Virus record (IMG/VR): IMGVR_UViG_3300036766_000661
Location: 1 to 35,322 of that record
Reading direction: 5' to 3' (one strand)
DNA length: 35,322 nucleotides
From: a virus
Each line of letters starts with the position of its first letter. Position 1 is the first letter of the stretch. Positions 1-35,322 of this stretch are shown here, one piece after another. The notes under the pieces were generated by a model, which had not been told where the DNA came from, did no database searches, and saw only the letters and a list, made by a program, of their open reading frames with translations. A program made the translations under genes and the position numbers.

Positions 1-28
1 CCGGACCTGAGGCCCGCTTCGGCGCCCC
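1..28. repeat. Terminal overlap with 35236-35263 (circular closure)
   Basis: Bases 1-28 match 35236-35263 at 26 of 28 positions. Both copies lie in the same reading frame of the split RlpA-like gene. The two mismatches and the homopolymer tail after 35263 look like end-of-contig errors. The simplest reading is that the molecule is circular or circularly permuted and the window was cut inside this gene. Confidence 0.7.
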
Positions 29-446
29 GGCGCTCGTGCCGCTGCCCTGGATGGCGCCGGCACGAGCGACGGCGAAGGCGGCAGGGCCATCCCACGGGCG
101 GCCGTCGGCCCGACAAACTGCGCAGCCGTCGCGGCCGCACGCTTTCTCAGTTGGTCCGCAGTTACGCACCGGGCTCGCCTCCTGGTACGACGCCGGCCCA
201 GGCTTCTACGCCGCGATGCCCGGCTTCGTCGACGGCACCCGCGTCGTGGTCGTGGTGACGGCATTCCACGACGGGCGCACGTTCGGCGTCACGGTCCCGA
301 TCTGGACACAGTGCCAGTGCCATGTCGGCACGCCGGCGGAGGTCCTGGTCGACCTGAGTCCAGATGCGTTCCGCGCTCTCGGCTGGCCGCTGTCGAGGGG
401 CATCGCGAAAGTCACGATTGAGATCACAGAGGGAGGGCTGAGATGA
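3..446 (+). CDS. RlpA-like double-psi beta-barrel protein, C-terminal part
   Basis: This is the C-terminal part of a protein with an RlpA-type double-psi beta-barrel. It has the ASWY opening, a central run of basic/hydrophobic strands, a QCQCH cysteine segment, and the typical VDLSPDAF and GI.KV.IEI ending. The frame is open from base 3 with no start codon or ribosome site nearby; the first possible start, GTG at 36, lies inside the linker. It therefore appears to be the continuation of the signal-peptide frame beginning at 35010. RlpA-family proteins bind or cleave denuded peptidoglycan outside the membrane, so a role in host wall processing or lysis is inferred. The aspartate of VDLSP is conserved in the fold. 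The stop overlaps the ATG of the next gene, which implies coupled translation. Confidence 0.75.
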   Translation, partial: GPEARFGAPALVPLPWMAPARATAKAAGPSHGRPSARQTAQPSRPHAFSVGPQLRTGLASWYDAGPGFYAAMPGFVDGTRVVVVVTAFHDGRTFGVTVPIWTQCQCHVGTPAEVLVDLSPDAFRALGWPLSRGIAKVTIEITEGGLR

Positions 447-941
447 CAACCAAGGCGGCGACCGGCTTCCTCGCCGACCTCCGCGCCAAGCGCCCCTGTT
501 CTGACGGGCTGGCGTGGGCCGTCGAGCACGAGATCGCGAGCATCCAGGAGGCGTGGACGCGGCTGCCTCGGGCCGACTGGATGCTCTGGCTCGCGCAGGC
601 GTTCGCGGCCGAGCTGCCGGACGAGCCGCTGCGGGAATTCGGGCGCGCCTGCGCCGATCGGGCGATCCATGTCCATGCCGTCGCCGCGCTGCGAGCCGCT
701 GGACTGATGGCCGAAGCCGATCGCCTCGCGGCCCTCCCGGTCATCGTTGACGAGCCAACGGCCTGGGCAGCCGCCTGGGCAGCCGCCGGGGCGCCTGGGC
801 AGCCTGGGCAGCCGCCTGGGCAGCCGCCGGGGCGCCTGGGCAGCCTGGGCAGCCGCCAGGGCAGCCGCCTGGGCAGCCGAGCTGCGCTGGCAGGCTGATC
901 GATTGCGCGAGCTGATCCCGAGTGTGGAGGCGGGGGCATGA
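443..941 (+). pseudogene. Ala/Trp tetrapeptide-repeat protein, frame broken by a 41-bp tandem duplication
   Basis: The gene starts at ATG 443 with a GGAGGG ribosome site. The N-terminal ~107 residues form a helical domain, followed by an AWAAAWAAA repeat. In that frame translation then drifts into PGQPPGQ/GSLGS junk and stops at 898. The natural C-terminus, ending AWAAELRWQADRLREL, continues in another frame to 941. Two identical 41-bp units (770-810 and 811-851) cause this, because each is one base short of 14 codons. Removing both, or having three, restores one open frame through to 941. A protein with the same A-A-W/R-x repeat is encoded at 29692. The function is unknown. The disruption could be real, variable between genomes, or an assembly error in a repeat. 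Confidence 0.6.
770..851. repeat. Two perfect 41-bp tandem repeats inside a coding repeat
   Basis: Bases 770-810 and 811-851 are identical. Each contains GCCGCCGGGGCGCC, where the surrounding 12-base repeat pattern would have GCA-GCC. The missing A makes the unit 41 rather than 42 bases, so copy number controls the downstream reading frame. Confidence 0.85.
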
Positions 942-1090
942 GCGATCTGACGCTGGCCTCGCGCTTGCTGCTCGCCGATCTCGCGACCCTCAGTGATGGC
1001 GGGCGGGCGGCTGCGCATGTCGCGGAGGCATTGCCCACGGCCTACGACGCCGCCCTCCGGGAGCACGCCGATCGGGACGACCCCGAATGA
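938..1090 (+). CDS. Small hypothetical phage protein (50 aa)
   Basis: ATG 938 follows a GGAGG site (926-930) and overlaps the stop of the natural frame of the preceding repeat gene (ATGA). The product starts MSDLTLASRLLLADLATLSDG, is Ala-rich and predicted helical, and ends in an acidic tail. I do not recognise a family. The ribosome site, the ATGA overlaps at both ends and the lack of any better frame on either strand support it as a real member of the operon leading to the integrase. Confidence 0.55.
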   Translation: MSDLTLASRLLLADLATLSDGGRAAAHVAEALPTAYDAALREHADRDDPE

Positions 1091-1173
1091 GCCGCTCTGC
1101 CTGGGGCGGGGGTCCCGGATCGCGCCACTGGCACCGCTGGCCGCGGCGCGCAGGGCGTGAGGTCGCCGGATGA
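1087..1173 (+). CDS. Tiny ORF bridging to the excisionase gene (28 aa)
   Basis: This 28-codon frame begins with an ATGA overlap on the previous stop and ends with a TGA overlapping the ATG of the excisionase-like gene. It exactly fills the gap, which is how coupled phage genes are often arranged. The product is rich in Trp, Arg and Gly (starting MSRSAWGGGPGSRHW) and resembles no family I can name. It may only serve translational coupling. Confidence 0.35.
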   Translation: MSRSAWGGGPGSRHWHRWPRRAGREVAG

Positions 1174-1571
1174 CGGAGCTCCTGACGCCGGATGAGGTCG
1201 CTGTTCGCCTCCGGGTGACGCGCGGTTTCGTGCTGGCGCTGGGCAGGGCAGGGGAGTTGCCGATGGTCGTCATGGGCCATCGAACGCGTCGGTTCCTCGA
1301 GATCGACGTGGCGGCGTATCTTGCGCAACGTGGGAGGACGGCGATTGCGAGGGACGGGCAGCATCCGGCAGCGGAAGGACGGCATCTGGATGGCCGCCCT
1401 CAGCCTCGGAACGGTCAACGGCAAGCGGATTCGTCCGACGTTCTACGGCCCCTCCGAGGAAGCCGTGACGCGCAAGCTCAACCGGGCGCTGATGCTCGTC
1501 GGCACCGACACCGACCAGCCGTCGAAGGTTCCGCTTGGCGATTGGCTCGCCTCGTGGATCGGCCAGGTTGA
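1170..1571 (+). CDS. xis: Excisionase-like MerR/AlpA-type HTH protein overlapping the integrase
   Basis: The first ~55 residues are a compact winged HTH of the excisionase/AlpA type: LLTPDEVAVRLRV, then RGFVLALGRAG, then the wing RTRRFLEIDVAAYL. Such proteins bind attachment-site DNA and bias tyrosine integrases towards excision. The frame does not stop after the domain. It continues about 75 codons out of phase inside the integrase gene and ends at 1571, and that part is Arg/Gln-rich and probably not functionally shaped. The position directly upstream of the integrase supports the role. The start is ATG 1170 with only a weak GAGG site, so coupling from the preceding ORF is likely. Confidence 0.65.
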   Translation: MTELLTPDEVAVRLRVTRGFVLALGRAGELPMVVMGHRTRRFLEIDVAAYLAQRGRTAIARDGQHPAAEGRHLDGRPQPRNGQRQADSSDVLRPLRGSRDAQAQPGADARRHRHRPAVEGSAWRLARLVDRPG

Positions 1572-2511
1572 CGTGACGCCCCGGACCGCCGCGCAGTATC
1601 GCGTCATCGTGGAGGAGCTACCGCCATTCCTCCTGGCCGTGCCGCTCGGCAAGCTCAACGGCGGTCACGTCCAGACGTGGGTGGACCAGATGGCGTCAAC
1701 CGCCGCGAGTCCGCGGACGATCGCATGGAAGCGGAACACCCTGCGCGCCGCGCTGAACGATGCCCGGAGACGGGGGCTAGTGGAGCGCAACGCCGCGGCT
1801 CTTGCCCGTGTTCCGCGCCAGCGGCGGCCGAAGCGTACCGTCCTGACGGCGGGCGACTGCCGGGCCATCCTCGCCGCCCTGGCGAAGTGGCGCTACCTCC
1901 CGGCGGCGGTCATGGCGATCGGCTGCGGACTGCGGCAGGGCGAGATGCTGGCCCTCTCGTGGGAGGATGTGACCGCGGACGCCGTGACCATTCGGACCAG
2001 CCTGACCCGGATCGGTGGCGAGTTCGTCCGCGTCGCCACGAAGACGGAGGCGAGCGACGCCACGGTCCCGGTCCCGCCGTTCGTCCGCCGCGCTCTGGAC
2101 ACCTGGGATGCGGTGCAGGCGGGAGAGTGGAAAGCCGCGCACCCTGACGGCCAGCCGGTCGCCATCGAAGAACTGCGGAAGCGGGGCCACGTCTTCACGA
2201 CGGCCAGGGGGATGCCGGTCCACGGCTCCGTCCTGACGCACCAGTTCCAGGCGCGGCTCCGGACCGCCAAGTTGCCGGTGATCCCGTGGCACGCATTGCG
2301 TCACGCGACCGCGGACCTCTTGGCGGACCTCGGGCAGCCACAGACGGTCGCGAGAGATTACTTGCGCCACGCCTCCGCCCTGACCACGGCGGATCACTAC
2401 ACCGGGAGCGGATGGGCGGCACTTTCGAAAGCCGCCGCGGCACTCGACAGCGCTCTCGGGCCTCGTGGGCGCCGTCGCCGGTTTCAGAAAGGACGCCGGG
2501 CCGGTCTTTGA
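1345..2511 (+). CDS. int: Tyrosine-type phage integrase
   Basis: This is a site-specific recombinase of the tyrosine family, about 388 residues. I chose TTG 1345 because GGGAGGA (1332-1338) lies six bases upstream; the same frame could start at TTG 1321. The N-terminus has an arm-binding-type opening (RGTGSIRQRKDGIW), followed by a SAM-like core-binding domain and the catalytic domain. Catalytic residues are visible: Arg197 in CGLRQGE, His316 and Arg319 in HALRH, His342 in YLRHAS and the nucleophile Tyr352 in DHYTG. The gene sits directly downstream of the excisionase-like gene and just upstream of a tRNA-derived attP core, so integration into a host tRNA-Arg(UCU) gene is predicted. Confidence 0.95.
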   Translation: MRGTGSIRQRKDGIWMAALSLGTVNGKRIRPTFYGPSEEAVTRKLNRALMLVGTDTDQPSKVPLGDWLASWIGQVDVTPRTAAQYRVIVEELPPFLLAVPLGKLNGGHVQTWVDQMASTAASPRTIAWKRNTLRAALNDARRRGLVERNAAALARVPRQRRPKRTVLTAGDCRAILAALAKWRYLPAAVMAIGCGLRQGEMLALSWEDVTADAVTIRTSLTRIGGEFVRVATKTEASDATVPVPPFVRRALDTWDAVQAGEWKAAHPDGQPVAIEELRKRGHVFTTARGMPVHGSVLTHQFQARLRTAKLPVIPWHALRHATADLLADLGQPQTVARDYLRHASALTTADHYTGSGWAALSKAAAALDSALGPRGRRRRFQKGRRAGL

Positions 2512-2535
2512 GGTCCTGGGCCTTGTCGGGTGAGC

Positions 2536-2554
2536 GATTGGCGACAGTTCGGCG
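2536..2554 (+). repeat. Candidate integrase arm-site repeat, copy 1
   Basis: GATTGGCGACAGTTCGGCG here recurs at 2690-2708 with a single change (T to A in the middle), in the same orientation. The two copies flank the tRNA-like attP core, which is the usual arrangement of arm-type integrase or excisionase sites. Confidence 0.55.
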
Positions 2555-2580
2555 GTACTTCGGCGCCGTGCACGCACGGA

Positions 2581-2634
2581 AGCAACCGCCTTCTAAGCGG
2601 AAGGTCGCAGGTTCGAGCCCTGCCGGGGACGCCA
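2581..2634 (+). other. attP: attP core: 3' half of a tRNA-Arg(UCU) gene
   Basis: The segment folds as the 3' half of a tRNA. It has an anticodon stem-loop with loop CTTCTAA (anticodon TCT, 2592-2594), variable loop AGGTC, T-stem GCAGG/CCTGC around TTCGAGC, acceptor strand CGGGGAC, discriminator G and CCA ending at 2634. No D-arm or matching 5' acceptor strand (GTCCCCG) lies upstream, so it is not a complete tRNA gene. Tyrosine integrases commonly recombine within tRNA genes and carry exactly such a 3' half as attP. The expected host site is a tRNA-Arg(UCU) gene whose 5' strand pairs with CGGGGAC. Confidence 0.85.
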
Positions 2635-2689
2635 ATTTCGGGAGTGGATGGCTCTCGATGGGGCTGCGATCGGGCCGTGGTTTGCGGTC

Positions 2690-2708
2690 GATTGGCGACA
2701 GATCGGCG
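2690..2708 (+). repeat. Candidate integrase arm-site repeat, copy 2
   Basis: This is the second copy of the 19-bp direct repeat at 2536-2554. It is followed at once by a partial third unit (TCGGCGACAG), so this arm may hold tandem sites. It lies 56 bp beyond the attP core. Confidence 0.55.
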
Positions 2709-2757
2709 ACAGTGTGACCCGCCGCGCCTACCCCAAGCCCACGCCGGCCCTGTCGGC

Positions 2758-2976
2758 GTGACGACCTGCCCCCTCAAGCCGGGCGAACTCGACGCGCTGA
2801 CCGCCTACGTCGAGGCGGGGAGCACGAAGGGCGCAGCCCATGCGCTCGGGGTGTCGGAGCACACGGTCAAGAACCGGCTCGGCCACGCCCGCGCCCGTAC
2901 CGGCCGGACAACGGAACAGCTGATCTATTCCGGGACCCTCGCAGGCTGGCTGCGCTTGCGGAAGCCTGCGGGATAG
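2758..2976 (+). CDS. Small LuxR/GerE-type HTH regulator
   Basis: The 72-residue product is almost entirely a LuxR-type helix-turn-helix: LKPGELDALTAYVEAGSTKGAAHALGVSEHTVKN with a C-terminal helix. The frame is open further upstream, but that part overlaps attP, so I chose GTG 2758, directly before the domain. The ribosome site is weak. There is no receiver or ligand domain, as is typical of small phage-encoded transcription factors. Its place between the integration module and the tRNA-lysis-packaging genes makes it a candidate activator of the late operon, which is inference only. Confidence 0.7.
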   Translation: MTTCPLKPGELDALTAYVEAGSTKGAAHALGVSEHTVKNRLGHARARTGRTTEQLIYSGTLAGWLRLRKPAG

Positions 2977-3042
2977 GGTCGTTTCTCTCTCTGTTCGCGC
3001 GGAAACCTCGCAGCTACCATCAAGGGCGCATGACCGACGCGA

Positions 3043-3117
3043 CGCGGGCTGGGGAAGCGGCATCCCGGCGGCCTCATAAGCCGCAGGTGCCCGGTTCGAC
3101 TCCGGGGCACGCTACCA
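3043..3117 (+). tRNA. tRNA with anticodon CAU, initiator-like
   Basis: A full cloverleaf fits. The acceptor strand is CGCGGGC (3043-3049). The D-stem is GGGA/TCCC around loop AGCGGCA. The anticodon stem GCGGC/GCCGC is perfect around loop CTCATAA (anticodon 3075-3077). The variable loop is AGGTG, the T-stem CCCGG/CCGGG surrounds TTCGACT, the 3' acceptor is GCACGCT, and A73 plus an encoded CCA end the gene at 3117. The first pair (C1 with T72) is mismatched and pair 11:24 is purine-pyrimidine, both traits of initiator tRNAs. The 31:39 pair is C-G rather than the initiator G-C, and the acceptor has one further mismatch (G5/A68). It could be tRNA-fMet-like, elongator Met or Ile(CAU). Confidence 0.75.
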
Positions 3118-3127
3118 CGCTGTTCCA

Positions 3128-3156
3128 GCACGGCGGGACCTCCTCCCCCGCCGTGC
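3128..3156 (+). terminator. Strong hairpin after the tRNA
   Basis: A perfect 10-bp stem GCACGGCGGG/CCCGCCGTGC with a 9-base loop starts 11 bases after the tRNA CCA. There is no T-run, so it may be a processing or termination hairpin for the tRNA transcript rather than a full intrinsic terminator. Confidence 0.6.
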
Positions 3157-3183
3157 GCTCCTCATGGTCCGGACGCTGAGGCG

Positions 3184-3471
3184 ATGGCCGATGATGTCGC
3201 CCCCGCACTCAGCAGGGTGTCAAGCCCCACCGGGCGAAGCCTCCCGGAACGGGTCGCCCTGGTAGAGCGTGACGTGGTCGATCATGCGGATCAGCTGAGC
3301 GTGCTCTTTCGAGCGCAGCGGGATCAGGCCGCGGATCTCGCTGACATCAAGGCGTGGCGACATGGCCTGCTCGCCGAAATCCGCGGGGCGCTCCGCGTCC
3401 CGAAGGTGATCCTCGCTTCCACGCCGATCGCCATGCTCGCATTGGCGATCTGGACGGCGGTCCAGCGCTGA
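3184..3471 (+). CDS. XhlA-like membrane protein (probable lysis accessory)
   Basis: The 95-residue protein has a polar N-terminus, a central predicted coiled coil (residues ~24-55, VALVERDVVDHADQLSVL onward) and one C-terminal membrane helix (VILASTPIAMLALAIWTAV). This coiled-coil plus tail-anchor plan matches XhlA-type proteins that assist holins in phage lysis cassettes. The start is ATG 3184 after GAGG. Its stop overlaps the next start (TGATG). Following genes encode a peptidase and a holin-like protein, which supports a lysis role. Assignment rests on architecture, since no signature residues are known for the family. Confidence 0.6.
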   Translation: MADDVAPALSRVSSPTGRSLPERVALVERDVVDHADQLSVLFRAQRDQAADLADIKAWRHGLLAEIRGALRVPKVILASTPIAMLALAIWTAVQR

Positions 3472-3677
3472 TGATCCATGCCTTCATCGACCAGCAGCTC
3501 GTGCGTGACGGCTCAGGCATCATCCACCGCCGTCTCATCATCGCCGGCCGCCCGTTCGACGAGTGCGACCCGACGCCCTGCCGCCTGCTCGTGCGGCTCC
3601 CGGACGACGTCCGGGACGCGGAGCTGTGCATCGTGTGCTGGCAGCCGCGCCGCAGCGGCGTGCCGGAAGTGGCGTGA
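3471..3677 (+). CDS. Small hypothetical protein (68 aa) in the lysis cassette
   Basis: The frame begins at ATG 3471, overlapping the stop of the XhlA-like gene, and ends in a TGATG overlap with the peptidase start. The product is soluble, beginning MIHAFIDQQLVRDGSG, with one mid-chain Cys pair region (DECDPTPCR) and ICIVCW-like cysteines near the end (ELCIVCWQ). I do not recognise it. Double overlaps with both neighbours and the absence of a competing frame support it. It could be a small adaptor of the lysis cassette. Confidence 0.6.
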   Translation: MIHAFIDQQLVRDGSGIIHRRLIIAGRPFDECDPTPCRLLVRLPDDVRDAELCIVCWQPRRSGVPEVA

Positions 3678-4390
3678 TGGCCGTCATCGACGAGACCCTG
3701 CTCGGCGCGGTCCCCTCACCGGCCGATCCGCGTGACCACCAGCTCGCCGTGGACCTCGCCGCACCGCTCCCCTCGGTGTATCGCGCGCCCCTGCTCGCGC
3801 CGCCGCTCAATCAGACGCGACCGCCGAAGGGCGAGCCACTGGGAACGTGCGTCGCCCACGCCGCAACCGGGATGCGCCAGCAGGAGGAACGGACCTCGGG
3901 CGACTGGCCGAATGGCTGGCCGCCGTTCGATCCGTTCCGGCTCTACCACCAGGCGCAGGCTGTGGATGGGATCGCCGGGCCGCACGAGGGGACCACCTGC
4001 CGCGCTGCCCTATCCGTCCTGCTGCACCACGGGGCGGAGCTCGATGGCAAGCCGGCGAAGGGCTACCCGGTCGCCTCCTATGCCGCGGTGCCGATGACGC
4101 CCGACGCGCTGAAGCGGGCTGTCTTTGAGCACGGCCCGCTCCTCATCGCCAGCGCCTGGTACCGCTCGTGGTTCCGTCCGGTCGCGGGTGTCCTCCCGGC
4201 CCCGTCCGGCGGGATCGTCGGCGGCCACGCGACGCTGCTCTTCGGCTGGGATGACATCGCCGGGCATCTGTTGATCCGCAACTCGTGGGGCGCGGGCTGG
4301 GGCAGCAACGGGAACTTCCGTGCCCCGATCTCGACCTTCATCCCCGCCATGCACGACGCCTGGCGATCACTAGACCGCAAGGGAGACTGA
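3677..4390 (+). CDS. Papain-family (C1) cysteine peptidase
   Basis: A 237-residue C1A-type peptidase without a recognisable signal peptide. The catalytic set is visible in order: oxyanion-type Gln46 in LNQTR, nucleophile Cys58 in GTCVAHA, His184 in VGGHATLLFGWDD and Asn202 in IRNSWGAGWG. The last motif is the family hallmark. The usual long inhibitory propeptide is missing, as in many bacterial and phage members. It lies between an XhlA-like protein and a holin-like protein and overlaps the preceding gene. By position it replaces the endolysin of a lysis cassette. Papain-like enzymes normally cut proteins, and the peptide bonds of peptidoglycan cross-links are a possible target here. An alternative is processing of a virion protein. 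Confidence 0.88.
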   Translation: MAVIDETLLGAVPSPADPRDHQLAVDLAAPLPSVYRAPLLAPPLNQTRPPKGEPLGTCVAHAATGMRQQEERTSGDWPNGWPPFDPFRLYHQAQAVDGIAGPHEGTTCRAALSVLLHHGAELDGKPAKGYPVASYAAVPMTPDALKRAVFEHGPLLIASAWYRSWFRPVAGVLPAPSGGIVGGHATLLFGWDDIAGHLLIRNSWGAGWGSNGNFRAPISTFIPAMHDAWRSLDRKGD

Positions 4391-4393
4391 CCA

Positions 4394-4690
4394 ATGGACG
4401 CACCGACGCTCGGAGCCCTCCAGACCGTCGCCGGGGCGACGATCCTCGTGGCCGCGCTCATGCAGATCCTGCTCGGCGCGCTCCGGCTCGCCCCGGCGAC
4501 GCAGGATCGCTTCGGTCCGCTCCTCGCGGTCGTCGTCGGGGTCGTCGTGGTGGAGGTCGCCACCTTCACGCTGCTGTCGGGGCCCTCCCGAGCGGACGTC
4601 GTGCAGGGCGCCGTGAACGGGATCTTCGCGGGCCTCGCGGCGATCGGCGTGCACTCGGTGGTCACCAACATCAGCGCGACCGGCCAGTGA
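4394..4690 (+). CDS. Holin-like membrane protein
   Basis: The 98-residue protein has three hydrophobic segments: ~8-27 (LQTVAGATILVAALMQILLG), ~43-62 (LLAVVVGVVVVEVATFTLLSG) and ~72-92 (AVNGIFAGLAAIGVHSVV). Short polar tails and this size fit class I phage holins, which open the inner membrane at the time of lysis. It starts four bases after the peptidase stop, with GGGAGA upstream. Holin families diverge strongly, so the call rests on topology and position. Confidence 0.65.
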   Translation: MDAPTLGALQTVAGATILVAALMQILLGALRLAPATQDRFGPLLAVVVGVVVVEVATFTLLSGPSRADVVQGAVNGIFAGLAAIGVHSVVTNISATGQ

Positions 4691-4694
4691 CCCC

Positions 4695-4853
4695 GTGGCG
4701 CCCATCTTCGCGGCGATCCTCCCGGTGATCCTCCTGGCGATCGGCGCCGGGCTTCGCCATGCCCAGCAGCGCCGGCGCGATGCGGAGCTGCAGGCAGAGG
4801 ACGACGCGCTCGCGGCGTGGCTCCGGGCGACGTTCGGCGGGGACCGCGCCTGA
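4695..4853 (+). CDS. Small one-helix membrane protein (52 aa)
   Basis: GTG 4695 opens a 52-residue frame with an N-terminal membrane helix (PIFAAILPVILLAIGAGL) followed by a charged, helical tail (RRRDAELQAEDDALAAWL). It lies between the holin-like gene and the HNH gene, with a TGATG overlap downstream. A helix plus a charged cytoplasmic or periplasmic tail resembles holin-associated or spanin-like helpers of lysis cassettes, but no family can be named. Confidence 0.6.
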   Translation: MAPIFAAILPVILLAIGAGLRHAQQRRRDAELQAEDDALAAWLRATFGGDRA

Positions 4854-5257
4854 TGGCCACCGTCTGCCTGGTGCCGGGCTGCCCGAACCTCCGGCCCTGT
4901 CACCACGCACGCACCTCGAGCCGCAATCACCACGGCGTCAGCCGGCAGGCACGGGGCTACGGCGCCGCCCACCAGCACGAGCGCACCCGATGGGCAGCCG
5001 CGGTCCGATCCGGCACGGTGCGCTGCGCGCGTTGCGGTCTACCGATCCGGCTGGGCGAGCGCTGGGACCTGGGTCACGCGCCTGATGGCGCAACCTGGAC
5101 AGGGCCCGAGCACGCTGCCTGCAACCGAGCGGACGGGGCGCGTCGATCGAGGGGTAGGGGGGTCGAAATCCCTGCAGGGGACGCCCCCAGCCAGGACCGC
5201 ATGGCAGCCACCTTCTTGGTCGATCGAGTTCAGAACTTTCGGGGCGGAATCTCGTGA
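4853..5257 (+). CDS. HNH endonuclease next to the terminase genes
   Basis: The 134-residue protein carries an HNH core: RCARCGLPI, then WDLGH, then GPEHAACNRADGARRS. These give the CxxC zinc pair, the first HNH histidine, and the later His/Cys/Asn. An N-terminal Cys/His cluster (CLVPGCPNLRPCHH) may bind a second zinc. HNH proteins beside terminase are known in HK97-like cos phages to work with terminase at the packaging cut. The start ATG 4853 overlaps the preceding stop. The last ~30 codons run over a GC-rich repeated DNA element (5145-5211) and may be shaped by that element rather than by protein function. The stop overlaps the terminase small subunit start (GTGA). Confidence 0.8.
   Translation: MATVCLVPGCPNLRPCHHARTSSRNHHGVSRQARGYGAAHQHERTRWAAAVRSGTVRCARCGLPIRLGERWDLGHAPDGATWTGPEHAACNRADGARRSRGRGVEIPAGDAPSQDRMAATFLVDRVQNFRGGIS
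5145..5211. other. Candidate cos/packaging element, copy 1
   Basis: A bipartite sequence, GGGTAGGGGGGTCGA (5152-5166) plus AGGACCGCATGGCAGCCAC (5193-5211), lies at the HNH-terminase boundary. Both blocks recur in the same order and near-identical spacing at 33423-33489. It includes the palindrome CCCTGCAGGG (5170-5179). This boundary is where cos lies in several cos-type phages, so a terminase recognition or cutting site is inferred. Confidence 0.45.
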
Positions 5258-5697
5258 AGGGCGGCGCACGCGTGCGATCGGGCCCGCCGGCTGATCCGAA
5301 CGCCGTCCAGCCCGAGCAGTTCATCGAGCTCCCCGCCACCCATGAAGGTGCCGCCCCGCCCTGGCCGATCACGCCCAAGCCGACGACGCTCGAGCTGGCG
5401 ACTTGGGAGCGCGAGTGGCGCCGACCCGAGGCCGACCAGTGGGAGAAGCGCAGCCTCCAGGTCGAGGTCGCCATATACGTCCGAACTCTCATCCGTGCCG
5501 CCAGGCCCGGGGCGACCGTCGCACTCCTCTCGGAGCGAAGGCGCCAGGCGGATTCGCTCGGCCTCACGATCGGCGGTTATCGAGCGGCGAAGTTCACGTC
5601 ACAGGTGGACCCGACGCCAAAGCAGCGACAGCGCGCGACTGGCACCGACGGCACGCCGGCCCGCTGGAAGCCGGAGGTCATCGATGGCACCGGCTGA
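5254..5697 (+). CDS. terS: Terminase small subunit
   Basis: The 147-residue product begins with GTG 5254, overlapping the HNH stop. It has a Gly/Arg-rich, proline-containing N-terminus (ARVRSGPPADPNAVQ), a linker ending in the APPWPI segment, and a helical core (LATWEREWRRPEADQWEK, then EVAIYVRTLIRAARPGA). This layout is common to small terminase subunits of actinobacterial siphoviruses, which recognise the packaging site. The end overlaps the large subunit start by 14 bases. Confidence comes from pattern plus position between HNH and the ATPase. Confidence 0.75.
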   Translation: MKGGARVRSGPPADPNAVQPEQFIELPATHEGAAPPWPITPKPTTLELATWEREWRRPEADQWEKRSLQVEVAIYVRTLIRAARPGATVALLSERRRQADSLGLTIGGYRAAKFTSQVDPTPKQRQRATGTDGTPARWKPEVIDGTG

Positions 5698-7399
5698 GCG
5701 CGGGCGGCCGATGTACGTCGTCCCCAACTGGATCGAGCGCCACTGCATCATCCCCGACGGGTTCCGGGCGGGCGCGCCGTTCCGGCTCTACGAAGACCAG
5801 GGTGCCTACATCCTCGCCTTCTACAGCGTGCGACCGAACGCGGTCTGGGAGCCGGCTAACCCGGTCAAGGCGCCGGCGTTCCTCATCCGCCGCGCGCTGA
5901 TCGTCGGCCCCCAGAAGGTCGGCAAGGACCCCGCCGCCGCGGCGCACATCTGCGTCGAGGGTGTCGGGCCCGCGCTGTTCGCGGGCTTCGCCGGCACCGA
6001 CGATGGCTACTCCTGCACCGCTCATGGGTGCAGTTGCGGCTGGGAATACCCGTACGACCCGGGCGAGCCAATGGGGATGCGCTGGCCCACACCGCTCATC
6101 CAGATCACTGGCGTCTCTGAAGGCGCGACCGACAACACATACGGCGCCCTGCGACCGATGATCGACAACGGGCCACTCCACGACCTCATCCCCTACACGG
6201 GCGAATCGCTGATCCGCCTGCCCGCCGGCGGCGACAGCAAGATCGAGCGTGTCACGAGCAGCGCTCCGGCCCGACTGGGCGCGCCGTCGACGTTCGTAAC
6301 GCACGGCGAGGCCGGGCTGTACACCGACCGCAACGGGATGACGAAGGTGGCCGAGACGCAGCGTCGCAACTGCGCCGGCATGGGCGGCCGGACCACGGCC
6401 AACACCAACGCGTGGGATCCGGCACAGAACAGTGACGCGCAGCGGGCCTGGGAGAGCGTGCATCCCAAGGACCCGAAAGTCGCGCCGCTGACCGATGTCT
6501 ACATCCAGTTCCGCCAGCCGCCCGCCAAGCTGTCGTTCCTCAACCGCGAGCATCGCTGGCGCATCTACCAGGCCATCTACCCGGCCGACGTCCGCCGCGA
6601 GAACGGGGGCCATCTCGATCTGAACTCGATCGAGCCCGAGGCGGTCGACCTGATGCGCACGAACCCGGCTGACGCGGCCCGCTTCTTCGGAAACAAGCTC
6701 GTCCCGGGCAGCGGCGCGGCCTTCGACGTCGCGCTCTGGGAGAAGCGCCGGGCGAGCCGCAAGCACGAGGTGCCCGAGGGCGCACTCATCACGATCGGCG
6801 CCGACGGCTCGGTCAGTCGGGACCACTTCCCCCTGATCGCCACCGAGGTCGCGTCGGGCTACCAGTGGCCGCTCGCGATCTTCCGTCCCGAGGACCATCG
6901 CGGGCGGATCCCGGCTGACGTCGTCAGCGCGGTCGTGGACCAGGCCTTCACCGACTTCGACGTCTGGCGTCTCTACGGCGACCCGCCGTTCATCCAGGAG
7001 ATGCTCGATGCGTGGGCCGGCCATTACGGCCGCGACCGGATCATCGAGTGGCCGACCAACCGGCCTCGGATCATGGCCCTCGCGACAAGGTCGTGGGACG
7101 AGGCGATCGCCGGCGGATCCATGAGCCACTGCCCCGAATCGCACCCGCTCTGCAAGACGTTCAGCTGGCATGTTGCCAATGCAGTGCGGCACGAGACCGG
7201 CTACCGCGACGACGGCGGCAGCCTCTGGTACGCCGAGAAGGAAGCGCCCAACAGCCCCGACAAGATCGACTCCGTGCCAGCCGCGATCCTCTCGTGGGAG
7301 GCTCGCAACGACGCGATCGCCGCCGGTGCGCTCAACGTCGAGACCTTCGTCTCCAACTACGAAACGCGCGGCCTGGCATTCGTTGGGCCAAAGCGATGA
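5684..7399 (+). CDS. terL: Terminase large subunit
   Basis: The 571-residue packaging motor starts at ATG 5684, inside the end of terS. The frame is open further upstream, but that part is a shadow of terS. The N-terminal ATPase has the Walker A-like GPQKVGKD (residues 75-82), with Asp where the usual Ser/Thr stands; related terminases also deviate there. A Walker B region probably lies around FVTHGEAGL. The C-terminal nuclease fold begins near ITIGADGSVSRDHFPLI and includes later acidic residues (YGDPPF, SWDEAIAGG). It cuts concatemers and drives DNA into procapsids. The stop overlaps the next gene. Confidence 0.9.
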   Translation: MAPAERGRPMYVVPNWIERHCIIPDGFRAGAPFRLYEDQGAYILAFYSVRPNAVWEPANPVKAPAFLIRRALIVGPQKVGKDPAAAAHICVEGVGPALFAGFAGTDDGYSCTAHGCSCGWEYPYDPGEPMGMRWPTPLIQITGVSEGATDNTYGALRPMIDNGPLHDLIPYTGESLIRLPAGGDSKIERVTSSAPARLGAPSTFVTHGEAGLYTDRNGMTKVAETQRRNCAGMGGRTTANTNAWDPAQNSDAQRAWESVHPKDPKVAPLTDVYIQFRQPPAKLSFLNREHRWRIYQAIYPADVRRENGGHLDLNSIEPEAVDLMRTNPADAARFFGNKLVPGSGAAFDVALWEKRRASRKHEVPEGALITIGADGSVSRDHFPLIATEVASGYQWPLAIFRPEDHRGRIPADVVSAVVDQAFTDFDVWRLYGDPPFIQEMLDAWAGHYGRDRIIEWPTNRPRIMALATRSWDEAIAGGSMSHCPESHPLCKTFSWHVANAVRHETGYRDDGGSLWYAEKEAPNSPDKIDSVPAAILSWEARNDAIAAGALNVETFVSNYETRGLAFVGPKR

Positions 7400-7629
7400 C
7401 CGGACCGTCCGCGGCCGTGCGCCGGTTCAGGTTCCGGCTCGTGGCGACCGCCTCGATCCGCCGCTTCCTGCGCACCCCGGGCGACGTCCTGACGATCGTC
7501 TCGCTCGGCCTGCTGTTCGCGGGCCTCGCGATGGTGGCGGTACCGCTGGCCCTCGTCGTGACCGGCTCACTGCTGGTGCTTCTGACGCCGGTCGGCGCGG
7601 CAATCCGCATCCTGCTGAGGGGCCGCTGA
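7396..7629 (+). CDS. Small two-helix membrane protein
   Basis: ATG 7396 overlaps the terL stop, and the stop overlaps the portal ATG (TGATG). The 77-residue product has a basic N-terminus and two predicted membrane helices (VLTIVSLGLLFAGLAMVAV and LALVVTGSLLVLLTPVGAAI). A membrane protein between terminase and portal is unusual but is fixed here by overlaps on both sides. Function is unknown. Given that the major capsid protein also has a membrane-like segment, a link to head assembly at the membrane is possible but speculative. Confidence 0.65.
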   Translation: MTGPSAAVRRFRFRLVATASIRRFLRTPGDVLTIVSLGLLFAGLAMVAVPLALVVTGSLLVLLTPVGAAIRILLRGR

Positions 7630-8882
7630 TGGGCTTTTTCGACGCGGGCCTGAAGGCCGGCATGGGCTATCCGAACCCCGGTTGGTCACCGAGCCTCGGC
7701 GGTGGTGGTCTCGGCTCGGACACGATCAGCGGAGCGCTCATCACGTACGACCGGGCCCTGACGGTCGGCGCCTTCCAGGCTGGGATCAGGTTGATCGCCG
7801 AGGACATCGCGTCGCTGCCGTTCCTCACCTACCAGCGCCTTCCCGTAGGCAAACGCAGGGCCCCCGAGCACCGGCTGTACACGGTGCTCCACGACTCGCC
7901 CAATCCCGAGATGACCTCGATGGTGTGGCAGGAAACGGGCATCGGGCACGTCTACTCGTGGGGCAACTGGTACTCCGAGAAGGAGCTCGACGGCCAGGGC
8001 CGGACGGTACGGATCTGGCCCCTGCGCGTCGACCGGATGAAGGTCGATCTGACGACCGGCGTCAAGGTGTTCAAGTACCGCCTGCCCGACGGCACCGGCG
8101 TCATCCTGCCGGCGAAGAACGTCCTACACGTCCCCGGGTTCGGCTTCGACGGCCTGGTCGGCTACAGCCGGATCAGCCTCATGCGCCGCCAGCTCGAGTC
8201 GGCGATTGCGGTCGAGGAATACGGCCTCCAGACCTTCGCCAACGGGGCGCAGCCGGGCGTCGTCATCAAGCATCCGTCGAAGCTTTCCGACACGGCCAAG
8301 TTGAACATCAACGAGAGCTGGCAAGAGCAGCACCGGGGCCTCACGAACGCCCAGCGGAGCGCGATCCTCGATGAGGGGATGAGCATCGAGCAGGTGGGGT
8401 TCAACCCCGAAGATGCCCAGTTCCTGGAGAGTCGCCGCTTCAGTGTCGAGGAGGTCGCCCGGGGCCTGCGCCTGTCGCCCCACAAGCTCTCCGACTTTTC
8501 GCGGGCGACGTTCAGCAACATCGAGGAATCCAACATCGACCACGTCGTCAGCACGCTCGGCCCGCCGATCGTGCGCATCGACCAGCAGGTCAAGAAGGAT
8601 CTCTTCGACGGCGACCGGGAGTTCTTCGCCGAGCACCTGGTCGACGGCCAGCTGCGCGGCAAATTCCTCGAGCGGATGCAGGGCCACCAGATCGCGATCG
8701 GTATCGGGATGGAATCGCCCGACGAGGCCCGCGAAACGGAGAACCGCAACCCGATCCCCGACGGTGCGGGCGCCACGTTCCTCGCGCCGCTCAACCTCTC
8801 GCCCCTCGACCTGCTGGCGGCGGCTGTGCTCGCCCGCACGAACGGCTCATCCCCGGCACCAACGAATGGAGTGACGAAATGA
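7629..8882 (+). CDS. Portal protein, HK97 type
   Basis: A 417-residue portal. It has the typical opening in which a variable Gly-rich N-terminus precedes LTVGAFQAGIRLIAEDIASLPF. It continues with LHDSPNPEMTS, GNWYSEKELDGQGR, WPLRVDRMKV, VLHVPGFGFDGLVGYS, and the C-terminal SRATFSNIEESNIDHV crown/stem region. Portals form the dodecameric ring through which DNA enters and to which the tail joins. The start ATG 7629 overlaps the previous stop, and the end overlaps the protease start (AATGA). Confidence 0.92.
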   Translation: MGFFDAGLKAGMGYPNPGWSPSLGGGGLGSDTISGALITYDRALTVGAFQAGIRLIAEDIASLPFLTYQRLPVGKRRAPEHRLYTVLHDSPNPEMTSMVWQETGIGHVYSWGNWYSEKELDGQGRTVRIWPLRVDRMKVDLTTGVKVFKYRLPDGTGVILPAKNVLHVPGFGFDGLVGYSRISLMRRQLESAIAVEEYGLQTFANGAQPGVVIKHPSKLSDTAKLNINESWQEQHRGLTNAQRSAILDEGMSIEQVGFNPEDAQFLESRRFSVEEVARGLRLSPHKLSDFSRATFSNIEESNIDHVVSTLGPPIVRIDQQVKKDLFDGDREFFAEHLVDGQLRGKFLERMQGHQIAIGIGMESPDEARETENRNPIPDGAGATFLAPLNLSPLDLLAAAVLARTNGSSPAPTNGVTK

Positions 8883-9640
8883 CCACGGCTTACAAGACGT
8901 TCCACCCCGTCGACCTCAAGCTCGACGACACGGGCTCCGTCACGGTCGCCTTCGCCCAGCTCAACGTCATCGACCACGACGGCGATTTGACGCTGCCGGG
9001 CGCGATGCCGGCGAAGAGCGTGCCCATGTCGAACTACGGCCACACGAGCTGGGACGGGGCCCTGCCGATCGGCAGGGGCTCGATCGCCGAGGAGGGTGGC
9101 TGGGCCATCTTCGCCGGCAAGTTCCTCATGGGGACCGACCAGGGCCGCAACGCCCACGCGACCGTGAAGGCGATGGCCGAGCTCCAGGAGTGGAGCTACG
9201 GCTACGAGGCCAAGGACTTCGGATACGAGACCCGCGAGGGCCAAACGGTTCGGATCCTCAAGCGCCTCGACGTCTTCGAGGTCAGTCCCGTTCTCGTGGG
9301 CGCCGGCGTCGGCACCCACACCCGCGCGATCAAGAGCGGCGGTCCGGGACCGGACGTGCCGTATGCCGAGCACCTCGCCTGGGTCCAGGCCGCGGTCAAG
9401 GCGCTCACCGATCGGACCACCGATCGGGCCGAGTGGCGAGCCAAGGAGGGTCGCTCCCTCTCCGTGGCGAACCTCGAGCAGCTCGACGGCATCGTCAAGG
9501 GCCTTCGGGGTTTCAGCCCCGTGGCCGACGAGCTCGCCGCGCTGCTCGAGGCGACGGATCCCGACAAGGCTGCCCGCTTCCGGGCCGGCGAGGTCGAGGT
9601 CCTGCTTGCCCAGGCCCGTCTCCACGGCGTCAGCGTCTGA
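8879..9640 (+). CDS. Prohead protease, HK97 family (S78)
   Basis: The 253-residue protease shows an N-terminal beta domain, the catalytic His55 in NYGHTSW and the catalytic Ser106 in LQEWSYGYEA, with VFEVSPVLVGAG closing the domain. It cleaves the capsid protein's N-terminal delta region and itself during maturation. The C-terminal ~90 residues are helical (e.g. VANLEQLDGIVKGLRGF) and could act as a scaffold. It sits between portal and major capsid protein, the standard HK97 order. Confidence 0.92.
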   Translation: MTTAYKTFHPVDLKLDDTGSVTVAFAQLNVIDHDGDLTLPGAMPAKSVPMSNYGHTSWDGALPIGRGSIAEEGGWAIFAGKFLMGTDQGRNAHATVKAMAELQEWSYGYEAKDFGYETREGQTVRILKRLDVFEVSPVLVGAGVGTHTRAIKSGGPGPDVPYAEHLAWVQAAVKALTDRTTDRAEWRAKEGRSLSVANLEQLDGIVKGLRGFSPVADELAALLEATDPDKAARFRAGEVEVLLAQARLHGVSV

Positions 9641-9667
9641 CGCCTCCCCCTTCGAATCGGAGAACCA

Positions 9668-11098
9668 ATGCGCACACACATTCCCATCCAGCGCTACGCA
9701 GGAAGCATGGCGGCGTTCGGCGTCTACGGCCTGCCGACCTTCGCCGGCCGGCGCGTGTCCGGCCGGACGCTCGCGATCCTCGGGATCGTCGGCCTGCTGT
9801 TCACGCTCTACGCCTTCGGCGTGATCGACCTCGCCGCCATGTCGGGCGGCGGGCTCGTGATCGGCGCCGGCACGACATCCGCCGAGCTTGGCACCAAGCT
9901 CGCGCGTGAACGACAGGCGCACGGCACCTGGCTCGCCGGCTACAAGAAGGACGGCGGCTACGACATGCCGGCCGACAAGGTCACCGAGTTCCACACCCGC
10001 AACGACGCCCTCGCTGAGCTGCAGAAGCAGTACGAGGTCGCCCTCCAGGTCGAGCGCTCGGCCGCCGAGAACGAGGCCAAGCTCCTGCCCCAGGGCACGA
10101 TCGCGGCCAACAAGGGCGGCGCAGCCGAGTTCAAGGACGGCGAGCGCATCGAGACCAAGGCTCAGGTCGACGCCGCGTTCAAGGGGGCTTTCGGGCTCCA
10201 CGCGTCGACGCTCGCCGCGATCGCCAAGGGCGGCCGCGGAACGGTCAGCTTCGAGCTCAACACGAACCTCAAGACCCTGCTCCAGGTCACGGTGCACGCG
10301 CCCCAGGCCGATCGGCAGGGCACCTTCGCGTCGGCGCTCTACTTCGGCGACGTCGAGGACACCTTCCCCCACGGCTCGACCACCTCGAAGTCGGTCGACT
10401 ACTTCATCCAGACCACCGACACCGACAACGCGGCGGCCGTGGCCGAGGGCAGCGCGCCGACCGATTCGGCCTTCGCCTGGACCCTGACCACCGACCCAGT
10501 CGAGACCGTCTCCGACTGGATCCCGATGACCCACGAGGCGATCGCCGACAACGTCGGCTTTCAGTCGACGGTCGAGGGGATGTTGGCCCGCCGGCTCCAG
10601 AAGAAGTCGAACAACCTGATCCTCGCCGGCGACGGCAACACGCCCAACCCGACCGGGGTCTTCATCCGGACCGGCTTCCAGACCCAGGCCAAGGGCAGCG
10701 ACCCGGCCTTTGACGCGATCCACAAGGCCATCACCAAGGTCGAAGTGACGGGCGACGCGATCTGCAACTTCATCTACGCCCACCCCACCGACTGGCAGAA
10801 CATGCGCCTGACCCGGACCGTGGACGGCATCTACATCCTGGGCAACCCGGCCGATTCCGCGCCACTCAACCTGTGGGGTATCCCGGTCAAGAAGACCACG
10901 GGCATCGGCTCGGCGGGCACCGCGGGCGTGGGCGACACCAGCTACGCCGAGGTCACCGAGCGTGAGGGTCTGACCGTCGAGATCAGCACCGAGCACTCGA
11001 CCTTCTTCACGGAGCGCAAGGTCGCCGTCCTGCTCTACCGCCGGTTCGCGGTGGCCGATCACCGGCCCAGCGCGTTCGCGACGGTCACCGGGCTCTAG
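9668..11098 (+). CDS. Major capsid protein, HK97 fold, with an N-terminal membrane-like helix
   Basis: The 476-residue protein is preceded by GGAGA (9660-9664). Residues ~84-160 are a charged helical delta domain (LAELQKQYEVALQVERSA) that the prohead protease would remove. The HK97 fold follows, with the E-loop/P-domain region and motifs such as VSDWIPMTHEAIADN, GDGNTPNPTGVF, YAHPTDWQNMRL and GIPVKKTTGIG. Unusually, residues ~34-53 (TLAILGIVGLLFTLYAFGVI) form one uninterrupted hydrophobic stretch long enough to cross a membrane, ahead of the delta domain. An internal ATG at 9839 would bypass it but has no ribosome site. Alternative: the segment is a hydrophobic scaffold helix. Confidence 0.92.
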   Translation: MRTHIPIQRYAGSMAAFGVYGLPTFAGRRVSGRTLAILGIVGLLFTLYAFGVIDLAAMSGGGLVIGAGTTSAELGTKLARERQAHGTWLAGYKKDGGYDMPADKVTEFHTRNDALAELQKQYEVALQVERSAAENEAKLLPQGTIAANKGGAAEFKDGERIETKAQVDAAFKGAFGLHASTLAAIAKGGRGTVSFELNTNLKTLLQVTVHAPQADRQGTFASALYFGDVEDTFPHGSTTSKSVDYFIQTTDTDNAAAVAEGSAPTDSAFAWTLTTDPVETVSDWIPMTHEAIADNVGFQSTVEGMLARRLQKKSNNLILAGDGNTPNPTGVFIRTGFQTQAKGSDPAFDAIHKAITKVEVTGDAICNFIYAHPTDWQNMRLTRTVDGIYILGNPADSAPLNLWGIPVKKTTGIGSAGTAGVGDTSYAEVTEREGLTVEISTEHSTFFTERKVAVLLYRRFAVADHRPSAFATVTGL

Positions 11099-11101
11099 GC
11101 C

Positions 11102-11578
11102 ATGCCTGTCATCTCGGGCGGCGTGGTTGTCCAGCCTGGCCGGATCCTCATCGAGGAGGTCACGTTCACCGAGACGACCGGGGCCGGTGTCTACACCGGC
11201 TCCGTCACCGTCCCGGCCAACGCCTGGCTGCTCGACATCAAGGTCTTCAACACCGTCGCGTGGACGGCCACCACCACGGCCCTCATGGACATCGGCGATG
11301 TCGCCGACCCGGACGGCTGGTTCACCCAGATCGACCTCAAGGCCACCGACATCGTCGCGGGGACCGACGCCGAGGTCATCGACTTCAACAACCCGGGCGG
11401 CCAGGAGGGCGCGTACCTCGTGACCGCTACGGGCGAGCGCGCCCTGATGTACGCCGCCACGGCGCGCGTCATCAGCGGAATCGTCACGACCGTTGGTGCC
11501 GCCGGCAACGCCGGGCGGACGCGGATGGTCGTCATCTACACCGACCCGACAACGCCGGCCGCGGCGACGAAGGTCTAG
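11102..11578 (+). CDS. Beta-rich capsid decoration-type protein
   Basis: Starting three bases after the capsid gene, this 158-residue product is Thr/Val/Ala-rich with alternating beta-strand patterns (e.g. GVYTGSVTVPANAWLLDIKVFNT and TRMVVIYTDP). No enzyme motifs, signal peptide or membrane segments are seen. Size, composition and position right after the major capsid gene fit decoration or head-fibre proteins, which stabilise mature heads. The exact family is not recognised. Confidence 0.55.
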   Translation: MPVISGGVVVQPGRILIEEVTFTETTGAGVYTGSVTVPANAWLLDIKVFNTVAWTATTTALMDIGDVADPDGWFTQIDLKATDIVAGTDAEVIDFNNPGGQEGAYLVTATGERALMYAATARVISGIVTTVGAAGNAGRTRMVVIYTDPTTPAAATKV

Positions 11579-11580
11579 TG

Positions 11581-11859
11581 ATGCCCTCCCTGTACGTCAA
11601 CGCGGACTGGTCGGCGCTCGTGCCGGAGGGTTCGCCCGAAGCTGCCTTCGGCATCACACCGAAGGACGCCAGGCGGCGGGGTCTCCTGCCAATCGACGCC
11701 GACGACACGCGCGAGGAACCCAAGCAGATGGTGTCAGCCAACCTGTTCGCGATCCCGCAGCCTGCCCCGGAGCCGGAGGTCAAGGATGCCCCGAGACCGG
11801 CGGACAAGGAGGCTCCCAGGCCGGCGGACAAGTCCCGCCGCAAGCCTTCCACGAAGTAG
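11581..11859 (+). CDS. Small hypothetical head-region protein with APRPADK repeats
   Basis: The 92-residue protein begins MPSLYVNADWSALVPEGSPEAAF and ends in a Pro/Lys/Ala-rich tail carrying two exact APRPADK heptads and a basic terminus. ATG 11581 lies just after the previous stop. The N-terminal half looks folded and the tail disordered. Similar small proteins often lie between capsid and connector genes. Function unknown. Confidence 0.6.
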   Translation: MPSLYVNADWSALVPEGSPEAAFGITPKDARRRGLLPIDADDTREEPKQMVSANLFAIPQPAPEPEVKDAPRPADKEAPRPADKSRRKPSTK

Positions 11860-11862
11860 CCA

Positions 11863-11886
11863 GCGCCCCGGCTCCGTCCGGGGCGC
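11863..11886 (+). terminator. Perfect 9-bp hairpin between head genes
   Basis: GCGCCCCGG and CCGGGGCGC form a perfect stem around the loop CTCCGT, four bases after a stop codon. The bases after the stem are only moderately T-rich. It may partly terminate transcription, so that capsid genes are made in excess over tail genes. Confidence 0.6.
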
Positions 11887-11930
11887 TTCACTCCCTATCG
11901 CAATCGCCGACAGACAAAGGGGAACCATCA

Positions 11931-12512
11931 ATGCCCGTGAGCGGACGGTCTCGCGCCCACCTGGCGGTGGCCACCGCTGCGGTGGCCAACCAGTTCGTCG
12001 TCTCGGCGAACATGAAGGTCGGGCTCTACACACTGGCCAACGCCGGCGCCATGCCCACCGAGGGCGCACGTCTCGTGACGGTCACCCACACCACGGTCGA
12101 CGGCGCCGACACGCTCGGGACGATCGCGGTGGCCGGAACCGACCTGTCGGGCGCTGTCATTACCGACACCATCACCCCGCTCGCGGGGACCATTGCGACA
12201 GGAACCAAGTGGTTCCGGACGGTCACGTCGGTCACCGGGGCGGGGTGGGTCGCCACGTCCACCGCCGATACGATCGTGGTGGGATGCAGCGCCAGGGTCA
12301 TCGTCGCCGAGGGCGCCGGTGTCCTGCATTCCATCATCGTCAACACCACCGCCGCCGGCGCGATCACGTCGAAGGACTCGGCGGGCACGATCGCCATCAT
12401 TGCGGCGAGCGTGGTCGAGGGCACGTTCCACTACTGGGACGTTGCCTTCGCCGGCTACCTCGAGGTGGTCCTGGCGGCCGCCTCCGACGTGACGGTGGTG
12501 TTTTCCCAGTGA
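11931..12512 (+). CDS. Beta-rich structural protein, second decoration-type protein
   Basis: ATG 11931 follows AAAGGGGA and the hairpin at 11863. The 193-residue product is Thr/Val/Ala-rich with repeated strand patterns (HTTVDGADTLGTIAVAGTDL, then ITDTITPLAGTIATG) and no charged clusters. It looks like an Ig- or jelly-roll-like surface protein of the head. It resembles the product at 11102 in composition but not in sequence. Its stop overlaps the next start. Confidence 0.55.
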   Translation: MPVSGRSRAHLAVATAAVANQFVVSANMKVGLYTLANAGAMPTEGARLVTVTHTTVDGADTLGTIAVAGTDLSGAVITDTITPLAGTIATGTKWFRTVTSVTGAGWVATSTADTIVVGCSARVIVAEGAGVLHSIIVNTTAAGAITSKDSAGTIAIIAASVVEGTFHYWDVAFAGYLEVVLAAASDVTVVFSQ

Positions 12513-12814
12513 CAGCGACGCGGATCGCGTGCGGCTGGTGTGGAGCTCCGACGCCTGACGTCGGGGCCTGCACCAGCTGCGGCCGCGATCCGCGCCTGCC
12601 GTGGATCCAGCGGGCGCTCGAGCCACCCGAGATCCCGGACGAGAAGGCCGGCCGGCCGGCGCTCGATCGCGATGCGATCCGGGTCGAGTACGACCGGGCC
12701 GTCTCCGAGCTCACGGGGCTCGGCCAACCCGTGACCGTGTCTCGCATCGCCGAGCGCCTCGGGCGATCGGACCGAACGATCCGCGAGTGGCGGGCGAGGT
12801 TCGACCTTCGATGA
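12509..12814 (+). CDS. Zinc-ribbon plus HTH protein in the head operon
   Basis: The 101-residue protein has an N-terminal zinc ribbon (CGWCG and CTSCG) and a C-terminal helix-turn-helix (VTVSRIAERLGRSDRTIREW). GTG 12509 overlaps the previous stop. DNA-binding proteins of this plan occur among structural genes of actinobacterial phages. Its role could be late regulation or DNA packaging, and neither is shown here. Confidence 0.65.
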   Translation: MTATRIACGWCGAPTPDVGACTSCGRDPRLPWIQRALEPPEIPDEKAGRPALDRDAIRVEYDRAVSELTGLGQPVTVSRIAERLGRSDRTIREWRARFDLR

Positions 12815-12873
12815 CCGCATTCCCGCCGGTTGTCCGCCTTTTGTCCGCCGCCGCCCGGCCCGAGGCTTAGACC

Positions 12874-13500
12874 GTGGCTACAGCGATCGGCACGTATGCG
12901 ACCACTGCGCTCGTCGCCCTGCGCCTGGGGATCACCGCGAGCGCGCCCGAGGCCGTCGAGATCGGCAAGCTCTGCGATTCGGTCAACCAGTACATCGAGG
13001 GCCCCGAGGGCGCGGGCCGGGTGCTCGCCCCGATCAGCTCGGCGACGTACCTCTTCGATGGCGACGGCACCAACGTCCTCCGCCACCCGCCAGGCATCCG
13101 CGCGGTGTCGCTCCTCGAGGTTGCCCCGAGCACCGGTGCGGCCTTCACAACGCTCGTCGCCGGTGACTACTTCCTGCGGCCGCTCTCGCAGAACCGCGAG
13201 CCGGGATGGCCGGCGTTCAAGATCGTCCTCTCGGATGTGCCGGCCGGTGGCTACCGGACGTTCCCGCGGGGCATGGCCAACATCCGCCCGACCATGACGG
13301 GCGGCTGGGCTGCGATGCCCGACGACGTGATCGAGCTCGCCGTGACGACGGTGGTCCGGGCGTGGCACGCGCGCATGGCAGGCCAGGCCGACATCATCGG
13401 GACCGACGAGTACGGCAACCCGATCGTGTCGAAGTACATCTCGAAGAAGGACCAGGGCACGCTCTACGGCTACCGCCGGGCGTGGGGCCTCTTCGGCTGA
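12874..13500 (+). CDS. Head-tail connector protein (gp6-like)
   Basis: The 208-residue protein starts with GTG 12874. It has the helical N-terminus (LRLGITASAPEAVEIGKLCDSVNQYIEG) and the strand-rich middle with GIRAVSLLEVAP that mark adaptor proteins docking under the portal. The C-terminus ends in a helix-rich segment (DDVIELAVTTVVRAWHARMAGQAD). Order portal-protease-capsid-adaptor supports the call. Its stop overlaps the next start (TGATGG). Confidence 0.7.
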   Translation: MATAIGTYATTALVALRLGITASAPEAVEIGKLCDSVNQYIEGPEGAGRVLAPISSATYLFDGDGTNVLRHPPGIRAVSLLEVAPSTGAAFTTLVAGDYFLRPLSQNREPGWPAFKIVLSDVPAGGYRTFPRGMANIRPTMTGGWAAMPDDVIELAVTTVVRAWHARMAGQADIIGTDEYGNPIVSKYISKKDQGTLYGYRRAWGLFG

Positions 13501-13952
13501 TGGACTACTTCGCGATCGCCGGCGCTCTCGCCGCCCGCTATGCCCCCGGGCTCGTCACCCCGCCGTCTGGTTTGCCCAACATCGCGGCCGCGACCGCGAC
13601 GCCACCGAACGCCCTCGCGCAGTCGCCGATGGTCGTTGTTTGGGCGACACGGGGCGACTGGATCACCGGAGCCTCCGAGGTCAGCGACGAGGCCGAGTTC
13701 CTCGTGAACTTCTACTACGCCAAGCACGAGGGCGACATGCCGCGCGAGACAGCCGCCCTGCAGAAGTGGCTCGGCGTCCTGCGCGACCGCCTGTATGGCC
13801 AGATGAAGCTCGGCCTGGGCGCCGCCGGCGTGCTCAAGGCGATCCCGATGTCCTGGTCGATCGGCGTGCTCACCTACGCCGGGATCGAATACGACGGGAT
13901 CACGATCACCGTCAACGTCTGGACGCAGGAAACGGTGACGTTCACGCCATGA
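13500..13952 (+). CDS. Head-tail joining / tail terminator-type protein
   Basis: The 150-residue protein begins MDYFAIAGALAARYAPG and contains an alpha/beta pattern with an acidic middle (SEVSDEAEFLVNFYYAKHEG) and a C-terminal strand region (IEYDGITITVNVWTQETVTF). This pattern and its slot between the adaptor and the gp10-like gene fit head-closure or tail-completion proteins. Both ends overlap neighbours. Confidence 0.55.
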   Translation: MDYFAIAGALAARYAPGLVTPPSGLPNIAAATATPPNALAQSPMVVVWATRGDWITGASEVSDEAEFLVNFYYAKHEGDMPRETAALQKWLGVLRDRLYGQMKLGLGAAGVLKAIPMSWSIGVLTYAGIEYDGITITVNVWTQETVTFTP

Positions 13953-14395
13953 CCATGATCAGCGTGGATCTGCGCGGGGCCGCCGAGGTCCAGAAGATGC
14001 TCGGCGAGGTCCGGGGCGCGAAGCTCAACAACCGGATCCGGAGGGCCCTCCGGGCAGGCGTCAAGCCGTTCCGCGAGGAGCTACGCCGGCGCGCCTCCTC
14101 GGGCCGCTGGCCGCGGAAGTTCCGCGCCACCCGGACGCGAGCCCACCGCAATCCGCTCGGCGTGTCCGTGTCGCCGCAGTCGCCCCTCTCGACGATCTTC
14201 GAGGGCGGCGCCAAGACTCACGAGATCGCGCCGAAGAACGCGAAGTACCTCGCCAACGCCGATAGGGGCTTCTTCGCCGCGGGTGCCGTCCAGCACCCGG
14301 GCATGACCGCCCGACCACTCATTGGGTCCGCGTTCGAGGCTCGCCGCGACGACGCCGAGAAGGCGTTCATGGATGTGCTGATGGAGGGGCTGTGA
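13949..14395 (+). CDS. HK97 gp10-like head-tail joining protein
   Basis: ATG 13949 gives a 148-residue protein with a basic helical N-terminal half (LNNRIRRALRAGVKPFREELRRRA) and the C-terminal GMTARPLIGSAFEARRDDAEKAF, a hallmark ending of the HK97 gp10 family. These proteins join heads to long flexible tails. The large frame open upstream on the same strand is a shadow of the previous gene. Confidence 0.75.
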   Translation: MTMISVDLRGAAEVQKMLGEVRGAKLNNRIRRALRAGVKPFREELRRRASSGRWPRKFRATRTRAHRNPLGVSVSPQSPLSTIFEGGAKTHEIAPKNAKYLANADRGFFAAGAVQHPGMTARPLIGSAFEARRDDAEKAFMDVLMEGL

Positions 14396-14631
14396 TGGCC
14401 AAGGATCCGAAGCCCGCTGCGCTCGACCCGCGCTCGGCCCGTGTCGTGCTGACCTACACCGGCAACAACGCCGGCGAGCCCTCGATCGCGAGCGTGCCGG
14501 CGCGCGACCTCACAGAGAACGACCTGTGCCGGCTGCTGCTCGAGCAGGGCGGGAAGCTCGACCAGGCGGATCCGTTCATCGCCGCCCTCATCGCAACGGG
14601 GCTCTACACCCCGACCTCGAAGGAGCCCTGA
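14395..14631 (+). CDS. Small hypothetical tail-region protein
   Basis: ATG 14395 overlaps the previous stop (an in-frame GTG three bases earlier is also possible). The 78-residue product begins MAKDPKPAALDPRSARVVL, has a short strand region (VPARDLTENDLCRLLLEQGG) and a hydrophobic C-terminus. It directly precedes the tail tube gene. I do not recognise a family. Confidence 0.65.
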   Translation: MAKDPKPAALDPRSARVVLTYTGNNAGEPSIASVPARDLTENDLCRLLLEQGGKLDQADPFIAALIATGLYTPTSKEP

Positions 14632-14634
14632 GCC

Positions 14635-15642
14635 ATGAGCCAAATGGTCTACGACAAGATCCAGCTCGGAACCCAGACCGTCGACGGGACCCCAGTCGCG
14701 GCGACGACGGTCTTCCCCGGCAAGGCGGCCGCGCCCGAGCTCGATCGGGGGTATCGCAACCCCGACGAGGACTACGGCATCGAGGACGACGAGTTCGCCG
14801 GGCGCGGAGCCATGGGCCTGCGGGGCGCGTCGACCTCGATCACCGGCGACGTCTGCGATTCGGACTTCATGCACATCCTCGAGATGCACCACGCAGGCGG
14901 CATCAGCCCCACCGGGACCGACCCGTACACCTGGGTCTACACGGCCAACACGACGACCGACACCGCGAAGCGCAAGACGATCGAGCTCGGATCCGAGACG
15001 GCGCAGGACCAGTGGCGCCTGACGGGCTGCCTTGTCGATGAGCTCACCGCGGGCTTCGATGCGCTCGAGGCGCCGGGCAACATGCCCTGGACCTTCGACG
15101 CGTCGGTGGTCGCACTGGACCGCTCGATTACCGCGCTGACCGGCGCGCTGTCCGCGCCGGCTGCCCGCGAGACATTCGAGGGCCACCTGACGACGCTCGC
15201 CGAGGGCACGGTCGGGACGGCCTTCGGCTCGCTCTCGCCGCTCACCGCCTCGCTGGTGATGTTCCGCTATACCTCACGCCGGCCCTGGGTTCGCCTGCCC
15301 TATGGCAGCGCGTCCGACGTCGCGAGCGCCTACGGGATCTCGGAGAAGTCGGGCATCACCTTCGAGGCCCAGATCAAGATCGGTTCGACCGCCAAGACCG
15401 ACATCCACGACAACTTCAACGCGAGCGGCTCCCCCATCACCGAGAAGCGCTGGCGCCTCGTGTCGTCGGGCTCTGGCACCAAGACGCTCACGACCGACTT
15501 CCGCTGCCGCTACCGGGTCGTCGGGCGCGCCGAGCGCAACGGCGAGGCCGTCTACGGCATCCAGGGCAGCATGGTCAAGGACGCCACTCTGGGCGGGCGG
15601 ATCCAGACCACCATCGTCAACTCCACCCTCATCCTGCCGTGA
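14635..15642 (+). CDS. Major tail tube protein
   Basis: The 335-residue protein is strand-rich throughout and carries tube-type features: an N-terminal KIQLGTQTVDGTPVAATT arm, a central FDALEAPGNMPWTFDASVVAL, and C-terminal strands (RCRYRVVGRAERNGEAVYGI). It lies immediately before the frameshifted chaperone pair and the tape measure gene, the invariant position of the tail tube gene in siphoviruses. It is larger than simple tube proteins (~200 residues), so an added domain is likely. Confidence 0.75.
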   Translation: MSQMVYDKIQLGTQTVDGTPVAATTVFPGKAAAPELDRGYRNPDEDYGIEDDEFAGRGAMGLRGASTSITGDVCDSDFMHILEMHHAGGISPTGTDPYTWVYTANTTTDTAKRKTIELGSETAQDQWRLTGCLVDELTAGFDALEAPGNMPWTFDASVVALDRSITALTGALSAPAARETFEGHLTTLAEGTVGTAFGSLSPLTASLVMFRYTSRRPWVRLPYGSASDVASAYGISEKSGITFEAQIKIGSTAKTDIHDNFNASGSPITEKRWRLVSSGSGTKTLTTDFRCRYRVVGRAERNGEAVYGIQGSMVKDATLGGRIQTTIVNSTLILP

Positions 15643-16070
15643 CCCGATTCGCGAAACCGGGCACGACCACGGTCCCGCTCGGGCGGTGCGACTGCCCGGA
15701 CAAGCCGCACCCTGACGGCGATTCGGCCGAGGTCTACGACATCCTCGGCTGGGACGATCTCGTCGACATCCGCGACACCGCGAAGTCGGCCGGCCAGCGG
15801 GCGCTCACCCTCGTCACCCGGGCAGTCGCAAGCTGGACGCTCCAGGAGCGCAACGGCGACGGCCGCAACGCGCCGGTCCGGATCACCGAGGCCAACGTCC
15901 ACCGCCTCGATGACGTCACCTCCGACCTGCTCTGGCCGACCTGCCTGAAGGCCTTCGAGGCTGCGGAGGCACCACTCCCAAACGGGTCCGGCGAGCAATC
16001 GCCGGCCTCGCCACCGGAGAGCTCCCCTTCGACCCCGACGATCCGAACGCCCGCGAAGCCTACGAGCTAG
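15639..16070 (+). CDS. Tail assembly chaperone, unshifted product (G-type)
   Basis: The 143-residue product overlaps the tube stop and ends at 16070. Residues ~1-112 form the chaperone domain (DILGWDDLVDIRDTAK, ALTLVTRAVASWTLQE, LDDVTSDLLWPTCLKAFEAAEA). After the slippery site at 15977 the zero frame becomes Ser/Pro/Thr-rich and low in structure, as usual for the short product. Such chaperones bind the tape measure protein during tail assembly. Confidence 0.8.
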   Translation: MTRFAKPGTTTVPLGRCDCPDKPHPDGDSAEVYDILGWDDLVDIRDTAKSAGQRALTLVTRAVASWTLQERNGDGRNAPVRITEANVHRLDDVTSDLLWPTCLKAFEAAEAPLPNGSGEQSPASPPESSPSTPTIRTPAKPTS

Positions 16071-16303
16071 AGGTGATGGTCCTCACAGGCTGGGACAGCG
16101 AGCAGCTCGCTCGCCAGCCGGCGCCGGTCGTGCGTCGCCTGATGCACCGCGTGTTCGTCCGCAGCGCGTGGGATCCGAACGAGGTCGCGGCGATCCGGGC
16201 GCCCATCGACCAGCACGCATCGTTCGCTGATCGCATCGCCAAGATGGACGCCCGCGAATCGCTGGCGCGGGTCGAGGCCGAACTCTTCCCGGCGGACGAC
16301 TGA
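15639..16303 (+). CDS. Tail assembly chaperone, -1 frameshift fusion (GT-type)
   Basis: A -1 shift at CCCAAAC yields 221 residues: 115 from the first frame, then VRRAIAGLATGELPFDPDDP and on through MVLTGWDSEQLARQPAPVVRRLMHRVF to 16303. The second frame has no stop between the slip site and its end and reads as well-formed protein, whereas the zero frame there is low complexity. The only independent start (ATG 16073) would truncate the domain. The GT-like fusion recruits tube subunits to the tape measure-chaperone complex, and the gene lies directly upstream of the tape measure gene. Confidence 0.85.
15977..15983 (+). promoter_or_regulatory. Programmed -1 ribosomal slippery heptamer CCCAAAC
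   Basis: The heptamer sits in the zero frame as C-CCA-AAC, matching X-XXY-YYZ exactly. Slipping back by one base re-pairs the tRNAs on CCC and AAA and leads straight into the open second frame. Confidence 0.88.
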
Positions 16304-16305
16304 CC

Positions 16306-18129
16306 GTGGCGCTCAAAGAGCTCGCGATCCTGCTGTCGGCACGTGGGGCCGCCAAGACGGCGGCAGACGTCACCCGGGTCTCGAAGTCGGTCAGCACCCT
16401 CGATCGGGCCGCGGGCCGCGGAGGTGTGGGCCTCAGGAAGCTTGGTGCAGGCTTCGCAGCGCTCGGCCTGGGCGCGCTGGCGCTCCGGACAGTCAAGTCC
16501 GGCATCGACTCGCTGGTCGAGCGCGAGGGCGTGGTCGCCACGACCGCGGCGGCCATCAAGTCGACGGGCCAGGCGGCGAAGTTCTCGGCACCCGAGATCC
16601 GCGCCTGGTCGGAGGCGATCGAGACGGCAACGGGCGCGGCGGTCGACGACAAGGCCATCCAGGCCGGCGCCAACAACCTCCTCCGCTTCGGCACCATCAG
16701 CCACAACATCTTCCAGCGTGCGCTCGCCGATGCCACGGACCTCGGGGCGGGCATGAAGACGGGGCCCGAGGCGGCATCCAAGCTCCTCGGCAAGGCGCTG
16801 TCGGATCCGGCGAAGGCGATGACCGCCCTGAGGAAGGCCGGCATCGTCCTGACGAAGGCCGAAGAGGACCGGGTCAAGCAGCTCGTCAAGGGCAACAAGG
16901 TCCAGGAGGCGCAGGTCGTCCTCCTCGCCGCAGTCGAGAAGCGCTACAAGGGCGCCGCGGCGGCGTCGGTAGGGCCATACCAGCGCTCGCTGAACATCCT
17001 GAAGGACGTCGCCGAGGATGCGAAGATGGCCCTGGCCGAGGGCCTGCTGCCGGTCATCACGAAGGTCGCCGACAAGCTCTCGAAGAAGCTCGCCGACCCC
17101 AAGGTGCTGGACGAGATCCGCGGCTTCGGCAAGGACCTGGCCGCCGGTTTCGACAAGGCCCTGGGCTTCGCCGAGAAGATCCCCTGGTCGACCATTGGCG
17201 ACTCGATGAAGATCGCCGGCCAGGGAGCCAAGGCCGCGTTCGGCATCTTCACGAGCATGCCGCCCTGGGTGCAGACGGCCGTGCTGACAGGCTGGGGCCT
17301 CAACAAGCTCTCCGGTGGCGCGGTCACCGGATTCATCGGCGAGCTCGGCAAGGGCCTCATCAAGGGCGTGCTGGGCATGAACGCCGGCGTCGTGAACATC
17401 AAGGCCGGCGTCGTGAACGGCGGCGGCAAGGCCGGCGTCGTGAACGGCGGCGGCTCGAGCAAGATCGTCCAGGCGGTCAGCGTCCTGTCGATCGCCGCGG
17501 ATGCCCTTGCTGTGTTCGAGGTCTGGAAAGACCAGAACCAGCAATCGACCGACAAGGCGATCGAGATCCAGCAGACCCAGCTCGAATGGCTCAAGACGCA
17601 GCCCAAGCGCGAGGACCTCGTCACCGGGCTCAACGGGATCAAGCAGGGCATCCACGACATCGAGTCGAACCCGCTGAACATGCTCGTTCAGGGGGACGCG
17701 CTCAACAAGTTGCGGGCGATGCAGGCTGACCAGGAGGCGGCGCTCGCCAAGCTCGACGCGATCAACACCTCGATCAAGAGCCTGCCGTCCTCCTTCGGCA
17801 GCGCGAAAGACCAGGGTCGCGGGACCGGGCCGGACGGACGGCCGACGAATTCCTACGTCGACAAGGGCGGGGGCAAGGGCGGGGGCCGTGCCGCTGGCGG
17901 CCCGGTCTGGCCGGGTGGTTCCTACACCGTCGGTGAGAACGGTCCCGAGCGTCTGACGATGGGCCGTGGTGGTGGATACGTGACCCCACTGGGCGGCCGC
18001 GGGGGCGGGCGGCCTCCGCAGGTGATCATCCCGGTCCACGTGACCGTGACCCACTCAGCGCGTGACAGCCATCGCGCGAACAAGCGCTACCGGCGGGTCG
18101 GCAACGGCTCTGTCGTGACGGTCGGCTGA
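16306..18129 (+). CDS. Tail tape measure protein
   Basis: The 607-residue protein is mainly helical. It has an N-terminal AAKTAADVTRVSKSVSTLDR region, a hydrophobic patch (LGAGFAALGLGALAL), long helices to ~residue 340, three NAGVVN-type repeats around residues 362-386, and a Gly-rich C-terminus with GGSYTVGENGPERL, a motif typical of tape measure C-termini. It sets tail length; at about 0.15 nm per residue the tail would be roughly 90 nm. That identifies a long-tailed siphovirus. GTG 16306 follows the chaperone stop by two bases. Confidence 0.9.
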   Translation: MALKELAILLSARGAAKTAADVTRVSKSVSTLDRAAGRGGVGLRKLGAGFAALGLGALALRTVKSGIDSLVEREGVVATTAAAIKSTGQAAKFSAPEIRAWSEAIETATGAAVDDKAIQAGANNLLRFGTISHNIFQRALADATDLGAGMKTGPEAASKLLGKALSDPAKAMTALRKAGIVLTKAEEDRVKQLVKGNKVQEAQVVLLAAVEKRYKGAAAASVGPYQRSLNILKDVAEDAKMALAEGLLPVITKVADKLSKKLADPKVLDEIRGFGKDLAAGFDKALGFAEKIPWSTIGDSMKIAGQGAKAAFGIFTSMPPWVQTAVLTGWGLNKLSGGAVTGFIGELGKGLIKGVLGMNAGVVNIKAGVVNGGGKAGVVNGGGSSKIVQAVSVLSIAADALAVFEVWKDQNQQSTDKAIEIQQTQLEWLKTQPKREDLVTGLNGIKQGIHDIESNPLNMLVQGDALNKLRAMQADQEAALAKLDAINTSIKSLPSSFGSAKDQGRGTGPDGRPTNSYVDKGGGKGGGRAAGGPVWPGGSYTVGENGPERLTMGRGGGYVTPLGGRGGGRPPQVIIPVHVTVTHSARDSHRANKRYRRVGNGSVVTVG

Positions 18130-18132
18130 CCG

Positions 18133-20028
18133 ATGAGCCTCACCTGGCGCTACGCCCATGCCACGACGCCGGCGGGCCCGGGCTCCGACACCGTCATCTC
18201 GGACGCCGTCCAGGTGGATGCGGGTCACAAGCTGTCGGCCGCGGCCGCGGTGGGCGACGTCGCGATCGGCCAGGTCACCGTCGACGATCCCGGGGCCGTC
18301 TACAACTTCAAGGGGCTCTGGCGCTGGTACGCCGTCGAGACCGAATGCCCCGTCGGCGACCAGCTCGTCTGGAATGGCTACATCGGCCCCAAGACGGTCA
18401 ACCGCCGCGGCGGCAACGGCGCGCTCTTCCCCGTCGGCGCTGGCCGCGGCTGGCACATGGAGCTCCGCGAGATGTCGAAGCTCGCGACCCTCCGGGTCAT
18501 CTGGGACACCGATGGCAACCGGCCGGCCGAGACGATCGCCGAGCGCCTCGCCTGGCTCATCGGCACGGTCTACCTGCCGGTCAACGACAACGGCCTGATC
18601 GTCTACGACACGACCGAGCTCGACGCCAACGACTATCGCCAGAGCTCGGCGGCCGACGTGCTCAACGACATGGCTATCGTGGCTGCCTTCAACTGGTGGA
18701 TCTACTACGACGGGGCGGCCGCGGATGGCGAGGAGGTCAGCCTCGCCTTCTTCGATCCCCACAGCTCGCTCTACAGCAGCTCGATCAAGATCAGCAATGT
18801 GGCCGCCGACGTCGACGGTGTCACAGTGTTCGCGCCCTTCGAGGACGCCGACGTCGAGCAGGACCCCGACAAGATCGCCGCCGGCGTCTACATGCCCGCG
18901 AGCCCGACGCCCGTGTACGAATTCGACTACGACACGAGCTACGCGTTCGCGTTCCAGGACCAGGTCGCCCCGCCGCCGAGCGTCAAGACGGTGGACAAGG
19001 CGGTCGCGCTCGCCGACCGGTTCCTCGCCGACTTCGCCGAGGAGGAAGAAAAGGCCACCATCCCGATCCAGCTCCCGGCCGCCCAGCTCAATGACATCAA
19101 GCACGGCCAGCGGATGCAGGTGAAGCTCCAGCACGTCCCCGGTTGGGAGTCGTACCGCTGGTGCCGAGTGACGCGCAAGACCTTCGGGCCGCCGGAGAAC
19201 CGGAGCCAGAAGTTCTACGACGTCGACCTGGAGCTGCTGCCGATCACGAGCCCGCGGACTGGGGCATTCGGCTATTTCCACCCGGGCGATACGCACTACG
19301 CACGACCGGAACTGCCGACCCCGACCACGCCCGGCAACGTCCTGTTCATGATTACGACTCAGCAGGCCACGCACGCAGGCGTCGAGGTCCCGACCACTCA
19401 CGAGTTCCGCCTGGGTCCGGTACCCGGACCAGGCACGCTGGACACGTCCTGGACGGAGCTGGCGCTGGTTACCACGAATTACTACGACTCCCCCACCGCC
19501 TACGGCATCTACACCCGATTCGTGAACCCCGGTGAGGTCACGACGACGCCGGTCGACGTGCGGCCGCGGCCGCAAGACAACTTCTTTTTCGGTGTCTTCT
19601 TGTGGGAGCTGCCCGCGAACGTGACGTTCCCCGCGGTGGCGACCTATGCCGGCGGCGATAAAGGGGAAGGTGCCGCGATCTCGGTCGGTGCCTCGCTCTC
19701 GGGCACCCTCATCGTCGGTGGCTTCAACGTCCAGATCAACGACTACGGCCATCGGCTGACGGTCACGCCCACCAGCGGCGACACCCTCGAATCCGCGGAC
19801 GCGTTCAACGACGACGCCGCGCCCGTTTCGTCACCGACAGGCGTGCATCCGCCTTGGACGTGGATCGGGACCCGCAAGGCCAGTGGCCCGCTCGTGGCCT
19901 CGTTCAACGCGCCGTACGACTCCTACCCCTCACAGAAGATCGCCGGCGCGGCCGTCGTGATCCATGGTCTGCGCGAGCTGACCCACATCAACGGCAAGCA
20001 CGAAACCCCGCCGGACGTGACACCGTGA
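18133..20028 (+). CDS. Baseplate hub / minor tail protein
   Basis: The 631-residue protein follows the tape measure gene. Residues ~1-350 form a hub-type domain (RRGGNGALFPVGAGRGWHME, DVEQDPDKIAAGVYM, KHGQRMQVKLQHVPGWES). Residues ~390-630 are beta-rich with Gly/Thr/Pro patterns and look like one or two carbohydrate-binding-type modules that could touch the host surface (LIVGGFNVQINDYGHRL). No peptidase or lysozyme motif is seen. Fusion of a hub with surface-binding modules suggests combined distal-tail and adhesion function. Confidence 0.65.
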   Translation: MSLTWRYAHATTPAGPGSDTVISDAVQVDAGHKLSAAAAVGDVAIGQVTVDDPGAVYNFKGLWRWYAVETECPVGDQLVWNGYIGPKTVNRRGGNGALFPVGAGRGWHMELREMSKLATLRVIWDTDGNRPAETIAERLAWLIGTVYLPVNDNGLIVYDTTELDANDYRQSSAADVLNDMAIVAAFNWWIYYDGAAADGEEVSLAFFDPHSSLYSSSIKISNVAADVDGVTVFAPFEDADVEQDPDKIAAGVYMPASPTPVYEFDYDTSYAFAFQDQVAPPPSVKTVDKAVALADRFLADFAEEEEKATIPIQLPAAQLNDIKHGQRMQVKLQHVPGWESYRWCRVTRKTFGPPENRSQKFYDVDLELLPITSPRTGAFGYFHPGDTHYARPELPTPTTPGNVLFMITTQQATHAGVEVPTTHEFRLGPVPGPGTLDTSWTELALVTTNYYDSPTAYGIYTRFVNPGEVTTTPVDVRPRPQDNFFFGVFLWELPANVTFPAVATYAGGDKGEGAAISVGASLSGTLIVGGFNVQINDYGHRLTVTPTSGDTLESADAFNDDAAPVSSPTGVHPPWTWIGTRKASGPLVASFNAPYDSYPSQKIAGAAVVIHGLRELTHINGKHETPPDVTP

Positions 20029-20573
20029 GCGGCAAGCCGAGCAACTTCACCCGCGACCTCACCTACGCCCTCTCGATGCTCGCCGGGGTGGCCATCGGTG
20101 GCGACGTCGGCGGCACGCTGCCGGGCGGCATGGTCGTCACTGCCATCCAGGGCGTGCCAGTCGCAGACCTGTCGGGGGCCTCCGACGGCGACGTCTTGAC
20201 CTACGTGGCGGCCAGCGCCGACCTGGAACTGCTGCCGCTACCGGTCTCCGGCATCGAGGTGCGGGAGCTCGACGCCGCCCCGGACGTGGCAGGCGTCCTG
20301 GTGATCCGAGTCCCGAACGGCTCGCTGACGGACAACGGCGGGGGCGACGTCAGCCTGGGCTACGCGACGACCGCCACCAGCATTGACCAGTTCGCGGGGG
20401 CCGCCGGCGACGTCGACCTGAACGGCCACAACATTGTGGATCTGGCCGACCCGAGCACCTCCCAGGACGCGGCGACGAAGGCCTACGTGGACAGCGTCGC
20501 CGGCGGCGGCTCGTCGATCTCGGCGGCGATCGCCGCCGCGGCCAAGACCTACGCCTACCTCAACTTCAGGTGA
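20025..20573 (+). CDS. Tail fibre-type protein
   Basis: GTG 20025 overlaps the previous stop. The 182-residue protein contains DLNGHNIVDLADPSTSQDAA followed by TKAYVDSV, a signature of phage tail fibres and tip-attachment proteins, near its C-terminus. The N-terminal half is strand-rich. It probably trimerises and helps recognise the host. Confidence 0.75.
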   Translation: MSGKPSNFTRDLTYALSMLAGVAIGGDVGGTLPGGMVVTAIQGVPVADLSGASDGDVLTYVAASADLELLPLPVSGIEVRELDAAPDVAGVLVIRVPNGSLTDNGGGDVSLGYATTATSIDQFAGAAGDVDLNGHNIVDLADPSTSQDAATKAYVDSVAGGGSSISAAIAAAAKTYAYLNFR

Positions 20574-20583
20574 ACGGAGCCCC

Positions 20584-21009
20584 ATGAGCGCGAATACGTC
20601 CCCGATCTTCGTCGTGGCATACAAGAACAACGTGGTGCAGATCGTCAACTCGGACGGCACCACCAAGATGACCCTCCTGACCATCGGCTCGAACGGCGGC
20701 CGGGTATCGGCCATCATCGTGTCGACCGACGACACGGCGGCCGAGGACTTCGGCCTGTACGTTCAGCGGGGCGGGTCGGGCACGGTCTACCCGCTGGGGA
20801 CCAAGCGCGTAGCGCTCCGCTCGGGCGATCCGACCCTGGCGAACAACACGGCGCCGGCAGTCAACCTGCTCGACGCCAGCTACATCCCCGTCCTGGAGCC
20901 GGACGGCACCCTGCCGCTGGGCGCCAGCGACGTGGTCCAGGTTGGGGTCCAGGCCGCCGTGACCTCCGGCAAGACGGCGACCGTGTTCGCCGTGTACGGC
21001 GACTACTGA
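20584..21009 (+). CDS. Beta-rich minor structural protein
   Basis: The 141-residue product starts at ATG 20584 and shows alternating strand patterns (IFVVAYKNNVVQIVNSDGTT, DFGLYVQRGGSGTVYPLG). It has no cysteines, signal peptide or membrane segment. By position in the adsorption module it is a tail-tip or fibre-associated protein. The family is not recognised. Confidence 0.6.
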   Translation: MSANTSPIFVVAYKNNVVQIVNSDGTTKMTLLTIGSNGGRVSAIIVSTDDTAAEDFGLYVQRGGSGTVYPLGTKRVALRSGDPTLANNTAPAVNLLDASYIPVLEPDGTLPLGASDVVQVGVQAAVTSGKTATVFAVYGDY

Positions 21010-21011
21010 CC

Positions 21012-21686
21012 TTGACGCGCCTCGTCGTCCCGCCCCGCCGCCTGGTCCTGCCGCAGCTGACCGTGATCCAGTCGGCGACGGGCTGGACCGCGTCGTCGAC
21101 CCCCGCCGACGTGACCGTGAACCTCGGGCGGGCCCCCAGCCAGCCCCTGCTGGGGTTCACGTCCAGCGACTCGGCCGTGGGGAACTACCTGACCAAGCCC
21201 CAGACCGGCGCGGCCTACAAGTGGTGGGGGCCGGTGGCCAGCTCCGGCCCGCTGAGCAGCTACGGCTCGTCGGGGCTGTGGGTCGGCAAGCGCCTGGGCG
21301 CCGAGCAGCCGGTCGTCGGGACCCACCTCTACTCGGGGGGTGTGTTCCCGGATGCGAGCGTCGTCGAGATCGCCGGCCTCCTGGGGGAGGTCGTCTGGAC
21401 GACAGCCCTGTACGCGAGCGGGACAGGGGTGACCCTCGACGCGCCGCCCTGGCCGATCTGGGAGGCCGGGCTGCTTCTCGTGACCGGCGGACGGTTCAAG
21501 TCCGGCGGCTCCGGGGGCGCCACCCCCAGCGTCTCGCCCTCCCAGGGCGCGGCCATCTCCTCGACGGGCGGCGGCGTGCTCGGCCGCCTCACGATCTATC
21601 GCTACATCCCGGGCACCCGACCGGTCGTCTCCTGGTCGTTCGCCCGGTCCACGGCCTGCTCGGCCTTCGCGGCGATCATGAGATGA
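21012..21686 (+). CDS. Minor tail / adsorption protein
   Basis: TTG 21012 starts a 224-residue Gly/Ser/Trp-rich, strand-rich protein (FTSSDSAVGNYLTKPQTGAA, KSGGSGGATPSVSPSQGAAI). Aromatic residues spread along the chain (WWGP, LWVGK, PPWPIW) fit a sugar-binding or coat protein. It is the last gene of the late operon, with a terminator downstream. The family is not recognised. Confidence 0.6.
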   Translation: MTRLVVPPRRLVLPQLTVIQSATGWTASSTPADVTVNLGRAPSQPLLGFTSSDSAVGNYLTKPQTGAAYKWWGPVASSGPLSSYGSSGLWVGKRLGAEQPVVGTHLYSGGVFPDASVVEIAGLLGEVVWTTALYASGTGVTLDAPPWPIWEAGLLLVTGGRFKSGGSGGATPSVSPSQGAAISSTGGGVLGRLTIYRYIPGTRPVVSWSFARSTACSAFAAIMR

Positions 21687-21744
21687 AAACGGGACCGGCC
21701 AGCTCCTGGGCGGCGACGCGGGCCGTCACGTCCGGGCATGAAGA

Positions 21745-21767
21745 AGGGCCGGCGCGGCACCGGCCCT
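21745..21767 (+). terminator. Terminator hairpin ending the late operon
   Basis: AGGGCCGG and CCGGCCCT form a perfect 8-bp stem around a 7-base loop, between the last tail gene and the convergent minus-strand genes. There is no T-run on either side, so termination may depend on Rho or act in both directions. Confidence 0.7.
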
Positions 21768-21796
21768 GCTGAGGATCGAAATGATTGCGTTTCGGG

Positions 21797-22573
21797 TCAG
21801 CTCGCCTTCTTGACGACGCTTCCCCGTGACATCTTCTCGGCTGATCGGATCGTGATCTCACTCGCGCCCGTGTTCCGCAAGAGGTCAACCGACTCCTTGG
21901 TCACCTGGTAGCGGCCGGCGTCACGCCTCACCACATAGACGTCTTTGGCTAGCACCTTTGCCATGGACGACCCTTCCTCCCCACCCCTGAGATTCCTCAA
22001 CCTACCACGTCCTCGTCGACCGCGACGAGCGCCCCGATATGGCGCGAGATCCATGAGGAGCTCGCGTGATTCCTGCCAACAGCGACCGATCACCCCCTTT
22101 CCTTCGGTCCAGACGATTCCCGATCGGGACCTGTTGTGTAGGCGCAGGAACGCCACACGCTCGAGCTCGTGACCGTTGATGCGCCATGCCGAGACCCCGA
22201 GGTTGTGCATCGGCAGGTTGCTGCTCCGGGAGATCGACGTCAGCACAGCCTGGAAGCCGTCCTGAATCTCCAGGTGACGCTGGGATTCCTCGAGTCGACC
22301 CTGCAGGTCCCCAATCGTGCTCCGTAGCTGATCGATCCGGTCCTCGAGCACGAACAAGCGGATCCCGCTTACGAAGATCAGCGTCGTCGCAACGGCGAAG
22401 AGAACGAAATCCGTTGCCTGGCGGTTGGCCTCCCAGAAACCATGCGACGGAAAGCCCAGCCGCATCGCGGTCTCGGTTGTCCCGTACAGTCCTGCCAGGA
22501 CGACCAAGATGACGGCGCCGATCCGGCCCCGTCGCCAGCCATTCGACCGCTTCTCGCCCCCGCCTCGTTTCAC
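21797..22573 (-). CDS. Membrane protein with coiled coil and partial GAF-like domain
   Basis: From GTG 22573 (258 residues) the protein has two membrane helices (IGAVILVVLAGLYGTTE and FVLFAVATTLIFVSGIRLFV), a coiled coil (LEDRIDQLRSTIGDLQGRLE) and a GAF-like stretch (RVAFLRLHNRSRSGIVWTEG, then KGVIGRCWQES). The GAF fold appears cut short, since an Arg/Gly-rich segment follows. The last 55 residues begin at an internal ATG (21964) with its own GGGGAGGA site, so the frame may be a fusion of two genes by an indel near 22030. In another frame the first gene would stop at 21997. A membrane sensor is inferred. It is a lysogeny-type accessory gene with no phage structural homology. Confidence 0.55.
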   Translation of the reverse strand: MKRGGGEKRSNGWRRGRIGAVILVVLAGLYGTTETAMRLGFPSHGFWEANRQATDFVLFAVATTLIFVSGIRLFVLEDRIDQLRSTIGDLQGRLEESQRHLEIQDGFQAVLTSISRSSNLPMHNLGVSAWRINGHELERVAFLRLHNRSRSGIVWTEGKGVIGRCWQESRELLMDLAPYRGARRGRRGRGRLRNLRGGEEGSSMAKVLAKDVYVVRRDAGRYQVTKESVDLLRNTGASEITIRSAEKMSRGSVVKKAS

Positions 22574-22723
22574 GCGGCCTCGTCGTGGCACGGGCGCGGA
22601 TCCCGGCGCCACCCGGCAACCATGTTCGGCACCTCCGTCCACCGATCGAGCATCACGACCTACGGCCTGCGGGCGGGCAACCCGATCAGCAACAGCGTCA
22701 ACGCGAAGAATGCGATCTTCATC

Positions 22724-23512
22724 TCATTGCCGCCCCGGCGCCGTCAGGATGAGTCGCTGCCCGAACGAGGTTACTGGCAATCCCACTTGCCGCCAGAAAT
22801 CCGCTTCCAGAACTGTCGGCACGGCATGTTCTGCCGCCAGAGAAACCTTGGCCGTCTGCAGACCTGGTTCGCATATCACGAGGAGCTGGGACTTCCTCGT
22901 GATCCGTGGATGCGGCGTGAGGCCTGCCCATGCGGCGAGCAGCTCCGACGCATGCCTATCAAGGACCACTCCTCCTAGGGCGCAGCTGCTCTGTCCAGTG
23001 AAGACGACGACCTGACCGGTCCATTGGTGCCCAGCCGGGAGAGGCATCGGATCCTGATCGAGGAACAACTCCGCCAACGTCTCGGCCGGCGTACCCATCC
23101 GGAGGACCACGCCGAAGTATCCAGTGTCGTCGCGTCCGCGATCCCATCCGCCTGTGATCGCGGCATTCGCGGCCACGTAGTGACGATTGCTGAGCGCCCA
23201 GGCGAGGACTGGACCATATGCGACGGCATCCTCGCGACTCAGGTATCCGATCCGATTGCGATCGATCTGAACACGGATCGCGTTTCGGTCGTAGCGGTTC
23301 TCGGGCTCAGGAACCAGGGCGGCGACATGATCCCGGATGCGCGGTCCGTCGGGGGTCTTGCCTCCAGACACGATCGCGAGCGCATCCTGATAGGCATGCT
23401 CGCCGACGACGTTCAGGAGGGCGTCCGGGCGCTTGGGATTGAGGAGCCAAGCGTCCACTTGGTCGTCCTGGGTCGCGGCGGATCCATAGAGCAGTCGACG
23501 CAGGAACCCCAC
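22724..23512 (-). CDS. HIRAN-BRCT domain protein
   Basis: GTG 23512 with GGAGGGAGGA upstream gives 262 residues. A HIRAN domain lies at ~65-135 (VPEPENRYDRNAIRVQIDRN, then RIGYLSRED), a fold that binds DNA 3' ends or damaged DNA. A BRCT domain lies at ~165-250 (QVVVFTGQSSC, LDRHASELLAAWAGL, ITRKSQLLVICEPG, VPTVLEADFW). BRCT domains bind phosphopeptides or DNA ends. HIRAN-BRCT proteins occur in bacterial chromosomes with suspected repair roles. In a phage accessory island it could sense DNA damage or block rivals. Its N-terminus (VGFLRRLL) resembles that of the gene at 24518. Confidence 0.8.
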   Translation of the reverse strand: MGFLRRLLYGSAATQDDQVDAWLLNPKRPDALLNVVGEHAYQDALAIVSGGKTPDGPRIRDHVAALVPEPENRYDRNAIRVQIDRNRIGYLSREDAVAYGPVLAWALSNRHYVAANAAITGGWDRGRDDTGYFGVVLRMGTPAETLAELFLDQDPMPLPAGHQWTGQVVVFTGQSSCALGGVVLDRHASELLAAWAGLTPHPRITRKSQLLVICEPGLQTAKVSLAAEHAVPTVLEADFWRQVGLPVTSFGQRLILTAPGRQ

Positions 23513-23608
23513 GGCTCCTCCCTCCACGATGCCTGTCGCCGTCACATCACTGTGGACGCCCAGTCTCGCCCTTCTTGATCCTGGGGGCAAGGGGTTGGAT
23601 GGATGCGC

Positions 23609-23923
23609 TCAGCCGATGAAGACGGCCCGGATGTCCTCGATCGACACGGAGTCGTCGGCTGATCGCAGCCGGTAGACGATCGCGTAGACGGATGGCGACT
23701 GACCGTCGACGGTCACGAGTTGCGCCATCAGGCCGCTATTCGGACCATGACCGGGATTGAGCAGCCGCGGCATCGCGCCAGACGTGGGAGCGCCCCATTC
23801 GGGCCTCGTGGCGATGTCGACGATCGCTCGACTGATTTCCCTGCGGATGCGGAGCGGAAGGTCCGTCCGCTGCTGCTCAGCCCTTGCGCTGAACTCGACG
23901 TAGCGAACCGGACCGGACTTCAT
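23609..23923 (-). CDS. ParE/RelE-like toxin candidate
   Basis: The 104-residue protein begins MKSGPVRYVEFSARAEQQR. It has a RelE/ParE-type alpha/beta layout: two N-terminal helices rich in Arg (LRIRREISRAIVDIA), then strands (YAIVYRLRSADDSVSIEDI) ending in VFIG. Its start overlaps the upstream small gene by 47 bases on the same strand. That overlap and the size pair match a toxin-antitoxin module. The toxin would cut mRNA or poison gyrase depending on subfamily, which the sequence does not decide. Confidence 0.55.
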   Translation of the reverse strand: MKSGPVRYVEFSARAEQQRTDLPLRIRREISRAIVDIATRPEWGAPTSGAMPRLLNPGHGPNSGLMAQLVTVDGQSPSVYAIVYRLRSADDSVSIEDIRAVFIG

Positions 23924-24101
23924 ATCGGACGCCCTCGCCGGCCGCTAGCTGCCGCTCAGACTCACGCAGGTCCTCATTGAAACCCGGGGTCGACTCCAGG
24001 TAGCCCCACACGGCCGCAGACAGCGACTTCGTCTCGGGCGCGGTCTGCGACGGATGGGATCGCACGGAATCGGCGGGTCGAGCCGTCTTGCTCTGCGTCA
24101 C
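23877..24101 (-). CDS. Antitoxin candidate of the overlapping TA pair
   Basis: GTG 24101 is preceded by GAGGAGG at ideal spacing. The 74-residue product has a Ser/Thr/Pro-rich flexible N-terminus and a helical C-terminus (VWGYLESTPGFNEDLRESER, then QLAAGEGVRYEV), typical of the toxin-binding part of antitoxins. The longer frame upstream lacks a ribosome site. No clear DNA-binding domain is visible, so autoregulation is uncertain. Order antitoxin-toxin with overlap supports the call. Confidence 0.55.
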   Translation of the reverse strand: MTQSKTARPADSVRSHPSQTAPETKSLSAAVWGYLESTPGFNEDLRESERQLAAGEGVRYEVRSGSLRRVQRKG

Positions 24102-24186
24102 CCTGGCTGGCCTCCTCGTCACGCGCCACACGATGCTCGTGACCTCGCCCCCTGACCATGACCCAGACGTGGGGTACCCAGAAGTG

Positions 24187-24215
24187 CTATGCGGGAGTCT
24201 CCCATAGGTGGTCAA
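24187..24215 (-). promoter_or_regulatory. Possible promoter/operator of the TA operon
   Basis: On the minus strand TTGACC (24210-24215) is followed 17-18 bases later by a weak -10 (CATAGC or GCATAG). The inverted repeat CTATG...CATAG (24187-24207) fills the spacer. The position, ~90 bases before the antitoxin start, fits an autoregulated TA promoter. The -10 is poor, so this is tentative. Confidence 0.3.
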
Positions 24216-24264
24216 GACGTGCGCCCGGCAGCTTTTGGGGCCTCGGTTGCGACCGATGCGTATC

Positions 24265-24518
24265 CTATCGCTCGCCGGCTGCCTGGCGACGCTGGGCATG
24301 GTTGATCTCCGGCAATCCATGCCGCCGCCGTTCCTGGTTGACCATCTGATTGTAGGCGTCGGGTGTGATCTCCCCCCTCAGCACCCGGTAGGCGGGGCTG
24401 TCCGTGGGGCGGGCTCCGGAGGCACAGCGGGCCACCAGTCGGGCCGGGGCGGTATGGCCGCGCCCCAGTCGGCCACAGCGGCGCGCGGGCCGCCCAGGAC
24501 GCGCCGCAGGAATCCCAT
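24265..24518 (-). pseudogene. Frameshifted SHOCT-like small protein
   Basis: ATG 24518 has AAGGGGAGC upstream and encodes MGFLRRVLGGPRAAVADWG and a Pro/Trp-rich linker, then stops at 24378. In another frame the sequence continues SPAYRVLRGEITPDAYNQMV and on to 24265, which resembles a SHOCT-type C-terminal helix pair. Adding one C to the CCCC run (plus-strand GGGG at 24406-24409) would join both parts into ~84 residues. It is either a real broken gene or a homopolymer sequencing error. SHOCT domains are short interaction modules found at protein C-termini. Confidence 0.5.
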
Positions 24519-24623
24519 CAGCCGCTCCCCTTGTCCACACCGACCGGCACGCTTCGCCGAATCTTACGATGGTCCGCCCGGCGACGTCCGCCGGAGGATG
24601 GAGGGGATAACCCGTGGGGACCA

Positions 24624-25118
24624 TCAGCGACCCGGACGGCTGGACGCCTGAGCAGCGCGAGGCTGTTCGGCTGCGGCTGCGGACGGCCCGAACGCTCCTA
24701 GAGACCCAGCGATCAGCCCGAGAGCGTCAGCCGTCGCCGACGCCTGCCCGCGAGCGTCCGCCCGCCACTCGGTGAGCATCGCCACAAGCTGCGCGAGGAC
24801 GGCGGTCTGGCGGTCTATCGCCGCGGCCACGGGATCGCTCGCGGGGGTCTCGGAAGCGGGCGCCGCGTCGGGTCCGGCGATGCCGCGGGCGGCGTAGAAC
24901 GCCACGATCGGGCGAAGGCTGCTCGGCTGCGGCCTGGCGGCTCCCGACTCCCAGCGGGCGTAGGTCGTGCGCGCCGGGGCTTTGCCGTTCTCTGACGCCA
25001 GCGCGGCGAGGAAGTCGTCAACCGTCCACGACCGGTCAGCGCCGGGCGCCCGGAAAGCCTCACGGGACCTGATCAGCCAGGCCGCGATAGGTCCGCGTTC
25101 GTCGATGCCGCGCTTCAT
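24624..25118 (-). CDS. Phage repressor, XRE-type HTH (CI-like)
   Basis: The 164-residue protein from ATG 25118 has an XRE/HTH_3-like N-terminal region (WTVDDFLAALASENGKAPAR, then TTYARWESGAARPQPSSL) and a helical C-terminal part (AIDRQTAVLAQLVAMLTEW) likely to dimerise. No peptidase catalytic pair is seen, so it lacks a LexA-like self-cleavage domain. It is divergent from the Cro-like gene across a 142-bp operator region, as in lambdoid immunity switches. It probably keeps the lysogenic state; induction would need an antirepressor or another route. Confidence 0.7.
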   Translation of the reverse strand: MKRGIDERGPIAAWLIRSREAFRAPGADRSWTVDDFLAALASENGKAPARTTYARWESGAARPQPSSLRPIVAFYAARGIAGPDAAPASETPASDPVAAAIDRQTAVLAQLVAMLTEWRADARGQASATADALGLIAGSLGAFGPSAAAAEQPRAAQASSRPGR

Positions 25119-25127
25119 GTCGGATGC

Positions 25128-25156
25128 ACCGTAGGCGCATGTAAAGCGGCTGTCAA
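25128..25156 (-). promoter_or_regulatory. Repressor promoter (PRM-like)
   Basis: Minus strand: -35 TTGACA (25151-25156), spacer of exactly 17, -10 TACGGT (25128-25133), nine bases before the repressor ATG. The -35 is perfect and the -10 weak, as expected for a promoter that needs activation. The short distance leaves almost no 5' leader. Confidence 0.6.
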
Positions 25157-25159
25157 TAC

Positions 25160-25192
25160 CCAATCGGCACAACGGCGCACAACGGCGCACAC
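25160..25192. repeat. Short tandem repeats upstream of the repressor -35
   Basis: The units TCGGCACAA, CGGCGCACAA and CGGCGCACAC follow one another between the two promoters. They may be binding sites for the repressor or Cro, or for a host factor. Reverse-strand TGTGCCGA resembles the core of the operators at 25209-25265. Confidence 0.4.
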
Positions 25193-25208
25193 ATCCAGCA
25201 CGCGCCGC

Positions 25209-25265
25209 AACATGCCTACATGTAGTTGACATGTGCCGACACGTCGCCTAACATGCCGACATGTT
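25209..25265. promoter_or_regulatory. Three 16-bp operators of the immunity switch
   Basis: Sites at 25209-25224 (AACATGCCTACATGTA), 25230-25245 (CATGTGCCGACACGTC) and 25250-25265 (AACATGCCGACATGTT) share the core TGCC[G/T]ACA. They are spaced 20-21 bp apart, about two helical turns. The third is a perfect 6-4-6 inverted repeat covering the -10 and start codon of cro. The layout resembles lambda OR1-OR3. Confidence 0.7.
25226..25254 (+). promoter_or_regulatory. Early promoter for the cro operon (PR-like)
   Basis: TTGACA (25226-25231), spacer of exactly 17, and TAACAT (25249-25254) form a strong promoter. The ATG of cro is six bases after the -10, so transcription should start at or next to the A of the ATG, giving a leaderless mRNA. 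Operators 2 and 3 cover both hexamers. Confidence 0.8.
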
Positions 25266-25476
25266 CACCACCACCGACGGCACGACCCTTGCCGAGCAGC
25301 GCAAGGCCGCCGGCGTCACCATCTCGCAGCTCGCCAAGGCGGTCGGCGTGAGCCGCCCGACGGTCTACGCATGGGAGGCCGAACCGGCGCTGGGCGAGAT
25401 CCCCGCGCGCCGCTACCTGGACGCGCTGCACCGGCTCGTCAACGAGTACCCGCCCCGTCCACAGGTGACGGGGTGA
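25261..25476 (+). CDS. cro: Cro-like HTH_3 protein
   Basis: The 71-residue protein is a single XRE-type HTH: LAEQRKAAGVTISQLAKAVG, then VSRPTVYAWEAE. It is first in the early operon and divergent from the repressor. It probably binds the same operators and shuts off the repressor promoter, favouring lytic growth. No ribosome site fits because the mRNA is predicted to be leaderless. Its stop overlaps the next GTG. Confidence 0.75.
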   Translation: MFTTTDGTTLAEQRKAAGVTISQLAKAVGVSRPTVYAWEAEPALGEIPARRYLDALHRLVNEYPPRPQVTG

Positions 25477-25694
25477 CCGCCGACCCCGGCTCCCTCGTCG
25501 CCATCAGCCGCGCCACCGCGATGCTGGCCGAGGCGCGGACGCTCGAGGACGTGCGCGGCATCCGGGACCTGGCAGAGGCCGCCCGCGTCTACGCCCGAGC
25601 GCACGACCTCGGGAGCGAGGCGGCCATGCGCGAGGGGCGTGTCTGGCACGTCCTGTGCGCGCCGGCCAAGAAGCCCACGGCGGGCGTGCTCTAG
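25473..25694 (+). CDS. Small helical early protein
   Basis: GTG 25473 overlaps the cro stop. The 73-residue product has a helix-rich core (AISRATAMLAEARTLEDVRG, then IRDLAEAARVYARAHDLG) of a type often found directly before MT-A70 methyltransferase genes in phages, where longer versions continue into a second helical region. Here the second half diverges (VWHVLCAPAKKP). Function unknown. Confidence 0.65.
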   Translation: MTADPGSLVAISRATAMLAEARTLEDVRGIRDLAEAARVYARAHDLGSEAAMREGRVWHVLCAPAKKPTAGVL

Positions 25695-26245
25695 TGGCCG
25701 CCTACCGGACGCTGGTCGTCGACCCGCCGTGGCCCGAGCGCGGCGGGGGCGGGCGCGGCGCGCAGGAGCACTACGCCGTCATGGGCGTCGCGGACATCGC
25801 GCCCCTCGTCACGGGATCCGCGAGCTGGACGCCGGCGGACGACGCGCACCTGTACCTGTGGGCGACCAACACGCACCTTCCCGCCGCGATCGCGATGGTG
25901 GGCGAGCTGGGCTTCCGCTACATCACATGCCTGACGTGGGCCAAGGACCGGATCGGGCTCGGGCAGTACTTCCGCGGCCAGACCGAGCACGTCCTGTTCG
26001 GCGTCCGGGGCTCGCTCCCCGTCGGGCCCGCCGACCGCCTGCCCACGCTGTTCCACGCGCGCCGCCTGGAGCACTCCCGCAAGCCCGACCGCTTCTACGA
26101 GATCGTTGAGCAGGTCAGCCCCGAGCCGCGGCTGGAGATGTTCGCCCGCCGCCGTCGGGTCGGCTGGGACGTGTGGGGGAATGAGGCGCCTGACGCATCG
26201 CAGGCGCGGTCTCAGGTGCCCATGTTCGCGGAGTCCGTGGCGTGA
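25694..26245 (+). CDS. MT-A70 family adenine methyltransferase
   Basis: The 183-residue enzyme from GTG 25694 has the catalytic DPPW near residue 10, and the later family features TWAKDRIGLGQYFRGQTEHV, HSRKPDRFYEIVEQ and GWDVWGNE. It methylates adenine N6 in DNA. Phage members protect the genome from host restriction or mark it for regulation. The frame is open upstream of the GTG but that part overlaps the previous gene. The stop overlaps the next gene. Confidence 0.85.
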   Translation: MAAYRTLVVDPPWPERGGGGRGAQEHYAVMGVADIAPLVTGSASWTPADDAHLYLWATNTHLPAAIAMVGELGFRYITCLTWAKDRIGLGQYFRGQTEHVLFGVRGSLPVGPADRLPTLFHARRLEHSRKPDRFYEIVEQVSPEPRLEMFARRRRVGWDVWGNEAPDASQARSQVPMFAESVA

Positions 26246-26628
26246 TGATGCTGACCATCCTCCGAGGCGAGAGCCAGCGGGCGTTCGTCGAGCGCACGCT
26301 CCGCGAGCGCGGGGAGATCTCGGCATTCGATGCGATGTACCGGCTCGCCGACGACACGGGACACGAGCGCGGCGTGACGCGCCTCGCGGCAGTCATCGGC
26401 GACCTCCGAGAGCGCGGCTGGGACATCGAGACCCGCGGACTGCCCGGGGAGCAGGCGACCTATTTGCTGCGGCGAGCCGCGAATGGTGACCGGCCGCCGA
26501 CGTCTCCTTGGCGGTGCTCCACGTGCAGCAGCCCGCCTCGCGCTGAGCCCGAACCGTGGCTCGGCGGTTTTGGCCGTGCGCGATGCCCGTCCTGCGGGGA
26601 GATCCGGATGTTCCGGAGAGTCGCATGA
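26245..26628 (+). CDS. Winged-HTH plus zinc-ribbon early protein
   Basis: The 127-residue protein has a helix-turn-helix N-terminal domain (FVERTLRERGEISAFDAMYR, then RLAAVIGDLRERGWDIET) and a C-terminal zinc ribbon (CSTCSS and CPSCGE). The start is ATG 26245 (or 26248), overlapping the MT-A70 stop. Proteins with this plan occur in early regions of actinobacterial phages, with roles in transcription or replication unproven. Confidence 0.65.
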   Translation: MMLTILRGESQRAFVERTLRERGEISAFDAMYRLADDTGHERGVTRLAAVIGDLRERGWDIETRGLPGEQATYLLRRAANGDRPPTSPWRCSTCSSPPRAEPEPWLGGFGRARCPSCGEIRMFRRVA

Positions 26629-26756
26629 GCCCCCTCGCCCTCTTCCGCTCCCTGCCCTTCCGTGAGCGGCTGGGGATCGTCGTCGGGGTGCCCATCGTCA
26701 TGGCGTGGTGCTGGGCCATCGTCAGTCTCGGGATCATCGCGGGAGGGCCGAAGTGA
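26625..26756 (+). CDS. Small single-helix membrane protein (43 aa)
   Basis: ATG 26625 overlaps the previous stop. The product has a short amphipathic start (MSPLALFRSLPFRERLG) and one membrane helix (IVVGVPIVMAWCWAIVSLGI) ending in IIAGGPK. A related protein with the same ending (IIAGSPA) is encoded at 30503, so the phage carries two paralogues. Superinfection exclusion is a possible role. Confidence 0.6.
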   Translation: MSPLALFRSLPFRERLGIVVGVPIVMAWCWAIVSLGIIAGGPK

Positions 26757-27202
26757 ACGAGCAATGCCCGGTGTGCGGCGGCGAGGGCCGGGTCTACCGG
26801 AGGACCCCGGCCTACGAGGCGATGGTCGCGGCCGCGACCGGATGGACGTTTCGTGGGTCGGCGCGGCGGAACTGGTGGCGAGAGTGCAATCCGTGCGGCG
26901 GCTCCGGTCTGATCTCCGCGCCTCTCGCCGAGGCCGACCGCGAGGCCGAAGAAGATCGCGCACTCGGCGCGGCGTGGCGGCGGGCTGAGGCAGCGCTGCC
27001 GGAAGGGTGGACATTCCACGGCGTCCGTCCGCTCGCCGGTCAGTGGTGGGCCATGGCGATGGCACCGGCGCTGGCGGGTGGCATCGCCTGCGATCAGGGC
27101 GAGCTCCACCACCAGCCGCCCGAGCACATCGGGGTTTATGGCGCCACCCCGACTGCCGCGCTACTCGCCCTCATCGAGCGTCTGGAGGCCCGCCGTGGAT
27201 GA
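26753..27202 (+). CDS. DnaJ-type zinc-finger early protein
   Basis: GTG 26753 starts a 149-residue protein with two CxxCGGxG motifs (CPVCGGEGRVY and CNPCGGSGLI), the zinc-finger pattern of DnaJ. An acidic helix follows (EADREAEEDRALGAAWRR), then a C-terminal domain (MAPALAGGIACDQGELHH). No J-domain is present. Probable nucleic-acid or protein binding; function unknown. Confidence 0.65.
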   Translation: MNEQCPVCGGEGRVYRRTPAYEAMVAAATGWTFRGSARRNWWRECNPCGGSGLISAPLAEADREAEEDRALGAAWRRAEAALPEGWTFHGVRPLAGQWWAMAMAPALAGGIACDQGELHHQPPEHIGVYGATPTAALLALIERLEARRG

Positions 27203-27425
27203 CCGCACTCATTGCTGTCCGCAGTGCGGGAGTCTGGCAACCCACGAGCTGCTGACGAGGGACGGCCTGTCGTTCGATCCGCCACTTCTCTCCTGCCTGC
27301 CTGGCGCGAAGGTCCACGGCCTGCACCTGAGCCGCGAGTTGACGCGACGCGATTTCGGGCTCCCGGCACGGCGACGGATGGAGGCGTCGGGCGGCCGGTG
27401 GGGGCATGAGGGCCATGCCGGGTGA
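27195..27425 (+). CDS. Small zinc-ribbon protein
   Basis: GTG 27195 overlaps the previous gene by eight bases. The 76-residue product begins MDDRTHCCPQCGSLATHELL with one CPxC pair and a later Cys (LLSCLPG), then a basic C-terminus. A small zinc-binding protein of unknown role, kept within the coupled early operon. Confidence 0.55.
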   Translation: MDDRTHCCPQCGSLATHELLTRDGLSFDPPLLSCLPGAKVHGLHLSRELTRRDFGLPARRRMEASGGRWGHEGHAG

Positions 27426-27624
27426 CATCGTGATCGTCGCCGAACGCCGCTACCGCGTCCACCACCAGACTGGCGCGAGCCTCGTCTGCCGGCCGATCTC
27501 GGGCGGGATGGACCTGCTCGTCGATCTGGCGGATCTGCAATGGGACCCGGTGCGCGACCTGTTTGTCGTGCGCCTGGCCGGCTCTCCGGAATGGGACGAT
27601 CAGCCTGCGGGGGTCGCGCGATGA
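27406..27624 (+). CDS. Small hypothetical early protein (72 aa)
   Basis: The product (MRAMPGDIVIVAERRYRVHH...) is strand-rich with an OB-like or SH3-like pattern (DIVIVAERRYRVHHQTGASL, then DLLVDLADLQWDPVRDLFVV). An in-frame ATG at 27415 is an alternative start. It overlaps both neighbours and directly precedes the nuclease gene. No family recognised. Confidence 0.6.
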   Translation: MRAMPGDIVIVAERRYRVHHQTGASLVCRPISGGMDLLVDLADLQWDPVRDLFVVRLAGSPEWDDQPAGVAR

Positions 27625-28463
27625 GCGGTCCGAAGGCGGCGACCACCACGGCCAAGGGCCGGACCTACGGTCTGGAGTTGCCCCCGCCGGATGGACTGGT
27701 TTCTCTCTGGTCGGTCACCACGATCATCGGCGGTGGTGCGCCGAAGCCGGCCCTGCTGCCGTGGGGCATCAAGGCGACCGCTGAGTACGCGGTGGCGAAC
27801 TGGGAGCGTCTCGCAGCGATGGCACGGGCAGCCGACGGGGAGCCCGATGCACTCGCGAGCGTCGTCGGATGGCTCAAGGGCGCGCCCTATCGGGACCGGG
27901 ACAAGAAGGCCGATCTCGGCACACTGTTCCATTCGATCGCAGAGGCGCACGCGCTCGGCAAGCCGCGACCGCTCGTGACCCCGGAGGTCGCGCCGCTCGT
28001 TGTGCAGTTCGAGCGGTTCCTCGCTGACTGGCGCCCTGAAATCCTCATGAGCGAGGCGACCGTCTATCACCGCGCCGAGAGCTATGCCGGCACACTCGAC
28101 GCGATCATGCGGCTCGGCGGTCGGACCGTCCTGGCCGACTACAAGACGGGCAAGGACGTCTATCCCGAGGTTGCACTGCAGCTCTCGGCGTACGCGAGAG
28201 CCGAAGGTGTCTACCTCGCGCCGGGGTCCGTCGCCACCCTGCCGTCGCTCGATGGCGCCGTGGTGATCCACGTTACCGACGCTGCATATCGGGTGGTCCC
28301 GGTCGATATCGGGGAATCGGCGTGGCGGTCATTCCGCTATGTCCGCGAGGTCTTCCGCTGGATGGACGAGATCAGCAAGGGCGTGCTCAGCGAGCCGCTC
28401 ACGGCGCCAGTCTGGCCAGCGCCCGCCCGAAAGCCACGCGCGCCCCGGAAGGTGGCCGCCTGA
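27621..28463 (+). CDS. PD-(D/E)XK nuclease, Cas4/RecB-like
   Basis: The 280-residue protein carries the nuclease core near residues 150-200: AGTLDAI with the metal-binding Asp, VLADYKTGK with the D-x-K pair, and LQLSAYARAEG with the QxxxY helix. A conserved HSIAEAHALG helix lies upstream. It probably degrades or trims DNA ends for recombination and replication. It has no cysteine cluster, so it lacks the iron-sulphur site of true Cas4. It is followed at once by the Gp3-like gene. Confidence 0.8.
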   Translation: MSGPKAATTTAKGRTYGLELPPPDGLVSLWSVTTIIGGGAPKPALLPWGIKATAEYAVANWERLAAMARAADGEPDALASVVGWLKGAPYRDRDKKADLGTLFHSIAEAHALGKPRPLVTPEVAPLVVQFERFLADWRPEILMSEATVYHRAESYAGTLDAIMRLGGRTVLADYKTGKDVYPEVALQLSAYARAEGVYLAPGSVATLPSLDGAVVIHVTDAAYRVVPVDIGESAWRSFRYVREVFRWMDEISKGVLSEPLTAPVWPAPARKPRAPRKVAA

Positions 28464-29593
28464 TGCCCATCGTGGATATCCAGCGGCAGATGGTCGAGCT
28501 CGGCCGGATCCGTACAGGTGACCAAGTCGAGTTCCAGGATCAGACCGGGAAGACGAAGCTTCGCCCCCGCAAGCTCGAAACGTTCCGACTGACCAGCCCC
28601 AGTCGTCTGCTCATCGATGCCGTCGCGGCCGCGTATGGCGGCCAAGTGAGCGGGTGGGGCGAGCAGTGGCAGGTGGTGGTGACCACAGAATCGCTGCCGA
28701 TCATGCTGCCGCCGGGGCAGGGCCTTTCGCAATGGTATGAGCTCTGGTCGGGCGGCGGCTGCCAGCGACGCTGCGACGGTCTTCGCCAAGCGATCGTGGA
28801 CGAGCCATGCGCCTGCCCGGCCGACAAGGGCGAGCGGCGCGACCTCGCGGCCAAGGGCCAGGCCTGTAAGCCCACCACGCGGCTCAACGTCGTGCTGCCG
28901 GAGCTCCCGGGGCTCGGCGTCTGGCGGTTGGAGAGCCACGGCTACTACGCCGCGGTCGAACTGGCGGGGACCGCCGAGTACCTGGCGATGGCCACAGCGG
29001 CCGGGCACCGCATCCCGGCCCGTCTGCGGCTCGTCAAGCGCGAGATGAAGCGACCCGCCACCGGGCGGGACGGCCAGCCGACCATCCAGACGCGGAAGTT
29101 CGCCGTCCCGACGATTGACCTCGACATGCGGATCGCAGATCTGCTGGCGGGCGAGATCCCGACGATCAGTGGTCGCCCCGTCGCTACCCCGGCGCTGCCG
29201 GCCGGCCCGGTCAACCGGCGCGAGCGCGTAGCCCGCCCAGCGCTTCCCTCGGGCACGTCATTGCCCGAAGAGGCCAACCTCGCGCGGCCGGGCCGACCTC
29301 CGCTGCCTGAACCGCCGAAGATCATCGAGCAACCCATGAGCGCGCCGGCGGCCGATCCGGCCGCGATTGTCCGAGCCCAGATGGCGGAGGCGGAGCCCGC
29401 GAGCGCGCCGCAGTCCGCCCCTGTGCCTCCATCCGACGCCAATTGCCGCTGGGCGCTCGGCCAGGGCCCGGGCAAGCCGGGCCTGATCTGCGGGCTGCCG
29501 CTGGCGGATGGCAAACATTCGGGCGACCACGGTTGGATCGCCATCGCGTTGAGCGCCGGTGGGCGAGTCATGCCGCCCGAACAGGCGGCATAG
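28463..29593 (+). CDS. Gp3-like protein (phiC31 RDF family)
   Basis: The 376-residue protein matches the family of phiC31 Gp3, the recombination directionality factor of a serine integrase: KLETFRLTSPSRLLIDAVAA, LSQWYELWSGGGCQRRCDG, CACPADKGERRDLAAKG, ACKPTTRLNVVLPELPGLGV and WRLESHGYYAAVELAGTAEY. The cysteines probably bind zinc. The C-terminal ~150 residues are Pro/Ala-rich and disordered. This phage has a tyrosine integrase, so the RDF role is unlikely. Pairing with the Cas4-like nuclease suggests the ancestral role is DNA recombination or replication. Confidence 0.8.
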   Translation: MPIVDIQRQMVELGRIRTGDQVEFQDQTGKTKLRPRKLETFRLTSPSRLLIDAVAAAYGGQVSGWGEQWQVVVTTESLPIMLPPGQGLSQWYELWSGGGCQRRCDGLRQAIVDEPCACPADKGERRDLAAKGQACKPTTRLNVVLPELPGLGVWRLESHGYYAAVELAGTAEYLAMATAAGHRIPARLRLVKREMKRPATGRDGQPTIQTRKFAVPTIDLDMRIADLLAGEIPTISGRPVATPALPAGPVNRRERVARPALPSGTSLPEEANLARPGRPPLPEPPKIIEQPMSAPAADPAAIVRAQMAEAEPASAPQSAPVPPSDANCRWALGQGPGKPGLICGLPLADGKHSGDHGWIAIALSAGGRVMPPEQAA

Positions 29594-29601
29594 GAGCCGC
29601 C

Positions 29602-29691
29602 ATGACGGACCGCGTGACGCCGGAGGTCCGGCGAGCCGTGCTCCTTCGTGATCGTGGCCTGGCTCGTGGTGTCAGTGATGGGGGTGATGGG
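29602..29691 (+). pseudogene. Remnant of an HNH-type gene start
   Basis: ATG 29602 encodes TPEVRRAVLLRDRG, which resembles the common N-terminus of HNH nucleases, where the first zinc cysteines would follow. They are absent here and the sequence runs into the direct repeat at 29675. It looks like a 5' fragment left when the repeat-gene cassette was inserted. Confidence 0.35.
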
Positions 29692-29696
29692 ATGAC
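29675..29696 (+). repeat. 22-bp direct repeat, left boundary of a gene cassette
   Basis: The sequence GTGATGGGGG-T-GATGGGATGAC recurs at 30283-30304 with one T/C change. Both copies contain the start codon of the gene that follows. They bracket the gene at 29692 exactly. Confidence 0.75.
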
Positions 29697-30303
29697 CTCG
29701 TATTTCAAGGTGGTCCGCATCGCTGGCTCTGACTTTCGGACCGGCAGCGTCGACTACGGCGCGGCGCTCGTGTCGGGCCACGTGGTCCGACATCCGGGAT
29801 CGGCGATGGTCCCGGACGACGCCAGCACCTACCTGTCCGTGTCCATCTCGCCCACCGACTGCACCGGCTTTTCGTGGCCCTGCCGCCTGTTCCGGGTCGC
29901 GCCTGAGGGCGACATCCTGGGGGGCATGGACTACCCGAACAAGCGCGCCTGCCGCGCCCTGCGCGTCGTGGAGGAGCTGCCCGCGTGGCAGGCGTTCGGG
30001 CCGCACGGGCAGGACGTGGTGGCGGTCATCGATCGCGCCCGCACCCTGACGGCAGACGAGGCGAAGCGACTGGCTGCGGCTTGGACTGCGGCTTGGACTG
30101 CGGCTCGGACTGCGGCTCGGACTGCGGCTCGGACTGCGGCTTGGGATGCGGCTTGGGCTGCGGCTCGGACTGCGGCTTGGGATGCGGCTTGGGATGCGGC
30201 TTGGGCTGCGGCTTGGGCCTATCTCGTCCGCGACCTCATCACGCCGGGACAGTTCGCCCTGCTGGCAGGGCCGTGGCTCAGCGTGATGGGGGCGATGGGA
30301 TGA
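29692..30303 (+). CDS. Ala/Trp tetrapeptide-repeat protein, intact copy
   Basis: ATG 29692 (MTSYFKVVRIAGSDFRTGS) gives 203 residues. Residues ~1-120 are a folded domain ending ALRVVEELPAWQAF. Then ~12 tetrapeptides of the form A-A-W/R-T/D/A follow (DNA 30070-30220), and the end is VRDLITPGQFALLAGPW. The frame is open from ATG 29602, but that extension (MTDRVTPEVRRAVLLRDRG) looks like the beginning of a lost HNH gene. The repeats should form one long helix with a Trp/Arg stripe. It shares this repeat with the broken gene at 443. Function unknown. Confidence 0.7.
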   Translation: MTSYFKVVRIAGSDFRTGSVDYGAALVSGHVVRHPGSAMVPDDASTYLSVSISPTDCTGFSWPCRLFRVAPEGDILGGMDYPNKRACRALRVVEELPAWQAFGPHGQDVVAVIDRARTLTADEAKRLAAAWTAAWTAARTAARTAARTAAWDAAWAAARTAAWDAAWDAAWAAAWAYLVRDLITPGQFALLAGPWLSVMGAMG

Positions 30304-30304
30304 C
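30283..30304 (+). repeat. 22-bp direct repeat, right boundary of the cassette
   Basis: This matches 29675-29696 with one mismatch and supplies both the end of the repeat-protein gene and the ATG of the next gene. It implies duplication or homologous exchange at gene borders. Confidence 0.75.
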
Positions 30305-30506
30305 ACAGGCGGACAAGGCGGCTCTGGCGGACAAGGCGGCTCTGGCGGAGATCCTCCGCCTGCGGACCGAGGCCGCGTCCGCCGCGCTGCGCCGGCTGGA
30401 GCGACAGCCGGACTACGCCGCGCGCCTAGGCACCGACGAGGGCCAGGCTCTGATCGAGGCCGCCGGCCGCGAGGCCGACGCTGCCCGGAAGGCGGCACCG
30501 AAGTGA
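30300..30506 (+). CDS. Small helical protein with an internal heptad duplication
   Basis: ATG 30300 overlaps the previous stop. The 68-residue product begins MTQADKAALADKAALAEILR, with ADKAAL-type heptads in tandem (DNA repeats of 21 bases at 30310-30351). It is Ala/Arg/Glu-rich and predicted to be one or two helices. No family recognised. Confidence 0.6.
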   Translation: MTQADKAALADKAALAEILRLRTEAASAALRRLERQPDYAARLGTDEGQALIEAAGREADAARKAAPK

Positions 30507-30640
30507 TCAGGGAGGTGATCCGCGAGGCGTGGGCGCAGAGCCCCGCCAAGTTCATCGCCGGCGTCTTGCTCACGCCCGTCGCGCTGGTGGCGTGCTGGCT
30601 GATCGTGGTCGTGGTCATCATCGCGGGGAGTCCGGCATGA
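30503..30640 (+). CDS. Small single-helix membrane protein, paralogue of 26625
   Basis: GTG 30503 overlaps the previous stop. The 45-residue product has an amphipathic start and a membrane helix (FIAGVLLTPVALVACWLIVV) ending VVIIAGSPA. The shared layout and IIAG ending with the protein at 26625 suggest paralogues. No function can be assigned. Confidence 0.6.
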   Translation: MIREVIREAWAQSPAKFIAGVLLTPVALVACWLIVVVVIIAGSPA

Positions 30641-30735
30641 GCGGCTTGCTCGATCCGCACCGGCTGGCTTCCGTGATGCGTTCCCGGAACCGGCTGGTCG
30701 GGGTCCGCCACTACGGCGCCGAGGCGGGCGCGTGA
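30637..30735 (+). CDS. Tiny basic ORF (32 aa)
   Basis: ATG 30637 overlaps the previous stop (ATGA) and its own stop overlaps the next start. The product is MSGLLDPHRLASVMRSRNRL followed by a short tail. It is supported only by the overlap pattern. Confidence 0.4.
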   Translation: MSGLLDPHRLASVMRSRNRLVGVRHYGAEAGA

Positions 30736-30932
30736 TGGCTCCGGCGTGGCGCAGCCGTCATTCGGGGCAGCCCATCGTCCCGCTGCTCCTGGAGCGTCGC
30801 GATGGAGAACGGGAGTATCGCTGTCTGACCTGCCGCCGGCCCGTCTACCTGCCGCCGTGGACCCCGTCATGGCGTACCACGGCGTGGCGGCACTACTGGC
30901 GACGTTGGACCGGGCTGCGAGTGGCGGCATGA
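30735..30932 (+). CDS. Small Trp/Arg-rich protein with a CxxC
   Basis: The 65-residue product (from ATG 30735; GTG 30732 also possible) has one CLTC pair and a C-terminus rich in Trp, Arg and Tyr (PPWTPSWRTTAWRHYWRRW). It is in the overlapping early gene series. It may bind nucleic acid. No family recognised. Confidence 0.5.
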   Translation: MAPAWRSRHSGQPIVPLLLERRDGEREYRCLTCRRPVYLPPWTPSWRTTAWRHYWRRWTGLRVAA

Positions 30933-31135
30933 ACGCCTCCAGCATCGCCCAGCACCTCGGCATCCGAGTGGCGCCGGTCCGTCGCTACCCGCCAGCCTCG
31001 CACATGTCCGAGGACCTGCTGATCCGGGCCTACGGCGGGCTGCCTGCGGCCATGGACGACCTAGAGCGACGGCAGCGAGAGTTGGCGGCCGAGACGATCG
31101 CGGCGGAGCGGCGGGTCGCGGAGGAGAGCGCGTGA
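30929..31135 (+). CDS. Small helical early protein (68 aa)
   Basis: ATG 30929 overlaps the preceding stop. The product begins MNASSIAQHLGIRVAPVRRY and ends in a charged helix (DDLERRQRELAAETIAAERR) that may form a coiled coil. Its stop overlaps the methyltransferase start. The longer open frame upstream is a shadow. Unknown function. Confidence 0.6.
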   Translation: MNASSIAQHLGIRVAPVRRYPPASHMSEDLLIRAYGGLPAAMDDLERRQRELAAETIAAERRVAEESA

Positions 31136-32301
31136 CGCCGTACTTCACCGACGCCTGGCTCTCCATCTTCGAGGGTGACTGCCGCGAGGTCATGGCGACG
31201 ATGGAGCCGGAGTCGGTCCATTGCGTCGTGACGAGCCCTCCATATTGGGGGCTTCGGGATTACGGGACTGCGACGTGGGCCGGCGGGGATGCGGGCTGCG
31301 ACCACAAGGGGGCACCGCTGGCCTCCTCCTCCTCCTCCTCCTTGGCGGGCTATTCGTCGGAGCACGTCAAGGTTCGGACGAACACGATGCCGATGGGTGC
31401 GACGTGCCGGAAGTGTGGCGCCACCCGCATCGACGCTCAACTCGGACTCGAACAGACGCCCGAGGAATACGTCGCTGTGATGGTGGCCGTGTTCCGGGAG
31501 GTTCGGCGCGTCCTGCGAGCCGACGGCACGCTCTGGCTCAATCTCGGGGACAGCTACGCGACTGGGGCAGGAGCCGTGGGTGATCGTCCTGGCGGTGGCG
31601 CTCAGGGTGACGTATGGTCGGGCGCGGGTCCTCGCGGGACGCGAGGCGGGTCATCGAAGCAACCACACACGGGAGCGGCGATCGGTCCGATGACGCAGCC
31701 GAACAGGATGCCGTTGCCCGGCCTCAAGCCCAAGGATCTCGTCGGTATCCCATGGCGGGTCGCGTTCGCCCTCCAGGCGGACGGCTGGTACCTGCGTTCG
31801 GACATCATCTGGGCCAAGCCGAATCCGATGCCCGAGTCGGTGACGGACCGCCCGACCAAGAGTCACGAGTACCTGTTCCTGCTGAGCAAGAGCGCCCGGT
31901 ACTTCTGGGACGCCGACGCGGTGAGGGAGCCATCCACCGGCACGCCGGGCGTCGGCAAGATGTCCTTTCGCGCCGATATCGGGGCCGGTGGCGTATGGCG
32001 CGACGAGGAGCGTACGGGCGACGTCTCGCAGCGCAACATCCGCTCCGTCTGGACAATCGCCACGGCGCCCTACCCCGGCGCCCACTTCGCGACCTTCCCA
32101 CAGAAACTGGTCGAGCCCTGCATCAAGGCGGGCTGCCCCGAGGGCGGGACGGTACTGGATCCGTTCGCGGGCACGGGGACCGTCGGTCTGGTCGCGCAAC
32201 GCCTCTCCCGCCGCGCGGTCCTCATCGATCTGAATGCCGACTACCTGCGCCAGTGCCTCATCCGCAACGCGCAGAAGCCACTCGGACTGGAGGCGGGCTG
32301 A
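31132..32301 (+). CDS. Beta-class DNA methyltransferase (N4-C or N6-A)
   Basis: The 389-residue enzyme has catalytic motif IV TSPPYWGLRDYG at ~37-48 and, near the C-terminus, motif I TVLDPFAGTGTVGLVAQRL. That order marks the beta class of N4-cytosine/N6-adenine methyltransferases. Between them lie a target-recognition region with a TCC-repeat-encoded Ser run (residues ~64-69), a CRKCGAT zinc-type pair, and conserved WLNLGDSYA and SDIIWAKPNPMPESV. GTG 31132 overlaps the previous stop. No restriction nuclease is nearby, so this is a solitary methyltransferase, likely for anti-restriction or control of replication. Confidence 0.9.
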   Translation: MTPYFTDAWLSIFEGDCREVMATMEPESVHCVVTSPPYWGLRDYGTATWAGGDAGCDHKGAPLASSSSSSLAGYSSEHVKVRTNTMPMGATCRKCGATRIDAQLGLEQTPEEYVAVMVAVFREVRRVLRADGTLWLNLGDSYATGAGAVGDRPGGGAQGDVWSGAGPRGTRGGSSKQPHTGAAIGPMTQPNRMPLPGLKPKDLVGIPWRVAFALQADGWYLRSDIIWAKPNPMPESVTDRPTKSHEYLFLLSKSARYFWDADAVREPSTGTPGVGKMSFRADIGAGGVWRDEERTGDVSQRNIRSVWTIATAPYPGAHFATFPQKLVEPCIKAGCPEGGTVLDPFAGTGTVGLVAQRLSRRAVLIDLNADYLRQCLIRNAQKPLGLEAG

Positions 32302-33170
32302 TGCCCTGGAGCCGTCTCGACGACACGTGGTACGACCACCCCAAGCTGATGGAGTTGCCCGCCCGCCTGCGCAACGCCGGGGCCGGTCTGCGGGATCGGG
32401 CGCTCTCCTGGAGCAACCGTCACCTCGCCGATGGCCATGTGCCCAATGCGGTGCTGCGGACGCTCAACTGCGCACCGGACCTCCGCGCCGCCTTGATCGC
32501 CGTGGGCCTCTTCCACGACGAGGGCACTGGCGTCGTCATCCACGACTACACGGACTACAACGAGACGCGGGCCGAGTTGCTGGAGCGACGGGCGAAGGCC
32601 GCCAAGGCCGGCAGGCTCGGTGGTCTGGCGAAGAAGCGAAACGCTAGCGATCCGCTAAGCATCGAGCCTATCGATCCGCTAGCACCTGCTAGCCAGTCGC
32701 TACCGCAATCGCTAGCCGAGCCGGCTACCAACGCGCGCCCGCGCAACGCGCCCGCGATCGCGCCGCCGCCTGGGCGCAACGCGCGACCCGTTCCCAGTCC
32801 CGTTCCCAGTGATTCTCCTTCTAGAGAGAATCGTTCTACAACCGCCGAACCCCGAGGTCCCGGGCTCAACGGGGCAGAGCGAGCCGACATCCAGGCGCTG
32901 CTCGACCGTGGCTGGAAGCGCGTCACGGCGAAGCAACGGTCGACGCTCGACGAGGTGCTCGATCGGCACGACGTGACGGGTCCAGACTGGGCGGCCAGGG
33001 TCATCCGCAACACGCCAGCCGATGCGGATCCGCTCGCCGACGTCATGGCCGCTGACCGCGCCTGGCAGGCCGAGCAACGAGAGCGAGCCGACCGCGAGGA
33101 TGCCCGGTGGGCAGCGACCAAGCGGGCCGAAGCCGAGCTCGCCGCCGGTGTCCTCGAGGCGCTGACATGA
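32301..33170 (+). CDS. Replication initiation protein (lambda O-like organisation)
   Basis: The 289-residue protein begins MPWSRLDDTWYDHPKLMELP, continuing with LRDRALSWSNRHLADGHVPN. This is the winged-helix DNA-binding start of phage replisome organisers. A long low-complexity linker (~115-190) follows and the C-terminal ~95 residues are helical and charged. The linker's DNA (32643-32832) is dense in short repeats and ends in an AT-richer palindrome, so the origin probably lies inside the gene, as in lambda O. It would bind these repeats and recruit the host helicase. No helicase or primase gene is seen in the window. Confidence 0.75.
   Translation: MPWSRLDDTWYDHPKLMELPARLRNAGAGLRDRALSWSNRHLADGHVPNAVLRTLNCAPDLRAALIAVGLFHDEGTGVVIHDYTDYNETRAELLERRAKAAKAGRLGGLAKKRNASDPLSIEPIDPLAPASQSLPQSLAEPATNARPRNAPAIAPPPGRNARPVPSPVPSDSPSRENRSTTAEPRGPGLNGAERADIQALLDRGWKRVTAKQRSTLDEVLDRHDVTGPDWAARVIRNTPADADPLADVMAADRAWQAEQRERADREDARWAATKRAEAELAAGVLEALT
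32643..32832. other. Candidate replication origin within the replication gene
   Basis: Seven GCTAGC-type boxes occur in 32643-32729: four exact GCTAGC (32643, 32678, 32688, 32711) plus GCTAAGC and two GCTACC. They use four CTA leucine codons, otherwise very rare here, which suggests selection on DNA. Next come two GCGCAACGCGC units, a perfect tandem 12-mer CCCGTTCCCAGT (32787-32810), and the inverted repeat GATTCTC...GAGAATC (32811-32832) in locally AT-richer DNA. Iterons followed by an AT-rich unwinding site are typical of phage origins. Confidence 0.6.
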
Positions 33171-33424
33171 GCCGAGCGTCGGCATGCGTCCTCTGCGGCA
33201 GCGAGACGTCCGAGACGCACCGATCGCTCATCGCATGGACGGATCCGCAGCCCGGCCGGGCGTATGCGACGGGCGATCGGTGCCTCGATCGGCCTGCCTG
33301 CCGAGCCCGCGTCGAGGCGAGCGGAGAGCGCTGGGAGGTTGACGACGGGACGCCTGCACCGCGGCCTGTGGCCGTGCAGTCCGAGCCGGCCGGCCATGAC
33401 GAGCTCGAGGACGTCTTCGCATGA
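33167..33424 (+). CDS. Zinc-ribbon protein near the resolvase gene
   Basis: The 85-residue protein starts at ATG 33167 with a CVLCGSETSETH zinc pair and a second cysteine cluster (DRCLDRPACRARVE). It has an acidic C-terminal tail. It overlaps the replication gene's stop. Probably a small nucleic-acid-associated zinc protein. No exact family. Confidence 0.6.
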   Translation: MSRASACVLCGSETSETHRSLIAWTDPQPGRAYATGDRCLDRPACRARVEASGERWEVDDGTPAPRPVAVQSEPAGHDELEDVFA

Positions 33425-33546
33425 TCGACCGGGTAGGGGGGTCGATTTCTCGTGGATCGGCCGTCGGCGTAGGACCGCATGGAAGCCACGCTTGCGCGCG
33501 GAACGGTTTCGCCGTTTTTGTTAGCGTGCCCCGGAGCCCCGCATGA
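33421..33546 (+). CDS. Possible 41-aa ORF over the second cos-like element
   Basis: ATG 33421 overlaps the previous stop and its TGA overlaps the RusA ATG, so it fills the gap exactly. The product is Gly/Ser/Val-rich (MIDRVGGSISRGSAVG...). Most of its DNA is the copied element at 33423-33489 and a terminator-like hairpin, so it may be open by chance. Confidence 0.25.
   Translation: MIDRVGGSISRGSAVGVGPHGSHACARNGFAVFVSVPRSPA
33423..33489. other. Second copy of the bipartite cos-like element
   Basis: GGGTAGGGGGGTCGA (33431-33445) and AGGACCGCATGGAAGCCAC (33471-33489) repeat the blocks at 5152 and 5193. The first is exact, the second has one mismatch, and the spacing differs by one base. A preceding GATCGA is also shared. 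Its place next to RusA in the replication region is unexpected for a packaging site. Confidence 0.5.
33502..33521 (+). terminator. Intrinsic terminator-like hairpin before rusA
   Basis: AACGG-TTTCG-CCGTT is followed by TTTG. The stem is short (5 bp) but has the T-run that other hairpins in this genome lack. It would attenuate early transcription before the resolvase gene. Confidence 0.5.
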
Positions 33547-34001
33547 CCGCCCGCATCGTCTTCGAGGTCGCCGGTCACCCCGTCCCCCAGGGTTCCACCA
33601 GGGCCTTCGTCCGCGGCAAGCGGGCCATCACGACCAACGACCCAACCGGGCGCATCGAGCGTTGGCGCGGCGACGTGCGGTCAGCCGCCAGGGCCGTGCT
33701 GCCGCCGGGCTGGGAGCGGCTGACCGGACCCGTCGAGGTGAGCGCGACGTTCCGCATCGCCCGCCCCAAGTCGCACTTCCTGCCGGTCACCAAGTCCCGC
33801 CACGTGCCCGTCCTCCGTGACGACGCGCCGATCTGGTGCACCACGGCGCCTGACGCCGACAAGCTCCTTCGCGCCATTTTTGATGCCCTCTCGCTCGTCG
33901 TCTACGTCGACGACCGCCAGGTCGCCCTCATCGGGCCGACCGTGAAGGTCTGGAGCACGCTGCCCGGCGCGCTGATCATCGCCGGCGAGATCGTCCCATG
34001 A
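33543..34001 (+). CDS. rusA: RusA-type Holliday junction resolvase
   Basis: The 152-residue enzyme has the RusA opening (RIVFEVAGHPVPQGSTRAF) with basic residues, and the catalytic acidic motif PDADKLLRAIFDAL...VYVDDRQV, containing the three conserved aspartates. It acts as a dimer that cuts four-way DNA junctions, resolving replication and recombination intermediates before packaging. It is the last plus-strand gene of the early operon and converges with a minus-strand regulator gene 16 bases away. Confidence 0.88.
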   Translation: MTARIVFEVAGHPVPQGSTRAFVRGKRAITTNDPTGRIERWRGDVRSAARAVLPPGWERLTGPVEVSATFRIARPKSHFLPVTKSRHVPVLRDDAPIWCTTAPDADKLLRAIFDALSLVVYVDDRQVALIGPTVKVWSTLPGALIIAGEIVP

Positions 34002-34017
34002 GCCGCACCGTCCTCGC

Positions 34018-34170
34018 CTACGTCGCCGCCCAGCGCTCGACGTCGGACCACGCCCAGATCGGACCCGCCAGCGCCGCGAGCGGCTCGGGAAAGTCGGCGT
34101 GACGCCGGCGCCACGAGTGGACGGTGCCCGGCGCCGTGCCGAGACGCTGGGCAATCTCGACGGTGGACAC
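34018..34170 (-). CDS. Second HTH unit after an in-frame TGA
   Basis: GTG 34170 gives a 50-residue AlpA-like HTH: VSTVEIAQRLGTAPGTVHSW, then RRRHADFPEPLAALAGPIWA and WSDVERWAAT. It is in the same frame as the HTH gene upstream and separated from it only by TGA (34189-34191) and six sense codons (EERDDL). It closely parallels the first unit (DLVGVAEIAQRTGV...SWRRRH). The ribosome site (AGAGGA) is rather far, 13 bases. It may be a separate protein, a read-through extension, or the second half of a two-HTH protein broken by a stop. Confidence 0.6.
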   Translation of the reverse strand: MSTVEIAQRLGTAPGTVHSWRRRHADFPEPLAALAGPIWAWSDVERWAAT

Positions 34171-34188
34171 GAGATCGTCCCGTTCCTC

Positions 34189-34593
34189 TCAGCCCTTCCG
34201 TGGCCGTCCCGGCCGACGAGGGATGGTGACCCACGCGGCCACGCTGCCCCAGGACCAGACCGGTCCCGCCGCGAGCTGCACGATCGGCGCGGGGAAGTCG
34301 TCGGGATGCCGCCGCCGCCAGCTCTGGACGGTCGCGACCGCGACACCGGTCCGCTGGGCGATCTCCGCGACGCCGACAAGATCCCAGTCCGGCCGATCGG
34401 TCAAGTTGCCGGCCTCGTCCACACCGCGCATCTGGACTCGCTCCACGAGCATGTCGAGCGCCTCGGCCCGCGTCGCGAAGCCCCGACCACGCTTGTCGAT
34501 CGCATCGGCCTCGCGATCGACGATGTACCAGCGGTCGGCGAGGTCGTCGCTGCCGCTGAGCTGATTGCCTCGCTGGACCGCAAAGCGTGTCAT
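34189..34593 (-). CDS. AlpA/MerR-like HTH regulator
   Basis: ATG 34593 has GAGGAGA upstream. The 134-residue protein has an N-terminal alpha/beta domain (DRWYIVDREADAIDKRGRGF, then ATRAEALDMLVERV). A C-terminal HTH follows (WDLVGVAEIAQRTGVAVATV, then QSWRRRHPDDFPAPI), with wing WSWGSVAAWV. The HTH type is shared by excisionases and small phage regulators. It is the middle gene of a minus-strand operon that faces the RlpA-like gene, so it may control that promoter region or the early operon end. Confidence 0.7.
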   Translation of the reverse strand: MTRFAVQRGNQLSGSDDLADRWYIVDREADAIDKRGRGFATRAEALDMLVERVQMRGVDEAGNLTDRPDWDLVGVAEIAQRTGVAVATVQSWRRRHPDDFPAPIVQLAAGPVWSWGSVAAWVTIPRRPGRPRKG

Positions 34594-34620
34594 CTCGTGT
34601 CTCCTCTCGCTGCTGACCGG

Positions 34621-34908
34621 TCAGGACCGGCAGTCGCCGTCGCAGTAGGTGCCGCAGCGGCGGCAGGTGTCGGAGGCGGTCGCGGGACGATTGGCCTGTA
34701 CGCGATCCCAGACTCGCTCCATGGCCCGCATCTCGGCGCCGGTGCTGGGGACCTCGCGGTCCTCCGACCTCGCCGGCCCAGCGACCATGGCGGCGACCGC
34801 CTCCGCACCGATGCACGGGGTGCAGTGCATGTAGCTGTGCTCGTGTCCCTGTGCCTCATGCTCCTGGATCGTCATCGCCTTGACCCCTGTCTCGCTGATC
34901 GACTGCAT
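34621..34908 (-). CDS. Small His/Cys-rich protein, first gene of the minus regulatory operon
   Basis: From ATG 34908 (95 residues) the product contains EHEAQGHEHSYMHCTPC and a C-terminal TCRRCGTYCDGDC, so it should bind zinc. ATG 34875 (MTIQEHEAQGHEHS) is an alternative start. I prefer 34908 because the promoter at 34915-34942 places transcription start at that ATG, giving a leaderless mRNA as for cro. Function unknown. Confidence 0.55.
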   Translation of the reverse strand: MQSISETGVKAMTIQEHEAQGHEHSYMHCTPCIGAEAVAAMVAGPARSEDREVPSTGAEMRAMERVWDRVQANRPATASDTCRRCGTYCDGDCRS

Positions 34909-34911
34909 ATC

Positions 34912-34942
34912 AGTAGTATGCACTACTTGCGGCACTTGTCAA
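34912..34942 (-). promoter_or_regulatory. Promoter with a palindromic operator for the minus regulatory operon
   Basis: Minus strand: -35 TTGACA (34937-34942), spacer 16, -10 CATACT (34915-34920), then six bases to ATG 34908, the same distance as at cro. The inverted repeat AGTAGT-ATGC-ACTACT (34912-34927, plus strand) covers the -10. It has the same 6-4-6 geometry as the immunity operators but a different sequence. Confidence 0.6.
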
Positions 34943-35009
34943 GCCCCTGTGTGCAGTTTCTCGCGACGATGTTGGCGCCCCTGACGCCGCCGCTGGGAGG
35001 AGCGTTGGG

Positions 35010-35322
35010 GTGAATCTCGCAGCAGCAACAACCACGGGGTGCCTCCTCGCCCTCGTCCTCATCATCGGAGCATCGGCTCCGCGCCCGGCCCAGCTTGCCG
35101 CGCCTGTCCCCTCCCGTGACCTGTCCGGGAGCGCCACGGGCGCAATGGCTCCTGGGCCGAGCGGGGCGCCGAGCGTCTCGACGGTCTCCAGTCCGCCGGG
35201 AAGTCCGAGAATCGGCCATAGGTTGGCATCGCTACCCGGACCAGATGCCCGCTTCGGCGCCCCGTGGCGGGGGGGGGGCCGCCGGCGAGCGGCGCGCCCC
35301 CCCCCCGGGGCCCCCCGCCCGG
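35010..35322 (+). CDS. RlpA-like secreted protein, N-terminal part (runs off window end)
   Basis: This GTG-start frame has a strong ribosome site (GGGAGGA at 34995-35001, 9 bases before the start). It opens with a signal-peptide-like segment: a short N-region, a hydrophobic core LLALVLIIGASA and an Ala-rich cleavage region near residue 30. A low-complexity Pro/Ser/Gly linker follows. No lipobox cysteine sits after the hydrophobic core, so secretion rather than lipidation is inferred. The frame stays open to the window end. Near 35238-35264 it encodes GPDARFGAP, which matches GPEARFGAP in the frame of the gene at the window start. I read the two as one gene split by linearising a circular sequence, giving about 223 residues. 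Bases after ~35264 are G/C homopolymers and are probably not real sequence. Confidence 0.75.
   Translation, partial: MNLAAATTTGCLLALVLIIGASAPRPAQLAAPVPSRDLSGSATGAMAPGPSGAPSVSTVSSPPGSPRIGHRLASLPGPDARFGAPWRGGGRRRAARPPPGAPRP

Follow-up and report, generated by a model that had tools for sequence, protein, structure and literature searches.

Across the window (the whole stretch of DNA that was analysed, 35,322 nt), modules for lysis, packaging, head, tail and recombination (an exonuclease and a Gp3-like protein) are found together with two methyltransferases, a replication initiator, a RusA resolvase, an excisionase and an integrase (Table 1). This gene set looks complete, and the terminase, portal, protease, HK97 capsid, tape measure and integrase, all of which were found, mark a temperate tailed phage with an HK97-type head. 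The cultured relatives, which are actinobacteriophages, are distant: the terminases of Gordonia phage Nyceirae and Streptomyces phage Kromp are about 40% identical to that of the window, and Streptomyces phage Chymera, which shares the head order terL-portal-protease-capsid, has a portal about 41% identical.

Table 1. Features of the window, in order of position.
Feature	Position	Strand	Evidence and remarks
Left copy of end overlap, CCGGACCTGAGGCCCGCTTCGGCGCCCCG	1-29	+	27/29 identical to 35236-35264
3' part of split gene	3-446	+	Linker and DPBB/RlpA-like C-terminal domain; open at left edge; stop 444-446
G+C-rich hairpin beside seam	27-72	+	20-nt arms, 85% complementary
Excisionase-like HTH protein	1170-1571	+	phrog_66, E = 5e-5
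Tyrosine integrase	1321-2511	+	PF00589, E = 1e-10; phrog_1
Lone attP core	2585-2634	+	tRNA-Arg(TCT) 3' end, loop CTTCTAA, through CCA; just 3' of integrase; tRNA identity by eye
Holin	4394-4690	+	phrog_1299, E = 4e-7
HNH endonuclease	4817-5257	+	phrog_1808, E = 2e-11; adjoins terminase (packaging region)
Terminase large subunit	5342-7399	+	phrog_19179, E = 9e-117
Portal protein	7170-8882	+	PF04860, E = 2e-88; ORF as listed, true start probably further downstream
Head maturation protease	8879-9640	+	phrog_80, PF04586
Major capsid protein	9668-11098	+	PF05065; relatives in 14 viral contigs
N6/N4 DNA methyltransferase	31132-32301	+	PF01555, E = 1e-46; right-end neighbour in gene-order comparison
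Replication initiation protein	31614-33170	+	phrog_2447, E = 4e-23
RusA-like Holliday junction resolvase	33543-34001	+	phrog_140, E = 1e-23
5' part of split gene	35010-35235	+	GTG start, Shine-Dalgarno-like GGAGG, hydrophobic N-terminus, Pro/Ser/Ala linker; frame open into 1-446 when joined
Right copy of end overlap, CCGGACCAGATGCCCGCTTCGGCGCCCCG	35236-35264	+	27/29 identical to 1-29
Artefactual tail	35265-35322	+	97% G+C; G10 and C10 in perfect 12-bp inverted repeat; no left-end counterpart

Several further features were observed. A peptidase-family protein (phrog_16701) is encoded at 3563-4390, just upstream of the holin, at the position of an endolysin, where the related contig G002 (see below) has an amidase. 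The two methyltransferases of this small temperate phage differ in type, one being of the MT-A70 type (25655-26245) and the other of the N6_N4 type. A 41-nt unit (GCCTGGGCAGCCGCC...) occurs in about 3 copies at 758-883, inside the ORF at 443-898; since its length is not a multiple of three, a change in copy number would shift the frame of this ORF. Short imperfect tandem repeats with spacings of 36, 60 and 72 bases lie in the early region at 30074-30180, downstream of the ORF at 28322-29593.

The putative attachment core was found once, with no second copy in the window and no whole tRNA called at the site. Phage genes lie to either side of it (excisionase and integrase on one, holin, HNH endonuclease, terminase, portal and capsid on the other), and the core therefore represents an attP, so that the sequenced molecule was not an integrated prophage. 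This agrees with the lone attP reported in a preliminary description of the window. The contig ends, for their part, fall within a gene, away from both the attP and the HNH/terminase region. A complete tRNA-Met (CAT) is located at 3043-3117, between the integrase and the lysis genes; a second related contig, G008, also carries a tRNA-Met upstream of its terminase. A tRNA-Arg(TCT) called by ARAGORN at 21442-21514, with the same anticodon as the tRNA fragment of the attP, is probably false, as the ORF around it has 96% G+C at third codon positions.

The two edges of the contig overlap in sequence. Between bases 1-28 and 35236-35263, 26 of 28 positions are identical, as the preliminary description had noted; the mismatches are at positions 8 and 11, and base 29 matches as well. 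By BLAST, the identity is 93% over 29 bases (E = 6e-7). Among all 28-mers of the window lying more than 1 kb apart, this is the sole pair with at least 26/28 identity, and the next-best sites for bases 1-28 have 10 mismatches on the plus strand and 8 on the minus strand. When a 28-mer was compared with a 100-base stretch in 100,000 Markov draws and approximately 100,000 window-sampled draws, neither set contained a draw with fewer than 6 mismatches, the best having 6. A chance origin of the overlap is thereby excluded. Both mismatches fall on third codon positions, one being silent (P=P) and the other an E/D exchange. Random end errors would be placed in this way in about 1 of 9 cases, and the pattern fits biological variants better than random error. 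It should be noted that a length of 28-29 bases is unusual as an assembler k-mer for such repeats; both points count against the one-turn reading of the contig given below.

The reading frames agree across the overlap (GPDARFGAP at the right end, GPEARFGAP at the left end), and joining 35010-35235 to 1-446 yields a frame of 223 residues that is uninterrupted to the stop, with a GGAGG-type site just upstream of the GTG at 35010. The joined gene and its good ribosome site, both proposed earlier, are thus borne out. Its product combines a hydrophobic N-terminus, which is encoded at the right end and is what the left part lacks, with a Pro/Ala linker and a C-terminal domain that weakly resembles DPBB_1. 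The previously suggested signal peptide would correspond to this N-terminal stretch, recognized by eye and without a preceding basic residue. The suggested RlpA-like barrel stays below threshold: residues 171-215 match DPBB_1 (PF03330) with E = 0.0023 and 18.6 bits, under the Pfam cut-off of 28.8, the C-terminal 45 residues of the protein aligning to the second half of the model. A six-frame search returned no DPBB_1 match, and neither the phage collection nor the genome contigs contained a match to the DPBB part. Comparison with PHROG, NCBIfam and PDB (by sequence) and a fold search likewise gave no supporting match, although the fold query, a mainly beta single-sequence model with a pLDDT of 51, was poor. 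An RlpA-like exported protein would therefore be a reasonable, rather than an established, reading of the product. As the left end alone encodes the barrel part, the identity of that part has no bearing on closure.

The overlap begins exactly at base 1, and the right copy of its 28 bases stops 59 bases before the right edge. Beyond 35264, the right end diverges from the left end and continues into the 58-base tail, which contains the only homopolymers of at least 8 bases in the window. With this composition, the tail looks like an artefact, and error sequence at a contig end is its simplest reading, in agreement with the earlier proposal that noise in G/C homopolymers had hidden the closure. 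The hairpin next to the seam (z = -2.5 for the DNA fold of bases 1-100) is the probable cause of the assembly break, and signal loss in a hairpin may have given rise to the tail. To call circularity, CheckV requires a repeat that is found at each end of a contig and measures at least 20 bp (PMC8116208). Here, the two substitutions and the tail prevent such a repeat.

Related capsids were found in 14 viral contigs, the two longest of which are IMGVR_UViG_3300018077_000004 (G002/L008; 36,783 bp) and IMGVR_UViG_3300036766_000102 (G008/L019; 36,237 bp). In both, the first 123 bases are repeated exactly at the end, which corresponds to circles of 36,660 and 36,114 bp; such odd-length end repeats have been ascribed by the authors of CheckV to the assembly of circular templates (PMC8116208). 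The sizes of these circles (36.7 and 36.1 kb) are near the 35.2 kb of the window. G002 resembles the window in its capsid (76% identical), portal (54%) and protease (53%), while its terminase (28%) and integrase (33%) are far less similar, and unlike the window it has an exact end repeat and lacks a credible DPBB-like homologue; a candidate match to the DPBB part was rejected, as it is 28% identical, is interrupted by two stop codons and overlaps with the region of xis and integrase. G008 is similar in size, capsid (58%) and protease (62%), but has other early genes, and no integrase homologue was found in it.

The gene order of G002 is informative about the seam. In this circular relative, an N6_N4 methyltransferase (32226-32828), an HTH_17 excisionase (32825-33214) and the integrase (32931-34271) follow one another, with lysis genes and terminase further round the circle. 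In the window, the methyltransferase lies near the right end and the excisionase and integrase near the left end, so that this order, with the methyltransferase-xis-integrase side and the lysis-terminase side in the same circular arrangement, arises only if the ends are joined across 35235/1. The agreement comes from one relative, which is a mosaic rather than a close relative, a point that speaks against the one-turn reading, and in which the methyltransferase directly precedes xis, without the rep/RusA/DPBB block that intervenes in the window. Weak evidence in the same direction comes from the HTH protein at 34189-34593, whose homologue lies at the edge of contig L010, approximately 5 kb upstream of the terminase there but in the opposite orientation relative to it. 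Searches of the viral contigs with the degenerate overlap motif and with the left and right gene halves found no match and no record spanning the seam, and those with the integrase and the portal found no relatives. A search of the genome contigs with the capsid alignment, like that with the DPBB part, gave no match, and hence neither a host phylum nor an integrated prophage for comparison.

We consider it highly probable (roughly 0.87) that the contig represents one full turn (1 to about 35235, approximately 35.2 kb) of the unintegrated genome of a temperate HK97-type siphophage, and that an assembly artefact hid its closure. The DNA would have been circular or concatemeric, or else circularly permuted virion DNA. 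The overlap, the in-frame join, the attP, the complete gene set, the gene order and the similar-sized circular relatives thus support the earlier suggestion of a probably whole, excised genome of this size. As for the cause of the break, we infer that the assembler lost its path inside the G+C-rich linker segment of a phage gene whose DPBB-like product is probably secreted. The left end would then have stopped just before the strong hairpin, and the right end would have run 29 bases into the same sequence before entering a 58-base stretch of erroneous, low-complexity G/C sequence; because of this tail and the two substitutions, end-repeat detection would not have recognized a circular contig.

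The third-position placing of both mismatches would also fit variation among strains at the seam or a genuine repeat in the linker. Strain variation or a true short repeat would leave the genome closing there, a true repeat making it slightly longer. It is conceivable, although improbable, that GPxARFGAP is a real tandem repeat and that the ends represent neighbouring copies with a short unassembled stretch between them, in a genome that is still circular and slightly longer than 35.2 kb. Assemblies typically break at repeats and in low-complexity linkers, and the adjoining gene is rich in repeats as well (758-883). However, neither the linker nor the window contains a further GPxARFGAP-like copy, as the 10 mismatches of the next-best plus-strand site illustrate, and the 223-residue join requires no insertion. 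Similarly unlikely is a seam that falls in a naturally variable or repeated linker of a secreted DPBB-like protein whose gene follows the replication genes and precedes the integrase; the two ends would then show how a host-surface or lysogenic-conversion factor varies in nature, and not an assembly error.

It is far less probable that the contig is a linear piece of a larger phage or prophage, with ends that match by coincidence or through a dispersed repeat. The record does lack an exact end repeat; yet chance is excluded by the null draws, the complete gene set comes with a size matching the circular relatives, and phage genes flank the attP on both sides. A biological terminal repeat, such as the short direct terminal repeat of a linear virion, is the least credible reading: the repeat is located near the contig ends, but these lie inside a coding gene, far from the expected packaging start at HNH/terminase (4.8-7.4 kb), one copy runs into abnormal sequence, and the records of cultured terminase relatives begin beside the terminase, with Nyceirae annotated as circularly permuted.

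The template molecule of the full-turn genome may have been a circle, a concatemer or headful-redundant virion DNA. The HNH gene beside the terminase hints at cos packaging, while Nyceirae, related through its terminase, carries an annotation as circularly permuted.

The biology of this phage is ordinary, with nothing new; the closure is useful for annotation. With it, the record becomes an essentially complete genome of a temperate phage instead of an open contig, and a gene that would be split in automatic annotation is made whole. Furthermore, it illustrates that rules based on exact repeats can overlook a circle when its ends lie within G+C-rich hairpins.
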